Translations under genes and position numbers: made by a program | Assembly: GCA_023150875.1 (NCBI GenBank) | Contig: JAKLKC010000008.1 | Coordinates: forward strand, 1 to 64,000 | DNA from: Myxococcota bacterium | GTDB taxonomy: Bacteria; Myxococcota_A; UBA796; UBA9615; JAKLKC01 | DNA: 64,000 nucleotides | Direction: 5' to 3' | The notes under the pieces: generated by a model | The model's input: the letters and a program-made list of their open reading frames with translations, nothing else | The model's database searches: none | Told to the model about the DNA's origin: nothing | Shown: piece after piece, positions 1 to 64,000 of the stretch | Numbering within the stretch: position 1 is the first letter of the stretch | Layout of the letters: each line of letters opens with the position of its first letter

Positions 1-246
<246 letters not shown>

Positions 247-367
247 TCGAAGATCCTCCCGAGGGAGCTCGGCCGGCAGGCGGGACGGAGCCGCCGGTGC
301 TGCATTGGGGACCGAGAGCCCGGTGTCCCCCTCGCGAGGGACCGGGCGGTCGGTCGGGTGTTCTGGA

Positions 368-443
368 TGGAGCCCATGACCGGACTTGAACCGGTGACCT
401 CCTCCTTACCAAGGAGGTGCTCTGCCGACTGAGCTACATGGGC
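368..443 (-). tRNA. tRNA-Thr(GGT)
   Basis: 76-nt cloverleaf with acceptor stem GCCCATG/CATGGGC, D arm beginning GCTCAG, a seven-base anticodon loop TTGGTAA giving anticodon GGT, and a TTCAAGTCC T loop region. The 3' CCA is encoded. It is the tRNA nearest to tuf in the operon, where E. coli has thrT. Confidence 0.96.
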
Positions 444-525
444 TCGGTTGAAGCGCGCCCAGGCGCGCATCGCCGACCCGTCCGGCCCTCGCTCCTTGCG
501 GGGCCTTGGGTTCGGCGATCTCTGC

Positions 526-601
526 TGGAGCGGGAAACGGGATTCGAACCCGCGACCCTCAGCTTGGAAGGCTGATGCTCTACCATCTGAGCTATTCCCG
601 C
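526..601 (-). tRNA. tRNA-Gly(TCC)
   Basis: 76-nt tRNA with acceptor stem GCGGGAA/TTCCCGC, anticodon loop CTTCCAA (anticodon TCC), T-loop TTCGAAT and encoded CCA. It occupies the position of E. coli glyT in the tRNA-tufB operon. Confidence 0.96.
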
Positions 602-652
602 CCGATCGCCTCCCTCCGAGGGACCCCGGGGGCCCGGCGGATTCGATGATGA

Positions 653-738
653 TGGTGCAGGGGGTAGGATTCGAACCTACGTAGGCGTCCGCCGGCGGAT
701 TTACAGTCCGCTCCCTTTGGCCACTCGGGCACCCCTGC
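653..738 (-). tRNA. tRNA-Tyr(GTA)
   Basis: 86-nt class II tRNA with acceptor stem GCAGGGG/CCCCTGC, anticodon GTA in the loop CTGTAAA, a long variable arm as expected for Tyr, and encoded CCA. It corresponds in position to E. coli tyrU. Confidence 0.96.
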
Positions 739-806
739 AGGTGGTCCGTCGCCTCTGCGTCCGCTCGCCGGCCTTCGGCGCCCGCGGATTCGATTGAACT
801 CCTTGC

Positions 807-882
807 TGGAGCTGGCGGTGGGGCTCGAACCCGCAACCTGCTGATTACAAATCAGCCGCTCTGCCAGTTGAGCTACGCCAGC
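807..882 (-). tRNA. tRNA-Thr(TGT)
   Basis: 76-nt tRNA with acceptor stem GCTGGCG/CGCCAGC, anticodon loop TTTGTAA (anticodon TGT) and encoded CCA. It is the first gene after the promoter and corresponds in position to E. coli thrU. Confidence 0.96.
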
Positions 883-962
883 CAGGCATCGCTTCCGTCA
901 CTCCCGTCCGCGCGACTGGCTCCGAGACGCACGGGAGCCCCCCCCAGGCGGAAGGTCGGTGC

Positions 963-991
963 ATTATGATGGGGGTCACCGGGCCTGTCAA
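963..991 (-). promoter_or_regulatory. Sigma-70-type promoter of the tRNA-tuf operon
   Basis: On the minus strand TTGACA is followed by a 17-base spacer and CATAAT, five of six matches to the -10 consensus. The predicted transcript would begin near position 955, about 70 bases before the first tRNA. This is the strongest promoter match in the window, as expected for a tRNA-tuf operon. The rest of 883-1066 shows no gene. Confidence 0.85.
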
Positions 992-1066
992 GGCAGGATC
1001 GGCGGCATGGCGGGCTTTTTTTCCAGGGCTCGGCTGCGCCGGGGTGGAGCGGGCGGGGGGGCGGGC

Positions 1067-1957
1067 TCACCTGCCCCCCGTCCCGGGGGCCGGAGCCACC
1101 CGCGGCGGGGCTAGAGCGACCTGGAGGTCCTGGATCTCGATGAGGTCCAGGCGGATGTCGTTGCGCCAGAACTCCCAGTGAAACGGGAGCACGAGGGAGG
1201 GGGCGACGGCGCGGTAGTCGCCGAAGCGGTAGGTGATCCGCCCCGCGGCGGACTCGAACGTGGCCTCCAGGAGACGCCAGTCCTGGGTGTCCAGGAGCAT
1301 CCGCAGGCGTTCGACGCCGTCCTCCTCGGCGGCAAGCACGACGGCCTTGCGGGCGTTCACCGTCTCCAGGCCCACGATCCGCAGGGCATCGAGGATCTCC
1401 CCATCGGCGACGCGGCCCTGGGAGGGCCCCATCTCGAGGGGGATGTGAAAGAGCTTCTCGGGGGCGTACTGGGCGAGGTGGCGACGGGCCTGGTCCGGCG
1501 GGAGCGCCTGCCGGGCGCCGTCGACCTCGATCCACGCCTGGTCCGCGGCGATCGTCGTGAGGCTCCCCTTGCCCTCGCCCTCGAGGATCCCCACCTCCAG
1601 GGAGAGGACACCGTCGGCCTCGCGCCGGTAGCGGTGGGCGGCGACGACCTTCTGCTCCGCGTAGCTCTGCCTCGCCTCGCGCCGGTACCGGAAGTCCACG
1701 GTGGACACCCGCTCCCAGGCCACGCGTCCCCCGTCCCGGCCTCCCAGCGCCGCCACCGCCCGCGTGATGATCTCCTGGACCCCCGCCTTCTTGATCTCTT
1801 CGAGTTCCGCGGCGTCGGCGGCGACCGAGGGCGCCTCTCCGCCGGTGCCCCGGGCGGCGCGGACGGGATCCGCGGGGACGAGGAGGCCAGCGGCCAGCGC
1901 CAGGAAGGCGGCGGCCAGGACACCCCCGCGGGGGAGGACGGAGCTGCGTGCTAGCAT
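1067..1957 (-). CDS. LolA-like secreted protein of unknown role
   Basis: 296-residue protein with a cleavable signal peptide (basic start, hydrophobic run to about residue 30, ending near VRAARG). The mature part is rich in alternating strands with phrases such as AWIEVDGARQ and ITYRFGDYR, the style of the LolA/LolB half-barrel or outer-membrane lipoprotein-sorting family. No catalytic motif is visible. It is divergent from the RqcH gene, with a gap of about 90 bases. The start is the only ATG that precedes the signal peptide without an implausible Arg-rich leader. The family assignment rests on overall pattern and is tentative. Confidence 0.6.
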   Translation of the reverse strand: MLARSSVLPRGGVLAAAFLALAAGLLVPADPVRAARGTGGEAPSVAADAAELEEIKKAGVQEIITRAVAALGGRDGGRVAWERVSTVDFRYRREARQSYAEQKVVAAHRYRREADGVLSLEVGILEGEGKGSLTTIAADQAWIEVDGARQALPPDQARRHLAQYAPEKLFHIPLEMGPSQGRVADGEILDALRIVGLETVNARKAVVLAAEEDGVERLRMLLDTQDWRLLEATFESAAGRITYRFGDYRAVAPSLVLPFHWEFWRNDIRLDLIEIQDLQVALAPPRVAPAPGTGGR

Positions 1958-2045
1958 GGGCGCTCCACGATGGACGGGCCGATCTCTACCCCCCGGGGCC
2001 GCGCACCGCAAGGTCGGCCGGGGAGCGAGACCGGGAGACTGGGGC

Positions 2046-3503
2046 ATGGCGGGTCTGGGCGAGGCGGAGCTGGCGTGGCTCGTCGAGGAACTGTCGGCCC
2101 TGGTCGGGGGACTGCTCCAGGACGTGCGGCAGCCCGACGGGCGCACTCTGGTGCTCACGTTACGCCTGGCGGGTGCGACGCGCCATCTGCTGGTCCATGC
2201 GGGACCCCTGGGCCGCCTGCACGCGGTGCGGCTGCCTCCACCGAACCCCCGGAGCCCCCTTCCCTTCCAAAACCTCGCCCGGGCACGCCTCCGCGGGAGG
2301 CTGATCGAGTTGGTGCAGGTCCCGGGGGAGCGCATCGTGCACCTCGCCTTCGGGCCGTCCGGTGGACCGCCCGAGCATCGCGTCGTGGCGGAGCTGACGG
2401 GCCCGTCCAGCGATCTATTCCTCGTGGACTCCGGCGGCGTCGTCCTGGGGACCCTCGGGAACCGTGGCGGAGGCGGGGGGCGTCCCCGAGCGGGGGAGGT
2501 CTACTTCCCGCCCCCACCGCCTCCCCGGGGGCCGCCGGCGGGGGCGGTCCGCTTCGTCGCCGCCACCGGAGGGGACCTGCCCCGGTCGCAGGCGGTGGAG
2601 ACCTGGTTCGAGGAGAGGGAGGCGGCGGCGCGGGAGGCGGACCTGCGGGCGCGGGTGGAGCGCGCCCAGCGGTCCGCCTCCCGGCGGCTCGCGCGAAAGG
2701 AAGAGCGCCAGGAGGTCGAGGCGGCGCGGGGAGCGGAGGCGGAGGAGTGGAGGCGGAGGGGGGACTTGCTGGTGACCGCGATGGGATCGATCCGGAGGGG
2801 GATGAAGGCGGTGTCGGTCACGGACTGGACCCTCGACGAGCCGACGGCGGCGGTGGTGCCCCTGGCCCCAGAGCTGGACGCCCGCGGGAACGTCGATCGG
2901 TGCTTCCGGATGGCGAGGAGGATGCGGGACGGCGCGACGCGCGCGGCGGAGGAGCTCGGGCGGACGCGGGCCGAGACCGCCCTGGTGGCGGGGATGCGGG
3001 CTCGCGCCGACGAGGCCCGGGGGCCGGAGGAGCTGCAGGCGATCTGGGAGGCGCTGCCCCCGGCCTGGCGCCGAGGGGGCACGGGGCCCGGGCCCCGCCC
3101 TCGCGGGAAGAGCGCCCCGCGGCAGCCCTACCACGCGTACCGGGCCCCCGGCGGCGAGCGGGTGCTGGCGGGGCGGTCGGCGTCCGACAACGACGCCCTC
3201 ACCTTCGGGATCGCCCGGGGCAAGGACCTCTGGCTGCACGCCAGGGGGCGCGCGGGGGCCCATGTGGTCGTTCCCACCCGGGGACGGCAGCCCTCTGGGG
3301 AGGCGGTGCGGCTGGCCGCGCAACTCGCCCTGAAGCTCGCGCGACTGCCCGAGGGGGAGCGGTGGGAGGTGGCGACCACCGAGGTCCGCCACGTCCGGAA
3401 GGTGGGGGGCGCGCCCGGGAAGGTCACGTACACCCAGGAGCGGGTGGTCGTGTCCGCGTGGAGGGCGGAGGATCTGGCTCGGCTGGTCCCGGAGGAGGAG
3501 TGA
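2046..3503 (+). CDS. rqcH: RqcH/NFACT family ribosome-associated quality control protein
   Basis: 485-residue member of the NFACT family (bacterial Rqc2/RqcH, formerly fibronectin-binding protein A). Family members bind stalled 50S-nascent-chain complexes and recruit tRNA-Ala for C-terminal Ala tailing. The N-terminal NFACT-N part (HLLVHAGPLGRLHAVR, LIELVQVPGERIVHLAFG) is followed by a charged coiled-coil centre (about 195-300) and a C-terminal NFACT-R domain with GKDLWLHARGRAGAHVVVP and the VRK motif (HVRKVGGAPGKVTYTQ). It is somewhat shorter than the usual 550 residues. The ATG at 2046 begins MAGLGEAELAWLVEEL; longer in-frame extensions are Arg/Pro-rich and unlikely. Confidence 0.87.
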   Translation: MAGLGEAELAWLVEELSALVGGLLQDVRQPDGRTLVLTLRLAGATRHLLVHAGPLGRLHAVRLPPPNPRSPLPFQNLARARLRGRLIELVQVPGERIVHLAFGPSGGPPEHRVVAELTGPSSDLFLVDSGGVVLGTLGNRGGGGGRPRAGEVYFPPPPPPRGPPAGAVRFVAATGGDLPRSQAVETWFEEREAAAREADLRARVERAQRSASRRLARKEERQEVEAARGAEAEEWRRRGDLLVTAMGSIRRGMKAVSVTDWTLDEPTAAVVPLAPELDARGNVDRCFRMARRMRDGATRAAEELGRTRAETALVAGMRARADEARGPEELQAIWEALPPAWRRGGTGPGPRPRGKSAPRQPYHAYRAPGGERVLAGRSASDNDALTFGIARGKDLWLHARGRAGAHVVVPTRGRQPSGEAVRLAAQLALKLARLPEGERWEVATTEVRHVRKVGGAPGKVTYTQERVVVSAWRAEDLARLVPEEE

Positions 3504-3528
3504 TCGCCGCCCTCCCCGAGGGGGAGCA

Positions 3529-6500
3529 TCAGGGATCGATCAGCCGCCGAATGCAGAGGTCGTAGGGGCCGGTGGACGCGGCCGCGTCGCCGACCACGAC
3601 GACGTACTCGCGGCCTCCTCCGGGCAGGGTCGGCATGAGCAGGGCCTGCTCTTCGGCCCCGCTTCCGCGTCCGCCCACGTTGTAGCGGGCGCTGAAGGAG
3701 ACGAACTCGTTCTCGGGGAGTTCGTTGCTGTCGGTGTCGATGTAGGCGGTGCCGTAGGGGTAGTACCCTGACGGCATCCCGGCGTAGACCGAGGGGTCGA
3801 GGCTCATTCGCGTCGCCTGCTGCACCCGGACCTGCTCGGCGAAGTTCAGGGGGGCGGGCTCGTCGACGTCCAGGACGCCGTCCTGGTCGAAGTCCTCGGA
3901 GCACGGCAGGGAGCCCGGCGTGCCGCTGGAGGGACCCGAGGCGTCGAAGCCGGAGGCGGGCGCGAGGGGATCGGAGATCAGGTCCATCTGCCCATGGACG
4001 TAAGTGAGGGTGGTGGCGGGGTACTGCTCCCACGGGGAGGAACAGGGCCACGTCTGGGCCTGGTGGTCGGGCACGTCCTCCGCCAGCGCGATGCCGAGCC
4101 AGGGATCCGCCAGGACCTCGTCTCCCGTCGCCCCACCCAGCCGCGTGTCCAGGTGGACCGCGAGGCGGTACGTGCCCGGGTCGGAGAGGCGGATCAGGTA
4201 CCGGTCGGTGTCGACGACCTCGTCGGCGGGATCGGGATCGATGGCGGAGTCGTCGTCGTCGTCGTCGTCTCCGTCGGGTTCCTCTTCGCCCCCGTCGTCA
4301 CCGACACTGATGGGCTGGCTCGCCTGGACGCGGCCGATGATGCAGATCTCGGAACCGTCGCCGGGGAGATCGGAGAGGGGCTGCGCGGCGGTGATGAGGC
4401 TGCCCTCCACCAGCTCCTGATCGAGGATGGGCATCGAGGGATCGACCTCGTCGGGGATACGGACCACGTAGCCCAGCAGGTCCCCATCGGACCCGATCTT
4501 GAGGGTGGTCTCCTCGCTGACGAGGTTCGACACCTCCACCACCGCGATCCCGTAGTCCGCGGCGACGACGGCGGTGAAGTCGGCGGTGGGGATGAACTTC
4601 AGCGGATCGACGTTCTCGGTCAGGACGCGACGACCGACGATCTCCTCCGCACCGTCAGGGGACGTGCCGCCGGAGTAGCTGTAGTTGACGCCCCGGACCT
4701 GGAACCCTGTCTGGTAGCCGTTGGCACCGTAGTAGGAGCCGGGACTCGCCGGGTAGGGCGCCACGTCCGGGGGGGACACCACCACGACGCCAGGGGAGCG
4801 GAAGTTGGGAATCGACGACTCGGCGACGAGCTGGGACCCGTCCTCGGCGAGGCGCCCCGAGACGGCGGTGGCGACCGCCCACTGGAGCACGGCGCAGCCC
4901 GCGGCGGTCTCGGCGCCGTCGCAGGAGCCGGATCCGCCGGTGGCCAGGCTCCCGATGGTGTCCAGGACGCCCGACGGCGGATCGGCGGCGTTGACGGCGT
5001 CCAGGAATGCCTGTCCGTACAGGTCATAGAAGTAACGCGCGAAGAGATAGGCTCCGCCCCGGTCCTGGACGTCGAGGCTCTCGCTGGCGGAGACGAGGGA
5101 TGCGAGGTAGGTGGCGTCGAGGTACTTCCAGGCATCGGAGTACACGGTGGCGCCGAAACCGGTCAGGTCCGCGGCCAGCCACCCCAGGCCGTCGTCCAGC
5201 CAGCCGGGGAGGGCCTCCCCCGCCGGGGGGAGGTCGAACGTGGCGAGCTGATCGGAGATCCCGACGTGCGTCGCGTAGCTGATGAGCTTGTAGGTCGCCG
5301 AGGCGATCTGCCCCGCCAGGTCGTAGTTCAGGTAGCTGTCGAGCTCGACCGTGGCCTCCCGGTTCCAGAAGCCGCCCGGATCGGGGGCGAAGACGTAGAC
5401 GATCTCCTGCTCGTTGGAGAGGGGGTTGTCCTCCTGGTCCGACTCCCAGAGGTCCACGGACGGTTCGGAGAAGCTGCGGACGAGGGTGTTGTCGTTGATC
5501 TCGGAGCTGTCGGTGGCGGTGTAGGTGTTCAGGGTGTTCGAGAGGAAGACGGTAACGCGGCAGTTCCCGTCGACGTCCGAGGGGGAGCCGAACCGCTCCT
5601 GGAGGTTCGGCAGGAGGTTGGTGGCGACGACGTCAGCGACCCCACGGAGGCCGCAGTTGCTGAAGCCCTGGGCACCCCGGAAGTCGATGCCGGACGCGGG
5701 GATCTCCGGCGTCGAGCAGTCGTCGTCGATGTCGATGGGGGTGAAGAGGTCGACGTAGATCGCGATCCCGTCGGCCAGCGCGCGCAGAACGCCGGGGTGC
5801 GTCTCGCGGGTGGTCTCGTCGAGGCCGCTCCGGATGGCGAAGTCTCGAGTCCGCTCGTCGACGTCGCCCTCGTCGAGATCGTCGATGCAGGAGGCGGGCG
5901 CGGCCGGCGCGGAACGGGCCCCGGGAGCGGGGAGCACCGCCGGAGCCGGCCGCCTCGTCCGCCGATGGACATCGCCTGCCGGTCGAGGCTCTCCGGACGC
6001 CTCGACCCGGGCGGCGGTGCCGGAGATCTCCTCGATGGAGACCAGGGCCTCGCTGGCGCCCTGGTTCACCAGCACCAGGAGGAACTGCATGCCGATGTTG
6101 CTGCCGATGGTGCCGTCGCTCAGGGGCACGATCGCGTCGCCGCCGGAGTCGAAGTGGATGGGCTCAAGGGAGCCGGGATCGGGGAGGGCGCCGGTGCCGC
6201 TGCCCACGCCGGGCTCGAAGGGGTAGCCCTGGCCGTCCTGGGGGAAGTAGCCCCAGTCGCCGTAGGTCTCGCCGTCGTGGCCGCGGCCCCTGAGCTCGAT
6301 CACCCCCGAGGTCTGGGCGATGTCGCTGGCGAATGCCCAGGTCGCCACCGCCTCGCCGCCGGGCCGGTCGGCCAGCTCGGCGGGATCGATGGTGGGGGCC
6401 TGGGACGACGAGTAGTCCCCCGGGGTCAGGGTGAACTCGAAGAAGACGTCGACGGGGTCCCCGTCCGGGTCGTCGACGGTGTACGAGATCAGGAAGTCCC

Positions 6501-6705
6501 CGCCCTGGGGTGAGATCCCGACAATGCTGATGATCGGCGGCGCATTCCCGGGGGAGGTGTCGTCGTCGGGGAGGACGGTGTCGTCGTCCGAGACGTCGTC
6601 GTCGGTCCGGTCGCCGGTGGGGAAGTGGGCCTCGTCACCCTCGCACCCTCCGAACAGGAGCCCTGCTCCCGAGAAGGCCAGGGCTGCCAGCAGCGTGCGG
6701 TTCAT
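3529..6705 (-). CDS. Large surface lipoprotein with an M30-peptidase-like domain lacking HExxH
   Basis: 1058-residue lipoprotein: signal peptide with lipobox LLFGGC (Cys 21), then an Asp-rich tether with three DDD clusters. The middle resembles the M30 (hyicolysin) peptidase family: FGSPSDVDGNCRVTVFLS, SNEQEIVYVFAPD, LPGWLDDGLGWLAADL and GGAYLFARYFYDLYG follow the family order. Where the zinc motif HExxH is expected, the sequence reads SATYKLISYATH, so the His-Glu pair is missing and protease activity is unlikely. Near residue 800 there is a run of seven Asp, followed by a C-terminal region resembling bacterial prepeptidase C-terminal (PPC)-type domains (DTDRYLIRLSDPGTYRLAVHLD). It is divergently transcribed from the ceramidase-like gene. 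Confidence 0.75.
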   Translation of the reverse strand: MNRTLLAALAFSGAGLLFGGCEGDEAHFPTGDRTDDDVSDDDTVLPDDDTSPGNAPPIISIVGISPQGGDFLISYTVDDPDGDPVDVFFEFTLTPGDYSSSQAPTIDPAELADRPGGEAVATWAFASDIAQTSGVIELRGRGHDGETYGDWGYFPQDGQGYPFEPGVGSGTGALPDPGSLEPIHFDSGGDAIVPLSDGTIGSNIGMQFLLVLVNQGASEALVSIEEISGTAARVEASGEPRPAGDVHRRTRRPAPAVLPAPGARSAPAAPASCIDDLDEGDVDERTRDFAIRSGLDETTRETHPGVLRALADGIAIYVDLFTPIDIDDDCSTPEIPASGIDFRGAQGFSNCGLRGVADVVATNLLPNLQERFGSPSDVDGNCRVTVFLSNTLNTYTATDSSEINDNTLVRSFSEPSVDLWESDQEDNPLSNEQEIVYVFAPDPGGFWNREATVELDSYLNYDLAGQIASATYKLISYATHVGISDQLATFDLPPAGEALPGWLDDGLGWLAADLTGFGATVYSDAWKYLDATYLASLVSASESLDVQDRGGAYLFARYFYDLYGQAFLDAVNAADPPSGVLDTIGSLATGGSGSCDGAETAAGCAVLQWAVATAVSGRLAEDGSQLVAESSIPNFRSPGVVVVSPPDVAPYPASPGSYYGANGYQTGFQVRGVNYSYSGGTSPDGAEEIVGRRVLTENVDPLKFIPTADFTAVVAADYGIAVVEVSNLVSEETTLKIGSDGDLLGYVVRIPDEVDPSMPILDQELVEGSLITAAQPLSDLPGDGSEICIIGRVQASQPISVGDDGGEEEPDGDDDDDDDSAIDPDPADEVVDTDRYLIRLSDPGTYRLAVHLDTRLGGATGDEVLADPWLGIALAEDVPDHQAQTWPCSSPWEQYPATTLTYVHGQMDLISDPLAPASGFDASGPSSGTPGSLPCSEDFDQDGVLDVDEPAPLNFAEQVRVQQATRMSLDPSVYAGMPSGYYPYGTAYIDTDSNELPENEFVSFSARYNVGGRGSGAEEQALLMPTLPGGGREYVVVVGDAAASTGPYDLCIRRLIDP

Positions 6706-6920
6706 GCGCGTGCCTCCATGTCGACGACCGGCGCTCCGGATCGCGCGACGACCCGCGCCACCTGGGTGCCGGCGATCCCCCGGGGGGGCAAGTGGGCTCT
6801 ATTACTTCGTTTTTTCGCGGGTTTACGCTAGCACGCGCCGGCGGACGGTGTCAAGGACGGGGGCGCCGGGAGGGAAGCCACACGGCCGACCACGCTCGGG
6901 CCCACCCTGGCCCCCGCGGC

Positions 6921-6948
6921 TTGACGCGGCCACCGCGGGCGGACGACC
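6921..6948 (+). promoter_or_regulatory. Candidate promoter of the first ceramidase-like gene
   Basis: TTGACG, then a 16-base spacer and GACCAT. The -35 is good and the -10 poor. If used, transcription would start near 6955, downstream of the ATG at 6949, which supports the TTG at 6970 as the true start. The remaining intergenic DNA (6706-6920) includes a locally T-rich stretch and a C5G7 tract at 6777-6788 but no gene. Confidence 0.35.
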
Positions 6949-6969
6949 ATGCCGCCGGAGGCTCGGCCA

Positions 6970-8796
6970 TTGCGACGACACCATCGCTCCGCTCCAGGCA
7001 TCCTGCCCTGCCTGCTCGCCGCGGGCCTCTCCGCCGGCTGCGGCGAGCCGGACGCCGGCGCCGGCCCGGACGACGACGCGACCCCGACGGGAGACGACGA
7101 CGCCGGGGACGACGACAGCGCCTGGTCCCCGGACCTCGCTTGTCCGGGGGATCCCAGCGGGATCTGCGCCCCGACGGGGGAAGCGGCGCTGCGGGCGGGG
7201 GCGGCGGCGACGGAGATCACCCCCCATCTCTGGGAGTCCTGGACGGACGCGGACGGGGACGGGTCCTACGCGCGGAGCGACGGTGACACCTTCCTCGACT
7301 GCGGCACCGACCGGATCTGTCCCGTGGCTTGCGCCTACGGGGACGGGACGTCGGTGACCTTCGAGCCCTCCCCCGCCTGGACCGGTCCCGACGCCGACGG
7401 GAGCGAGTGCAACCAGTCCTTCGAGGCGGTGTGGATCGCGGGGTTCGGCAACGGGCGCGCGATGAATGGGGTCCACGACGACCTCTGGGCGCGGGGGATC
7501 GTCCTGTCCCAGGGCGAGACCACCCTCGGGATCGTGTCCCTCGACCTCGTCGGCTACTTCTACAACGAGGTGCAGGAGGTCCGGGAGCGGGCGCGCACCG
7601 AGCTGGGGATCGACTCCGTCTTCGTCAGCTCCACCCACAACCACAACTCCCCGGACACCATGGGGATCTGGGGCCGTGCCATCACCGAGTCCGGGATCGA
7701 CCCCGACTACATGGACCTGGTGCAGGACCGGATCCTCCAGGTGCTGGCCGACGCCCAGGCCGGCCTGCGGCCGGTGGAGGTGACCTTCGCCGCCCGCGTC
7801 ATCGAGGACGACGAGGTGTTCGGCAAGGGGATCAACAACTTCAACATCGACAGCCGGGACCCCTCGGTGGTGGACAAGACCGTCCGGGCGCTCCGGTTCG
7901 CGGACGCCGGGTCGGGCGACACCGTCGCCACCTTGGTCAACTGGTCGAACCATCCCGAGGCGCTGGGCTCGGAGAACCTGCTGCTGACCAGCGACTTCTC
8001 GGACTCCCTCCGCCGCACCGTCGAGGAGGGGGTGGACACCCCCGAGGGGCGGGTGGAGGGCGTCGGGGGGGTGGCGGTCTTCGTCAACGGCATGGTGGGC
8101 GGCCTCATGACCCCCCTCCACTGCGACACCAGCACCCTGTTCGGCGAAGTGTATTCCGAGCACTCCTTCGAGAAGTCCGACGCCATCGGCGAGTTCATCG
8201 GCTGGTACGCCCTCCAGGCCCTCGCGGGGGAGCAGGCCCGGCACGAGGCCGCTCCCCCTCTGGCGTTCCGGACGAGCACCCTCTACCTGCCGGTGGAGAA
8301 CTGGACGTACCAGCTCGCGTTCAACGCCGGCCTCTTCGACCGGCCCGCCTACGACTTCGACCCGGACCGCCCCGTGGGAGACGACAACATGGGCAACCTC
8401 CTGACGGAGGTGAGCTACCTGGAGATCGGCCCGGCCCGGGTGCTGGGGATCCCCGGGGAGCTGCTGCCGGAGTTCTTCCTGGGCGGGTACGACGGTTCGC
8501 TGACCGGCCCCCTGGCGGACCTGGTGTCGGCGGACAACCCGAACCCGCCCCCCCTCGATCGGGCTCCCCCACCGCCCTATCTCGCCGACCTCATGGGTGG
8601 CGACTTCCCCATGGTCTTCGGGCTCGCCAACGACGAGATCGGGTACATCATCCCCGAGTTCCAGTACGAGCTCGGGAACCCGCCCTACGTCTCCCAGGCG
8701 GACGGAGACCACTACGAGGAGACCAACTCCGTCGGCCCATCCGCCGCCCCGGCCCTCATCTCCGCGGCGGAGCGCTTGATCACCTGGACGCCCTGA
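6970..8796 (+). CDS. Neutral-ceramidase-like lipoprotein, paralogue 1
   Basis: 608-residue lipoprotein (lipobox GLSAGC), followed by an Asp-rich tether (DDDAGDDDSAW). The body matches the N-terminal domain of neutral/alkaline ceramidases: GNGRAMNGVHDDLWARGIVL, SSTHNHNSPDT at the first zinc-ligand motif, and NWSNHPEAL at the second His site. The segment equivalent to the usual nucleophile motif GDVSPN reads VGGLMTP, so the canonical catalytic Ser is not evident and the substrate is uncertain. TTG at 6970 is preferred because GGAGG lies eight bases upstream; the ATG at 6949 has no ribosome site. It is paralogous to the gene at 9620, with a GT2 gene between. Confidence 0.78.
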   Translation: MRRHHRSAPGILPCLLAAGLSAGCGEPDAGAGPDDDATPTGDDDAGDDDSAWSPDLACPGDPSGICAPTGEAALRAGAAATEITPHLWESWTDADGDGSYARSDGDTFLDCGTDRICPVACAYGDGTSVTFEPSPAWTGPDADGSECNQSFEAVWIAGFGNGRAMNGVHDDLWARGIVLSQGETTLGIVSLDLVGYFYNEVQEVRERARTELGIDSVFVSSTHNHNSPDTMGIWGRAITESGIDPDYMDLVQDRILQVLADAQAGLRPVEVTFAARVIEDDEVFGKGINNFNIDSRDPSVVDKTVRALRFADAGSGDTVATLVNWSNHPEALGSENLLLTSDFSDSLRRTVEEGVDTPEGRVEGVGGVAVFVNGMVGGLMTPLHCDTSTLFGEVYSEHSFEKSDAIGEFIGWYALQALAGEQARHEAAPPLAFRTSTLYLPVENWTYQLAFNAGLFDRPAYDFDPDRPVGDDNMGNLLTEVSYLEIGPARVLGIPGELLPEFFLGGYDGSLTGPLADLVSADNPNPPPLDRAPPPPYLADLMGGDFPMVFGLANDEIGYIIPEFQYELGNPPYVSQADGDHYEETNSVGPSAAPALISAAERLITWTP

Positions 8797-8835
8797 CCGC
8801 GGGGACGGCCCGGCCGAGCCCCCCACGAGGAGCGG

Positions 8836-9549
8836 ATGCCCATCGATCTCAGCGTCGTGATGTTCGCCTACAACGAGGAGGAGAACGTCGGGCCGGTGAT
8901 GCTGGAGACGCTGGACTTCCTGCGCCGCGCCACCGACGCCTACGAGCTGATCCTCGTGGACGACGGCTCCACCGACGGCACGAGGCAGGCGGCGCTGAAG
9001 GTCGCCGACGACGATCCGGAGCGGGTCTTCGTGCTCTCCCACGCCCGGAACCGGGGGATCGGGGGAGCCCTGAAGACGGGCTTCGCTGCGGCGAACCGGG
9101 ACCTGGTGACCCTCCTGCCCGCGGACGGGCAGATCGACCCCGAGGAACTGGCGAAGTTCTTCGAGCCCATCGGGCGGGCCGACCTGGTGGTGTGCCACTA
9201 CCCCAACCGGTTCAAGACCGCCGACAACACGCTGCGCCTGGTGCTCTCCCGGGGGCTGCGCGCGCTGACCTGGGCCCTGACCGGCGTGTCGACGAAGCTC
9301 GACGGGGCCTACATGATCCGGCGCGAGGTGCTCCTGTCCCTCCCCCTCCGGTCGGACAGCTTCTTCTTGAACCTGGAGGTGCCCATCCGCGCCATCCGGC
9401 GGGGCCTGCGCTACGAGGAGGTCACCCTGGAGGTCCGGCCGCGCCGGGCCGGGCAGTCGAAGGTGCTGAACGCCAGCCGGATCCGGCTGGTGGCCACGGA
9501 ACTCGTGAGGCTGGGGATCGAGCTCCGTGCCGACGGGGGCCGCGGATGA
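8836..9549 (+). CDS. GT2 family glycosyltransferase (dolichol-phosphate-mannose-synthase-like)
   Basis: 237-residue soluble GT-A enzyme transferring a sugar from a nucleotide donor. It begins with the GT2 signature SVVMFAYNEEENVG, has ELILVDDGSTDGT, a DxD-like LLPADGQID and an acceptor-side RRAGQSKV motif typical of polyprenyl-phosphate glycosyltransferases. No transmembrane anchor follows the catalytic domain, so it resembles DPM1-type rather than ArnC-type enzymes. SD GAGGAG precedes the ATG. It lies between two ceramidase-like lipoprotein genes on the same strand, so a role in glycosylating a lipid is possible; this is inference. Confidence 0.85.
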   Translation: MPIDLSVVMFAYNEEENVGPVMLETLDFLRRATDAYELILVDDGSTDGTRQAALKVADDDPERVFVLSHARNRGIGGALKTGFAAANRDLVTLLPADGQIDPEELAKFFEPIGRADLVVCHYPNRFKTADNTLRLVLSRGLRALTWALTGVSTKLDGAYMIRREVLLSLPLRSDSFFLNLEVPIRAIRRGLRYEEVTLEVRPRRAGQSKVLNASRIRLVATELVRLGIELRADGGRG

Positions 9550-9566
9550 AGGCAGGAGCCCCCGGC

Positions 9567-9596
9567 TTGACGCGCGCCGGGAGCGCGGGGGAGCAT
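9567..9596 (+). promoter_or_regulatory. Weak candidate promoter of the second ceramidase-like gene
   Basis: TTGACG at 9567-9572 and GAGCAT at 9591-9596, spacer 18. The -35 is good but the -10 matches only at three positions. The gene could equally be cotranscribed with the GT2 gene 70 bases upstream. Confidence 0.25.
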
Positions 9597-9619
9597 GACA
9601 GCCGGAGAGCGTCCCCCCC

Positions 9620-11428
9620 ATGCACCATCGCGCCCTGCCCGTTACGTTCCTGATCGCCTGCGCCACCCTCTCCGCGGGGTCCGGGTGTCAAGGCGAGCCC
9701 GTGGACGACGACACCGTCCCGGCCGACGACGACTCCAGCCCCGCCGACGACGACACGGCGTGGAGACCCGAGCAGGTGTGCCCGGGGGATCCCGATTGCG
9801 CGTCCAGCGGGGACGGGACCCTGGAGGTGGGGGCGGCGGCCGTTCCCATCACCCCCGAGAGGTGGGAGGCGTGGACGGACGCCAACGGCAACTCCTCCTA
9901 CGCCCCCACCGACGGCGATACCTGGTTCGATTGCGGGACCGACCGCCTCTGCCCGGCGACCTGCGCCTACGGCGACGGGACCTCGGTGACTTACGGAGAG
10001 TCCCCCGGCTACCCCGGGCCCGACGCCGACGGGAGCGAGTGCGACCAGTCCTTCCAGGCGGTGTGGCTCGCGGGCTTCCAGAACTCCCGGGCGATGAACG
10101 GAGTCCACGACGAGCTGTGGGCCCGGGCCATCGTGCTGCGCCAGGGGGACGTGACCCTGGGCCTGGTGTCCATGGACCTCATCGGGTACTTCTTCAATGA
10201 AATCGAGGAGATCCGTGAGCGGGCCCGGGACGGGCTCGGACTCGACAACGTCGTGGTCGCCTCCACCCACGTCCACGAGGGCCCGGACACCCTGGGGATC
10301 TGGGGGAGGAGCCAGGTGAGCACCGGGCTGAACCCCGACTACATGGCCCTCCTCCAGGACCGGATCCTTGAGGCCCTCGGGGACGCCCAGGCGACGATGG
10401 AGCCGGCCCGGGCGACATACGCCCACAAGGTCATCGAGGACGACGACGCGAACGGGAACGGGATCAACAACTTCAACTTCGACCTCCGGGACCCCGGGAT
10501 CCACGACAAGAACGTGCGGGCGATCCGCTTCTCGACCCGGGACGGAGACGCCACCATCGCCACGCTGGTCAACTGGGCGAACCACCCCGAGACCCTGTCC
10601 GACGACAACGTGCTCGTCACCGCGGACTTCGTGGACCCCCTGAGGCGGGCCGTGGAGGAGGGTGTCGACACGCCCCAGGGCCGAGTGGAGGGGCTGGGGG
10701 GGATCGCCGTCTTCTTCAACGGCGCCCTGGGCGGGATGATGTCGCCCCTCGCGGCGCCAGCCAGCACCCTGTTCGGGGAGTCGGTGGAGGACGACTCCTA
10801 CGCCAAGGCGGCGTCCATCGGGGAGTTCATCGGGTGGTACGTGCTGGAGGCCCTGGGGGAAGCCGGGGCGGAGGGGGACGACGCCCCCGCCCTGTCCTTC
10901 CGGCGCACGACGCTCAAGCTGCGGGTGGACAACGTGCTCTACGCCATCATGTTCCAGGCTGGGGTCTTCGACCGCCCGCTCTACGACTACGACGAGAGCC
11001 GGCCGGTGGGGGAGGACAACCTGGCCTACGTGCTCACCGAGGTGGGGCTCCTGCAGATCGGGGCGGCGTCGATCCTCACCATCCCGGGGGAGATGCTCCC
11101 CGAGTGGGCGGTGGGGGGCTACGACGAGTCCCTGACCGGCCCGCTGCGACCCTACTTCGAGAATCCCGACCACGCCCCCGACACGACCCAGGCCCCCGCC
11201 GGCCCCTACCTGTTCGACCTGATGCCGGGGGAACACCCCATGGTCTTCGGGCTGGCCCAGGACGAGCTGGGGTACCTCATCCCCCCGTGGCAGTACGTGC
11301 TGGACGAGGACAACCCCTACCTTGCCGAGGCCCCCGGGGACCACTACGAGGAGACCAACTCCCTGGGTCCGGACGCGGCGCAGGGCGTTGTGGACCAGGC
11401 CGTGGCGCTGCTGGACTGGCAGCCCTGA
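9620..11428 (+). CDS. Neutral-ceramidase-like lipoprotein, paralogue 2
   Basis: 602-residue lipoprotein (lipobox AGSGC) with a tether of four DDD clusters. It is colinear with the paralogue at 6970 over the whole length (AFGDGTSVTxE-type repeat region, RAMNGVHDELWARAIVL, STHVHEGPDT, NWANHPETL, GDHYEETNS near the C-terminus). It has HVH where paralogue 1 has HNH, closer to the ceramidase zinc motif. The nucleophile segment reads LGGMMSPL, which retains an SP pair but not the usual GDVSPN context. Family members hydrolyse the amide of ceramides; here the fold is supported but the substrate is not. Convergent with the Smr gene. Confidence 0.78.
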   Translation: MHHRALPVTFLIACATLSAGSGCQGEPVDDDTVPADDDSSPADDDTAWRPEQVCPGDPDCASSGDGTLEVGAAAVPITPERWEAWTDANGNSSYAPTDGDTWFDCGTDRLCPATCAYGDGTSVTYGESPGYPGPDADGSECDQSFQAVWLAGFQNSRAMNGVHDELWARAIVLRQGDVTLGLVSMDLIGYFFNEIEEIRERARDGLGLDNVVVASTHVHEGPDTLGIWGRSQVSTGLNPDYMALLQDRILEALGDAQATMEPARATYAHKVIEDDDANGNGINNFNFDLRDPGIHDKNVRAIRFSTRDGDATIATLVNWANHPETLSDDNVLVTADFVDPLRRAVEEGVDTPQGRVEGLGGIAVFFNGALGGMMSPLAAPASTLFGESVEDDSYAKAASIGEFIGWYVLEALGEAGAEGDDAPALSFRRTTLKLRVDNVLYAIMFQAGVFDRPLYDYDESRPVGEDNLAYVLTEVGLLQIGAASILTIPGEMLPEWAVGGYDESLTGPLRPYFENPDHAPDTTQAPAGPYLFDLMPGEHPMVFGLAQDELGYLIPPWQYVLDEDNPYLAEAPGDHYEETNSLGPDAAQGVVDQAVALLDWQP

Positions 11429-11441
11429 GGGGGGAGCGGGA

Positions 11442-11732
11442 TCAGGACGGGGGTCGCAGGTGGACCACCGTGGCGCCCCACCCGGCGCGGTCCGAGGCCA
11501 GCGAGAATCGCTCGACCTGGGGCAGGCGGCGCAGGACGGAGTGCACCTTCTCCCGGAGCTGCCCCGAGCCCTTGCCGTGGACGATGCGGACGGTGAACAG
11601 CCCCCGGGCGCGGCACTCCTCGATCCAGTCGGGGACGAGGTCCTTCACCTCCCCCGGGCGGAAGTGATGGAGGTCCAGGACGCCGTCGATGGGCAGCTCG
11701 AAGGGGGCGTCGGGGTCGAAGTCGTCGGTCAC
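11442..11732 (-). CDS. Stand-alone Smr domain protein
   Basis: 96-residue Smr (MutS2 C-terminal-like) domain, a nuclease-type fold acting on nucleic acids. The motifs LDLHHF (LDLHG equivalent) and VRIVHGKGSGQL (HGxGxG) are both present. The GTG start overlaps the stop of the upstream E2-like gene in a GTGA junction, so the two are translationally coupled. Its association with an acyltransferase and ketoacyl synthases is probably operon hitch-hiking rather than functional. Confidence 0.85.
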   Translation of the reverse strand: MTDDFDPDAPFELPIDGVLDLHHFRPGEVKDLVPDWIEECRARGLFTVRIVHGKGSGQLREKVHSVLRRLPQVERFSLASDRAGWGATVVHLRPPS

Positions 11733-12628
11733 GGGGGGGGCGAGGGCGCCGCGGCGGCGGCCGGGGCCCCGGTGGGCTGCGCGGGGCGCGGATCCCCGGG
11801 GACGCCGAAGTGGCGCTCGGGATCCTCGATCATGGTCTTCAACGTGCGCGACATCACCGCCGCGTGCCAGCCGTCGATGAAGCGGTGGTCGAAGGTGGCG
11901 TGGACCCGCATCACCTTCCCCGGGACGACCCGCCCTCCGTCGACCACGGCCTCGTCCTTCACGGCGCCGACTGCCAGCACGATCGGCACGCGGGAGTAGG
12001 GCACCAGGGGGGCGTAGGCCATGTCGAGCCCCAGGGAGCCGATGTTGGTCACCATCACCGAGCCGAAGGGATCGCTCGGGATCCCCGCCCAGCGCAGGTC
12101 CAGGTTCAGCGTGACGGTGACGAAGCTCAGGAAGTCCAGGAACCAGTTGAGGAGCAGGTAGGGCACGGAGCGGAAGAGGCCTCGGCTCTTCTCCAGGGCG
12201 GGATCCTGCCTCTTGCGCACCACCGCGACCTTCTGCTCGACCTCGTCGCAGATCTCCACGAGGGACTTCCGCTCGACGTCGTAGATCGTGGCGCCGGAGA
12301 GGTCGATCTTGCCCTCCCCCTCGTCGGTCAGGACCACCTGGAGGAAGACGCCGATCCGGTCCCGCAGGTAGACGCGGTTCCAGCGGAGGACCGCGTTGGC
12401 CTCGGGCACCCGCTGGAGGGTGTGGGCGACGGCCTTGGCCACCATGTGGGTGACCGTCAGGCGCCGGCCCGTGCGGGCGCGGAACGCCTCGATGTAGGCG
12501 AGGGCCGGCTCCATGCGGAGTTCCACGCTGCCGTAGACCTGGGGGTCGAAAGCGGTGCGCCAGGTGCCGATGGCGATGCGGCGGAAGATCGAGGGGTCGC
12601 GCTGGGGCCGGAGGGAGAGGTTGGGCAT
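11729..12628 (-). CDS. Lipoyl-less 2-oxoacid-dehydrogenase E2-type acyltransferase
   Basis: 299-residue catalytic domain of the 2-oxoacid dehydrogenase E2/CAT fold. The active-site motif HxxxDG is intact (ATFDHRFIDGWHA), and the conserved TVTHMVAKAVA and GSVMVTNIGSLGLD segments are present. There is no lipoyl domain or E3-binding domain; the protein starts directly with the catalytic part and ends with an Ala/Pro-rich tail. No E1 or E3 gene is nearby. It sits 45 bases downstream of two ketoacyl-synthase genes, so it may move an acyl group from CoA or ACP to a small acceptor. That role is inferred from context. Confidence 0.8.
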   Translation of the reverse strand: MPNLSLRPQRDPSIFRRIAIGTWRTAFDPQVYGSVELRMEPALAYIEAFRARTGRRLTVTHMVAKAVAHTLQRVPEANAVLRWNRVYLRDRIGVFLQVVLTDEGEGKIDLSGATIYDVERKSLVEICDEVEQKVAVVRKRQDPALEKSRGLFRSVPYLLLNWFLDFLSFVTVTLNLDLRWAGIPSDPFGSVMVTNIGSLGLDMAYAPLVPYSRVPIVLAVGAVKDEAVVDGGRVVPGKVMRVHATFDHRFIDGWHAAVMSRTLKTMIEDPERHFGVPGDPRPAQPTGAPAAAAAPSPPP

Positions 12629-12673
12629 GGGGCCGATGATAGCGCGTGAGACCGCCGGCGGGGTCGGCGGTAC

Positions 12674-13990
12674 TCAGGCGGCGGTCAGGACCACGGCGGC
12701 GCTGTTCCCCTCGGGGGCGGAGGCGACGACGAGGACCGCGCGGCCGGCGAAGGGGGTGACGTCCCCCCGCGCGGGGGAGGAGAAGCCGGGGATGGGGTCC
12801 CGGAGGCCGACGGTGGGGGGGAGCGCGCCGCGGTCCAGGATCTCGACCGCGGCGGCGAGGGAGAAGCCGCCGTGGGCCGCCTCGGCGAAGCCCAGGACCG
12901 GGGTGACGGTGACCACCGGCGTGCCGGCGAAGGAGGCCCCCAGGAGGGAGGACAGGGCGGCGGCCTCGGCGGCGTCCTGGGCGGGAAGGCCGGTCCCCGC
13001 GACCACCACGGCGTCGGGGCGCGCCACTCCGGCCTGGGCGAGGGCGGCCCGACCCGCCGCCACCATGGCATCGGGGGAGGAGGCGGGCCCCCGGGAGGAG
13101 GCCGGGACCGCGAACGCGGTCCCGTACCCCGAGAGCCACGCCCGGACCCGGGCCCCCCGAGAGGCGGCGCGGGCCGCGGACTGGAGGACCACGAACGCAG
13201 AGCCTTCGCCGGGCACGATCCCCGCGGCGGCGCGGTCGAAGGGCCGGGAGGCGACGGCCGGAGCGGTGCCGGAGGGGGCGAGCTGGCCGAGGTAGCCCCG
13301 CACGATGAGGGAGTGCTCGACGCAGGCGGACCCGGTGCCGCCGGCGATCATCTCGTCGGCCTGGCCCGTTCCGATGGCCGCGGCCGCGCGCCCCACCGCC
13401 TGGAGGGCCGCTTGGGAGCCTCCCATGAAGGTGTTGCAGGGCCCCTTGCACCGGACCTGGATGCCGCCGTGGGCCACGGGCATGTTGTTCATCAGCCTGA
13501 GGTACTCGAAGCCGGTGAACTTCCTCATGCCGTCCATGACCCGGGACTCGTCGATGACGTAGCGTCCGTCCGCCGAAGCGGTCCGGTCGCGCACGGCGTA
13601 GGCCATCTGGACGTACTTGTCCATCTCCGGCAGGTTCACGTAGCTGCCGACGAAGAGGCCGCGGCGCCGGGCCTCTTCGTCGGGGAGGTCGTCCACCTGG
13701 AGGTCCCCGTCCCGGGCGGCGGAGCCCAGCCCGAAGGTGGAGAGCCAGGTGTAGCGGGTCATCGTCGAGGGGCGGAGGGGGCGGGTGCCCGGAAGGTCCC
13801 GGAACCCCCTCTTGTCCGGCTCGGCGATCCCCCCGAAGCCCGGGGCCAGCCGGTCCAAGGGGGCGGCGAACGGGGCGAAGCGGGGGCGGCCGTCGCACAG
13901 CGCCTGCCAGAAGGCGTCCCGGCCCAGGCCGGCGGCGGAGAGCACGCCGACGCCGGTCACGGCGATGGGAGTGGAGTCGTCACGAACCAC
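12674..13990 (-). CDS. Degenerate beta-ketoacyl synthase homologue (chain-length-factor-like)
   Basis: 438-residue thiolase-fold KAS homologue. The N-terminal IAVTGVGVLSAAG and VPGEGSAFVVL mark the FabF family, but all catalytic positions are altered: the nucleophile region after GP reads CNTFMGGSQAAL (Ser at the usual Cys), the NAHGTGTP His motif is VAGTGLPAQ, and the KxxxGH region is TPVLGFAEAA. This is the pattern of KS-beta/chain-length factors, which dimerise with an active KS. Its GTG start overlaps the stop of the intact KAS upstream by 11 bases, consistent with a stoichiometric heterodimer. Confidence 0.85.
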   Translation of the reverse strand: MVRDDSTPIAVTGVGVLSAAGLGRDAFWQALCDGRPRFAPFAAPLDRLAPGFGGIAEPDKRGFRDLPGTRPLRPSTMTRYTWLSTFGLGSAARDGDLQVDDLPDEEARRRGLFVGSYVNLPEMDKYVQMAYAVRDRTASADGRYVIDESRVMDGMRKFTGFEYLRLMNNMPVAHGGIQVRCKGPCNTFMGGSQAALQAVGRAAAAIGTGQADEMIAGGTGSACVEHSLIVRGYLGQLAPSGTAPAVASRPFDRAAAGIVPGEGSAFVVLQSAARAASRGARVRAWLSGYGTAFAVPASSRGPASSPDAMVAAGRAALAQAGVARPDAVVVAGTGLPAQDAAEAAALSSLLGASFAGTPVVTVTPVLGFAEAAHGGFSLAAAVEILDRGALPPTVGLRDPIPGFSSPARGDVTPFAGRAVLVVASAPEGNSAAVVLTAA

Positions 13991-15287
13991 GGGCCTGCTC
14001 CTCGTAACGGCCGAGCACGACGGAGACGTTCTGGCCGCCGAAGCCGAAGGAGTTGTTGACCGCGATCCGGACGTCCACCCGCCTCTCGCCCTCGGGCACG
14101 TAGTCGAGGTCGCAGGCGGGGTCCGGGCAGGTCAGGTTGATGGTCGGGTGGACCCGGCCGGTCTCGATGCTCTTCACGCACACGATGGCCTCGGTGGAAC
14201 CGGCGGCGTGGATGAGGTGGCCGAACATCGACTTCGAGGAGCTGACGGGGATGTCGTAGGCCCGCTGGCCGTACGCCTTCTTCATCGCCAGGGTCTCGGC
14301 GGCGTCGTTCATGGGGGTCGAGGTGCCGTGGGCGTTGACGTAGTCGACGTCCTCGGGGCCGATCCCGGCGTCGGTCAGGGCGCGGCTCATCGCCAGGGCC
14401 ATGCCTTCCCCCTCGGGGTGGGGATCGGTCAGGCGGTAGGAGTCGGTGGCGAGGCCGGCCCCCAGGACCTCGGCGCGCACCCTGGCGCCCCGCGCCCGGG
14501 CGTGGTCCAGGGACTCGATGACCAGGACCCCGGCGCCCTCCCCCATCACGAACCCGTCCCTCTCGGCGTCGAATGGCCGGGACGCCCCCCTGGGGTCGTC
14601 GTTGCGGCGGGAAAGGGCCTGGAGCATGGCGAAACCGGGGATCATGGTGCGGGTGACGGGGCTGCCGGCGCCGCCCACCACCACGACGTCGGCGTCCCCG
14701 GCGCGGACGAGCTGCAGGGCGTCGGCGATGACGTGGGAACCCGAGGCGCAGGCGGAGGCGACGTTGTACACCCGCCCCGCGCCGGACATCACGGCGAGTA
14801 CGGGGGCGGCGGTGTCGAGGTAGTAGTCGTCGAAGCCGAGGGCCTCGGGGGAGGACGCCAGCTCGGCGTAGAAGGGGGCGAGGTCCGAGGCGTAGGGATC
14901 GGCGGCGTCCCCCCACACCCGCAGGGACGGAGGACCGAAGAGCTTGAGGGAGGCGGAGCCGATGCCGGTGGCCAGGTAGACCGTCCGGCGCTCGGCGGCG
15001 GCGGGAACGGGGGAGAGGCCCGCGTCCGCCAGGGCCGCGCGGCCGGCGTGGACCACGAAGCCCAGGGAGCGGTTGGCGATCCGGTAGGGGCCGACCTCCC
15101 GCGGCACGTCCACGGAGTAGCGGACCTCGGCGGCGATCCGGGAGGGGTGGTCCACGGGATCGAAGTTGCGGATGGTGTCGATGGCGGACTCGCCGCGGCA
15201 GAGGGCGTCGAAGAGGGCGTCGACGTCGGGCGAGTGGGGGGCGACGACTCCCATTCCAGTGATCACGGCGCGTCTTCTGGGGGCCAA
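13980..15287 (-). CDS. Beta-ketoacyl-ACP synthase (FabF/KS-alpha type), intact
   Basis: 435-residue condensing enzyme that elongates an acyl chain with malonyl-ACP. Catalytic Cys in ASACASGSH, His in VNAHGTSTPMND and the KSMFGH His motif are all present, as is NNSFGFGGQN near the C-terminus. The TTG start gives LAPRRRAVITGMG and has GGAGG five bases upstream; longer starts run into the repeat region. It is cotranscribed with the degenerate KAS. It is most similar within the window to the intact KAS at 44859, sharing the SRRNDDP and CDLDYVP stretches. Confidence 0.93.
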   Translation of the reverse strand: MAPRRRAVITGMGVVAPHSPDVDALFDALCRGESAIDTIRNFDPVDHPSRIAAEVRYSVDVPREVGPYRIANRSLGFVVHAGRAALADAGLSPVPAAAERRTVYLATGIGSASLKLFGPPSLRVWGDAADPYASDLAPFYAELASSPEALGFDDYYLDTAAPVLAVMSGAGRVYNVASACASGSHVIADALQLVRAGDADVVVVGGAGSPVTRTMIPGFAMLQALSRRNDDPRGASRPFDAERDGFVMGEGAGVLVIESLDHARARGARVRAEVLGAGLATDSYRLTDPHPEGEGMALAMSRALTDAGIGPEDVDYVNAHGTSTPMNDAAETLAMKKAYGQRAYDIPVSSSKSMFGHLIHAAGSTEAIVCVKSIETGRVHPTINLTCPDPACDLDYVPEGERRVDVRIAVNNSFGFGGQNVSVVLGRYEEQARGS

Positions 15288-15355
15288 GGGTGCCTCCGGC
15301 GCCCCGGATCGCGCCGGACGGCGGGCGGTGGGGTCGCGGGTCGCAGAGCCGCGCG

Positions 15356-15385
15356 AAGATAGCAACGGGGGCAGCGCCGCGGCAA
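15356..15385 (-). promoter_or_regulatory. Sigma-70-type promoter of the KAS-pair operon
   Basis: On the minus strand TTGCCG, an 18-base spacer and TATCTT lie about 70 bases before the TTG start of the intact KAS gene. Confidence 0.6.
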
Positions 15386-15437
15386 GGCGGACGGGACGAA
15401 GGGAGCCGGCCGGCGCAGTTCGCCTGCGGCGGGGGGG

Positions 15438-15629
15438 CGGAACCAGGAGAGGGGAGAGAAATGTAAAAGTGTTGGTGCCTGACACCCGGCCCCGACGGGG
15501 GGGCGAAACCAGGAGAGGGGAGGGAAATGTAAAAGTGTTGGTGCCTGACACCCGGTCCCCACCCGATCCACCCGGTCCTCCAGGAGAGAGGAGGGAAATG
15601 TAAAAGTGTTGGTGCCTGACACCCGGTCC
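15438..15629 (+). repeat. Three direct copies of a ~57-bp repeat with an embedded hairpin
   Basis: Three near-identical units, each with a purine-rich start (AGGAGAGGGGAGGGAAATG or close variants), then TAAAAGTGTTGGTGCCTGAC and CACCCGG. The hairpin GGTGCCTGACACC (stem GGTG/CACC) is at 15474-15486, 15540-15552 and 15611-15623, spaced 66 and 71 bases. The core is AT-richer than its surroundings. The array fills the gap between the divergent KAS and OPT genes. It resembles REP-type intergenic elements; no transposase gene is next to it. A possible -10 (TAGGAT, 15636-15641) for the OPT gene abuts the third copy. Confidence 0.9.
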
Positions 15630-15690
15630 TCCCGGTAGGATGCGGGGGCCGGCGGGGTCCTCGCCGGCACGCGCCTCCGCAGGAGGATCC

Positions 15691-17541
15691 TTGAGCCCCA
15701 CCGCACGTCCGCCCGCTGCCCGCGCTCCGTCGGCCTCCGCTCGCCCTGCGGGGACCTCGGGCGAGCCCGATCCCCTCCCCCTGGCACCGTTGGGGACGCC
15801 CCAGCTCACCCTGAGGGCGATCCTCACCGGGATGGTGCTGGGGGGGGTGATGGCGCTGTCGAACCTCTACGTCGCGCTGAAGACGGGGTGGAGCTTCGGC
15901 GTGACGATCACCGCGGGCATCCTCGCCTTCGCCGTGTTCGCCTCGGCGCGGGCGGTGGCCCCGGGACTGGTCCGCAGGGAGTTCGGGATCCTCGAGAACA
16001 ATGCCATGCAGTCCGTCGCGTCGGCCGCGGGCTACATGACGGGCGGCGGCACGGTGGCGGCGATCCCCGCCCTGATGATGCTGACGGGGGAGCCCATGCC
16101 CTGGTGGAAGATGATGCCCTGGGTGTCGCTGCTGGCGATGCTGGGGGTCGTCGTCGCCATCCCCATGAAGAGGCAGATGATCAACGTCGAGCGGCTGCGG
16201 TTCCCCTCGGGGATCGCCGCCGCCGAGACCCTCAAGAGCCTGCACGTCTCGGCGGCGGAGGGGCTCGACAAGGCGAGGGCCCTCGGGGTCGGCGGGCTCG
16301 TGGGCGCGGCGGTGGCCCTCGTCCGCGACGTGGTGCCCAAGGTGACGGGCCTCCACGTCCCCGACCGTTTCGGGCTCCCGTTCTCCATCCTGGGGAGGCC
16401 GGCCCTGGACTTCACGCTGGGCGTCGAGCTGGGCCTGATGCTCGTGGGCGCCGGAGCCATCATGGGGATCCGCGTGGCCTGGAGCCAGCTCGCGGGGGCG
16501 CTGCTGAACTTCGGGGTCCTCGCGCCGTGGATGCATCACCAGGGGGTGATCGAGAAGCTCGGCTACAAGGGGATCGTGGGCTGGAGCGTGTGGTTCGGCT
16601 CGGCGCTGCTGCTGACCTCGGGGCTTCTCTCCTTCGGCCTCAAGTGGAGGACGGTCACCCGCGCCATGGGATCGGTGGGGGCGGCCGTCAAGGGGGGCGC
16701 GGCCGGCCAGGCGCGGGACGTGGAGGTCCCCATGCGCTGGTTCGGGATCGGCTTCGCCATCCTCGCGCCGGTGGTGGTGTGGGCCCAGTGGTTCTTCTTC
16801 GGGATCACGCCGTGGCTCGGCGCCATCGCGGTCCTCATGTCCCTGTTCATCGCCATCGTCGCCGCCCGGTCGACGGGGGAGACCGACACGACGCCCACCG
16901 GCGCCCTGGGCAAGATCACCCAGCTCACCTACGGCGCCCTGGACCCCGGCAACGTGACGACCAACCTGATGACCGCCAACGTCACCGGCGGGGTGGCCAT
17001 CCACTCCGCTGACCTCCTCACGGACCTCAAGAGCGGGTGGCTGCTGGGGGCCGATCCGCGGCAGCAGTTCTTCGCGCAGTTCTTCGGCGTGGCCGCGGGC
17101 ACGATGTTCGTGGTGCCGGCCTACCGCGTGCTCGCCCCCACCGCCGCCTCCATCGGCACCGACGCCCTCCCCGCCCCGGGCGCCCAGACGTGGGGGGCGG
17201 TCGCCCAGGCCCTCGCCGAGGGGCTGGACTCGATCCACCCCACCGCCCGCGTGGCGATGCTGGTGGGCGGCCTGCTGGGGATCGCCATCGTGCTCCTGGA
17301 GGAGCGGTTCCCGCGGTACAAGCGCTTCATCCCCTCGGCCATGGGCCTCGGCCTGTCCTTCACCATGCCGGCCTGGAGCTCCATCGCCATCTTCCTCGGG
17401 GCCCTCGGGGCCTGGAGCCTCGCCCGGGCCCGCCCCGCCGTCGCCGACCGCTTCGTGATCCCGGTGAGCTCCGGCCTCATCGCCGGGGAGAGCCTGATGG
17501 GGATCGCGGTGGCGCTGCTCATGCTGGCCGGCGTGTTCTGA
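15691..17541 (+). CDS. OPT family transporter
   Basis: 616-residue integral membrane protein of the oligopeptide transporter (OPT/YSL) family, which import oligopeptides or metal chelates by proton symport. It has many hydrophobic segments; family hallmarks include SNLYVALKTGWSFG at the first helix, NNAMQSVASAAGYMTGGG and RLRFPSGIAAAETL. The TTG at 15691 follows AGGAGG by five bases and replaces longer Arg/Pro-rich readings. It precedes the serine palmitoyltransferase operon by 130 bases that contain a separate promoter, so it is probably an independent unit. Confidence 0.9.
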   Translation: MSPTARPPAARAPSASARPAGTSGEPDPLPLAPLGTPQLTLRAILTGMVLGGVMALSNLYVALKTGWSFGVTITAGILAFAVFASARAVAPGLVRREFGILENNAMQSVASAAGYMTGGGTVAAIPALMMLTGEPMPWWKMMPWVSLLAMLGVVVAIPMKRQMINVERLRFPSGIAAAETLKSLHVSAAEGLDKARALGVGGLVGAAVALVRDVVPKVTGLHVPDRFGLPFSILGRPALDFTLGVELGLMLVGAGAIMGIRVAWSQLAGALLNFGVLAPWMHHQGVIEKLGYKGIVGWSVWFGSALLLTSGLLSFGLKWRTVTRAMGSVGAAVKGGAAGQARDVEVPMRWFGIGFAILAPVVVWAQWFFFGITPWLGAIAVLMSLFIAIVAARSTGETDTTPTGALGKITQLTYGALDPGNVTTNLMTANVTGGVAIHSADLLTDLKSGWLLGADPRQQFFAQFFGVAAGTMFVVPAYRVLAPTAASIGTDALPAPGAQTWGAVAQALAEGLDSIHPTARVAMLVGGLLGIAIVLLEERFPRYKRFIPSAMGLGLSFTMPAWSSIAIFLGALGAWSLARARPAVADRFVIPVSSGLIAGESLMGIAVALLMLAGVF

Positions 17542-17544
17542 CGG

Positions 17545-17573
17545 TTGCCTCGCCGCGCGGTGCCCGGTACCAT
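17545..17573 (+). promoter_or_regulatory. Sigma-70-type promoter of the ceramide operon
   Basis: TTGCCT, 17-base spacer and TACCAT, immediately after the OPT stop codon and about 100 bases before the TTG start of the serine palmitoyltransferase gene. Confidence 0.6.
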
Positions 17574-17673
17574 CCGCTCCCTCGTCCCTCCGGCGCCCGG
17601 CCGCTCTCCCGCGGCCGCGGGGGGCGGCAGCGACCCTGCGGGTGGCGTCCCCGCGCCGGGGCGGGAGACGGGC

Positions 17674-18867
17674 TTGAGCACAGGGGACGTCTTCGAGAGG
17701 TGTCGTCTCTACACCGCGGTGGACGACGCCAAGGCGATGGGGCTCTACCCCTACTTCCACCCCATCGAGGAGACCGAGGGGACCGAGGTCGGGATCGGGG
17801 GCCGGCGTCTCCTGATGTTCGGATCGAACAACTACCTCGGGCTGACGGTGGACCCGAGGGTGAAGGAGGCGGCGGAGGCGGCGGTGAGGCGGTACGGCGC
17901 CTCCTGCTCGGGCTCCCGCTTCCTCAACGGCACCCTGAGGCTGCACCTGGAGCTCGAGGAGCGCCTCGCCGACTTCCTGAAGAAGGAGGCGGCATTGGTG
18001 TTCACCACCGGCTTCCAGGCCAACCTGGGGGTGACGGCGGGGCTGCTGCGGCGGGGCGACATCGCCATCATGGACGTGTCGAACCACGCCAGCCTCTACG
18101 ACGGGGTGCGCCTGTCCTACGCGACCCTCAAGCGCTTCGACCACGGGGACGTGGCGGACCTGGACCGCGTGCTCGGCGCGTGCGAGCCGGGCAAGCCCAA
18201 GGTCGTCCTCGTCGACGGCCTCTACAGCATGGAGGGGGATCTCGCCCCCCTGCCGCAGATCGTCGCCCTCAAGGAGCGCTACGGCGCCCGCCTCGTCGTC
18301 GACGACGCCCACGGCGTGGGGGTGATGGGGGAGCACGGCCGGGGGACCGCGGAGCACTATGGCTGCGAGGACGGGGTGGACGTCATCACCGCCACGTTCT
18401 CGAAGAGCTTCGGCTCCCTCGGCGGCGTGGTGGCCGGCCCCCGGGAGGTGGTCCGCTTCGTCCAGCACCACGGGCGGGCCATGATCTTCGCCGCGAGCAT
18501 GACCCCGGCGGCGGTGGCGGCCACCTTGAAGTCCCTGGAGATCGTCCAGGCCGAGCCCGACCGGAGGCGCCGGGTCCACGCCAACGCCGACTACCTCCGC
18601 CGCGCCCTGAGGGAGATGGGCTACCGCGTGGGCGAGGGTGGGACCCCGGTGATCCCCGTCTACATCGGCGACGACGTGCGGTGCCTCGCCTTCTGGCGCG
18701 GGCTGTTCGACAATGGCCTGTTCGCGAACGCGGTGCTCCCGCCCGCCGTCGCCCCAGGGGACGCGCTGATCCGGAACTCGTGCATGGCGACCCACGGGCG
18801 CGACCAGCTCGACCGCGCCCTGGAGATCTACCGGAAGGTGGGCCGCATGGCGGAGTTGATCCCATGA
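17674..18867 (+). CDS. spt: Serine palmitoyltransferase
   Basis: 397-residue PLP enzyme of the alpha-oxoamine synthase family. It condenses L-serine with a long acyl thioester to 3-keto-sphinganine, the committed step of ceramide synthesis. The N-terminal AVDDAKAMGLYPYFHPIE is the bacterial SPT signature, distinguishing it from KBL and BioF. FGSNNYLGLT, the cofactor-stacking His in MDVSNHASLYDG, DDAHGVGVMGEHGRGT and the PLP lysine in ATFSKSFGSLGG are intact. TTG at 17674 with GGGAG upstream gives the usual ~400 residues. Its stop overlaps the ATG of the next gene (ATGA), linking it to the ceramide synthase and reductase candidates. Confidence 0.92.
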   Translation: MSTGDVFERCRLYTAVDDAKAMGLYPYFHPIEETEGTEVGIGGRRLLMFGSNNYLGLTVDPRVKEAAEAAVRRYGASCSGSRFLNGTLRLHLELEERLADFLKKEAALVFTTGFQANLGVTAGLLRRGDIAIMDVSNHASLYDGVRLSYATLKRFDHGDVADLDRVLGACEPGKPKVVLVDGLYSMEGDLAPLPQIVALKERYGARLVVDDAHGVGVMGEHGRGTAEHYGCEDGVDVITATFSKSFGSLGGVVAGPREVVRFVQHHGRAMIFAASMTPAAVAATLKSLEIVQAEPDRRRRVHANADYLRRALREMGYRVGEGGTPVIPVYIGDDVRCLAFWRGLFDNGLFANAVLPPAVAPGDALIRNSCMATHGRDQLDRALEIYRKVGRMAELIP

Positions 18868-20042
18868 CCTCCAGCCCCGGGACCCCGCCCTCCCTCCGCG
18901 CCCCGGCGACGGTGTCGCCGGTGAGGGTGGTCCCGGTCTCCATCGACGACCGCCGCGCCAAGGAGCGGTTCATCCGGTTCCCCTGGTCGATCTATCCCAA
19001 GGGATCCCCGTGGTGCCCTCCCCTGTTCATGGACCGGCGGGACTTCCTGAACCCGGCGAAGAACCCCTTCTTCGACCACGCCTGCGTCCAGCTCTTCCTG
19101 GCCGAGAGGGGGGGCGAGATCGTGGGCCGGATCGCCGCCTGCGAGGACCGCCGCGGCAACGCCCACTGGGGCTCCAAGGCCGTCAACTTCGGCTTCTTCG
19201 AGTGCGTCGACGACGACGCCGTCGCCGGGGAGCTGCTGGAGGCCGCCGCCGACTGGGGGCGCGCCCGGGGCTTGGACCGTATGGTGGGCCCCCTCTCGTT
19301 CAACACCAACCACGAGGCGGGTCTGCTGGTGGAGGGCTTCGACGAGCCTCCCGCCATCCAGATGCCCTACAACCCGCCGTACTACCGGGGGCTCCTGGAA
19401 CGCCAGGGGTTCGAGAAGGAGATGGACCTCTACGCCTGGTGGCTCTCCGCGACCGCGGATCCCCCGCAGCTCCCCCGGCTCCAGCGCCTGGCCGAGAAGA
19501 TCCGCGAGAAGGCGGGCATCGCCGTCCGCAACATCCGCCTCAAGGACTGGGACGCCGAGGTCCAGCGGGTCCAGGAGGTCTACAACGACGCCTGGGACCA
19601 GAACTGGAACTTCGTGCCGTTCACCGACGCGGAGTTCCGGCACACCGCCAAGGACCTCCGGATGGTGGTGAAGGAGGACCTGGCGTACATCGCCGAGCAC
19701 CAGGGGCGCCCCGTGGCCTTTTCCCTCACCATCCTCGACGCCAACCAGGCGATCCGCCACGCCGACGGCCGCCTCTTCCCCTTCGGGATCCTCAGGCTGC
19801 TGTGGCACCTGCGTCGCATCGACCGCCTGCGGCTGATCGCCCTGGGGATCCGACACGGTTACCGCCGCCGGGGGATCGAGTCGGTCTTCTACCTGGAGAC
19901 CTTCGCCGCCGCCCGCCGCCTGGGTTACAGGGGCGGAGAGATCGGCTGGACCCTGGAGAGCAACGACCTCATCAATCGGGCCATCGAGATGATGGGCGGC
20001 AGGAAGACCAAGACCTACCGCGCCTACGTCCGGCCGACGTGA
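18864..20042 (+). CDS. GNAT-fold N-acyltransferase, candidate bacterial ceramide synthase
   Basis: 392-residue protein of the large GNAT-like family that is often left hypothetical. Distinctive features are FPWSIYPKGSPWCPPLF, FLAERGGEIVGRIAA, NFGFFECVDDD, the YNPPYY segment and a C-terminal acyl-CoA-binding-type motif (IRHGYRRRGIES). In Caulobacter the ceramide synthase (bCerS) is a GNAT-type acyltransferase encoded with spt and a ceramide reductase; the same three-gene order and 4-base overlap here support the same role, N-acylation of 3-keto-sphinganine. The identification is from gene context and family type, not from a direct alignment. Confidence 0.75.
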   Translation: MTSSPGTPPSLRAPATVSPVRVVPVSIDDRRAKERFIRFPWSIYPKGSPWCPPLFMDRRDFLNPAKNPFFDHACVQLFLAERGGEIVGRIAACEDRRGNAHWGSKAVNFGFFECVDDDAVAGELLEAAADWGRARGLDRMVGPLSFNTNHEAGLLVEGFDEPPAIQMPYNPPYYRGLLERQGFEKEMDLYAWWLSATADPPQLPRLQRLAEKIREKAGIAVRNIRLKDWDAEVQRVQEVYNDAWDQNWNFVPFTDAEFRHTAKDLRMVVKEDLAYIAEHQGRPVAFSLTILDANQAIRHADGRLFPFGILRLLWHLRRIDRLRLIALGIRHGYRRRGIESVFYLETFAAARRLGYRGGEIGWTLESNDLINRAIEMMGGRKTKTYRAYVRPT

Positions 20043-20049
20043 CCCGAAG

Positions 20050-21045
20050 ATGGCCAAGGTCCTGGTCACCGGCGCCAACGGGTTCGTAGGGGGTCACCTT
20101 GCCGCGGAGCTCGTCTCCCGCGGGCATCGGGTGGCGGCGCTGGTGCGGCGGACCAGCGACGTCTCGGCCCTGGACGGGCTGGCCGTGGAGCTTCGCTCCG
20201 GCGACGTGTGCGATCCCGCGTCGCTGCGGGCGGCGATGGCGGGGATCGAACTCGTCTTCCACGTGGCGGGCCTGACCAAGGCCCGGGTGCCGGAGGACTT
20301 CGTCCGGGTCAACCGCGACGGCGCGCGGAACGTGGCCCGGGCGGCGGTGGAGGCCGGGGTGAGGCGGCTGGTCCACGTCAGCTCCATCGCCGCCGCGGGC
20401 CCCTCGGACGCCAACCGCCCCCGGACCGAGGCGGAGCCTGCTTCCCCGGTCAGCCTGTACGGGCTGAGCAAGAGGGCGGGGGAGCAGGAGGTCGAGGCCG
20501 TCGCCGCCGCGCTGGACGTGGTGATCGTCCGTCCCCCCATCGTCTACGGCCCCCGGGACCTCGACGTGCTGGAGGTCGTCCGGGCCGCCGCCCGCGGGCT
20601 CGTCGTCCAGCTCGGTCGAGCGCCCAAGCCCTACAGCGTGATCCACGTCCGAGACCTCGCCCGGGGACTGATCCTCGCCGCCGAGCGCGGCAGCCCGGTG
20701 GGGGACGGTCCACCGGGCCAGGGGATCTACTTCCTCACCGACGGCCGCCGGCATACGTGGGCCGAGCTGGGGCACGCGGCGGCCCGGGCCGTGGGGCGGC
20801 GGGCGAGGGTGATCGTGCTCCCCCTGGAGGTGGGGTGGCTGGCGGGGGTCCTCTCCGAGTGGCTGGGCCGGCTGCGGAACCGCGCGCCGATCCTCAACCG
20901 GGACAAGATCCGCGAGGCACGGCAGGCGGGCTGGTGGTTCTCCACCGAGCGGGCCCGCGCCGAGATCGGCTACGAGCCGACGATGACCCTCGACGCGGGC
21001 ATGGCCGACGCCGTCGCCTGGGCCCGCGCCGCCGGGAAGCTCTGA
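20050..21045 (+). CDS. Extended SDR, candidate ceramide reductase
   Basis: 331-residue NAD(P)-dependent epimerase/dehydratase-fold reductase: VLVTGANGFVGGH nucleotide motif, HVAGLTK, VHVSSIAAAG and the YGLSK catalytic Tyr-Lys pair. It starts seven bases after the GNAT gene. In Caulobacter the third enzyme of ceramide synthesis (CerR) is an SDR of this class, reducing the 3-keto group after N-acylation. The same operon position suggests the same function. A sugar-epimerase or sterol-dehydrogenase-type substrate cannot be excluded from sequence alone. Confidence 0.75.
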   Translation: MAKVLVTGANGFVGGHLAAELVSRGHRVAALVRRTSDVSALDGLAVELRSGDVCDPASLRAAMAGIELVFHVAGLTKARVPEDFVRVNRDGARNVARAAVEAGVRRLVHVSSIAAAGPSDANRPRTEAEPASPVSLYGLSKRAGEQEVEAVAAALDVVIVRPPIVYGPRDLDVLEVVRAAARGLVVQLGRAPKPYSVIHVRDLARGLILAAERGSPVGDGPPGQGIYFLTDGRRHTWAELGHAAARAVGRRARVIVLPLEVGWLAGVLSEWLGRLRNRAPILNRDKIREARQAGWWFSTERARAEIGYEPTMTLDAGMADAVAWARAAGKL

Positions 21046-21088
21046 TGCCTCGGCACCTTCCCTTCCCAGACAGGGGCGGGGATCCGCG

Positions 21089-23263
21089 ATGACGGCTCGG
21101 GACCTTCCGGGCGCGCATCCCTCCCGGCCCCTTCCGGCCCCGACCCGCGCCGGGGGGAGCGGCCGCGGGACCCGCCTCCGCGCCGCGAGCGCCGTCCTCG
21201 CCGGCTCGTTCCTCGTGGCGCTGGCGGCGCTGCTGGGGGGCCGCGGCTGGATCGAGGCGAGGGTGGCGCAGCGGGTGACGGCGGAGCTGGAGTCCCGTCT
21301 TCCCGGGCGGGCGCGGATCGAGGGTGTCCGGCTCGCGGGATGGAACCGGATCGATGTGTCCGGCTTCGTGTGGGAGCCGGGCCGCGGCCCGCTGGAACGG
21401 GTGGAGGTGGACGCGCTGTCGGTCCGGGCTTCCCCCTACGCCTGGCTCCGGGGCGAGCGGCGCCTCGCGGCCTTGGACGTGGTGGGGGGGCGGGTGCTCC
21501 TGGCGCCGGGGGAGCCTGGCGACGAGGCGCCGCCCGCGGCCGAGGCGGATCCCGCCGCGCCGGAGGGGGCGCCCGACGCCGCGGTGGCCCGGCTGCGCGC
21601 CCTCGTCGACCGGACGCGGACCCGCGTGCCGGCCTCGATCGCCAGGGCCCGGGGCGCCCTGGACACCGTCCTCCTCGCCGGAGCGCCGGCCGACTTCCGC
21701 GAGGTCTCCGTGGAGGGGCTGCCATGGGGCGTCGGGCTCTCCCACCTGGAGGGCCGGATCGCCGGCGGCGTGGGGAGGGGAGTGTCGGCCCAGATCGCGG
21801 GAAACCTCAGCGTTGGCGGACAGTTCCGCCTGGCGGCGGACCTGGAGCCCGGGAGGATCCCCCAGGTGCGCCTGGATGTGGAGGACCTCCAGATCGCCGA
21901 CCTGGCGGGCGGAGACGCGCACATCACGGACTCCGCCCACGTCGAGGGGGGCGTGGTCTCGGGGGCCGTCGCCATCGAGGAGGCGCCATCCGGGGACGGA
22001 CCCCTCCTCACGCTCCAGGTCCGGTTGGAGGAGGCGGTGCTGTGGGCCGACGCGCTGGGGGATCGGCCCTGGCGCCTCTCCCTGTCCCAGGACCTGCTGC
22101 TACAGCCCACGGGGGGAGGGATCGAGTTCCGGAAGTGGGCCTGGACCCTGGGGGGCGTGTCCGGCCGGGTGGAGGCGGACCTGGAGGCCCTGGACTCCGA
22201 CCCCACCTTCCGGATCGTCGTCGTCCCCGAGGACATGGACCTGGGCGAGCTGGTCGCCGCCCTCCCGGACGGCACCCTTCCCGAGGAGTGGGGGCTTCGC
22301 CTCGCGGGTCCGCTCCCCCTGACCGCGTGGGTGGAAGGCCCCCTGGCCGACCGGGCGCGCTGGACCTTCGACTGGAAGGCGGACTGGTCGAAGGCGCGGC
22401 TGGTGAGCGATCCCGCCCGGGACCCCGTGCTCCGGGTGACGAGGCCCTTCGACTTCGTGTTCCAGCGCGCCTACCACGACCCCATCGTGCGGCACCTCGC
22501 CCCGGGAAACCCCCACTACGCCACCCTGGACGAGGTCAGCCACGCCGGCCGGATGGCCGTGGTGGCCGCCGAGGACGCGGCCTTCTTCGGACACTCCGGC
22601 TTCGACGCCGAGGGGATCCAGGCCGCCGTGCTGGAGAACCTCCAGGAGGGCGGCGAGGGGCGGGGCGGGTCCACCATCACCCAGCAGCTCGCCAAGAACC
22701 TCTTCCTGTCGGGGGACCGAACCGTGATCCGCAAGCTGCGGGAGGCCGTCCTCGCCGCCCGGATGGAGGAGGTCCTGAGCAAGCAGCGGATCCTCGAGCT
22801 CTACCTGGCGGTGGCGGAGTGGGGGCACGAGGTCTACGGGATCCGGGACGCGGCGCGCCACTACTTCGGCAAGGAGCCCGCCGAGCTCCGCGCGCGGGAG
22901 GCGGCCTACCTGGCGCTGATGCTGCCTTCGCCCAGGCGCTACCACGACTACTACCACGCCGTCGGGAAGGTGACCGAGCACCTCCAGGCCAGCGTCGACG
23001 GCATGGTGCGCCGCATGCACCGCCTGGGTTTCATCGACCAGGAGGCCTACGTGCGCGAGATGACGTGGGGGCTGGCCTTCGCCGGGTGCGACCGCTCGGG
23101 GCAGGCTCCCTTCGACGAGCCGCGCCCGAAGGGTCCGCCCCCCGAGGACCTGGCCCCCGACGGGGTGGAGGGAGATGAGCCCCTCACCTTCTGGGACCTG
23201 GAGCCCATGGAGGAGCCCGGGATGCCGCCGGCCCAGCGCGAGGGCCCCCCCGCGCCGCCTTGA
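21089..23263 (+). CDS. AsmA-like domain fused to a GT51 peptidoglycan transglycosylase
   Basis: 724-residue inner-membrane protein. One N-terminal transmembrane helix (about 33-52) is followed by a ~350-residue beta-rich AsmA/DUF748-like region (ARIEGVRLAGWNRIDVSGF, FRLAADLEPGRIPQVRLDVED). The C-terminal third is a glycosyltransferase 51 domain that polymerises lipid II: catalytic AAEDAAFFGHSGFD, GGSTITQQLAKN and ELYLAVAEWG. There is no transpeptidase domain. Monofunctional GT51 proteins are normally ~240 residues, so the fusion to a lipid-transport-type module is notable. The Pro-rich C-terminus is unlikely to be folded. Confidence 0.85.
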   Translation: MTARDLPGAHPSRPLPAPTRAGGSGRGTRLRAASAVLAGSFLVALAALLGGRGWIEARVAQRVTAELESRLPGRARIEGVRLAGWNRIDVSGFVWEPGRGPLERVEVDALSVRASPYAWLRGERRLAALDVVGGRVLLAPGEPGDEAPPAAEADPAAPEGAPDAAVARLRALVDRTRTRVPASIARARGALDTVLLAGAPADFREVSVEGLPWGVGLSHLEGRIAGGVGRGVSAQIAGNLSVGGQFRLAADLEPGRIPQVRLDVEDLQIADLAGGDAHITDSAHVEGGVVSGAVAIEEAPSGDGPLLTLQVRLEEAVLWADALGDRPWRLSLSQDLLLQPTGGGIEFRKWAWTLGGVSGRVEADLEALDSDPTFRIVVVPEDMDLGELVAALPDGTLPEEWGLRLAGPLPLTAWVEGPLADRARWTFDWKADWSKARLVSDPARDPVLRVTRPFDFVFQRAYHDPIVRHLAPGNPHYATLDEVSHAGRMAVVAAEDAAFFGHSGFDAEGIQAAVLENLQEGGEGRGGSTITQQLAKNLFLSGDRTVIRKLREAVLAARMEEVLSKQRILELYLAVAEWGHEVYGIRDAARHYFGKEPAELRAREAAYLALMLPSPRRYHDYYHAVGKVTEHLQASVDGMVRRMHRLGFIDQEAYVREMTWGLAFAGCDRSGQAPFDEPRPKGPPPEDLAPDGVEGDEPLTFWDLEPMEEPGMPPAQREGPPAPP

Positions 23264-23293
23264 GAGGGGGAGCCGCGGTGCCCGCCGTCCGGA

Positions 23294-25099
23294 TCACCGC
23301 TCGGTCGGGCCCCCGGGGAGGAGGCGCCGGATCCGCTCCACCTGCTCGTCGATGGCCCCGATGCTCTCCCGGTCGTCCAGCTCCTCGGCGATCCGGCGCG
23401 CCGCCTCCAGGGTCGCGAGGGCCTCCCGGTGCCGGCCCGCGGCCACCAGCGGGATCGCCCGGTCGTAGGCGACGCGCCCCTCGCCCAGGCGGTCTCCCGC
23501 GGCGCGGAAGGCCGCCTCCGCCCGGTCGAACTCCTGGATCGCCGCCTCGATCTCCCCCAGCTCGCTCCGGGCGAGGGCCGACGCCGCCCGCACCCGGCCC
23601 TCGGCCTCGGGCCTGCCTTGCGCCACCGCCAGCGCCGCCTCCACCGCGGCGGCCAGCGAGGCCCGCTCGCCGAGCCTCCCCCGCGCGGGGATCGACTGGA
23701 GCAACGCCTCCAGGCGGTCGTCCTTCCTTCCCAGGGCTCCGTAGGCGTTGGCGGCCCGCAGCAGGTGGTCGTCGGCGAGGGCGTCGCGGCCCAGCCCGGC
23801 GTAGGCCATCCCGAGGTTGAAGTGGGTGTTGGCCAGCTCCTCGCCGGGTCCGGCCTCGGCGCGGACCCCCAGAGCTTCCCGCAGCCGGGGGACGGCACGG
23901 ATCCACCGCCCGGCGTCCGCCAGGGCGACACCGGAGTCGTTCAAAGCCCTGCCCAGGTCAGGCCGCAGGTCCAGGGTACGGTAGAGCCGCGCGGCGCCGT
24001 CGTAGGCGGAGATCGCCGTCTCGGTGCGCTCCTGCCGCGCCAGGTACCAGCCGAGGGAGAGGCGACGGTCCCCCTCCAGGGCCAGCCGGGCGCGGGAGAC
24101 GGGGTCCCGGGGCGGGCCTCCTTCCCCAGGATCGGGCGAGGTGGGCAGGGACATGAGCAGGCGGACCGCCGCCCCATCCCCCGCGGTCCGCGCGACGGCA
24201 TCGGCCCCCCGGAGCCCGTAGTCCACCCGATCGGGCCAGCCCCGCCGGAGCTCCGCCCACAGGGCGGCGGCGGTCTCCGGCCGGCCGTCCGCCAGGACGT
24301 CGGCGGTCATGGCGGCCGACAGCAGCGCGCTCTCCCCCCGGGGGTGCATGCCCCGCGCCCGGTCCAGCTCCGCCTCGGCCCCCGCCGCACCCCCGAGGCG
24401 CAGGGCCATGGCGTGGAGGGCCCGGGGAGCGGGGTCCCGGGGCCAGCCCTCCACGAGGGGCGCGGCCACGGCCCGGGCCTCCTCCAAGCTCCCCCCGGCC
24501 AGGAGCAGGAGGCCTCCGGCGAGGCGGTCCAGGGGCGCCCCCCGCCACGGCTCCCGCCCCAGCACCCGCCGGGCCGCCGCCGCGCCGGGACCCAGGTCCT
24601 CGGCGGGGAGGTCCCGGAGCAGCGCCGCGGCGAGGCGACTCCAACCGTCGTCGGCCCCCACCGGCCCCGCGGCACGCCACCGGAGGCCCGGCGCCTCCCC
24701 GAAGGGAGAGGCGAGGGTGGCCGCCCCGGGGGCCCCGTCGCTCCCCATCGTCACCGCCAGCACGAAGGGGATCCGGAGGTCCCGAGCGCGGGGCAGCGAC
24801 TCCGCCGCCGCGGCCGGGCCGGCGGCCCCGAGGGCACCCAGGAGCTCGGGAACGGCGTCGGTGGGGAAGATCCGGACGGGAAGACTGGCGAGGGCTCGGC
24901 GGGCGGCGGAGTCCGCGCCCTCCGGCGGGGAACCCTCGGGGGCCACCACCACCACCAGCACCCTCTCCCCGGACAGGGGCGCCAGGGGCAGCGCCGGATC
25001 GCCCGCCGTTCGCCGCTTCCCGCCGGCGCAGCCCCCGGCCCCGAGCAGCGAGGCCCCCAGGAGGGCCAGGCCGAGGTGGCGGCGGAAGCGGCGATGCAT
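23294..25099 (-). CDS. TPR-repeat lipoprotein
   Basis: 601-residue lipoprotein (lipobox LLGAGGC). An N-terminal ~180-residue alpha/beta region of unknown type precedes helical tetratricopeptide-like repeats from about 190 to the end, clearest in the C-terminal half (ANTHFNLGMAYAGLGRDALADDHLL, given here in part, and RVAYDRAIPLVAAGRHREALATL). Probably a scaffold facing the periplasm. Convergent with the GT51 gene and divergent from hemW. The ATG at 25099 is the only start giving a signal peptide. Confidence 0.8.
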   Translation of the reverse strand: MHRRFRRHLGLALLGASLLGAGGCAGGKRRTAGDPALPLAPLSGERVLVVVVAPEGSPPEGADSAARRALASLPVRIFPTDAVPELLGALGAAGPAAAAESLPRARDLRIPFVLAVTMGSDGAPGAATLASPFGEAPGLRWRAAGPVGADDGWSRLAAALLRDLPAEDLGPGAAAARRVLGREPWRGAPLDRLAGGLLLLAGGSLEEARAVAAPLVEGWPRDPAPRALHAMALRLGGAAGAEAELDRARGMHPRGESALLSAAMTADVLADGRPETAAALWAELRRGWPDRVDYGLRGADAVARTAGDGAAVRLLMSLPTSPDPGEGGPPRDPVSRARLALEGDRRLSLGWYLARQERTETAISAYDGAARLYRTLDLRPDLGRALNDSGVALADAGRWIRAVPRLREALGVRAEAGPGEELANTHFNLGMAYAGLGRDALADDHLLRAANAYGALGRKDDRLEALLQSIPARGRLGERASLAAAVEAALAVAQGRPEAEGRVRAASALARSELGEIEAAIQEFDRAEAAFRAAGDRLGEGRVAYDRAIPLVAAGRHREALATLEAARRIAEELDDRESIGAIDEQVERIRRLLPGGPTER

Positions 25100-25165
25100 T
25101 ACCCCTACCACTCCTTCCCGGCGGGACCCCGCCGCGACGGGCGGGATCCTCCCCGAGGTCACGGG

Positions 25166-26383
25166 ATGAAGGTTAACCCAAGGGAGGGCGAGGCGGCGGC
25201 CGGTGCCTGGGGCGTCTACCTCCACGTCCCCTTCTGCCGCAAGCTCTGCCCCTACTGCGACTTCAACGTCCGGATCGGCCACGACGCGCTGATCCCGCGA
25301 TACGTCGCGGCCCTGGCCGCCGAGGTACGCCTCAGGGCGGAGGCCATCGGCCCCGCGGTGGCGGCGTCGGTCTACCTGGGGGGAGGCACGCCGAGCCTCC
25401 TCTCCCCGGCCCAGGTGGCGGCCTTGCTGCGCGCCGTCGACGACGTCCTGCCCATCCGGGGCGGTGCCGAGGTCACGCTGGAGACCAATCCCGGCACCGT
25501 GGACCTCGCCACGCTGGCGGCCTTCCGGGCGGCGGGGGTCAACCGGCTCTCCCTCGGGGTCCAGAGCCTCGGGTGGGACGGCCTGCGCGCCCTGGGACGG
25601 GACCACGGGCCCGAGGAGGCGATCCGCGCCGTCCCGGACGCCCGCGCAGCCGGTTTCGACGACGTCGGCGTCGACCTCATCTTCGGCTGGCCGGGCCAGA
25701 CGCTGGAGGCCTGGAGGGCCGACCTGGAAGGGGTCCTGTCCCTCGGCCCCGATCACCTCTCGCTCTACAACCTCACCGTCGAGGCCCGGACCGTCTTCGG
25801 CGCCCGGGCCCGCAAGGGGACGCTCGTGCTGCCGGGAGAGCCGCTCCAGGCGGCGATGTACCGCGAGGCGTGCCGGGCCGCACGCCGAGGCGGCCTCCTC
25901 CGATACGAGGTCTCGAACTTCGCCCGCCCGGGCCGGGAGGCCCGCCACAACCGCCTCTACTGGACGGGCGCCCCCTACGTCGGAGCCGGCGCGGGCGCCC
26001 ACGGCTTCGACCCTGCCGCCGGAGGACGGGGCGGGGGGAGGCGGTGGTGGAACGAGCCCTCCCCGCGGCGGTGGTGCGCCCTGGTGGAGCGGGGCACCCT
26101 CCCCGAAGCCGGGGCCGAGGACCTGGACCTGGCCCAGGCAGCGGTGGAGGAGGTGCTCACCCGCCTCCGGACCGCCGAGGGGCTCGACCCGGGGCGCTTC
26201 GAGGCCCGGTTCGGTCCGGGTCCGGCGCTCCGCCTGCGGCGGTCGGCGGACCGGCTGCGTGAACGCGGCCTCGTGGCGTCCCCGCGGCGGGCGGGCGCGG
26301 CGGTCCGACTCACGGAAAAGGGAGTGATTCTCGGGGATTACGTGGTCTCCGAGATCGCCGCGGCCCTCGACGGCCCGCCTTGA
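25166..26383 (+). CDS. hemW: Heme chaperone HemW (radical SAM)
   Basis: 405-residue radical SAM protein. The cluster motif is CRKLCPYCDF, whose CDF ending separates HemW from the coproporphyrinogen oxidase HemN. YLGGGTPSLL, LETNPGT, RLSLGVQSL and DLIFGWPGQT follow in the family order, with a C-terminal HemN_C-like winged region. HemW delivers heme to acceptor proteins rather than decarboxylating coproporphyrinogen. The start at ATG 25166 follows GGG and leaves the expected short N-terminus. It lies directly upstream of grpE, whose promoter overlaps the hemW stop codon. Confidence 0.9.
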   Translation: MKVNPREGEAAAGAWGVYLHVPFCRKLCPYCDFNVRIGHDALIPRYVAALAAEVRLRAEAIGPAVAASVYLGGGTPSLLSPAQVAALLRAVDDVLPIRGGAEVTLETNPGTVDLATLAAFRAAGVNRLSLGVQSLGWDGLRALGRDHGPEEAIRAVPDARAAGFDDVGVDLIFGWPGQTLEAWRADLEGVLSLGPDHLSLYNLTVEARTVFGARARKGTLVLPGEPLQAAMYREACRAARRGGLLRYEVSNFARPGREARHNRLYWTGAPYVGAGAGAHGFDPAAGGRGGGRRWWNEPSPRRWCALVERGTLPEAGAEDLDLAQAAVEEVLTRLRTAEGLDPGRFEARFGPGPALRLRRSADRLRERGLVASPRRAGAAVRLTEKGVILGDYVVSEIAAALDGPP

Positions 26384-26409
26384 CCCGGCGGACCGCGGGC
26401 GGGTATCTT
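26380..26409 (+). promoter_or_regulatory. Sigma-70-type promoter for grpE-dnaK-dnaJ
   Basis: TTGACC overlaps the hemW stop codon; an 18-base spacer leads to TATCTT. The resulting leader is about 145 bases. No CIRCE inverted repeat and no hrcA gene are seen, so heat control by HrcA is not indicated here. Confidence 0.6.
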
Positions 26410-26559
26410 CCCGTATCGACCGCGCGGTGCCGCCGCCGCTCGGACCACCGAGGCGCCTCCCACGGGGCGCGCGGACCCGCCGCTCGCCGTCGGGCTCGCT
26501 GGCGCGCATGCCGCGGCGCCCGTCCCGGGACGCCCCCGGCCCCACGAGGAACCTCGCCG

Positions 26560-27681
26560 GTGAACGCATCCAGCCGCTCCGGGCCGCCACGACGACGGAC
26601 GCCTCCGGCCCCCCGCGCGCCGGTCCCCACGCCGGTGGTCACCGAGGACGGGACCTTGGAGCTGTCCCAGGACGCCGTGGAGGCCCTGACCGACGCCGAC
26701 CTCGAGGCCGCCCTCGCCGAGGCCGCCGCGACCCTGCGCCCCCGGATCCGGCGTCCGGTACTTCCGCCCCCGCCTCCCTCCGCGGCGAAGGGCGACGCCC
26801 CGGACGACCGTACCCTGGCCCTCGGTGTCGCCGACCTCGTCCGCCAGCTCCAGCAGGACGAGCGGGAGCGCCGGGGCGGGAGCGGGAGTGCCGCGGACGG
26901 TTCGGGCAGGCTGAGCCAGGAGATCGAGGTCCTCTTCACGCCGACGGCGGCCGCCGGAGTGGCGCCACCCTGGGACGAGGACCCGTCCCTCGCCTTCCCC
27001 GAGCCTCCCCCGGGCCCCGCCCCCCTCCGCGCCGACGAGGAGGCCGCGCTGGCACGGGTGGCGGAGCTGGAGAAACGCGTGCGCGCCCTGGCCGAGGAGG
27101 GAGAGACCGCCCGCCGCGACCTGCTCCGCGCCCGGCAGGAGTCGCGGGAGGCCCGGGACCGCGCCGAGACGTCCCAGGCCCAGCTCGACGTCTTCCAGGG
27201 TCGCGTGGCGAAGCTCGGCGAGGAGTTCGAGCGGTTGCGCCGCAGGTCGGAGCGCGACCGGGAGGAGGCGGTCCGTTTCGGGACCGAGAGGCTGCTCAAG
27301 GACCTGCTGACGGTGATCGACAACCTCGAGAGGGCCATCGCCCACGCCGAGGACGGCAGCACCGGCGCGGTAGCGGTCGTGGACGGCGTCCGCATGACCC
27401 TCGGCCAGTGGACGGCGGTGCTGCGGAAACACGGCGTGGTCCGATTGGAGGTGGGGAGGGGAGCCACGTTCGACCCCGCCTTCCACGAGGCCATGGACCA
27501 GTCGGCGGACCCCGGTGTCCCGGCGGGGGCGGTCGCGGCGGTGCTCCAGACCGGGTTCCTGCTGCACGATCGGCTCCTCCGCCCCGCGCTGGTGACCGTG
27601 GGCGCCGGCGGCCCCCCGCAGGAGGCCGCCCCGGAGGCGGGCGAGGGCGGGGCGGGCGAGGACGGAGCGGATCGGGCTTGA
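26560..27681 (+). CDS. grpE: GrpE nucleotide exchange factor with a long N-terminal extension
   Basis: 373-residue GrpE. The C-terminal ~170 residues carry the family hallmarks: a long coiled coil, [16 protein letters not shown] and the beta-wing segment [11 protein letters not shown] followed by [18 protein letters not shown]. GrpE exchanges ADP on DnaK. The first ~150 residues are Pro/Arg- and acid-rich, with no recognisable domain; normal GrpE is ~200 residues. The GTG at 26560 with GAGGA upstream is preferred over the ATG-like readings inside hemW. First gene of the dnaK operon. Confidence 0.9.
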
Positions 27682-27730
27682 ACGGTGTGGCGTACGGCCG
27701 CGAGGCGGAATCGGGAGGCTCTGGAAGTCG

Positions 27731-29593
<1,863 letters not shown>

Positions 29594-29659
29594 CGCTTCC
29601 CAACGGCGGCGCCGGAGGGCATCCTCCGGCGGCACCCTTCCCCACGAGACCGATCCCGA

Positions 29660-30751
29660 GTGTCCGCCTCACCCGACCTGTATGGCGTGCTCGGCGTCGC
29701 CCGCAAGGCGACGGCCGACGAGATCAAGAGGGCCTACCGGGCACGGGCGAGGGAGTTCCACCCGGACCGGAACCCCGGGGACGCCGAGGCGGAGGCCCGG
29801 TTCAAGCAGGTCACCGTCGCCTACGAGATCCTCTCGGATCCCGTCCGGCGCGCGCAGTACGACCGCTTCGGGCGGGTCCTCTCCGGTCGGGGGGCCGGGG
29901 CCGAGGGGGACCTGGGGGAGGTCTTCGACCGCCTCTTCCGGGAGGTCTTCGGCGCCAACCCCTTCCGCCGGGACGGGACGAGCCGGGGCGACGACCTGCG
30001 CTACACCGTGACCGTCACCCTGGAGGAGGCGGCCCGGGGGGTCGAGAAGGAGATCTCTTACCGGCGCAAGGAGGCGTGCCCCCGGTGCGCCGGCAGCGGG
30101 GCGAGCACGGCCCTCGGGCAGACCCTGTGCCCGGCGTGCGGGGGCTCGGGCGAGGACCGGGCCTCGGGCCGGCTGCTCCGGCGGGGGCGGTGCGGACGAT
30201 GCCGCGGCTCCGGCTACCTCCCGTCGGCGCCCTGCGCCCCCTGCGCCGGGCGGGGGCTGGTGGACGCGGACCTCTCGCTGAAGGTGAAGGTCCCCGCCGG
30301 CGTGGACACCGGCCAGCAGCTCCAGGTGAGGGGCAAGGGGAACCGGGGGCGGGGCGCGGACAACCGGGAGGCCGGGGACCTGCTGGTGGTGGTCAACGTG
30401 CGCGAACACGCCTTCTTCAAGCGCCACGGCCTCGACGTCCACTGCGAACTCCCCCTGACCTTCGCAGAGGCCGCCGCGGGCGCGGACCTGGAAGTCCCCA
30501 CCCTGGACGGCCCCACGACCATCCGGATCCCCCCGGGCACCCAGCCGGCGGCGGTGTTCACGCTGAGGGGGCGGGGGCTCCCTCCCCTCCGGGGCGGGCG
30601 GCGCGGCGACCTGCACGTCCGGGCGGTCCTGGAGGTCCCCTCGGTCCTGCCACCCGAAGCCATGGCCCTGCTGAGGGACCTCGCGCCCCACCTCGCCGGG
30701 GGTGGCGAGGCGCGCCGCCGGTGGCGGGAGGCGTTGGAGGGAGGAGGATGA
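29660..30751 (+). CDS. dnaJ: Co-chaperone DnaJ
   Basis: 363-residue type I Hsp40: J domain with HPD in AREFHPDRNPG, a short linker instead of a long Gly/Phe region, four zinc-binding CxxCxGxG repeats (CPRCAGSG, CPACGGSG, CGRCRGSG, CAPCAGRG) and a C-terminal substrate domain (GADLEVPTLDGP). GTG start. The stop overlaps the ATG of the following substrate-binding-protein gene (ATGA). Confidence 0.93.
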   Translation: MSASPDLYGVLGVARKATADEIKRAYRARAREFHPDRNPGDAEAEARFKQVTVAYEILSDPVRRAQYDRFGRVLSGRGAGAEGDLGEVFDRLFREVFGANPFRRDGTSRGDDLRYTVTVTLEEAARGVEKEISYRRKEACPRCAGSGASTALGQTLCPACGGSGEDRASGRLLRRGRCGRCRGSGYLPSAPCAPCAGRGLVDADLSLKVKVPAGVDTGQQLQVRGKGNRGRGADNREAGDLLVVVNVREHAFFKRHGLDVHCELPLTFAEAAAGADLEVPTLDGPTTIRIPPGTQPAAVFTLRGRGLPPLRGGRRGDLHVRAVLEVPSVLPPEAMALLRDLAPHLAGGGEARRRWREALEGGG

Positions 30752-32076
30752 GCGACCCGCCCCAGCACCCCGGGTCCGCGCGGCTCCGCGCCGCCGCCGC
30801 CCTTCTCCTGGCCGCCCTGCTGGCCGCTCTCGCCGCCCTCCCCGCCACCGCGGCGCCGGCGGGGGGCGCTGCCCCTCCCCCGTCCGCTCCCCCGACGTTC
30901 CGGGCGGATCCCCGGCCCGCCATCGGGGTGATCGTGTCCCTCAGCGGCCGCTTCGGGAGCGCGGGCGCTTACGTGCTGGACGGGATCAGGGCCGCCGCGG
31001 GCCGGGAGACCGCCGGCCGCCCCCCGGTGCGGCTGGAGGTCCGCGACGACGGGGGAGATCCCGCCCGGGCGGTGGCGGCGCTGGAGGAGCTGGCCCGGGA
31101 CCCCGGAGTCGTGGCGGTGCTGGGGCCCCTGCTCTCCAACGTCGCGCCGGACGTGACCCGCAGGGCCGAGGAGCTGGGGGTGCCCATCGTGTCCCTCAGC
31201 CAGAAGGAGGACCTCGCCTCCGCGGGGCCCCACGTCTTCAGCAACAGCCTCTCGTCCGCGGACCAGGTGAGGGCGCTGGCGGACTGGGCCTTCGGCGCCG
31301 GGGGCCTGTCCCGGTTCGCCCTGCTCTACCCCGCCACCGCCATGGGCGGCGAGATGGCGGGCCTCATGCGGGCGGCGGTGCTGGAGCGGGGCGGGTCCAT
31401 CGCCGCCATCGCCTCCTACGGGCCCGAGGAGACCGATCTGCGGGGGGCGGTGAAGCGCCTGCTGGGGAGCGGGTACCGGGGAGCGAAGGTCGGCCCGGGG
31501 GACCGCGTCCTGGCCCACCTCCCCGGGATCGTGCCCCCCCAGCTCGACGGCGGCGTGAAGGTGCTGGCGCCCGGCGTCGACTTCGACGCGGTCTTCGTGC
31601 CCGACGGGTACAAGCGGGTGTCGCTGGTGGGGCCTGCCCTGGTCCACGAGGAGGTGGACATCGGCGACACCTACGGGCGCGACAGGCCCGACGTGAAGCT
31701 TCTCACCGTCGCCGCCGCCCACCACGGCGACCTGGTCCGCCGGGGCGGCTCCTACCTGGAGGGCGCGGTGGTGGTGGACGCCCTCCACCTCGAGGACGAC
31801 GGGGAGCCCACCCAGCACTTCCTCGCCGCCTTCGCGGCCCAGGCCGACCGCCCTCCCGGGCTCCTGGAGGCCATCGCCTGGGACAGCGCCCGGGCGGTGA
31901 TGGCCGCCATCGACGCCGCCGGGGCGAGCCGAGAAGGGGTGACGGGCGCCCTCTCCCACCTGCCGGGGTTCCAAGGCGTCACCGGCATGACCGGCTTCGG
32001 CCCGGGGCGCGAGGCCACGCGCCGGCTCTACGTCCTCGCCGCCACCCGGGACGGCTTCACGAAGCTGGCGCCGTGA
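30748..32076 (+). CDS. Periplasmic ligand-binding protein (branched-chain amino acid/LppC type)
   Basis: 442-residue exported protein with a long Ala/Leu signal peptide and no lipobox Cys. The body has the type I periplasmic-binding fold seen in LivJ-type receptors and LpoA/LppC activators: GVIVSLSGRFGSAGAYVLDG, VVAVLGPLLSNVA, GVPIVSLSQKEDL and LLYPATAMGGEM. No permease or ATPase genes follow, so a regulatory role, e.g. as a peptidoglycan synthase activator, is as likely as transport. SD GGAGGAGG immediately precedes the ATG overlap with dnaJ. Confidence 0.82.
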   Translation: MSDPPQHPGSARLRAAAALLLAALLAALAALPATAAPAGGAAPPPSAPPTFRADPRPAIGVIVSLSGRFGSAGAYVLDGIRAAAGRETAGRPPVRLEVRDDGGDPARAVAALEELARDPGVVAVLGPLLSNVAPDVTRRAEELGVPIVSLSQKEDLASAGPHVFSNSLSSADQVRALADWAFGAGGLSRFALLYPATAMGGEMAGLMRAAVLERGGSIAAIASYGPEETDLRGAVKRLLGSGYRGAKVGPGDRVLAHLPGIVPPQLDGGVKVLAPGVDFDAVFVPDGYKRVSLVGPALVHEEVDIGDTYGRDRPDVKLLTVAAAHHGDLVRRGGSYLEGAVVVDALHLEDDGEPTQHFLAAFAAQADRPPGLLEAIAWDSARAVMAAIDAAGASREGVTGALSHLPGFQGVTGMTGFGPGREATRRLYVLAATRDGFTKLAP

Positions 32077-32143
32077 CGGCACGACGAGCCCACGCCCCGC
32101 GCCCCCCTCCCCGGGGCGTCGCCGCGACGGATCGGGGGCGCCG

Positions 32144-33124
32144 TTGACCGCCGGGCCCACCCTCCCCGAGGACGACCTCGTCGCCCGCCTGATCTCCCTG
32201 TGGCCCCGCCCCGGGAGACCGGGGCTGCGGGTGGGGCCCGGCGACGACTGCGCCGTGGTGGAGGGGGACCGGGTGGTCACCGCCGACCTGCTCCTGGAAG
32301 GGGTCCACTTCCGCCGGGACTGGGCCTCCGATGCCGAGATCGGCTGGAAGGCGATGGCGGCGAACCTCTCGGACCTGGCCGCCGCCGGCGCCGAACCTAC
32401 GGAGGCGGTGGTCACCCTGGCCCTGCCCACGGCCGGCGAGGACGTGGCCACCGCCATCTACCGGGGCATGGCCTCCCTCGCCCGAGTCCACGGGGTCGCC
32501 CTGGCGGGCGGAGATACCTGCGCCTGGGGCGGACCCCTGGTGGTCTCCATCACCGCCTTCGGGCGGCCGGTGGGGAGCGGGCCCCCGGGGCGAGGGGGAG
32601 CGCGCCGGGGCGACAACGTATATGTATCCGGAAACGTTGGGCTTTCGTCCCTCGGCCTCCGCGCCTTGTCCGCCTGGGGCCGGGCCGAGGCGGAGGCCCG
32701 GCAGCCCGCCGCCGTGGCCCGCCACCTGAGGCCGGAGCCCCGGATCGCGCTGGGGCGCCGCCTGGTGGAGTCCCGGGCCGCCACCGCGATGATGGACCTG
32801 TCCGACGGCCTGTCCACGGACCTGCTCCGCCTGTGCCGGGCGTCGGGCGTGGGGATCGAGATCGACCTCGACGCCCTCCCCCTGCATCCCGAGGTGGCGG
32901 CGCTGGGGGACGCCTTGGACCTCGCCGTGAACGGCGGAGAGGACTACGAGCTGGTCTTCTGCTCGCCCGAGTCCCCCGAGTCCCTGGCCTCCCTCGCCGG
33001 CCCCGAGGTCGCCGTCACCCGGATCGGCCGGGTGGTGGGGGGCCCCCCCGAGGTGAGGACGCGGCGGGGCGGCGGTCCGGCCCATCCCCTCCCGGCCCGG
33101 GGCTGGGACCCGTTCCGGCCATGA
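32144..33124 (+). CDS. thiL: Thiamine-monophosphate kinase ThiL
   Basis: 326-residue kinase that makes thiamine pyrophosphate from thiamine phosphate and ATP. The PurM-like motifs are complete: GPGDDCAVV, DLLLEGVHFRRDW, NLSDLAAAGAEP, GGDTCAWGG and the C-terminal NGGEDYELVF. TTG start. A short stretch near 32620 is AT-rich (tatatgtatccggaaacg) but in frame. The stop overlaps the ATG of the receptor gene. Confidence 0.93.
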   Translation: MTAGPTLPEDDLVARLISLWPRPGRPGLRVGPGDDCAVVEGDRVVTADLLLEGVHFRRDWASDAEIGWKAMAANLSDLAAAGAEPTEAVVTLALPTAGEDVATAIYRGMASLARVHGVALAGGDTCAWGGPLVVSITAFGRPVGSGPPGRGGARRGDNVYVSGNVGLSSLGLRALSAWGRAEAEARQPAAVARHLRPEPRIALGRRLVESRAATAMMDLSDGLSTDLLRLCRASGVGIEIDLDALPLHPEVAALGDALDLAVNGGEDYELVFCSPESPESLASLAGPEVAVTRIGRVVGGPPEVRTRRGGGPAHPLPARGWDPFRP

Positions 33125-34531
33125 GGCACACCCCCGGGTCCGATCCGCCATCCCGGCGGCGCCTCCCCCTCGGGACCAAGCTGACCCTCGCCTTCCTCGT
33201 GTCCTCCGTCGCCGCCGCCTTCCCCGGCGCCCTCCTGGTCTCCTTCCCGGGCCTCGCCGCCCACTTCGCGTACCAGACGGCGTCGTTCGTGCTGCCCCTG
33301 CTGACCTTCTCCACCTCCCTGCTGTTCGGCGCCCTGGTGGGGCGCCGCCTGGGCGACGGGCTGAACCGCAGGCTGGGCGCCATCGTCCAGCACGCGGCCC
33401 GCCTGCGGGAGGGGGACCTGCGCTCGGACCTCGCCGCCCCGCCTTCCCGCTGGGCCGCCGACGAGACCGAGGATCTGGGGGAGGCGATGCGGGCCATCAC
33501 CCTCCACCTGCGGGCCCTGGTGCGGACCACCCGGGAGGCCGCCGACCACGTCGCCGACGCCGCCGAAGTGCTGTCGGGAACGGCGCGGGAGACCAGCCTC
33601 CGCGCCCGGCGGGTCGCCTTCACCGTCGGAGAAGCGGCCCAGGGGGTCGCGGAGCACGCCGCCGGGGTCGCCCGGACCCGGGAAGCCATCGTCGAGCTCG
33701 CCCGCGCCCTCGACGAGTCCGCCCGGGCCGTGGGGATCACCCGGGACGCCAGCGAGCGCAGCGCCCACATGGCCAGCCTCGGCCGCGAGGTCGCCGCCCA
33801 GACCCTGGGGCGCGCCGAGGCGGTGTTCCGGGACCTGGACTCCCTGTCCGGCCGGGTCTACCGCTTCGGCGAGCACACCGAGGAGATCCAGCAGATCGCC
33901 CTGATGATCCGGGACATCTCCCGGCAGACCGACGTGCTGGCGATCAACGCGGGGATCGAGCTGGCGCGGCGGCGGGAGCCGGATCCGGGGCTCGGCCACA
34001 TCGCCGACGAGGTGCGCCGGCTGGCGGACCGCGCGGCCAGGGCCACCTCCGCCATCACCCGGATCGCCACCGGCGTCGAGGAGGAGAGCCGCCAGGTGGT
34101 CCAGGCCATGCGGGCGGGGGGAGCAGAGATCCAGGCCGGCCGCGGCGAACTGGCGAAACATCGCGGCGGCGATGGCCCGGATCACGTCGCTGGTGGACGA
34201 GGCGGCGGAGAAGACGCTGGGGGTGGCGGACCTGGCGGAGCGCCAGCGGCGGGGGGCCCTGGACCTCCTCCGTGCGGTCGAGGACGTCAGCCGCCGCGCC
34301 CGGGAGAACGCCGTGGCCACCGACGAGGTCCACCGCACCGTCACCACCCACTCCGACGACCTGCGCCTGCTGGCGGGGGAGGCCGAGGAGCTGATGGCCC
34401 TGGCCCGCGCCCTGCGGGAGCGGATCGGCGCGTTCGCCGAGGAGGGGGCCGGTGCCACCGGCGAGGAGGGCGCCGCGGCGGGAGAGGTCCGGCAAGGGGC
34501 GGATGCGACGCCCCATCGAGGCGCCCGGTGA
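33121..34531 (+). pseudogene. Methyl-accepting chemotaxis-like receptor with a one-base frameshift
   Basis: A receptor-like protein of about 470 residues when read through the shift. Two N-terminal transmembrane helices with almost no periplasmic loop are followed by a HAMP-like segment and a coiled-coil signalling domain whose tip reads SRQTDVLAINAGIELAR, the divergent form of the conserved MCP hairpin. At the AAA of 34156-34158 the frame breaks: GELAKHR in the first frame continues as IAAAMARITSL if one A is removed, and the second frame remains coding-like to the TGA at 34529, which overlaps the cheW GTG. Either a real inactivation or a single-base sequence error. Confidence 0.82.
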
Positions 34532-35007
34532 GCGAGCGGGCGCTGGGGGTCCGCGTGGCGGGGAGGGCGCTGGCGATCCCCGGGGACGAGGTGCTGGGGG
34601 TCCTCGCCGACCGGCGCCCGTCCCCGGCCCCCACCGCTCCGGGATTCCTGCTGGGGGCGGTGGTCCACCGGGGCTCCGTGGTGGCGGTGGTGGACGTCCC
34701 CACCCTCCTGGAGATGGCGGAGGAGGACGGACCGGCGGAGCCCGCCCCGCCGCCCGGTGCCGGGGACGCCCCCTCCCCGGGCACCCCGGCGGTGGTGGTG
34801 GTCCGGACCGCCGCGGGTCCCCTGGCCCTCGCCGTGGACGCGGTCGAGGGAGAGGTGGAGGCCCGGGTCCGGCGGCCCGCCGACGACGAGCCCGGTCGCG
34901 TGGTGTGGCCCTGCCCGGGGGGGAGGGCCGTGCTCCGCCCGGACCGGATCGCCGCCCGGGTGGCGGAGGCGTTCCCGGGATCCGCCGGGCGGCGGGATCG
35001 CGGATGA
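34528..35007 (+). CDS. CheW-like coupling protein
   Basis: 159-residue CheW-domain protein (ALGVRVAGRALAIPGDEVLG, GFLLGAVVHRGSVVAVVDVPTLLE). It would couple the receptor to the CheA kinase. The GTG start overlaps the receptor stop and its own stop overlaps the cheA ATG, so the three genes form one coupled operon. Sequence divergence from canonical CheW is considerable, but the order GxxxxG/VVDxxxLL is maintained. Confidence 0.8.
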   Translation: MSERALGVRVAGRALAIPGDEVLGVLADRRPSPAPTAPGFLLGAVVHRGSVVAVVDVPTLLEMAEEDGPAEPAPPPGAGDAPSPGTPAVVVVRTAAGPLALAVDAVEGEVEARVRRPADDEPGRVVWPCPGGRAVLRPDRIAARVAEAFPGSAGRRDRG

Positions 35008-36506
35008 ACCGGGGGACCCGTGGGGGCCTGGATCCCCGGTACCGGGACCTCTACCTGGCCGAGGGGACCCGCCTGCTGGACCAGGCGGAGGAGGCCGCGC
35101 TGGCCCTCGACTCCACGGCCGGGGACGCCGAGCGGGTGCGGGCCCTGTACCGCGCCCTCCACACCGTGAAGGGCATGGCGGCGACGGCGGGGGACGAGGG
35201 CGTGCGCGCCGGGATCCAGGCCCTGGAGGACCTGGTGGAGCCCCTCCGTCGTGGAGGGGCTCCGGCGTCGGGGTCGGCCGTGGACGCCATCGTCCTGGGC
35301 CTGGCGCGGGCGCGGGACCGGCTGCGGGAGGGGGGCGGCGCGGAGCCCGGTCATGTGCCTGCCCCCGAGCCGGAGGTGGAGCCCGCCGTGGCCCTGGAGC
35401 TCTCCGGAGTGGTGGAGCGCCTGCTGGACATGCGGGACGGCCTGCTGGACCTCGGGCACCGGCAGTGGTCCCCCGATGTGGACGAGGCCGTCGCCGGACT
35501 GGACGGCTGCGTCCGGCGGCTCCAGCGCCTCGTCGCCGGCTCGCGCCTCGCGCCCCTGCGCCCGACCTTGCTGGCCCTGCGCCGCCACGCCCTGGGGATC
35601 GCCCGGCGCGCGGGGGTCCGGGTGGAGGTGGAGGTCGCCGACGAGGACGGGGCGGTGAGGGCGGATCGGGAGGTGATCGAGCCCCTGGCGGCCCTCCTCA
35701 CCCACCTGGTCACCAACGCCGTGTCCCACGGGATCGAGGACCCGGCGGAGCGGCTCGCGGCCGGCAAGCCCGAGGCGGGGCGGGTCCTGCTGAGCGCCGA
35801 GCGGGACCGCGACCACGTCCGCATCGTCGTCCTGGACGACGGTCGGGGCTTCGATGCGGGGGGGATCGGGGCCGCGGCGGTGGCGGCAGGCCTGCTGGGC
35901 CCGGAGGGCGCCGCCCGCCTGACCCCGGGCGACGCGGCGGAGATCTGCGCCGCCGCGGGGCTGAGCACCGCCCGGGCGGCCCTCGCCGGCGACGCCGGGC
36001 GGGGGATCGGACTGTCGGCGGTCCGGGTGGGGGTGGAGGCGCTCGGGGGCCGCCTCGCTCTGGAGACCGAACGGGGGACGGGCACCCGGCTGACGGTGGA
36101 GGTGCCCTACTCCGCCACCCTGCGGCACCTCCTGCTGGTGCGGGCGGGCGGGGTGCTGGCCGGCCTGCCCATGCGGTCGGTGCGGCGCACCTTCGTCCCC
36201 GCCGCCTCGGATCCCCACCCACCCTCCCCCGGGATCCCCCTTGCGACCCTCCTGGACCGGGAGACGGAGGGCGCGACTGGGGGGATCGGCGTGGTGCTGG
36301 ACGGAGCCCGGGGGAGCTTCGCGGTGACGGTGGACGACGTCGTCGGCGCCCTGGAGTGCGTCGTATCGCGGCCGTCCTTCCCCTTGGACCGGATCCCCCT
36401 GGTCGCCGGGACAACCCCCTACGGCCGGAACCACGTCGCCTTCGTGCTGGACGTCGGCCTGCTGGCGGCGCGCGCGGAGCGCGCATCGGTCGCACGAGGC
36501 CTATGA
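35004..36506 (+). CDS. Short CheA-type histidine kinase
   Basis: 500-residue chemosensory kinase. The N-terminal HPt domain has the phospho-accepting His in LHTVKGMAATAG. After a linker and dimerisation helices come the ATPase boxes (THLVTNAVSHGIEDPAER, VVLDDGRGFD, GRGIGLSAVRVGVEALGG) and a C-terminal CheW-like regulatory domain. The CheY/CheB-binding P2 domain is not apparent, and no CheY, CheR or CheB gene adjoins. It is likely to serve a system other than flagellar chemotaxis; no flagellar genes are in the window. Confidence 0.88.
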   Translation: MNRGTRGGLDPRYRDLYLAEGTRLLDQAEEAALALDSTAGDAERVRALYRALHTVKGMAATAGDEGVRAGIQALEDLVEPLRRGGAPASGSAVDAIVLGLARARDRLREGGGAEPGHVPAPEPEVEPAVALELSGVVERLLDMRDGLLDLGHRQWSPDVDEAVAGLDGCVRRLQRLVAGSRLAPLRPTLLALRRHALGIARRAGVRVEVEVADEDGAVRADREVIEPLAALLTHLVTNAVSHGIEDPAERLAAGKPEAGRVLLSAERDRDHVRIVVLDDGRGFDAGGIGAAAVAAGLLGPEGAARLTPGDAAEICAAAGLSTARAALAGDAGRGIGLSAVRVGVEALGGRLALETERGTGTRLTVEVPYSATLRHLLLVRAGGVLAGLPMRSVRRTFVPAASDPHPPSPGIPLATLLDRETEGATGGIGVVLDGARGSFAVTVDDVVGALECVVSRPSFPLDRIPLVAGTTPYGRNHVAFVLDVGLLAARAERASVARGL

Positions 36507-36514
36507 GAAGGGGT

Positions 36515-38011
36515 TCAGCTCCCCCCTTCCCGCGCGTCCCGGGCGCACCGGAACCCGACGTAGAGGTCCCGCTCCCCCTCGGGATGGGCGTCCCGATCCG
36601 ACGACCGGAGGTCGGCGGCGTCCCCCCCGAAGGACCCGCCGCGGACGACCCGCAGCCGCCCGAGATCGGGGCGCGGGTTGGCCTCGGCCCGCCCTCCGGG
36701 GTAGGCGGCGTAGGGATCGGCGACCCACTCCGAGGCGTTCCCCGCCATGTCCCGGACCCCCAGCGCGCTGGCGCCGGCGGCGGCGCGGGGATCGGTGACG
36801 GAGCGGGGGCCTCCCGCCTCGCACCCCGAGAAGCGGGCGAAGGAGCAGTCCGGGGGACGGTCCCCCCAGGGGTAGCGCCGCTCCCCTCCTCCTTCCTGCC
36901 AGCGGGCGGCCTTCTCCCACTCCGCCTCGGTGGGCAGGCGCCCACCCCGAGCGGCGCAGAACAGGGCCGCCTCCCTCCACGTGACCCCCGTCACCGGCCG
37001 GTCCGGGGCGGGATCGGCGGTGCTCTCCGGCGTCCAGGCGCACGACGCCCGGTCCCTGAGGCACCAGGCGGCGAACGCGCCCACGGTGGTCTCGAAGGTG
37101 TCCACCTCGAAGGCGCCCACCTCCACCCGGTGCCGTGGGCGCTCGTGGGGCTCCCCCTCGATCCCTGAGGTCCCCATCCGATAGGGCCCGCCGGGGACCC
37201 GGACCCACCGCTCCCCTCCCGCCGGGTGGCCGGGCTCCGCCCCGGCCATGACCTGACCGTCCGTGAGGCCCCCGGGCCAGGCGATCCCGTACCCGGCCCG
37301 GGAGGCCCGAGGGCGCGCCCCCTCCCCGGCCCCACCGCGTGGAGCGGGGGCCGCGGGCGCGGCGACCGGCTCGGCGCTCGCCTCCGCCGAGGACGGCGGA
37401 GTGTCGGGGGGCGCCTCCGCCCCGTCCCCAGTCTCCCCCGGCGACGCGGCCCCCTCGTCTCGGGGTACCGGGGGCACCGGGGGCACCGGGGCCGCGGCCA
37501 CGTCGGGCTCGGCGATCGCCGCCACCCGAGGCCCCAGGGGCACCGGCGCTCCCAGGTCCAGGCGGACGGGGGCGAGGGAGGGATCGGTGGCGATGCGGGC
37601 CCAGATCCGCAGGGGCGCCTCGTCCAGCCGGGATCTCCACCGCTCCAGCCGCTGGCGGTCCAGGGCCCGCCACGCCTCGGGGATCCGGGGGCCGAGCAGG
37701 ATCGCGGATCCCAAGGCGATCAAGCCCGCGCCCGAGCCCAGCGCCCGTCGGACCCGCGCCGCGCGGACCCGCCGCGCCAGCAAGGCGCGGAGCTCGGCCC
37801 TCTCCGCCCGCGTCCGTCCCTCGACGTCCAGGGCGTCGGCCTCCCCCAGGGAGCCGGCCGCCCGGTCCAGCCGCGCTCCCCCGGGGCGGGGATGCCACAG
37901 CTCCGCCCAGGCGGCGCCGAGCGCGCCCTCGAGCCCCCTCGCCGGTGGCGTCGCGGCCTCCCCGGGAGGGGCCGAGGGGCTCTCCCGAGGATCCCGACGC
38001 GGGGGCCTCAC
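36515..38011 (-). CDS. Membrane-anchored SUMF1-fold protein without the formylglycine-generating cysteines
   Basis: About 498 residues. One transmembrane helix near residue 90 (GAGLIALGSAILLG) is followed by a Pro/Ala-rich linker and a C-terminal SUMF1 domain: RVPGGPYRMGTSG, GRLPTEAEWEKAAR, YPWGDRPPD, GNASEWVADPY and RVVRGGSFGGD. True formylglycine-generating enzymes have two cysteines just after GGSF; here that stretch has none until GFRCA, so sulfatase activation is unlikely. The start is uncertain: GTG 38011 is the best standard codon, but a CTG overlapping the previous stop (38066-38068) is possible. Confidence 0.75.
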   Translation of the reverse strand: MRPPRRDPRESPSAPPGEAATPPARGLEGALGAAWAELWHPRPGGARLDRAAGSLGEADALDVEGRTRAERAELRALLARRVRAARVRRALGSGAGLIALGSAILLGPRIPEAWRALDRQRLERWRSRLDEAPLRIWARIATDPSLAPVRLDLGAPVPLGPRVAAIAEPDVAAAPVPPVPPVPRDEGAASPGETGDGAEAPPDTPPSSAEASAEPVAAPAAPAPRGGAGEGARPRASRAGYGIAWPGGLTDGQVMAGAEPGHPAGGERWVRVPGGPYRMGTSGIEGEPHERPRHRVEVGAFEVDTFETTVGAFAAWCLRDRASCAWTPESTADPAPDRPVTGVTWREAALFCAARGGRLPTEAEWEKAARWQEGGGERRYPWGDRPPDCSFARFSGCEAGGPRSVTDPRAAAGASALGVRDMAGNASEWVADPYAAYPGGRAEANPRPDLGRLRVVRGGSFGGDAADLRSSDRDAHPEGERDLYVGFRCARDAREGGS

Positions 38012-38064
38012 CTCCGTCGCGGGCCGGCGGTCCGGGAGTCCCCCCGGGCGACGGCGGTCACGGA

Positions 38065-38445
38065 TCAGCCCCCGCCCGAGGAGGATCCGGCGTAGGACCG
38101 GGAGTGCAGGTCCGCGTCCCCGGGATCGGGGGGGATCGAGCGGGAGTCCATCGCCGGCAGGTCCCGGCTCAAGGAGGCCAGGAACGCCCGGACCTCGGCC
38201 AGCGCCACCGGGTGGGTGTGGCGGATGACCTCCCGGGTGCGCTCCTCGATGGCGACCTGGACCTCCTCCAGGTGCAGGTCCACGAACCGCCGATAGCGGG
38301 CGCTGTCGAAGGCGGGCACCTCCTGGTCCAGGAAGACCTCCATCAGGCGCATCCGCGCCCTGAGCTGCGCCAGCATGGCCATCAGGGTCAGGACCGTCGC
38401 GGCCAGCTCGTCCGCGTCTTCGGAGCGGCGTGAATCCTGCCGCAT
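38065..38445 (-). CDS. Small helical protein of unknown function
   Basis: 126 residues, predicted largely helical (LAATVLTLMAMLAQLRARMR, LEEVQVAIEERTREVIRH), with a flexible Ser/Gly-rich tail. No domain recognised. A good SD (GGAGGAG) precedes the ATG, and it is followed directly by the SUMF1-fold gene, so the two may be cotranscribed. Coding is supported by the ribosome site and by codon bias; function is unknown. Confidence 0.6.
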   Translation of the reverse strand: MRQDSRRSEDADELAATVLTLMAMLAQLRARMRLMEVFLDQEVPAFDSARYRRFVDLHLEEVQVAIEERTREVIRHTHPVALAEVRAFLASLSRDLPAMDSRSIPPDPGDADLHSRSYAGSSSGGG

Positions 38446-38587
38446 GCGCTCTCCTCCCGCGCCCGCCCTGGTTCCGTGGGCGACCCTCCGGTGATGGCGA
38501 AGATACCACTCCCCGCGGGTTGTCGCCCCGGGTGCGTCACTCTCGCGTCCTGAAGGTGCGCGGTGCTGGCCGCCCGGGTCCGCGTGT

Positions 38588-38593
38588 TATAAG
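38588..38593 (+). promoter_or_regulatory. -10 element eight bases before a GTG start
   Basis: TATAAG, with no convincing -35. Transcription would start at about the GTG of 38601, implying a leaderless mRNA. The rest of 38446-38600 shows no gene. Confidence 0.4.
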
Positions 38594-38600
38594 TCGAGGC

Positions 38601-41273
38601 GTGGTCGCGGCCCGAAGCCCGACCCCCTGGGGGCTCCCGCTGCTCCTTCCCCTCGATGGAATCGACCCGTCGGACGAGCCCCGGGTCGGCGGAAAGGCCG
38701 CCCACCTGGCCCGCCTCGTGCGGGCTGGACTCCCCGTCCCCCCCGGCTTCGTGATCCCCACCGACGCCTTCGAGCGGTTCGTCGAGGGGGCCGGGGGAGC
38801 GGGGGCGGCGGGCCCGTCGATCCCCTTCCCCGCCGGCCTCGACGGCGCCATCCAGGAGGCCGTCCGTGCCCTCCCCGGCGGCGAGGAGACCGCCCTGGCC
38901 GTGCGCTCCTCGGCGGTGGGCGAGGACGCCGCCAGCCGCTCCTTCGCGGGGCAGTACGACTCCTTCTTGGGCGTCCGGGGCTTGGCCGCCCTCCTGGAGG
39001 CGGTGCGGGCGACCTGGGATTCGTGGTTCTCCGAGAGGGCACGCCTCTACCGCTCCATGGCGACGGCGGACGGGGGGACCCTCCTCCCCTCGGGCATGGC
39101 GGTGCTGGTCCAGGTCATGGTCCCCGCCCGGGCCGCCGGCGTGCTCTTCACCGTCAACCCCCAGACCGGCGCCCCGGACGAGATGGCGGTCGAGGCGGTC
39201 CTGGGCCTGGGGAGCGGCCTCGCCGCGGGGACCCAGGAGGCCGACCTCGTCATCGTCCGGCGTCCCCCCTGGCCCCGCCGGGCCGGCGTGCTCCGGGTGA
39301 AGAGCCGCCGGCTGGCCTCCAAGGGGGAGCGGCAGGTGGTCGCCCCCGGGGGCGGCCTCCGGGTCGAGGCCGTCCCCGAGCCCCGGGCCAGCGCCCCCGC
39401 CCTGCCCGACGGCGACCTGCTGGACCTCTGCCGGCTGGCCCTTCGGGTCGAGGAGCTGGCGGGAGGGCCCCAGGACATGGAGTGGGCCCAGGACGAGACC
39501 GGCCGCCTCCACCTGCTCCAGGCCCGCCCCGTCACCGCCGCGCCGGTCGCGGCCCGGGCCGCCTCCGGGGGCCCTGCCCCGGGCGGCAGCGGCCCGCCTC
39601 GGGACGGGGTGGTCTACACCCTCCGGTTCTCGGGGGAGCGCTGGAGCGAGCCGGTCACCCCCCTCTCGTGGTCCATCCTGGAGCCGGTCCTGAACTGGTT
39701 CATCCGCTGGGAGGACGCCGAGCGGCGCTTCCTCCACGGCGCGCCCCCCATCCGCCTCTACCGGGGACTGCCCTACTTCAACATCTCCCTCTTCCGGCGC
39801 CTGGTCTTCCGGCTCCCGGGGTGGGCGCCGCCCCACTTCCTGCTGGAGTTCTTCCCCGAGGAGGAGCGGGAGGAGCTGCTGGCGCGCCCGGCCTACGCCC
39901 CCGACGCCAAGGTGCTGGCGTCGGTCTTCACCCAGGTCTTCCGGGAGCGCCGCCACGAGCGCTACGCCTGGAACCTGCTGCGGAACCACGAGGAGTGGGA
40001 GCGCTTCCAGCCCCAGCTCCAGCGCCGGACGCGGGCGATCCGCCTGGACGCCGCCACCCCGGGCGAGGCGCTCCGCGAGGTGGACGCCGCCCGCCAGCTC
40101 GTGCTGGAGTACGTGCGGATCCACCTGCTGAGCCTCCTCTTCGCCAACCTCTTCTACCAGGCGCTCACGGCGATGCTGGAGGGCTTCGCCCCGGGGGACG
40201 CGGCCTCCGCGGCGGCGGCGCTGACCACCGAGCCGTCGGGCAACCGCACGGTCCTGTGCAACAAGGCCCTGTGGACCCTCGCCGCCGAGGCCGCGGCCTC
40301 CCCCGCCCTCGCCGCGGCCCTCTCGGCCCCCGATCCCCCCACCGTCGAGGCCCTGCGTTCGCTCCCGGGCGGCGAGGGGTTCGTCCGGGCGCTGGAGGAG
40401 TTCCTCGGCACTTACGGCCACCGCGCCGCGACCTCGTGGGAGGTCTTCTCTCCGCGCTGGGCCGACGCCCCCGGCCAGGTCCTGGGCCTGGTGGGCGCCT
40501 ACCTCCGGGGGGGGATCCGCACCGATCCCTTCATCCAGGAGGACCGCCAGATCCAGGAGCGGGACCGCCTGCACCGCGAGGTGCGGCGCCGGCTGACTCC
40601 CCACCCCCTGCGCCGTCTCGCCTTCGACCAGGTGCTGTTCCTGGCCCGGCGCTACACGGTCCTCCGGGAGAACCAGCGCTTCGCCTACGACGAGCTGCTC
40701 CACCGCCTCCAGCGGGTGCTGGTGCGCGTGGGGGACCTCCTGCACGCCGAGGGCGCCCTCCCCTCTCCGGACCTGCTCCCCTTTCTCACCCTGGACGAGG
40801 TCCGGGAGCTGTCCTCGACCCCGCCGGCCCGCCGCGCGGACCTCGCGGCCCTGGCCCGGACGCGCCGCGCGCAGCGGGAGCTGGACCGCCGCGCCTTCCA
40901 CCCCGACTTCCTCTACGGGGACGAGGAGCCCGTCCCCCCCGCGCCACCGGAGTCGAGCCGCCTCGCGGGGCTCGGGATCAGCCCCGGGCGCGTCACCGGG
41001 CCGGTGCGGGTCCTGCGGGGCCTGGACGAGGTGGGCAAGCTCCGGCGGGGGGACATCCTGGTGACCCGCGCCACCGATCCGGGCTGGACCCCCCTCTTCC
41101 TCACCGCCGGTGGGCTGGTGATGGAGCTCGGCTCCCTGCTCTCCCACGGCGCCGTGGTGGCCCGGGAGTACCGCCTGCCCGCGGTGGTGAACGTCTCCGG
41201 CGCCACCCACTTCCTGCGGGACGGCCAGGAGGTGACGGTGGACGGCGCCACCGGCCTGGTCCACGTCCACTGA
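38601..41273 (+). CDS. PEP-synthase/rifampin-phosphotransferase-like dikinase
   Basis: About 890 residues. The N-terminal ATP-grasp half matches pyruvate-phosphate dikinase/PEP synthase (VGGKAAHLARLVRAGLPVPPGF split here as VGGKAAHL and GLPVPPGF; ALAVRSSAVGEDAASRSFAG; MEWAQDETGRLHLLQARPV). The C-terminal phosphohistidine domain has LGISPGRVTGPV and the catalytic His in LSHGAVVAREYRLPAVV. The middle is helical and unlike the TIM barrel of PPDK, so the three-part layout resembles rifampin phosphotransferase and relatives that phosphorylate small molecules. Substrate unknown. The exact start is uncertain. Confidence 0.82.
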   Translation: MVAARSPTPWGLPLLLPLDGIDPSDEPRVGGKAAHLARLVRAGLPVPPGFVIPTDAFERFVEGAGGAGAAGPSIPFPAGLDGAIQEAVRALPGGEETALAVRSSAVGEDAASRSFAGQYDSFLGVRGLAALLEAVRATWDSWFSERARLYRSMATADGGTLLPSGMAVLVQVMVPARAAGVLFTVNPQTGAPDEMAVEAVLGLGSGLAAGTQEADLVIVRRPPWPRRAGVLRVKSRRLASKGERQVVAPGGGLRVEAVPEPRASAPALPDGDLLDLCRLALRVEELAGGPQDMEWAQDETGRLHLLQARPVTAAPVAARAASGGPAPGGSGPPRDGVVYTLRFSGERWSEPVTPLSWSILEPVLNWFIRWEDAERRFLHGAPPIRLYRGLPYFNISLFRRLVFRLPGWAPPHFLLEFFPEEEREELLARPAYAPDAKVLASVFTQVFRERRHERYAWNLLRNHEEWERFQPQLQRRTRAIRLDAATPGEALREVDAARQLVLEYVRIHLLSLLFANLFYQALTAMLEGFAPGDAASAAAALTTEPSGNRTVLCNKALWTLAAEAAASPALAAALSAPDPPTVEALRSLPGGEGFVRALEEFLGTYGHRAATSWEVFSPRWADAPGQVLGLVGAYLRGGIRTDPFIQEDRQIQERDRLHREVRRRLTPHPLRRLAFDQVLFLARRYTVLRENQRFAYDELLHRLQRVLVRVGDLLHAEGALPSPDLLPFLTLDEVRELSSTPPARRADLAALARTRRAQRELDRRAFHPDFLYGDEEPVPPAPPESSRLAGLGISPGRVTGPVRVLRGLDEVGKLRRGDILVTRATDPGWTPLFLTAGGLVMELGSLLSHGAVVAREYRLPAVVNVSGATHFLRDGQEVTVDGATGLVHVH

Positions 41274-41293
41274 CGGGGACCTCGCCCACCGGG

Positions 41294-43759
41294 TCAGTCG
41301 AAGACCAGGTCCTCGTCGCCGCGGGGCAGGAGCTTGTTGTTTTCGTAGGTGTAAGTGAGGATCCCCCGCAGCAGCACGATCTCGTCGTCCACCTGGGGGT
41401 CGTGGGGGTAGTCCCAGATCCCGTCGTCGACCCGCAGGTCCCCCGTGACCAGGAACTCGTCGTAGTCGTTGCCCGATCCGCCCTCGCCGTCGGGGTTGTC
41501 GTCGATGACCACGACCCGACCGTCGACCTCCACCAGGTGGGACTCCAGGACCTCCGCCAAGGCGCCCCCCGTGGCGATCTCCTCGGAGTCCACCAGCACG
41601 GGCGCCACGTCGCCGATGGTGCCGGTCACCGTCCAGCTCGCGTCGTCGATCTCCGATTGGCCGTAGTACTCCACGTAGGTCCCCTCCACGTCCACCACGT
41701 CGCCCACCTCCACCCCCGAGGGGGCGCCGTACTCGTACACGTGGATGGCGCCGAAGTCCTCCACCTCGGGGTCGCGGACCCAGAAGCCGCCCTCGGCGCC
41801 GTCGGCGACCACCGCCGTCACCACTGCGCCCGTCACCCGCACCGGCGTCCCCTCGGGGACGTGGTCCTCGCGGGAGGGATCGCGGATCATCGGGATCGTC
41901 ACCGTGCAGCCCGTCCCACCGGGATTGGGCTGGTCGGGGCAGGGATCGCAGGCGTCCCCCTTGCCGTCGCTGTCGGCGTCCTCCTGCCCCGGGTTGGCGT
42001 CCGTGGGGCAGTTGTCGTCGGGGTCGTGGACCCCATCGCCGTCGGGGTCGTCGGGGCTGCCGGACTCGCACTCGGGATCGGGGTCCAGGGGGCAGGGATC
42101 GCAGGCGTCGCCGGCGCCGTCCCCGTCCAGGTCCCACTGCTCGGGGTCGTGGACGGCGGGGCACACGTCCTCGGCGTCCGCCACCCCGTCCCGGTCGGCG
42201 TCCCCCTCGGCGAGGCCCCCGGAGGGCTCGCAGGCGAAGACCTCCTCGGGGGCGCCGCACTCGAACAGCGCGGAGAGCTGGTAGGCGTAGGCGACGGGGT
42301 CGTCGGGAGTGATCCCCTGGGCGGACGCGGCGTCGTCGAGGGCCCCCTGGAGGGCGGCGCGGATCTCGTCCAGGGTCTCGCCGTAGTCCCCCGAGGCGTC
42401 CCTCTTCACGCAGATCTCCCGCTCCTCCCCGCAGACGTCCAGGGTCTCGCACCAGGCCGTCGCCTCCAGGCCGGCGACGAGGTCCGGGGCGCCGTAGAGC
42501 ACGTCCCCCCCCACCACCGTCATCCACACGTCCTGGGCCTCGGAGCGGAACAGGGAGCGGTAAGGGTCCGCCGGATCCCCCGCCACCACCGCCAGGTCGG
42601 CGAGGTAGCCCTCCTCCAGCCGGCCGGCGAGGTGCTCCAGGCCCACGGCGACGGCGGCGTTGCGGGTCACCATCTCCAGCATCTCGACGTCGGTGAACGC
42701 GCCCCCCAGGAACCCCTCGTTGTACCGCGCGGCGCAGGCCAGCTCGTCCCTCGCGTTCATCGACCCCGAAGGCACCCAGTCGGTGCCCACGGCCACCCGG
42801 AGCCCGACGTTCCTGGCGATGGCCACGGGGCTGGTGCGCCCGTACAGGTCGAGGTTGCTCCGGGGGGACCACACCAGGGTCATGCCGGCGGCGGCCATCT
42901 CGCCGAGCTGGCCGGTGTCGAAGTCGGTGCCGTGGATCACCGCGACGCCCGGGTCCACCAGGCCCAGGTCCCGCAGGGTGTCGAACTCCCCCCGCACCGA
43001 TCCCAGGATGCCCTCGCCGACGTGGGGGAGGTAGGCGTCGAGCCCGCCGGACTCCAGGTCCGAGAGGATGTCGGCCGCCTCGCCGTCGTCCACGTTGGAG
43101 ATCCGCCCCGAGTACATGTCGGCGTCGTAGCCCTGGATCCCGGTGGCGTGCTCCCCCTCGTCCAGGTTCCGCACCATCGTCTCCAGGCAGGCGTCGGTGC
43201 TGCCCATCGCCGCGGTGACCCCGCCCATCAGCTCCCGGGCCTCGGCCCACTTCATCGCCCGGCAGCGGTCCGAGGAGAGGGCGTCGTAGGCGTCGCTGAA
43301 GTCCCAGTAGTCCGGATCCCCCTGCCAGTCGTAGCGGTCCTCGTACAGCCCGTCGTGCCGGAAGCGCGGCAGGGTGTTGTACTGCATGTGGTTGTGGGGA
43401 TCGACGAGGCCCGGCAGCACCAGGCCCTCGGTGCACACCACCGTCGCGTCCACCGCCCCGGGCCGCTCGTGGCAGTCGGTGCCGACGCAGGTGATGAGCC
43501 CGGTGCTCTTCGAGAACGCCACCCAGCCGTCCGGGACCACCGGATCCGGCAGCAGCAGCGTCCCCCGGAGCATCACCTCGTCCCCGCCACCCAGGGCGGG
43601 CTCGCACGGGGGCAGCGTGGGGGTGGTGTCGTCGTCGGGGGCGGTGTCGTCGTCGGCGGTGTCGTCGGCGTCGTCGTCGCCCGCCTCCGGCCCGGTGCAC
43701 GCCGCGGGGACGAGGAGGCAGGCGGCCAGCAACGGCGCCGCGACGGGGAGGCGGGGCAT
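41294..43759 (-). CDS. Amidohydrolase lipoprotein with thrombospondin-type-3 repeats
   Basis: 821-residue lipoprotein (lipobox VPAAC) with an Asp-rich tether of four DDD clusters. Residues ~60-460 are a metal-dependent amidohydrolase: DPHNHMQ first ligand pair, YLPHVGEG and VIHGTDF further His sites, AVGTDWVPSG the acidic ligand. Residues ~530-620 hold calcium-binding type-3 repeats (DADRDGVADAEDVCP, DGDGVHDPDDNCP, DSDGKGDACDPCP). The C-terminal ~180 residues are a beta-rich OB-fold-like domain (GVEVGDVVDVEGTY). The substrate may be a cyclic amide or amino-heterocycle; not determined. It probably acts at the cell surface. Confidence 0.85.
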   Translation of the reverse strand: MPRLPVAAPLLAACLLVPAACTGPEAGDDDADDTADDDTAPDDDTTPTLPPCEPALGGGDEVMLRGTLLLPDPVVPDGWVAFSKSTGLITCVGTDCHERPGAVDATVVCTEGLVLPGLVDPHNHMQYNTLPRFRHDGLYEDRYDWQGDPDYWDFSDAYDALSSDRCRAMKWAEARELMGGVTAAMGSTDACLETMVRNLDEGEHATGIQGYDADMYSGRISNVDDGEAADILSDLESGGLDAYLPHVGEGILGSVRGEFDTLRDLGLVDPGVAVIHGTDFDTGQLGEMAAAGMTLVWSPRSNLDLYGRTSPVAIARNVGLRVAVGTDWVPSGSMNARDELACAARYNEGFLGGAFTDVEMLEMVTRNAAVAVGLEHLAGRLEEGYLADLAVVAGDPADPYRSLFRSEAQDVWMTVVGGDVLYGAPDLVAGLEATAWCETLDVCGEEREICVKRDASGDYGETLDEIRAALQGALDDAASAQGITPDDPVAYAYQLSALFECGAPEEVFACEPSGGLAEGDADRDGVADAEDVCPAVHDPEQWDLDGDGAGDACDPCPLDPDPECESGSPDDPDGDGVHDPDDNCPTDANPGQEDADSDGKGDACDPCPDQPNPGGTGCTVTIPMIRDPSREDHVPEGTPVRVTGAVVTAVVADGAEGGFWVRDPEVEDFGAIHVYEYGAPSGVEVGDVVDVEGTYVEYYGQSEIDDASWTVTGTIGDVAPVLVDSEEIATGGALAEVLESHLVEVDGRVVVIDDNPDGEGGSGNDYDEFLVTGDLRVDDGIWDYPHDPQVDDEIVLLRGILTYTYENNKLLPRGDEDLVFD

Positions 43760-43783
43760 GGCGTTCTCCGAGGTCGACCGCGG

Positions 43784-44563
43784 TCAGAGCCAGTCCTTGA
43801 ACTCCACGCCGAGCATGATGCCGCCGTCGGCGACGATGGTCTGGCCGACGATCCAGTCGGCGTCGGGGGTGCACAGGAACGCCACGATCCCGGCGAGGTC
43901 CTCGGGCATGCCCATGCGGCCCAGGGGGGACTTCTTGGTGCCGAAGTTCCACACCGCGTTCGGGTACTTGAACCAGGTCACCGCCCGGGTGTCCACCGGC
44001 CCGGCGCTGACGGTGTTGGCGCGGATCCCCTCCCGGGCGAGGTCGAAGGCGAGGTAGCGCACCAGCGCCTCCATCGCCGCCTTCGACGACCCGATGGCCG
44101 CGTACTCGCTGAAGCAGGTGAACGAGCCCACGCTGCTGATGGCGACGATGTGGCCGCCGCTCTTCTTGAGGAGGGGGTAGACCCCCTGGGAGAGCAGGAG
44201 CAGCGCGGTGACGTTGGTGTCGAAGGTCGCCTGCCAGGAGGCCCGGCCCATCCGCATGGTGGGGGCCATGGTGCCGAAGGCGGCGTTGTGCACCAGGATC
44301 CCGAGGTCGCCGACCTCCTTCTTGATCTCGGCGCAGAGGCGCTTGATCTCCTCGGGCTTCCGCATGTCGGCCTGGAAGGCCCACGCGCGCCGTCCGAAGC
44401 CCCGGACCTCGGCGGCCGCCTCTTCGGCGGCGGCGGCGTCCTGCTTGTAGTTGATGATGACGTCGGCGCCCTCCCGGGCCAGCCGCAGGGCGATGGCCTT
44501 GCCGATCCCCCGCGAGCCGCCGGTCACGAGGGCGATCTTCCCCGCCAGCCGTACAGAGTCCAC
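43784..44563 (-). CDS. FabL-like enoyl-ACP reductase (SDR)
   Basis: 259-residue SDR with TGGSRGIGKAIALRL cofactor loop and VHNAAFG. The catalytic Tyr and Lys are in YAAIGSSK, a Y-x6-K spacing typical of the enoyl reductases FabI/FabL, whereas ketoreductases such as FabG use Y-x3-K. The following MEALVRYLAFDL and QTIVADGG resemble Bacillus FabL. It would reduce the enoyl-ACP double bond. It is divergent from the large KAS/ACP/dehydratase cluster, sharing a 295-base regulatory gap. Confidence 0.82.
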   Translation of the reverse strand: MDSVRLAGKIALVTGGSRGIGKAIALRLAREGADVIINYKQDAAAAEEAAAEVRGFGRRAWAFQADMRKPEEIKRLCAEIKKEVGDLGILVHNAAFGTMAPTMRMGRASWQATFDTNVTALLLLSQGVYPLLKKSGGHIVAISSVGSFTCFSEYAAIGSSKAAMEALVRYLAFDLAREGIRANTVSAGPVDTRAVTWFKYPNAVWNFGTKKSPLGRMGMPEDLAGIVAFLCTPDADWIVGQTIVADGGIMLGVEFKDWL

Positions 44564-44668
44564 GTCGTGTCCTTTCGATGGGGTGCGGCGGGTGGACGCG
44601 CCGCGTCCCGGATGGCCCCGCCCGCTCCGCCGCCGCGCCCGGGGGAGACCGGGCCGGCGGAGCGGGCG

Positions 44669-44674
44669 ATTATA
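44669..44674 (-). promoter_or_regulatory. -10 element upstream of the FabL-like gene
   Basis: A perfect TATAAT on the minus strand, about 106 bases before the ATG. No good -35 is visible at standard spacing. The 44564-44858 gap otherwise contains only the divergent promoter at 44739. Confidence 0.4.
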
Positions 44675-44738
44675 GGGAAGGCGGAGCGCAATGGGGAGGC
44701 GTCCCGCGCGGGAGGCGCCCGGCGGGACCGACGCGCGC

Positions 44739-44767
44739 TTGCACCCCCCGGGGGGTTGTGGTATCTA
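44739..44767 (+). promoter_or_regulatory. Sigma-70-type promoter of the KAS/ACP cluster, with a C6G6 palindrome in the spacer
   Basis: TTGCAC, 17-base spacer and TATCTA. The spacer contains CCCCC followed by GGGGGG, part of a twelve-base perfect palindrome (44744-44755). The leader to the ATG is about 85 bases. Confidence 0.65.
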
Positions 44768-44858
44768 CGGCGCAACCTCGGGCCACCGTCGGTCTCGTGC
44801 CGCTGAAAACCCTTAGTAATCAAGAACTTATGTGGCGTGACGCCGCCGGGTCCGGTCG

Positions 44859-46148
44859 ATGAGGCGCAGGGTCGTCGTCACCGGCATGGGGGTGGTGTCC
44901 GCCATCGCGAGCGGCGTCCCCGCCTTCTGGGACCGCTTGGCCGCCGGCGTCACCGGCACGCGCCGTCTGACCCGCTTCGACCCGACGGGCTACCCCTCCC
45001 ACGTGGCGGCCGAGGTGCTGGATCCCCCTCCCGTCCCGGACCGGATCGGCCCGTACCGCGTGGCGGGGATCCCCTTCTCCCACGCCGTCGCCGCCGCCGT
45101 GGAGGCCCTCAGGGACGCGGGCCTGGACGCCTCGGCGGGGGACTGGCTGCCCCGGCGGGCGGTGTTCTTCTCGGGGGGGTGCACCGACCTCCTCCAGGAG
45201 ATCGTGGCCGCCACCGCCACCGGCGTCGCCGGTGCGGACCGGGAGCCCCGCGCGGTCCCGGTGGACGAGGTCGCCCGCGCCCTGGCCTCCTCCGCCGCGG
45301 TGGACGACCTCGACCTGTACAGCGAGAACAACCTCTCCCCCGCCCTGGCCTTCCTCGCGGGGGCCGGCCAGTGCCACACCCTGTCCTCCGCCTGCGCCGG
45401 GGGATCCCAGGCCATCGGCGACGCCTGGCGGCTGATCCTCCGCGGCGACGCCGACGTCGCCCTCGCCGGTGGGGGGGACAGCCTGATCACCCGCCAGATG
45501 ATCGCGGGCTTCTGCAACCTCACCGCCCTGTCCCGGCGCAACGACGATCCCGCCGGGGCCAGCCGCCCCTTCGACGCCGGGCGGGACGGCTTCGTGATGG
45601 GGGAGGGCGCGGGCTTCGTGGTGCTGGAGGAGTACGAGCACGCCCGGCGCCGGGGCGCGGCGATGCACGCCGAGCTCGCCGGGATCGGCTACTCCGGCGA
45701 CGCCCACCGCCTGACCGATCCCCGCGAGGACGGCTCGGGCATGCGCCTCTCCATGGAGAGGGCGCTCCAGGCCGCGGGCGCGGGGCCGGAAGACGTGATC
45801 TGGATCAACGCCCACGGCACCTCCACCGAGGCCAACGACGCCGCCGAGACCCGGGCCATCCACCTGGCCCTGGGCGAGGCCGCCCGGGGCGTCCCCGTCA
45901 GCTCCACCAAGTCGATGATCGGCCACCTGGTCCACGGCGCCGGGGCGGTGGAGACCGTCGCCTCGGTGATGGCCTTCGGCCGCCGGGTCGTGCACCCCAC
46001 CGCCAACTGGGCGGAGCGCGACCCCACCTGCGACCTCGACTACGTCCCCGGCGCCGCCCGCGACGTGACCCGCGCCGGGGTCGTCCTCAACAACTCATTC
46101 GGATTCGGCGGCCAGAACGTCACGCTGGCGCTGAGGCCGGCGGTCTGA
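44859..46148 (+). CDS. Beta-ketoacyl-ACP synthase (FabF type), intact
   Basis: 429-residue condensing enzyme with Cys in LSSACAGGSQ, His in INAHGTSTEAND and KSMIGHLVHGAG, all required catalytic residues present. NNSFGFGGQNVTL ends the protein. It is the paralogue of the KAS at 13980 and the first gene of a seven-gene cluster including the regulator downstream. Spacing to the ACP gene is about 50 bases. Confidence 0.93.
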   Translation: MRRRVVVTGMGVVSAIASGVPAFWDRLAAGVTGTRRLTRFDPTGYPSHVAAEVLDPPPVPDRIGPYRVAGIPFSHAVAAAVEALRDAGLDASAGDWLPRRAVFFSGGCTDLLQEIVAATATGVAGADREPRAVPVDEVARALASSAAVDDLDLYSENNLSPALAFLAGAGQCHTLSSACAGGSQAIGDAWRLILRGDADVALAGGGDSLITRQMIAGFCNLTALSRRNDDPAGASRPFDAGRDGFVMGEGAGFVVLEEYEHARRRGAAMHAELAGIGYSGDAHRLTDPREDGSGMRLSMERALQAAGAGPEDVIWINAHGTSTEANDAAETRAIHLALGEAARGVPVSSTKSMIGHLVHGAGAVETVASVMAFGRRVVHPTANWAERDPTCDLDYVPGAARDVTRAGVVLNNSFGFGGQNVTLALRPAV

Positions 46149-46198
46149 CCGCCCCGGCCGCCCCGACCCACCCGCCCCCGAGCACGGAGGTCCCCCCA

Positions 46199-46603
46199 AT
46201 GCCCGACCGCAACGAGATCCTCGGAACGCTGCGCACCATCATCGTCGACACCCGCGGCGTCGAGGAGGACGAGGTCACCCCCGAGGCCAACCTCTTCAGC
46301 GACCTCGGCCTCGAGTCCATCGACTTCCTCGAGATCTCCTTCCGAATGGAGGAGAGCTTCGGCTTCCCCTTCCCCACCGACGACCTGGGCAACCTCATGG
46401 GCGCGGTGAACGAGAACTCCACCCCCGACCAGGTCCGCGAGGTGCTGGGCAAGCTGCGCAGCGACTTCCACATCCCCGTGGACTTCGACAACCTCGACGG
46501 CCTCGAGCCCTACGAGCCCAAGAAGCTGCGCACCTCGGTGATGAACCTCTTCACCGTGAACGCGCTGGTCGACTTCGTCGCCGCCCGCGCCTCCGCCGCC
46601 TGA
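46199..46603 (+). CDS. Acyl carrier protein with a C-terminal extension
   Basis: 134-residue ACP. The phosphopantetheine Ser lies in FSDLGLESIDFLEI (LESI replaces the common DSL motif). Residues ~1-85 form the ACP four-helix bundle; ~50 further residues (from about SDFHIPVDF onward) end in a helix, FTVNALVDFVAAR, that is reminiscent of a second ACP helix IV. Normal ACPs are ~80 residues. The ATG at 46199 has GGAGG upstream. It presumably carries intermediates for the neighbouring KAS enzymes and dehydratase. Confidence 0.88.
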   Translation: MPDRNEILGTLRTIIVDTRGVEEDEVTPEANLFSDLGLESIDFLEISFRMEESFGFPFPTDDLGNLMGAVNENSTPDQVREVLGKLRSDFHIPVDFDNLDGLEPYEPKKLRTSVMNLFTVNALVDFVAARASAA

Positions 46604-46622
46604 GGGGCGGGACCGGGTCGGA

Positions 46623-47852
46623 ATGTCGCCTTCCCCCCCGAAGGAGGAGGTCCGCGCCGCCTCGCCCCGTCGCGTCGTGGTCGTGGGTCTGGGCGTCGTC
46701 GTCCCCGTGGGCGTCGGGGTCCCGGCCCTCCGAGAAGCGGCGGCGGGGGGGCGCGGCGGGATCTCCCGGCACCCCGAGGACCGCGCGGCGGCCCTGCCCC
46801 CCGGCGTGGGGGGACGGGTCCCGCGGGAGGCCCTGAAGGGGCGCTTCGACGGGAAGCTCCTGCGCCTGTCCACGATGTCCGAGGCGACCCTGCTGGGGGC
46901 CTGCGCCGCCAGCGAGGCCCTCGAAGGCGCCGGTCTCCGCCACTCCGACGGGCCCTTCCCCGAGGCCGGCGTGTACGTCGGCTCCTACATCTGTCCCCCC
47001 GCCTTCGACAAGCAGGCGAAGACCGCCCTGGCCCTGACGGAGCGGGACGCGGGATCCCCCCGGGGCTGGCGGCTGGACGACGAGCGCCTGCCCCATGCCC
47101 TGAAGTCCCAGTCCGCATTCGACTTCCTGAAGGCGCTGCCCAACATGATCGCCTCCCACGTCTCCATCCAGGGCCACCTGGCGGGGCCGGTGGGGACCTT
47201 CCTGGGCTCCGACGCCTCGGGCCTCCAGGCGGTGGGCGAGGCGTATCACGCGGTGCGCGCGGGCGAGGCGGAGGTCATGCTGGCGGGGGCGGCGTGGAGC
47301 CCCTTCCAGGAGGTCCTGCTGGCCTGGCTCCGGCGCCGGGGCCTCCTGGGGAGGGGGGACGGCGACCTCGGGACCGCCTCGCGGCCTGACTCCGAGGACG
47401 CGGACGGGATGATCCCCGGCGAGGGGGCCGCCTTCGTCGTCCTGGAGGAGCGGGAGAGGGCGCTGGGCCGGGGCGCCCGGGTCCACGGCGAGGTCGTGGG
47501 GTACTCCAGCCGCTTCGCCGTCCCCGGGGGCGAGTCGGACGTCCGGGCCCGGGCCGACGCCCTCGCCCGGGCGATCCCTCCGGGGCTCCCGGTGGAGGCG
47601 GTGGTGCTGGACGGGACGGCGGTGCCCTGGAACGACCGCGCCGACCGCGAGGCCGTGTCCCTGGCCTTCCCCCGGGGCCGTCCCCGGATCCTCCCCAGCG
47701 CCAGCGGTCCGTGCGGCTTCCTCGGGCCGGCGACCGGCCCCGTGAACCTGGTGGCGGCCCTGGCCGATCCCCGCCCGGGCCTTGCCCTGGCCTGCTCCTT
47801 CTCCGTCGACGGCACCCACGCCGTCGTCGCCTTCCAGAGCTCCGCCCCCTGA
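46623..47852 (+). CDS. Degenerate KAS homologue (chain-length-factor-like) 2
   Basis: 409-residue KAS-fold protein starting with VVVVGLGVVVPVG and keeping MIPGEGAAFVVLE. The nucleophile site after GP reads VGTFLGSDASGL, with Asp where Cys is expected, and neither the NAHGTGT nor the KxxxGH motif exists (LDGTAVPWND, PSASGPCGF). It resembles the degenerate KAS at 12674 (GSYI/GSYV, FDFLK/FEYLR, AVGEA/AVGRA). A partner role for the intact KAS enzymes is likely. Confidence 0.85.
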   Translation: MSPSPPKEEVRAASPRRVVVVGLGVVVPVGVGVPALREAAAGGRGGISRHPEDRAAALPPGVGGRVPREALKGRFDGKLLRLSTMSEATLLGACAASEALEGAGLRHSDGPFPEAGVYVGSYICPPAFDKQAKTALALTERDAGSPRGWRLDDERLPHALKSQSAFDFLKALPNMIASHVSIQGHLAGPVGTFLGSDASGLQAVGEAYHAVRAGEAEVMLAGAAWSPFQEVLLAWLRRRGLLGRGDGDLGTASRPDSEDADGMIPGEGAAFVVLEERERALGRGARVHGEVVGYSSRFAVPGGESDVRARADALARAIPPGLPVEAVVLDGTAVPWNDRADREAVSLAFPRGRPRILPSASGPCGFLGPATGPVNLVAALADPRPGLALACSFSVDGTHAVVAFQSSAP

Positions 47853-47874
47853 GGACCGGACGCCCAGGAGCCGA

Positions 47875-48351
47875 ATGCGCTACATCCTCATCGACCGCAT
47901 CGTCGAGATCGAGCCCGGCAAGAGGGCCAAGGGCTGGAAGAACGCCAGCCTCGGCGAGGACTACTTCCAGGACCACTTCCCGGGCTTCCCCGCGGTGCCG
48001 GGGGCGCTGATGATCGAGGCCATGGCCCAGCTCTCGGGGCTGCTGGTGATGACCTCCATCAACTACGAGAAGCTCTCGGTCCTGCTGGGGGTGAGCCGGG
48101 CGCGCTTCCGGGAGTTCGTCCGCCCCGGGGATCGGCTCGTGGTCGAAGCGGAGATCAAGAGCCTCCAGCCCTCGGCGGCGATGACGAAGTGCACGGTCCA
48201 CGTGGACGACAAGCTCGTCGCCGAGGCGGAGCTGATGATGGGGATCCAGCGCCCCCCCGGCATGTCCACGGAGTTCGTCCAGATGCTGGCCACCCGCTAC
48301 CGCATGCTGACCGGCGACACCAGCGCCGGCGACGTGGGGACGGAGGCCTGA
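47875..48351 (+). CDS. FabZ-like 3-hydroxyacyl-ACP dehydratase
   Basis: 158-residue hotdog-fold dehydratase. The catalytic His and Glu are in DHFPGFPAVPGALMIEAMAQ, the FabZ/FabA signature. It dehydrates 3-hydroxyacyl-ACP to the trans-2-enoyl form. It lies between a degenerate and an intact KAS gene; its stop is one base from the TTG of the next KAS. Confidence 0.92.
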   Translation: MRYILIDRIVEIEPGKRAKGWKNASLGEDYFQDHFPGFPAVPGALMIEAMAQLSGLLVMTSINYEKLSVLLGVSRARFREFVRPGDRLVVEAEIKSLQPSAAMTKCTVHVDDKLVAEAELMMGIQRPPGMSTEFVQMLATRYRMLTGDTSAGDVGTEA

Positions 48352-48352
48352 C

Positions 48353-49567
48353 TTGACCCGCCGGGGGGTGGTCGTCACCGGGATGGGGCTGATCGCCGCC
48401 ACCGGCTGCGGCGTCGAGGCCGCCCGGGAGGCCCTGCGGACCGGCCGCTCCGGCGTCGCGCCCATGGAGGACTTCGATCCCTCCCTCTGGCCGATGAACG
48501 AGGGCGCCGTCGCCCGGGACTTCCGCTCCGATCCCGCCTCCCCCGAGGACCGCTCCGTCCAGATGCTCCTCGCCGCCGCCGCCGAGGCGGTGGGGGACCT
48601 GCCCGCCTGGCTGGAAGCGGAGCCCCGGGAACGGGAGGGGCTGGGGATCTCCCTGGGCACCAGCCAGGGGGCGGTGCTCCAGGCGGCCTCCCTGCACCGC
48701 CGCTTCCTCCACCCCGAGGGCCTGCCCACCCCCGAGGACCGCGCCCGCTTCGCCGCCTACCGGCCCGGTTACGGGGCCGAGCGCCTCGCCCGCGAGGTGG
48801 GGGCCCGGGGTCCCGTCACCACCTTCGGGATGGTGTGCGTCAGCTCGGCGATGGCCCTCGTGGAGGGGGCGAGGTGGATCCGGGACGGCCTGTGCGACCG
48901 GGTCCTCGCGGGCGGCTTCGAGGCCTTCTCGCCCTTCGTGTTCACGGGTTTCCAGGTGATCGGCGCCCTGACCCGGAGCCGCTGCCGCCCCTTCGACCGG
49001 GAGAGGGACGGCACGGTGCTGGGGGAGGCGGCGGGCCTGCTGCTGCTGGAGTCCGAGGGGGCGGCCCGCCGGAGGGGGGCGCCGGTGTTCGCCCGGGTCC
49101 TGGGGGGAGGCCAGAACGCCGACGGGGTCCACATGACCGCCCCGGACCGCGACGGCCGGGGCCTGGAGGCCGCCGTGCGCGCCGCCTTCGACGACGCGGG
49201 GGTGGCCCCCGGGGACGTCGGCTACGTCAACGCCCACGGGACCGGCACCCCCTTCAACGACTCCATGGAGTGCGTGGTGTTCTCGCGGCTCTTCGAGGGG
49301 CGGCGCGTCCCCCCGGTCAGCTCGGTGAAGGGGATCTTCGGCCACACCCTGGGGGCGGCCGGCGCGGTGGACGCCATCGTGACCACCCTCGCCCTGGGCG
49401 GCGACCCCCTCCCCCCGACGGTCAACCACCAGGAGGCCGATCCCGGCCTGGACTTCGACTTCGTCCCCGATCCCGGGCGCCGTCACGGTCCCCTCCGGAT
49501 CGCCCTCTCCAGCAACGCCGCCATGGGGGGGAACAACACCGCGCTGCTGCTCGCCGAGCCGGGCTGA
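48353..49567 (+). CDS. Beta-ketoacyl-ACP synthase, intact, second of the cluster
   Basis: 404-residue KAS with VVVTGMGLIAATG, catalytic Cys in GMVCVSSAMAL, His in VNAHGTGTPFND and the VKGIFGHTLGAAG motif. LGEAAGLLLLE replaces the usual GEGAG sequence, a minor variant. TTG start directly after the FabZ-like stop. It is more divergent from the KAS at 44859 than that one is from the KAS at 13980, so the two intact enzymes here probably differ in substrate. Confidence 0.9.
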   Translation: MTRRGVVVTGMGLIAATGCGVEAAREALRTGRSGVAPMEDFDPSLWPMNEGAVARDFRSDPASPEDRSVQMLLAAAAEAVGDLPAWLEAEPREREGLGISLGTSQGAVLQAASLHRRFLHPEGLPTPEDRARFAAYRPGYGAERLAREVGARGPVTTFGMVCVSSAMALVEGARWIRDGLCDRVLAGGFEAFSPFVFTGFQVIGALTRSRCRPFDRERDGTVLGEAAGLLLLESEGAARRRGAPVFARVLGGGQNADGVHMTAPDRDGRGLEAAVRAAFDDAGVAPGDVGYVNAHGTGTPFNDSMECVVFSRLFEGRRVPPVSSVKGIFGHTLGAAGAVDAIVTTLALGGDPLPPTVNHQEADPGLDFDFVPDPGRRHGPLRIALSSNAAMGGNNTALLLAEPG

Positions 49568-49607
49568 TCCCGCGCCCGCCCTCCCTGCGCGCCCGTCCCT
49601 TCCGTCG

Positions 49608-49613
49608 TATCAT
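49608..49613 (+). promoter_or_regulatory. -10-like element just before a GTG start
   Basis: TATCAT ten bases upstream of the GTG at 49623, with no clear -35; an internal promoter producing a near-leaderless message is possible. Confidence 0.25.
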
Positions 49614-49622
49614 CTGCGCCGC

Positions 49623-50693
49623 GTGAACACCCCCAGCGGACATCCCCGGGACCTGGTGGTCACCGGGGCCGGCACCCTGCTCTGGTGCGGCGAGGACCTC
49701 GCCTCGCTTCGCCGTGCCCTGGCCGGCGACCCGGGGGACCTCCCCCGGGAGGAGGTCGCCCCCGGCGAGGTGCGCGGGGTGGGCCGGATCGGCCGCCTCC
49801 GGGCCCACCCGTTCTCGCGCCGCTACGAGCGCTTCGGGCAGATCGACACCTTCTCCCGCTACGCGTTCGTCGCCGCCGGGCACGCCCTGGACGCCGCCGG
49901 CCTCGTCCCCGGGAGCCCCGAGGCCACCGCCTCCGCGGTGGTCCTGGGCACGGCCTTCGGCTGCATGGAGGCCAACCAGCTCTTCGACCAGTTCACCGCC
50001 GACCCCCTGGTGGGGCTGCGGGGCGCGAGCCCCCTGCACTTCAAGGGCACGCTGCACAACGCCCCCGCGGGCTGGTGCGCCGTCGGCTGGCAGCTCCGGG
50101 GCCCCAACGCGACCTTCGTGTCCGGCCCCTCGGCGGGGATGGAGGCCATCGCCCTCGGGTGCCGCATGGTCCGCGAGGGGCGGGCTCCCCGGGCGCTGGT
50201 GGGCGGCGTGGAGCGCCTCCTGGCCCTCCAGCTCCTCATGCTCGAGGGCGGCGACGGGCTCCCCGGCCCCAGCGAGGGCGCGGCGATCCTGGTGGTGGAG
50301 GACGCCGACCGGGCCCGGGAGCGGGGCGCCCCTGCCCTCCTGAGGGTGCTGGGCACGGCCCGCGGCACCGCCCGGGGCGGGGTGGGTCCCCTGCTGGACC
50401 TGCTGGACGCCGCGGGCCTCTCCCCGTCCGACCTGGAGCGGGTCCTGCCCGGCCCCCCGGTGGACGGCACGCCCGTCGGTGGATCCGAGGCCGTGGCGAC
50501 CCTGGCCCTCCCCCGACACGTCGAGGTCGCCCGTCCCGAGGCCCGGATCGGCGATCCCCTGGCCGCCTGGGGCGCCTCGGCGGTGGCGAGCCTGCTGGCG
50601 GAGGCCGAAGGTCCCGTCCGCGTGGGCCCCACGGCGGTCCACCAGGCCGGTGCCGCCGGCGAGCACCACTGGATGCTGGTCCGCGGCCCCTGA
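49623..50693 (+). CDS. Degenerate KAS homologue 3
   Basis: 356-residue protein with the KAS N-terminus (LVVTGAGTLLWCG), VVLGTAFGCMEAN and SEGAAILVVEDADRA, but with Pro at the nucleophile position (GPNATFVSGPSAGMEAI) and no His motifs; the third quarter is shortened. It can be neither a condensing enzyme nor a decarboxylase by the usual mechanism. Last biosynthetic gene of the cluster. GTG start. Confidence 0.82.
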   Translation: MNTPSGHPRDLVVTGAGTLLWCGEDLASLRRALAGDPGDLPREEVAPGEVRGVGRIGRLRAHPFSRRYERFGQIDTFSRYAFVAAGHALDAAGLVPGSPEATASAVVLGTAFGCMEANQLFDQFTADPLVGLRGASPLHFKGTLHNAPAGWCAVGWQLRGPNATFVSGPSAGMEAIALGCRMVREGRAPRALVGGVERLLALQLLMLEGGDGLPGPSEGAAILVVEDADRARERGAPALLRVLGTARGTARGGVGPLLDLLDAAGLSPSDLERVLPGPPVDGTPVGGSEAVATLALPRHVEVARPEARIGDPLAAWGASAVASLLAEAEGPVRVGPTAVHQAGAAGEHHWMLVRGP

Positions 50694-50757
50694 TCCACCG
50701 CCGCCCCTGCCGCGCCCGGGACCCCTCACCGGCTGCCTCCTTCCAGCCGGCCGGGCC

Positions 50758-50776
50758 ATGTATATAATTTGTACAT
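50758..50776 (+). promoter_or_regulatory. Palindromic operator over the -10 of the CarH-like gene
   Basis: Perfect inverted repeat ATGTA-N9-TACAT, with TATAAT (50763-50768) inside it; a weak -35 (TTCCAG, 50741-50746) is 16 bases upstream. The TGTA/TACA half-sites resemble operators of CarH/LitR B12-dependent regulators, implying autorepression. It lies 47 bases before the ATG. Confidence 0.65.
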
Positions 50777-50822
50777 ACTTGCGCCCGCGACGCGCCCCTG
50801 GCCCGCCGCGGGGGGAGGCGGC

Positions 50823-51776
50823 ATGTCGGCGCCCAGGGCGAGGCCCCTGTACGGGATCCACGAGGTGGCGGAGCGGACCGGCCTCTCGCCGGAGCTGATC
50901 CGGGCCTGGGAGCGCCGTTACGGTCTGCCCAGCCCGGAGCGGACCGCCGGTGGCTTCCGGCGCTACGACGACGACGACGTGGAGCGCCTGCGCCTGCTCC
51001 GGGCGCTGCGGGACCGGGGGGTCCGCATCGCCGAGCTGACGATGGCCCCCATCGCGGAGCTGCGACGCCTCCTGGACGTGGAGTACGGCGCGGGCTCCGC
51101 GGGCGCGGTGGGGGAGCGCGGCCCGTCCGCCGAGCCCGGCGCCCCCGCCCCCCGGCTGGTGGAGCGCCTGGTGAGGGCGGCCGTCACCTTCGACGTCGCC
51201 GAGCTGAGGGCCGGTCTCGGGGCGACCCTGGTGCTGATGCCCCCCCTGGTCGCGGCGGAGGAGGTGCTCGCGCCCTTCCTGGCCACCGTCGGCGACATGT
51301 GGGAGCGCCGCCAGCTCCCGGTGGCGGGGGAGCACCTGGTCACCGAGGCGGTGAGGGGAGCCCTCCACGCTTTGGGGCGCACCGGGATCCCCGCGGGCGG
51401 GCCCGGCGCCGGACGGGCGGTCCTGGCCTGCGGACCGGGCGACCAGCACGCGCTGGGGCTCCTCCTGTTCGGCCTGGTGCTGGGGGGCGAAGGCTGGGAC
51501 GTCGTCCACCTCGGGGTGGGCATGCCCGCGGGCGAGATCGCCGGCGCGATCCGGGCCCTGGACCCCGGCCTCGTGGGCCTGTCCTTCGTGGTCGAGGCCG
51601 GCGAGGACGAGGTCCGCCGGACGGTGGCGACCGCGGCGGGCGCCCTCCCCGAGGGGGCGCGGCTGCTGGTGGGGGGGCGCGCCATCGCCTCGCTTCACGG
51701 GGCGGTGCGGGGTGCCGGAGGCGTACCCTGCTCCACCCTGGGGGAGGGGCTGGAGCGGGCCACGGGCGCGGGCTGA
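50823..51776 (+). CDS. CarH/LitR-type MerR regulator with a B12-binding domain
   Basis: 317-residue photoregulator. The N-terminal MerR helix-turn-helix reads YGIHEVAERTGLSPELIRAW with the wing YGLPSPER. The linker leads to a four-helix bundle with the W-x9-EH signature of CarH (MWERRQLPVAGEHLV) and a Rossmann domain with the cobalamin motif DxHxxG (GDQHALGL). In CarH, adenosylcobalamin holds the tetramer on DNA in the dark and light releases it. A GGGGGAGG SD precedes the ATG. It follows the KAS cluster on the same strand. Confidence 0.9.
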   Translation: MSAPRARPLYGIHEVAERTGLSPELIRAWERRYGLPSPERTAGGFRRYDDDDVERLRLLRALRDRGVRIAELTMAPIAELRRLLDVEYGAGSAGAVGERGPSAEPGAPAPRLVERLVRAAVTFDVAELRAGLGATLVLMPPLVAAEEVLAPFLATVGDMWERRQLPVAGEHLVTEAVRGALHALGRTGIPAGGPGAGRAVLACGPGDQHALGLLLFGLVLGGEGWDVVHLGVGMPAGEIAGAIRALDPGLVGLSFVVEAGEDEVRRTVATAAGALPEGARLLVGGRAIASLHGAVRGAGGVPCSTLGEGLERATGAG

Positions 51777-51960
51777 ACGGTCCGCACGGCCCACCGGGCG
51801 GGCGGAGGCCGGTCGGCACAAGTTGAACAGCGCCGCCAGCGGGATCACCTCCTGGGCGGTCTCCTTCCCCCCCCAAGGACTCCACCACCTCGACGACTCC
51901 TCGTCCGAGGTCCGTGTGGTAGCCCCTCTCCCCGCGCTCCTTGCGCCCGCCCCCGCGATC
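51777..51960. other. Intergenic DNA without a supported gene
   Basis: Low-information GC-rich DNA between the regulator and the FG-GAP remnant. A minus-strand frame across 51780-51930 gives a protein-like stretch (WSPWGGKETAQEV) but has no start, no ribosome site and no recognisable family. Confidence 0.4.
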
Positions 51961-52358
51961 GAGGGGAGGAGCTCCGTGTACGCCGGGGGCGCGCCGGCCT
52001 CCCCGCGGCGGCCTCCTGGACCGCGGACGCGGGAGCGGCCGACCGCGCCCTGGGGTACTCGATGGCGGGCCCGGGGGACGTGGACGCGGACGGCTGCGAC
52101 GAAGTGGTCGCCGGGGCGCCCTGCACGCCGACGGCCCACTACCTTGGCGAGGGTTACGCCGCCCTCTACTCCGGCTCGGCGGGCGGGATCCCGGCCTTGC
52201 CGTCGTGGTGGGGGCGGGGCGCCCCCGACGGTCGCTCCTGCCACGGCACGTCGGTCGCCGGTGCGGGAGACGTGGACGGCGACGGCAAGGTGGAGGTCCT
52301 CGTGGGGGCCCCGGAGTGGAGCGGCCCCCTGGGAACCGAGGGGCGGGCGGCCCGTTAG
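51961..52358 (+). pseudogene. FG-GAP/integrin-type repeat fragment, frameshifted
   Basis: Remnant of a beta-propeller repeat protein. The first part, SSVYAGGAPASP, is in one frame; around 52000-52010 it switches to another, continuing SWTADAG, LGYSMAGPGDVDADGCDEVVAGAP, shown here in pieces, and a second unit, SVAGAGDVDGDGKVEVLVGAP, also shown as GAGDVDGDGK and VLVGAP. These GDVDGDG...VVGAP units are the calcium-binding FG-GAP signature. No signal peptide and no intact start; the reading ends with TAG at 52356. About 2 of the usual 6-7 blades remain. A short hairpin (CTCC-N7-GGAG) follows the stop. Confidence 0.7.
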
Positions 52359-52509
52359 GACTCCTCTGAGCGGAGTTTGCCTGCTTCCCTGCATGCTGCC
52401 GCTTGAATCGGGCAGCCGGACGGAGGTAGCGTGCCTCCATGGAGCAGCAGGTGGAGCGCTCGACCGTCCCGATCCCCCGTCGACGTTCATCCATCACCGA
52501 GCTGGAGTC

Positions 52510-53013
52510 ATGCGTGCGTTCCTTGTCGCGCTGTCGCTGCTGAGCGCCGCCGCGGGGCGTGGTGGCGACTGTGAGTGGCGTTCGTCGTATGCTGCGGCGC
52601 GAGACACTGTACGATTGGGGGACGTGACTCGCCTACGCCGGCTGCTGGACGTCGATCCCGCACTGGTGACCTGCCGCGAAGCGGGAAGCGGCTTCTCGTT
52701 GATCCATTGGTGGAGTATCGGGTTCGGCCCACGTCTCGAGATCCTGAACCTACTGGTGGCCAGCGGCGCCGCGGTCGATGCGCTCGATTCGCGCGGTCGC
52801 AACCTGCTGCACCTGGTGCTCGTCGAAGGCGAGGACCAGCCCCATCCCGTGCCGCTCTCCGTGATCGACGCCCTGCTCGCCTATGGCCTCGATCCCGCGG
52901 TGCGAGATCATCGCGGCAGGACGCCCTGCGATTACGCCCGCGACAGTTCCCATGCCAGCACTCGACAAGCGATGTCGCGTTGGTGCCCGGCAGACGAGGG
53001 ACGCCCGCGCTGA
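52510..53013 (+). CDS. Exported ankyrin-repeat protein
   Basis: 167 residues with a short signal peptide (MRAFLVALSLLSAAAG). Ankyrin-like units follow: VTRLRRLLDVDPALVT, LEILNLLVASGAAVDALDSRG, NLLHLVLVEGE and DALLAYGLDPAVRDHRGRTP. It probably mediates protein contacts in the periplasm. Codon use is visibly less GC-saturated than the neighbours (e.g. ctgtacgattgg), and it sits beside a decayed gene, suggesting recent acquisition. No ribosome site stronger than GGAG. Confidence 0.75.
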   Translation: MRAFLVALSLLSAAAGRGGDCEWRSSYAAARDTVRLGDVTRLRRLLDVDPALVTCREAGSGFSLIHWWSIGFGPRLEILNLLVASGAAVDALDSRGRNLLHLVLVEGEDQPHPVPLSVIDALLAYGLDPAVRDHRGRTPCDYARDSSHASTRQAMSRWCPADEGRPR

Positions 53014-53083
53014 TCGGTCGGGCGGCGGTCGGGCCCCGCGGAACGCCCTACGTCCACCTTCCCGCCACCGCACTCCTCGTCTC

Positions 53084-54025
53084 CTACGCGTCCGCTCCGC
53101 CCCTCCCCCTCGGCCCCCCCACCGCCTCGACGAGGGCCTCGTCCAGCCGGGGATATCGGAAGGCGTATCCCAGGGCCTCGGCTCGGGCCGGGATCGCCCG
53201 CTGGCTCCCGAGCAGAACGCCGGCCATCTCGCCCAGGGCGAGGCGCAGGACCCAGCTGGGTGCGGGTGGGGCCAGGGCGGGGCGGCCCAGCGCCCGGGCG
53301 AGGGAGGCCGCCAGCTCCCGCTGGGTGACCGCCCCAGGGGCGACGGCGTGGATCGGGCCCTTCGCCCCGGGCTCGTCCAGGGCCAGGAGCACCAGGCCCA
53401 CGACGTCGTCGGCATGGATCCAGGGGACCCATTGCCTCCCCGAGCCCAACCGGCCCCCGAGCCCCAGACGGTAGGCCGGCAGCATCTTCGGCAGCGCCCC
53501 GCCCTCCCGGCCCAGCACCACCCCGATCCGGAGCGTGACCACCCGGATCCCCAGGTCCGAGGCGGCCCGGGCCTCCGCCTCCCAGGCGAGGCAGGTCTCC
53601 GCGAGGAAGTCCTGACCCGGGGGCGACTCCTCGGTGAGCGTCTCGTCTCCCCGGTCGCCGTAGTACCCCACGGCGGAGGCCGAGACCAGGACCGCCGGAG
53701 GCCGCTCCGCCCCCCGGAGCCCCTCCACCAGCGCCCGGGTCCCCAGCACCCGGCTGTCCAAGATCCTTGCCTTGCGCGCCTCGGTCCACCGCCCCCCGGC
53801 CACCGGCTCGCCGGCGAGGTGCACCACGGCGTCGCCCCCCTGGAGGCCGGCCGCGGGGAACGGCTCTCCGTGAGCGGGCGTAGCGAAGGCCTCCGCTGCC
53901 CCCGGCACGCTCCACCCCGCCCCCGTGGAACGGGACAGCACCCTCACCCGATCCCCCCTCGCCGCGAGGGCCGCGCACACCTTCCTCCCAAGGAACCCCG
54001 TCGCCCCTGTCACCAGAACGTCCAT
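53084..54025 (-). CDS. TIGR01777-type SDR epimerase
   Basis: 313-residue extended SDR of the YfcH/SDR39U1 group: VLVTGATGFLGRKV, VVHLAGEPVAGGRW, SASAVGYYGDRGDE and the C-terminal DUF1731-like domain (LALGEMAGVLLGSQR followed by YAFRYP). The SAVGYYG and WIPxxHxDDV-like WVPWIHADDV elements identify the family, whose substrate is unknown. Confidence 0.9.
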   Translation of the reverse strand: MDVLVTGATGFLGRKVCAALAARGDRVRVLSRSTGAGWSVPGAAEAFATPAHGEPFPAAGLQGGDAVVHLAGEPVAGGRWTEARKARILDSRVLGTRALVEGLRGAERPPAVLVSASAVGYYGDRGDETLTEESPPGQDFLAETCLAWEAEARAASDLGIRVVTLRIGVVLGREGGALPKMLPAYRLGLGGRLGSGRQWVPWIHADDVVGLVLLALDEPGAKGPIHAVAPGAVTQRELAASLARALGRPALAPPAPSWVLRLALGEMAGVLLGSQRAIPARAEALGYAFRYPRLDEALVEAVGGPRGRGGADA

Positions 54026-54158
54026 GTTCCTGTCCCTTCCGCGCGCCGCCGCGAGCCTTCCCTCCGTTCCCGGAGAGTGCGTCCGACGATTACTTACGAA
54101 ATCTAGACACAGATCCCATCGCGGCCACTGGGATCACCCCGGCCGTGCGGGCTGGACC

Positions 54159-54188
54159 TTGACCCGCCTCCCTCGACCCGCCTATGCT
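54159..54188 (+). promoter_or_regulatory. Sigma-70-type promoter of the VWA lipoprotein gene
   Basis: TTGACC, 18-base spacer, TATGCT; leader about 14-20 bases with GGAGG before the ATG. The 54026-54158 part includes a locally AT-rich segment near 54090 that might serve the divergent epimerase. Confidence 0.6.
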
Positions 54189-54208
54189 GGCGGCGGAGGC
54201 CCATCGGC

Positions 54209-55156
54209 ATGCGGTCCTACCAGAGCCATCTCGTCCTCGCCGCTGCCGCCCTGGCGGCGGCCGGTTGCAGCGACTTCGGGGTGAACCGGGTCCAGTACCA
54301 CGAGGAGTTCACCCAGGTCTTCGACCCCGTGGTGGTGGACGTCCTGTTCGTGGTCGACAACTCGGGCACGATGACCGAGGAGCAGGAGCTCCTCCACACG
54401 TCGTTCACGGGCCTCACCTCGCTGCTCTCCGACCTCGACGCCGACTTCCAGGTGGGGGTCATCACCACCGACGTCGAGGACCCGGAGCAGAGCGGCAGGC
54501 TCCAGGGCGACGTGCCCATCATGACGCCGGACACTCCGGACCTGGAGGCGGTGTTCGCCGCCTCGGCCAACGTCGGCACCCGGGGGGACCGCACCGAGCA
54601 GGGGCTGGAGGCGGTTCGCCTCGCCACGACCGCGGCGGTCCAGGACGGATCGAACACCGGCTTCTTCCGGACCGGCGCCACCCTGGACGTGGTGATCGTC
54701 AGTGACGAGGACGACAACTCCCCCGACACCGTGCAGTCCTACGTTGAGGCGCTCCAGGCGTTCAAGGGCGACGACCCGGTGCACGTCTCGGGGGTCATCG
54801 GCGACCTCCCCGACGGCTGCGTCTCGCCCGCGGCGGAGGCCGAGGCGGGCATGCGCTACGCCGAGGCCGCCCAGCTCACCGCGGGGCACGTCGGTTCCAT
54901 CTGCCTGCCGGACTGGACCCCCCTGTTCGAGCAGATCGGTTTCGACCTCGCCGGCGCCGGCGACACCTTCGTGCTGGCGGACCTCCCCGACTCCGACACC
55001 CTCGAGGTCCGGGTGGACGGGGTGCTGATGGTCGAGCTCTCCCCCGACCGGATCCAGGACGGCTGGACCTACGACCCCGCCCAGAACGCCATCATCTTCA
55101 CCGGCTTCGCGGTCCCCCGCTCCGGGCAGAAGGTGTTGGTCAGCTACTTCAAGTAG
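54209..55156 (+). CDS. VWA-domain lipoprotein
   Basis: 315-residue lipoprotein (lipobox LAAAGC). The von Willebrand factor A domain has the MIDAS motif DNSGTMTEE, a central GVITTDVEDP and DVVIVSDEDDNSPD, and begins right after a short tether. A C-terminal beta-rich part (TLEVRVDGVLM, YDPAQNAIIFTG) is like domains that follow VWA in many deltaproteobacterial lipoproteins. Metal-dependent protein binding at the envelope is expected; the ligand is unknown. Confidence 0.88.
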   Translation: MRSYQSHLVLAAAALAAAGCSDFGVNRVQYHEEFTQVFDPVVVDVLFVVDNSGTMTEEQELLHTSFTGLTSLLSDLDADFQVGVITTDVEDPEQSGRLQGDVPIMTPDTPDLEAVFAASANVGTRGDRTEQGLEAVRLATTAAVQDGSNTGFFRTGATLDVVIVSDEDDNSPDTVQSYVEALQAFKGDDPVHVSGVIGDLPDGCVSPAAEAEAGMRYAEAAQLTAGHVGSICLPDWTPLFEQIGFDLAGAGDTFVLADLPDSDTLEVRVDGVLMVELSPDRIQDGWTYDPAQNAIIFTGFAVPRSGQKVLVSYFK

Positions 55157-55196
55157 CCGGGGCCGCCCCCCGGGGATCGGTCGGGCAGGCGAGCGG

Positions 55197-55724
55197 TCAG
55201 AACATCCAGCTCACGCCGAGCCGGCCGCCGTGGGGGCCGACGTCGAAGCGCAGGCCGAAGTGGGGGGCGACGGTGAGCTGGCCGCCCAGGGCGACGTCGG
55301 CGAAGAAGGTCCCCGCCACCCCGAAGTAGCGGTCCGCGACGTCGATGTTGAAGCCGAACTTGACGGCGATGTAGGGGGCGAAGACGTCGGTGATGAAGAA
55401 CTGGTAGCGGACCCCGCCCATGGGGGTGATGCCGGGCCAGGCGGTGTAGCCGGGCCACGGGCTCCAGGAGGAGACCTCGGCGCCGAACTCGACGTAGAAG
55501 GCGTCGTTCACGTCGGGGATGAAGCCCTTGGGGGCCACCGGGATCGCCACCTGGACGCCGACGCCCACCCGGTCCCACCCCAGCATCCCGTAGACGCTGA
55601 GGTCGGCGGGGTGCGCGTCGTCCCGCTGGACGATGTTGGCGGGCTCGGCGGACGCGGGGATGGGGGCGGCGGGTGCCGCGAGCGCGGCGGTGAGGGCGAG
55701 GGCGAGGCGGGTAGGCCGGGACAT
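55197..55724 (-). CDS. Small outer-membrane beta-barrel-like protein
   Basis: 175 residues with a Sec signal peptide (ending ASAEPAN) and alternating aromatic/polar strands (WDRVGVGVQVAIPV, RYQFFITDVFAPYIAVKFGF) to a C-terminal aromatic residue (SWMF), as in outer-membrane barrel proteins inserted by BamA. No functional motif. Convergent with the VWA gene. Confidence 0.7.
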   Translation of the reverse strand: MSRPTRLALALTAALAAPAAPIPASAEPANIVQRDDAHPADLSVYGMLGWDRVGVGVQVAIPVAPKGFIPDVNDAFYVEFGAEVSSWSPWPGYTAWPGITPMGGVRYQFFITDVFAPYIAVKFGFNIDVADRYFGVAGTFFADVALGGQLTVAPHFGLRFDVGPHGGRLGVSWMF

Positions 55725-55873
55725 GGGCTGGCTCCAGGACGCCCGCAGGGTTCCGTGCGGGCGGCGTGTTCGCGGGATCGGGATCGGCGGGCTCGATGCC
55801 GTACGTCCGGGAGGGCGGACAGGATACCGGCCTCCGGGAATGACCGAAACCTGGCGGGCAGCCGGAGAACGCC

Positions 55874-55903
55874 TTGACGTGCCTGCCGCGGGCGTGCTAT
55901 CGC
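55874..55903 (+). promoter_or_regulatory. Sigma-70-type promoter of the PilZ gene
   Basis: TTGACG, 18-base spacer and TATCGC, about 45 bases before the ATG. The remainder of 55725-55949 shows no gene. Confidence 0.5.
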
Positions 55904-55949
55904 GTGCCATGGGAGTACGTCGGGCATCTCGGCGCGACGGGAGCGGCCC

Positions 55950-56426
55950 ATGGACGAGCGAGACGAACGCCTGGCGCGCACCCGCCCCCTGTTCCAGGCG
56001 TACCCGCGCTGCGCACCGGAGCGGCCCGTGCGCGTCCCGCACCGCATCCCCGTGCGGTTCCGCGAGAAGCGGCAGGTCCCCGTGGACGCCCAGGGCGTGG
56101 TGGTCAACGTCAGCCTCACGGGCCTCTACGTCGCCGTCCGGCACCCGCCGGGGATCCAGGACATCGTCAACCTCTCCCTCCCCGGGCAGAGCGTGGACGG
56201 GGACGACCGCCCCCTCCGGCTCCGCGGCCAGGTGCGTTGGTGGAGGCAGGCGCGGGCCCGGGACGACGAGGCCCTGGGCTTCGGCGTGAAGATCCTGGAC
56301 TTCGCCTCCCCGGAGCAACGGGAACGTTACCGGGCCTTCGTCCAGCGGCTCATGGCCGCCCCGACGGGTACGGCGCCTTCGACCGGTCCCGCGCCCCCCG
56401 CGGTCCCCGCTCCCCCCGAAGGCTGA
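55950..56426 (+). CDS. PilZ-domain protein, candidate c-di-GMP receptor
   Basis: 158 residues. The PilZ core has the RxxxR-type element in RVPHRIPVRFRE and the [D/N]xSxxG element in NVSLTGLYV, the two parts that bind cyclic di-GMP, followed by a conserved VRWWRQ strand. A Pro/Ala tail ends the protein. No fused output domain; it would act by binding a partner. Confidence 0.85.
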   Translation: MDERDERLARTRPLFQAYPRCAPERPVRVPHRIPVRFREKRQVPVDAQGVVVNVSLTGLYVAVRHPPGIQDIVNLSLPGQSVDGDDRPLRLRGQVRWWRQARARDDEALGFGVKILDFASPEQRERYRAFVQRLMAAPTGTAPSTGPAPPAVPAPPEG

Positions 56427-56645
56427 GCCGGGCGGATCGGCGGGCGACTGTCGTCGACGAGCATCGCGACGAGCAGCACCGCCGCCATGCCCAGCGGCAA
56501 GAGCACTCCCCAGAGTGGCATCGCTCCCCCCCCACAACCACGGGCCCCCGCCCGTTCCCTCTCCCGCGCGCTCCGACCCTCCCGCCGCCGGGGCGGGAGC
56601 CTTCCTCGGCGAGACGGCGCTCGCGGGACGGTCAACGATAGGCCC

Positions 56646-57890
56646 TCACCGGTGACGTTGCCATAGGGTCTCGAGGCCGCCCACCACCTTTTCCGTGGGC
56701 GCCGGGCGGCGGCGCGGATCGGACGCGAGCAGGGCGACGATCGCATCGACCACGGGCAGCGGAACGCCCCTCTCCTCGAGGCGGCGGACGTCGGGGATCC
56801 CGGCGAGGATCGATCCCAGGAGCGCCGCGGGCTCGTCCTTCAAGTAGGGATACGTGCCCGTGAGGGTGTAGAAGAGGAGGACGCCCAGGGCATAGACCTC
56901 CCCCGCGACGTCGGGCCCGCGGCCCTGGATGCGTTCCGGCGGGAGCATCGGCAGGGTCCCCACCACGAGGCCCGGGGACGTGACCTCGGGGTCGAAGGGT
57001 CGCCGAGCGACGCCGAAGTCCGTCACCTTGACGACGTCCCCCCCGGTGACGAGCAGGTTCGCGGGCTTGAGGTCGCCGTGGACCACGCCGCGGCCCGCGA
57101 GGTAGTCCACCGCCCTCGCCACCTGGAGGACGACATGCAGGGCGCGTGGCAGCGGCAGGGGTCCCTCGGAGGTGACCAGGCGCTGGAGCGAGGGGCCTTC
57201 GACGTACTCCATCACCAGGCAGGCTTCCCGGGCGCCGAGGGAGAGGTCCACGAACCGGACGATGTTCGGGTGGTCCACCGCCTTGAGGACCTGGGCCTCC
57301 CGCAGGAAGCGGTACGTGCTGGCGGGGTCGTCGGCGATGCCCTCGCTGACCCTCTTGATGGCGACCCGCTCCCCCGTGTCCAGGGACTCGGCGAGGTAGA
57401 CCACGCCCATGCCCCCCCGGCCGATCACCTCGAGCACCCTGTAGCCGTTGTAGACCGGGGGCCGGTCCGCGTCGATGGGGCCCGTTGGGATGCGGTCGAC
57501 CACGTGCTCCACCGAGCGCGCCCGCGCGTTGTGGAGGAGGCGGCGGACCTTGGCCCGCAGCTCGCCGGCCTGGACGGGCTTCACGACGTAGTCGTCGGCC
57601 CCGGCCTCGAAGGCGGCCATCAGCGACTCCTCCTCGCCCCGGGCGGAGAGGATCAGGACCGGCAGGCGCTCCCGGGGGTAGTGGATCCGCAGGGCTTCCA
57701 GCACCTCGAGCCCGTCGAAGCCCGGCATCCCCAGGTCGGTGACCAGGAGGTCCGGCGGCTCGACGAGGCAACGGTGGATCCCGGCCCGGGCGTCGACGTA
57801 GGTCAGCAGCTCGATGCCTGTGTCCCCGAGGACCGCGGCCAGGGCGTCGAGCTGCTCCTGAGAGTCGTCGATCGCCACCACCACCGACAT
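56646..57890 (-). CDS. Response regulator-Ser/Thr protein kinase fusion
   Basis: 414 residues. The N-terminal receiver domain has the acidic pair in VVAIDDSQ, phospho-acceptor Asp 52 in VTDLGMPG and the Lys in VVKPV. After a linker (~125-145) comes a Hanks-type kinase: RGGMGVVYLAES, VAIKRVSE, GVVHGDLKPANLL (HGD in place of HRD), DFGVARR and the PPE-type motif LPPERI. A phosphorylation relay could therefore control Ser/Thr phosphorylation in one polypeptide. The ATG at 57890 avoids a short Arg-rich leader of the upstream ATG. No cognate histidine kinase adjoins. Confidence 0.9.
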   Translation of the reverse strand: MSVVVAIDDSQEQLDALAAVLGDTGIELLTYVDARAGIHRCLVEPPDLLVTDLGMPGFDGLEVLEALRIHYPRERLPVLILSARGEEESLMAAFEAGADDYVVKPVQAGELRAKVRRLLHNARARSVEHVVDRIPTGPIDADRPPVYNGYRVLEVIGRGGMGVVYLAESLDTGERVAIKRVSEGIADDPASTYRFLREAQVLKAVDHPNIVRFVDLSLGAREACLVMEYVEGPSLQRLVTSEGPLPLPRALHVVLQVARAVDYLAGRGVVHGDLKPANLLVTGGDVVKVTDFGVARRPFDPEVTSPGLVVGTLPMLPPERIQGRGPDVAGEVYALGVLLFYTLTGTYPYLKDEPAALLGSILAGIPDVRRLEERGVPLPVVDAIVALLASDPRRRPAPTEKVVGGLETLWQRHR

Positions 57891-58058
57891 CGCCACGCCC
57901 CGCCGACCCGACCGGTGGAATCGGCTCGCGCCGCCGGCCCTGGGGGCCAAGTCTATGCGGGATCGGGTCCGGTGACGATGGCCTTCCGCCGAGGGGGGGC
58001 GGGCACCAACGGCGGGTCGGCCCCGTCCGGACCCGCGGCTGCGCTCCGGTCCGGTCCA

Positions 58059-58087
58059 TTGACAACCCCCGGGGGGGTACCTAACAT
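58059..58087 (+). promoter_or_regulatory. Sigma-70-type promoter of the aminotransferase gene, with a C5G7 tract in the spacer
   Basis: TTGACA, a 17-base spacer and TAACAT; the spacer includes CCCCC-GGGGGGG at 58066-58077, similar to the tract in the KAS-cluster promoter at 44739. Leader about 18-25 bases. Confidence 0.7.
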
Positions 58088-58111
58088 CGCTGCCGCGCCA
58101 GGGGTGGATCG

Positions 58112-59605
58112 ATGCGATATCTTGATTTTCTCAAGGGAATTCGTGACGCGAGCGGGCCGCGCCGCGTCACCGGGCTGCCGGACGAGGTGCTCCTGCGGTT
58201 CCTCCCCCGCCATCCCGAGCTCGCCGCCGCCATCGAAGAGGCGGCCTCGACCCACCGGCGCCTCGGGGAGGAGCGCCCCGACCTGGTCGCCCTCCCCGAG
58301 GACGAGCTGGTGCGCGCGCTCCAAGCGGACCTCCTCAACTTCTACGCCGCGGACGCGGTGAACCCCTACGTGCCCCTGGCCGCCCGGGGCCCGTGGATCG
58401 TCACCGCCCACGGCGCGGTGGTCCACGACAGCGGCGGCTACGGGATGCTGGGCTTCGGCCACGCGCCCGAGGAGGTGCTGGCCCCCCTCCGGGAGCGCCA
58501 GGTCATGGCCAACGTGATGACGGCCTCGTTCAGCCAGCGCCGCCTGTTGGACCGGCTGGTGGCGGAGATCGGCCACCGCCGCCCCGCCGGATCCCCGCGG
58601 CCCTACGCGCGCTTCGTGTTCCTGAACAGCGGCTCCGAGGCGATGACCCTGGCCGGGCGTATCGCCGACGTCCAGGCCAAGGTCCTCACGGATCCGGGCG
58701 GTCCCCACGCCGGCGCGCGGCTCAAGTTCCTGTCGCTGCGCGGCTCCTTCCACGGGCGCACCGATCCCCCCGCCCGGGTCTCCGACTCCACCCAGGACGC
58801 CTACCGGGCCCTGGCGACGTTCCGGGACCACGACGTCCTGCTCCGCGCCACCCCCAACGACCCGGACGACCTCCGCGCCACGTTCGCCCGGGCCGAGGAG
58901 GAGGGGATCCACGTCATGGCGACCTTCCTGGAGCCCGTCCAGGGGGAAGGAGCGCCGGGGCGGGCCATCACCCCCGAGTTCTACCGGCTGGCCCGGGACC
59001 TGACCCGGCGGCACGGCTCGCTGCTGGTGGTGGACTCCATCCAGGCGGGGCTGCGCTGCCAGGGGGTGCTGTCCATCTGCGACTTCCCCGGCTTCGAGGA
59101 CTGCGAGCCCCCCGACGCCGAGGCGTTCTCCAAGGCGATCAACGCGGGGCAGTTCCCCCTGTCGGTCCTCGCCCTCGGCGAGGACGCCGCCCGGCTCTAT
59201 CGGCCCGGGATCTACGGCAACACCATGACCGCGAACCCCCGGGCCATGGACGTCGCCTGCGCCGTGATGGACCTGGTCACTCCCGAGCTGCGCGAGAACA
59301 TCCGCGCCCGGGGGCGGGAGATGGTGGCGCGGCTCCAGGAGCTGCGGGACGAGTTCCCGGACGTCATCGCCGGCGTCTCCGGCACGGGCCTGCTCTGCGC
59401 CGCGGACCTCGACCCGGCGCGGTACAAGGCGGCGGGCCGGGGCTCCCTGGAGGAGCGCCTGCGCCACAGGGGGATCGGCGTGATCCACGGCGGGAAGAAC
59501 GCCCTCCGGTTCACCCCCCACTTCCGGATCACGTCAGAGGAGATCGACCTCGCGGTCTCGGCGCTCCGGGACCTCCTGCGGGAGGACGCCGCGGCGGCGG
59601 CCTGA
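58112..59605 (+). CDS. Class III PLP-dependent aminotransferase
   Basis: 497 residues with a class III fold: FLNSGSEAMTLAGR, GSFHGRTDPP, FLEPVQGEG, LLVVDSIQAGLRC (Ser in place of the usual Glu of the DE motif), the PLP Lys in SKAINAG and NTMTANP. The ~95-residue N-terminal extension is unusual for ornithine- or GABA-type enzymes and resembles lysine 6-aminotransferase-like proteins. Substrate not determined. It is followed on the opposite strand, nine bases away, by LysRS. Confidence 0.85.
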   Translation: MRYLDFLKGIRDASGPRRVTGLPDEVLLRFLPRHPELAAAIEEAASTHRRLGEERPDLVALPEDELVRALQADLLNFYAADAVNPYVPLAARGPWIVTAHGAVVHDSGGYGMLGFGHAPEEVLAPLRERQVMANVMTASFSQRRLLDRLVAEIGHRRPAGSPRPYARFVFLNSGSEAMTLAGRIADVQAKVLTDPGGPHAGARLKFLSLRGSFHGRTDPPARVSDSTQDAYRALATFRDHDVLLRATPNDPDDLRATFARAEEEGIHVMATFLEPVQGEGAPGRAITPEFYRLARDLTRRHGSLLVVDSIQAGLRCQGVLSICDFPGFEDCEPPDAEAFSKAINAGQFPLSVLALGEDAARLYRPGIYGNTMTANPRAMDVACAVMDLVTPELRENIRARGREMVARLQELRDEFPDVIAGVSGTGLLCAADLDPARYKAAGRGSLEERLRHRGIGVIHGGKNALRFTPHFRITSEEIDLAVSALRDLLREDAAAAA

Positions 59606-59614
59606 GGCTCGGGC

Positions 59615-61216
59615 TCAGGCGCCACTCCCCTCGCGCCCGGCCAGGGCCCGGAGGCGGGCGACGGCCTCGTCGCGGCCGAGGGCGAGCACGAAGCTGCCGA
59701 GGCGGGGGCCCCGGGACTGGCCCAGGAGTCCCTCGTACACCGCCTGGAACAGGACCTTGGGGGGGACTCCCGCCTCGCGGGCGACGTCGAAGGAGAGGGC
59801 CTGGACCTCGTCGGCGTCCTGGCCCTCGGAGCCGGCGATCCGGTCCGCCAGCGCCCGGAGCAGCGGCGCCTCCTCTCCGGTGGGGGCGCGGAAGGACCGG
59901 TGGGGGGCCTCGAAGTCCCGGTCGAAGGCGATCGCCCCCGCGACCAGGCTCCGGGCCATGGCCTCGTTCTCCGGGGCGGAGATGGCGGGGTCGTACCGCG
60001 CCAGGTAGCCCAGGATCACCTCCTCGTCGTGCACTCCGAGGCAGGCGACGAGGTTCCGGACCAGGGACCAGTCCAGGCGCGAGGTCCAGCGGGGCGCCTC
60101 CCCCTCCTGGAAGAACCACGCGGGGATCCCCGGCCTCTCCGCCTCGGGGGTCGCGGGCAGGCGCCGGAGCTGGTCCAGGTACTCGTCCACGGCCTTCGGG
60201 ATCGCGTCGTAGGTCAGCTTCTTGGCCTTCCGCGGGCTCTGGTACAGGTAGTGGAGCAGGGACCCCACGGGGCCGTACTCGAGCCAGGAGTCCACCGTGA
60301 TGCCCTTGCCGACGGACTTGGAGATCTTCTGCCCCGACTCGTCCAGGAACATCTCGTAGAAGGAGCCCACCGGCGGGCGCCCCCCCAGGATCTCCACGAT
60401 CCGGGACGAGGCGGCGGCACTCTCGATGAGGTCCTTGCCGTACATCTCGTAGTCCACCCCGAAGGTCCACCAGCGCAGCGCCCAGTCGACCTTCCAGCCC
60501 ACCTTCGTCCCGCCGTCGGTCACGGGGATCTCCCCCGCCTCGCCGCATCCCCGGAACTCGGCGTACACGGCGTCGCAGGCGAAGGAGATCGACCCCCGGC
60601 CGGGGTGGTAGGCCGTCACCCGCGTGGTGTAGACCCGCCCGCACGAGGGGCACACGGGGAAGAAGGGGGACCAGTCCTCGCGCCTCTCCCGCTCGCCGCC
60701 CCCCAGGGTGGGGACGATCACCGAGCGCACCGCCTGGGCCCGCTCCAGGATCCGCAGCAGCCCTTCGTTGAACACCCCGGCGCGGTACTGGCGGGTGGAG
60801 GAGCGGAACTCGTACTCGAAGCCGAAGCGGTCCAGGAACTCCCGAAGGCGCCGGTTCATGTGGTCGGCGTAGGAGGCGTCGGTGCCGAAGGGGTCCGGGA
60901 CCGACGTGAGGGGCTTGCCCAGGTGGGGGCGCACCACCTCGGGGTTCGGGATGTTGAGGGGGACCTTCCGGAGGCCGTCCATGTCGTCGGAGAAGGCGAC
61001 GAGGCGGCTGGGCCTGCCGGTGAGGTGGGTGAAGGCGCGGCGGACGAAGGTGGTGCGGGCCACCTCGCTGAAGGTGCCGATGTGGGGCAGCCCCGAGGGT
61101 CCGTACCCGGTCTCGAAGACCACCTCGCGGCCCGGTGCGTCCCCCGAGACCGCCTCCATCAGGCGCTCGGCCTCCACGAAGGGCCAGGGGCGCGGGTCGG
61201 TGGGGGGGGCGGACAT
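59615..61216 (-). CDS. lysS: Class I lysyl-tRNA synthetase
   Basis: 533-residue class I LysRS (archaeal/spirochaete type), unrelated to the class II LysRS of E. coli. The HIGH-equivalent is GLPHIGTFSEV and the KMSKS-equivalent is GQKISKSVGKG. A zinc-ribbon-like part (CPSCGRV and a later Cys pair) and a C-terminal anticodon-binding helical cage follow. It charges tRNA-Lys. Start ATG 61216. Confidence 0.93.
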   Translation of the reverse strand: MSAPPTDPRPWPFVEAERLMEAVSGDAPGREVVFETGYGPSGLPHIGTFSEVARTTFVRRAFTHLTGRPSRLVAFSDDMDGLRKVPLNIPNPEVVRPHLGKPLTSVPDPFGTDASYADHMNRRLREFLDRFGFEYEFRSSTRQYRAGVFNEGLLRILERAQAVRSVIVPTLGGGERERREDWSPFFPVCPSCGRVYTTRVTAYHPGRGSISFACDAVYAEFRGCGEAGEIPVTDGGTKVGWKVDWALRWWTFGVDYEMYGKDLIESAAASSRIVEILGGRPPVGSFYEMFLDESGQKISKSVGKGITVDSWLEYGPVGSLLHYLYQSPRKAKKLTYDAIPKAVDEYLDQLRRLPATPEAERPGIPAWFFQEGEAPRWTSRLDWSLVRNLVACLGVHDEEVILGYLARYDPAISAPENEAMARSLVAGAIAFDRDFEAPHRSFRAPTGEEAPLLRALADRIAGSEGQDADEVQALSFDVAREAGVPPKVLFQAVYEGLLGQSRGPRLGSFVLALGRDEAVARLRALAGREGSGA

Positions 61217-61554
61217 GGGGGCCTCTCGCGGGGGCGCCGGCGCGGACCCCGCGGTGGCGCGTGGAAATGGGCGAGAACACTAGCGAGCCCCGGAGGGGGA
61301 GGCAAGGGCCGCCCGGCGGGGCCTCGTTGGCCCGCCTCCTCGCGGGCCGCCCGGGGAATCCGCCGCGCCCGCAGGTGTTATGATGCGCGCCCGGCGGGCG
61401 GACTGGGACTCGACGCTCCCCGGCGCGCCCTCCGGATCCCCCCAAGGCTCCCCCGCCGCCCCCGCTGCCGCGCGGACGCTCGCATTGACACGTCCCGCGG
61501 CCGGGTGATAGCACTGCCGGCCCCCATCCTGGGGGGCCCCACGGTCCACGCCGA
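61217..61554. other. Intergenic DNA between lysS and the porin-like gene
   Basis: 338 bases with no supported gene. It holds a TATGAT hexamer at 61379-61384 (no -35) and a TTGACA element at 61485, described separately. Confidence 0.5.
61485..61512 (+). promoter_or_regulatory. Candidate promoter of the porin-like gene
   Basis: A perfect TTGACA, 16-base spacer and GATAGC preceded by TG. Transcription would begin about 35 bases before the ATG. Confidence 0.45.
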
Positions 61555-62973
61555 ATGCGCTTTCGCCTCTCGCCTCCGCTGCTCCCCGCCCTGGTGGCCG
61601 TCCTGATCCCCGCCACCGCCGAGGCCGTGGACTTCCGCCTCGACGGCTACTACCGGGTGCGCGGTCGCGTCTACGACAGCACCTCCCTGACGAGGGCCGA
61701 CGACGAGCCCTACAAGCTGGGCACCGAGGCCTACCTGCAGCACCGGCTCCGCCTGGAGCCCCACCTGCGGATCAACCCCTTCGTCAACGTCTACACGCAG
61801 TTCGACCTGTTGGACCTGACCCACTTCGGCGCCTCGCCCGAGGTCCGGCAGATCGATCCCTGGGACGAGCTGGCGGCGGGCACCGGCGGGATCCCCGACA
61901 CGCTGACCGAGACGGTTCTCCCGGGCGAGGACTACAGCTCGAACATCGCCCTGAAGCGCGCCTGGGCCGAGGTGGAGACCCGCTACGTCGACTTCCGGTT
62001 CGGCCGCATGGGCAACCACTGGGGCATGGGGATCCTGGCCAACGACGGGAACTGCGACCGGTGCGACTTCGGGGACACCGTCGACCGGGTCCAGGTCCGG
62101 GGCCGGGTCGGCCCCGCCCAGCTCTCCCTGGCGTACCAGACCCACGCCGAGGGCCTGACCAACGTCGACGACGACGTGCAATCCCTCTTGTTCACGGGCG
62201 GTTACGCCTCGGAGCTCCACGGCGTCGGCGCCTACGTCGAGTACCGCACCAAGCCCAGCGAGTCCTTCCGGGGTCTCTACGCCGACGTCTGGGGGCGCGC
62301 CCGCCTCGGCCCCCTTCGCCTGGAGATCGAGGCCGCCCTGGTCTACGGGAAGTGGGCCGGGAGCCCGATCCCCGTGGACGGGGAGACCGGCGAGCCCCTG
62401 GCCCCCCTCTCGGTGGAGGACCTGACGATCCTCTCCAGCGGCGGCGCCCTCAGGGCGGACCTCTCCATGTCCCCAATCGCCGCCGGGCTGGAGGTGGGTT
62501 ACGCCACCGGTGACTCGGACCTCACCGACACCGAGGTCCACACCTTCAGCTTCGACCGGGACCATGACATCGCCCTCCTCCTCTTCCAGGAGCCCCTCCC
62601 CTCCCTGCTGACTCCCGACTCCTTCGACGAGCAGGACCGGCAGGTCGCCGCCGAGATCGACCCCGACGCCGTGGTGACGGGGACGGCGGTGAGCAACGCC
62701 TTCTACGTCACCCCCTACTTCGCTTACGACATCCGCGAGAACCTCACGGCGAAGGTCCAGCTCGCGGCGGCCTGGGCGCTGGTCCGGAACGAGCGGCTCA
62801 CCGGCGAGAAGAGCTTCTACGGCGTGGAGATCGGCGCCGACGTCTCCTGGCGTCTCTTCGAGAACTTCGAGCTGGGGGGACGGGCCGCCTTCCTGTTCCC
62901 CGGGGACGCCTTCGACGACGCACACCGCGCCTTCACGTTCGGCGGCGAGGCCCGCGCCATCGTGCGCTTCTAG
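61555..62973 (+). CDS. Outer-membrane porin-like protein
   Basis: 472 residues with a signal peptide (ending AEAVDF), then many amphipathic strands (VDFRLDGYYRVRGRVYD, RLRLEPHLRINPFVNVYTQ, FRFGRMGNHWGMGI) and a C-terminal aromatic strand (EARAIVRF). It resembles the TIGR04551 group of myxobacterial barrel proteins. The part around LPGEDYSSNIALKRA looks like the first plug/loop of a porin. Ligand not known. Confidence 0.78.
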   Translation: MRFRLSPPLLPALVAVLIPATAEAVDFRLDGYYRVRGRVYDSTSLTRADDEPYKLGTEAYLQHRLRLEPHLRINPFVNVYTQFDLLDLTHFGASPEVRQIDPWDELAAGTGGIPDTLTETVLPGEDYSSNIALKRAWAEVETRYVDFRFGRMGNHWGMGILANDGNCDRCDFGDTVDRVQVRGRVGPAQLSLAYQTHAEGLTNVDDDVQSLLFTGGYASELHGVGAYVEYRTKPSESFRGLYADVWGRARLGPLRLEIEAALVYGKWAGSPIPVDGETGEPLAPLSVEDLTILSSGGALRADLSMSPIAAGLEVGYATGDSDLTDTEVHTFSFDRDHDIALLLFQEPLPSLLTPDSFDEQDRQVAAEIDPDAVVTGTAVSNAFYVTPYFAYDIRENLTAKVQLAAAWALVRNERLTGEKSFYGVEIGADVSWRLFENFELGGRAAFLFPGDAFDDAHRAFTFGGEARAIVRF

Positions 62974-62989
62974 GATCGGGGGGCCGGGG

Positions 62990-63874
62990 GTGGAGGCGGG
63001 GGGCAGCTCCGGGCGGCGAGGGGGGCGCTACGCCGGCGTCGCCTTCACGAAGGTCCACGGGGCCGAGAACGACTTCGTCCTCGTCGACACCCGCCGCGGC
63101 GCGCCCACCGACCTCTCCGACTTCGCACGCGCCGTCTGCCCCCGGCGGACCGGCGTGGGGGCCGACGGGGTGCTGCTGGTGGAGGAGGCCCCGGGGTACG
63201 ACGCCCGCATGCGGGTGTTCAACGCCGACGGCAGCGAACCGGAGATGTGCGGCAACGGCGTGCGGTGCGTGGCCGCGTTCCTGGTGCGGAGCGGGTGGGC
63301 GACGGGGCCGACGGTGCGGGTGCTGACGGGGGCAGGCGAGGTCGCCTGCGAGGTCCTCTCCGGCGACGAAGTGGAGGCGGTCCTCGCCGTCCCCGGGTTC
63401 GCGGGGGCGAACCTGCCCGAGGGCGGGAGTCCGGACCGGCCCGCGGCGCTGCGCTTCGTCGGCCCGGGGGGCGAGGGAAGGATCGGGCTGTGCCTGTCCA
63501 TGGGGAACCCCCACTGCGTGGTGGCCCTCGGCGAGGGCGAGGCGGTGGACTCGGCTCCCCTCGACGCCATCGCCCGGGCCGTGGACGCCGCGGGCGCCTT
63601 CCCCGAGGGGGTGAACGTGGAGCTCTGCGAGCGGGTCGGCGCCCGGGAGCTCCGGGTGCGGGTGCGGGAGAGGGGGGTGGGCGAGACCCGGGCCTGCGGC
63701 ACCGGGGCGTCCGCGGCGGCGGTGGCCCTGCTCCCCCCCGGCGAGCCCGCGATCGTCCACCTGCCGGGCGGCGCGCTCCGGGTGGAGTGGCGGGGGCCGG
63801 GGAGCCCCGTGCGGATGCGGGGACCGGTGCGCGCCGTCTTCGAAGGGGTCCTGGCGCCGACCGGAGGGGCGTGA
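62990..63874 (+). CDS. dapF: Diaminopimelate epimerase DapF
   Basis: 294 residues. The two catalytic cysteines lie in MCGNGVRC and ACGTGASA, and the surrounding NADGSEPE and SMGNPHCVV are family hallmarks. It interconverts LL- and meso-diaminopimelate for lysine and peptidoglycan. GTG start, 17 bases after the porin-like gene. The next gene is dapA, so this is a lysine/DAP operon. Confidence 0.95.
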   Translation: MEAGGSSGRRGGRYAGVAFTKVHGAENDFVLVDTRRGAPTDLSDFARAVCPRRTGVGADGVLLVEEAPGYDARMRVFNADGSEPEMCGNGVRCVAAFLVRSGWATGPTVRVLTGAGEVACEVLSGDEVEAVLAVPGFAGANLPEGGSPDRPAALRFVGPGGEGRIGLCLSMGNPHCVVALGEGEAVDSAPLDAIARAVDAAGAFPEGVNVELCERVGARELRVRVRERGVGETRACGTGASAAAVALLPPGEPAIVHLPGGALRVEWRGPGSPVRMRGPVRAVFEGVLAPTGGA

Positions 63875-63961
63875 CGGGACCGGACACGAACCACCCCCCG
63901 GGGCGGACGCCGCGGGGTGCACGGCGGGGCCCGGGGCCACCGCCGGGCGGAGAGAGGGTCG

Positions 63962-64000
63962 ATGCGCTTCTACGGAGTCATGACCGCGCTCGTCACGCCG
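63962..64000 (+). CDS. dapA: 4-hydroxy-tetrahydrodipicolinate synthase DapA, first 13 codons
   Basis: The reading MRFYGVMTALVTP up to the window edge matches the DapA N-terminus (short start, then GxxxALVTP). SD GGAGAGAGGG lies just upstream. Position after dapF adds weight. Only 13 residues are visible. Confidence 0.8.
   Translation, partial: MRFYGVMTALVTP

Follow-up and report, generated by a model that had tools for sequence, protein, structure and literature searches.

Paired ketosynthases and a dedicated carrier protein in a putative lineage-specific type II fatty acid/polyketide synthase of an uncultured bacterial order

What is made by a compact set of fatty-acid-like genes in which two of the four KAS-fold proteins have lost their catalytic residues? 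The question is raised by positions 43784-50693 of a 64,000-nucleotide stretch of a Myxococcota genome, which we call the window. Two active and two degenerate KAS, a long ACP, a FabZ and a FabL-like reductase had been predicted there from the sequence, and all of them were found at these positions (Table 1). Pairs of a ketosynthase (KS) and a chain-length factor (CLF) are studied chiefly as secondary-metabolite machines. We analyzed whether the genes of the window form such pairs, where else the pairs occur, and which product they are likely to serve.

Gene content and catalytic residues of the locus

The reading frames of all seven genes are unbroken. The six genes on the plus strand, from KSA to KASP, are separated by only 1-55 bp and thus have an operon-like layout, and the SDR gene is divergent from them, with its start codon 295 bp from that of KSA. 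The catalytic positions were read off an alignment to Escherichia coli FabF. KSA and KSB retain Cys-His-Lys-His; at the same positions KASD carries Asp/Asp/Ser/Phe and KASP carries Pro/Asp/Glu/Asp. The original prediction had distinguished the Asp and Pro of these two proteins from a Ser at a first locus in the window, and the alignment agrees. Since the Ser-bearing protein lies beside an intact KS, the 64 kb hold three chain-length-factor-like proteins, in keeping with the predicted minimum of three.

The Asp at the nucleophile position of KASD was the same in all four relatives aligned, and the Pro of KASP was variable. KASD has in common with KAS3 and KAS4, two further partners described below, an insert of about 20 aa that follows the segment corresponding to FabF 108-116. 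The residues at the positions of FabF Ile108 and Phe400 gave no clear prediction of chain length, those at Ile108 being mixed. An AF2 model of KASD computed from six sequences had a mean pLDDT of 43 and was set aside.

An intact KS adjoining a triad-less KAS-fold partner, as in KS-CLF pairs, and a discrete ACP with a Ser attachment site, as in type II PKS and FAS, are thus both present. These features are also what the locus has in common with the type II PKS of Streptomyces, for which a pair encoded on a Streptomyces plasmid served as the reference. The differences are nevertheless clear: the reference CLF has a Gln at the nucleophile position, whereas the partners described here have Asp, Pro, Ser or Ala, and the system has up to four pairs and FabL-type reductases, with no cyclase or aromatase seen.

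Table 1. Genes of the locus and of the related pair in the window
Feature	Position	Strand	Characteristics
FabL-type enoyl-ACP reductase candidate, SDR	43784-44563	-	259 aa; Tyr-x6-Lys; divergent from operon
KSA, ketosynthase with full Cys-His-Lys-His	44859-46148	+	429 aa; orthologue in cluster of five relatives
ACP, dedicated	46199-46603	+	134 aa; GLESID site (Ser40); PF00550; insert near helix III
KASD, chain-length-factor-like partner of KSA	46623-47852	+	Cys replaced by Asp, both His gone
FabZ-type dehydratase	47875-48351	+	158 aa; NCBIfam FabZ, above cut-off
KSB, ketosynthase with full triad (TFGMVC)	48353-49567	+	404 aa; clade with E. coli aryl-polyene KS
KASP, chain-length-factor-like partner of KSB	49623-50693	+	Pro in the window; relatives have Asp or Ser
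Further KS of this family, third in the window	13980-15254	-	Intact; near KS3 and KS4 of relatives
Chain-length-factor-like partner of KS 13980-15254	12674-13990	-	Ser at nucleophile position; groups with KAS4

Distribution and conservation of the ketosynthase pairs

When 94 related genomes were searched with KASD, five of the same order gave matches at 44-46% identity, and the regions of the relatives were read by gene calling and by BLAST of six-frame ORFs. In G001, G003 and G004, the genes are arranged as SDR-TR-KSA-ACP-KASD-KSB-KASP-KS3-KAS3, followed by two SDRs on the opposite strand and then by KS4-KAS4, where TR is a thioester reductase (NAD_binding_4). G002 has the same genes, with no TR match seen; G005 has the same set spread over three contig fragments; and G006 shows the KS4/KAS4 end of the cluster. 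The cluster of the relatives comprises four KS with an intact triad and as many partners that lack it, and TR lies within the cluster in four of the five relatives. No FabZ was detected there at the position that the gene occupies in the window.

In the window genome, where PF00109 matches at 25 places, the loci of the system are 43784-50693, 12674-15254, C118 (a KS and a KAS) and C177. The last of these encodes a KS and a KAS and then, on the opposite strand, a TR and a second FabL-like SDR, and this TR, beside the KS/KAS pair, is the single strong match to TR in the genome. The locus is therefore part of a larger lineage-specific system, whose parts are split over several loci in the window genome.

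Within the genomes searched, this system is confined to a single order of uncultured bacteria. Scanning genome contigs with two KASD peptide patterns yielded five loci and no new lineage, and in a plasmid search with KASD the KAS proteins returned were all distant and covered less than 80% of the query. Matches to KASD at class level (31-36%) were set aside as FabF-type KS, with an ordinary ACP beside them in the short loci fetched. No description of the four-pair cluster was found in the open-access literature.

The phylogeny of 62 KAS-fold proteins gathered every triad-less protein on the same side of a branch with support of 99/98. Within this half, the partners form the separate groups KASD, KASP, KAS3 and KAS4, and the active proteins likewise form KSA, KSB, KS3 and KS4. 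The proteins of the window genome sit beside those of the relatives in matching KS and partner families. Those of C177 fall with KS3 and KAS3 in both halves of the tree; the partners of the 12674-15254 pair and of C118 fall with KAS4, and the KS of these two loci are near KS3 and KS4, at a place that is unsettled. The deep order of the most divergent partners is unsafe because of long branches. The KS and partner trees largely mirror one another.

The dN/dS ratios between G001 and G004, the only comparison used since dS was saturated for G002 and G003, were 0.22-0.27 for the four partners and 0.11-0.25 for the four KS. The partners are thus under purifying selection, and this, with the mirrored trees, argues for KS-CLF-type pairs and not for decaying genes. 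KSA and KASD, and likewise KSB and KASP, would then act as heterodimers. The idea that the triad-less KAS are decaying duplicates without function, to which the loss of every catalytic residue lends some color, is contradicted by the selection data and can practically be discarded: their frames are unbroken in the relatives, where the original prediction had named disruption as evidence against itself, the Asp of KASD is invariant, the insert of KASD, KAS3 and KAS4 is a common one, and each partner is associated with a specific KS gene.

Enoyl reductases and ketoreductases

The window SDR has FabL as its best match both in NCBIfam (263 bits, below the FabL equivalog cut-off of 328) and in the PDB (FabL-type reductase 3oic, 184 bits, with the next match at 137). 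The Tyr-x6-Lys spacing is present in this SDR, in SDR2 and in the SDR of C177, and the window SDR lacks Tyr-x3-Lys, so that the FabL-like spacing held and the saturating reductase that had been read from it is supported. In four relatives, the SDR of the cluster is 62-64% identical to the window protein. The latter differs from FabL in scoring below the cut-off and in occurring as a pair of paralogues in each genome, associated with KS-CLF loci: SDRs more than 50% identical to it number two per genome in five genomes, all of them in this system. In SDR3, Phe replaces the catalytic Tyr in the two relatives aligned.

Other enoyl reductases were sought in the window genome. E. coli FabI found nothing better than the SDRs of the system (29% identity), the FabK model gave only a 23-bit match, and FabV (PF12241, a model run with no positive control) gave none. 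G002 showed the same picture for the three families, and in G001, G003 and G004 the FabK model matched at 108-219 bits, short of its cut-off of 453 bits. The FabL-type SDRs are the only enoyl reductases that are recognizable by sequence in the window genome, and these candidate enzymes would act in general fatty acid synthesis as well. This latter task could instead fall to an enoyl reductase of an unrecognized kind, for example the OYE/FadH-like enzyme encoded in a neighboring cluster. A ketoreductase is missing from the locus, as predicted, and the FabG homologues of the window genome are encoded at C11 and C149.

Proposed pathway and alternative products

The conserved pairs, their presence across the order and the census of reductases together favor a type II synthase that is constitutive and controlled in the KS-CLF manner. 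We put at roughly 0.6 the probability that the system is a lineage-specific type II fatty acid/polyketide synthase, in which the locus provides two KS pairs and a dedicated carrier out of four KS-CLF-type pairs found order-wide, and which makes a mainly saturated, reductively released chain. The KS of each pair would condense malonyl-ACP with the acyl chain, the inactive partner would shape the chain pocket, and KS3/KAS3 and KS4/KAS4, encoded elsewhere in the window genome, may act in later or different rounds. Each round would be completed by a FabG from elsewhere, by FabZ and by the FabL-type reductase, and a mainly saturated chain would grow on the special ACP until the NAD_binding_4 thioester reductase frees it as an aldehyde or alcohol. 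The gene content points to a mainly saturated and probably long chain, and to its likely release by TR, which is unlinked to the locus in the window genome.

This product probably belongs to the core membrane lipids and not to the optional natural products. Because the FabL-type SDRs are the only enoyl reductases recognized, a role in core lipid metabolism, as a constitutive membrane or envelope lipid, seems the most likely. A stronger version, which we offer tentatively as a possibility facing somewhat adverse odds, is that this order has rebuilt its fatty acid synthesis on four heterodimers of the KS-CLF kind and on an ACP of its own, with the FabL-type enzymes as the sole enoyl-ACP reductases of the cell and the reductively released long-chain lipid as a core membrane component. 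The interest of the system lies in the joint presence, across an order, of several KS-CLF-type pairs, a dedicated ACP and the only recognizable enoyl reductases. If the lipid is a core one, primary lipid metabolism would have adopted polyketide-type chain-length control, and with the four paired paralogues one could test how successive KS-CLF pairs share chain growth.

The alternative that survives best, although we regard it as rather unlikely, is a very-long-chain system like that of AcpXL in Rhizobiales, where paired KAS would build the chain on a special ACP and the chain would be handed over, with no reductive release, to lipid A or some other acceptor. In the Rhizobiales cluster (acpXL-fabZ-fabF2-fabF1-adh-lpxXL), a specialized ACP, FabZ and two KAS are likewise found together, and the order acpXL-fabZ-fabF2-fabF1 of Agrobacterium, which makes a C28 chain (PMC11901934), resembles the ACP-KAS-FabZ-KS order of the window. 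The ACP fold may also point this way, through weak matches that speak for the specialized carrier of the favored synthase as well. The AF2 model of the ACP (mean pLDDT of 87) has helices at 4-19, 40-54, 60-69, 76-89, 107-115 and 120-133, which places the extra residues between helix II and the last helix and not in a tail. Foldseek matches to this model were weak, none with E < 0.001. The specialized RPA2022 (3lmo and 2kw2) nevertheless aligned over 127-132 columns, along most of the model (TM of 0.64-0.67 by target, with weak E values of about 0.01-0.02), as did 8f5i, listed by sequence as a specialized ACP; two AcpP-type chains matched in part along the length, and most other chains matched the core only, over about 60-90 columns. 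Against this reading, the sequence similarity between the ACP and RPA2022 stops at about residue 72, an LpxXL-type acyltransferase is not among the annotated neighbors of the cluster in the window and the relatives, and TR is typically a cluster gene in the relatives. The ACP insert is also longer and the pairs more numerous than in Rhizobiales.

Less probable still, and in our view unlikely, is a non-actinobacterial type II PKS that makes a pigment (a polyene or one resembling aryl polyenes) or some different secondary metabolite. The placement of KS clades, suggested as a check of the original prediction, groups KSB with one KS of the aryl polyene cluster of E. coli CFT073, and the two systems have KS-CLF logic and FabZ in common. 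However, a gene-for-gene match to the aryl polyene cluster, which would have spoken against the original prediction, is absent. No counterpart was noticed of the E. coli genes for an MMPL transporter, LolA-like protein, acyltransferase, thioesterase, acyl-CoA synthetase-like protein and methyltransferase, and among the annotated genes of the window and the relatives no MMPL transporter, LolA-like, acyltransferase, acyl-CoA synthetase-like or FabG-type ketoreductase gene was found beside the KS genes. Moreover, FabL-type reductases are conserved partners of the system in the relatives, and its uniformity across the order differs from the patchy occurrence of an accessory cluster.

The use of the special acyl chains for sphingolipids, which the original prediction had put forward as an example, found no support and appears improbable. 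It is suggested by Spt, CerS-like and CerR-like genes at 17674-21045, 2.4 kb from a KS/partner pair of the window, but an OPT transporter gene separates the two sets. The seven genomes of the order all have a close Spt (57-59% identity to that of the window), adjoined by CerS and CerR in the window genome and in G001-G005; the Spt locus of G006 (2,615 bases fetched) showed no CerS or CerR match. In the relatives, KS queries found no match in the Spt loci, which extend about 1.5 kb to each side of the gene.

A pathway to ladderane-like lipids or polyunsaturated hydrocarbons, of the type proposed in anammox bacteria and Desulfotalea, is very improbable: the FASII clusters of those bacteria also mix several KAS paralogues with some that lack Cys and His (Rattray 2009, PMC2649909), but the substitutions differ from those described here, the marker radical SAM and phytoene-desaturase-like genes were seen neither in the window operon nor in the cluster of the relatives, and the FabL-type reductases argue for saturation.

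The dedicated ACP of the favored synthase is 62-66% identical to its orthologues across its whole length. Of 379 genomes in the phylum, 7 matched its profile at an E-value limit of 1e-15; these 7 belong to this order and have a single copy each (in G006 as a partial match). As it occurs in no other genome searched in the phylum, this ACP is a possible marker for the uncultured lineage. A second long ACP (137 aa) is encoded in another KS cluster of the window genome (L042:1838-2251), so that length by itself does not set the ACP of this system apart.

Additional KS clusters and E2-like proteins

A separate KAS-fold cluster was found in the same genome, outside the window, encoding a long ACP (137 aa), an OYE/FadH-like flavoenzyme, FabZ and four KAS-fold proteins, two of which lack an intact triad. 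An additional KS cluster lies on contig C106, and a B12-binding radical SAM gene is found near it. In the window, an E2-like gene adjoins the KS/KAS pair at 12674-15254; on contig C177 of this genome, E2, E1 and E3 genes also precede a KS/KAS pair, and the two E2-like proteins share 27% identity over 226 columns.

Features in the window, in other loci of its genome (L042, L043) and in relatives of the same order (L049, L056)
Feature	Position	Remark
KAS-fold cluster	L042:1838-11037	G000:C169, ~79.8-89.0 kb
KS cluster	L043:6481-12132	G000:C106; two KS, two triad-less KAS, ACP
B12-binding radical SAM	L043:3701-5179	
E2 catalytic domain match	window 11729-12628	2-oxoacid dehydrogenase acyltransferase
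Spt, CerS-like, CerR-like	window 17674-21045	consecutive
Phosphoenolpyruvate synthase-like	window 38601-41273	PPDK_N, PEP-utilizers domains
Amidohydrolase	window 41294-43759	weak thrombospondin type 3 repeat match
CarH-like MerR/B12-binding regulator	window 50769-51776	immediately downstream of operon
TIGR01777 epimerase	window 53084-54025	
SDR3	L049:9912-10730; L056:1651-2472	G001, G004

Sphingolipid genes and SDRs in relatives

All three sphingolipid genes of the window were matched in the Spt loci of G001-G005, while the short Spt locus of G006 showed Spt and no match to CerS or CerR. In the KS cluster of the relatives G001 and G004, the catalytic Tyr that the other two SDRs retain is replaced by Phe in SDR3.

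Genes flanking the operon

The translated regulator carries W-x9-EH and DxHxxG, motifs associated with B12 binding in CarH. The cluster of the relatives showed no CarH. An epimerase gene follows further downstream. Upstream, RedH gave the top NCBIfam score for the phosphoenolpyruvate synthase-like protein, far under the cut-off. The amidohydrolase has an N-terminal stretch rich in Asp and Thr; several further predicted proteins in the window have comparable Asp-rich stretches close to their start.
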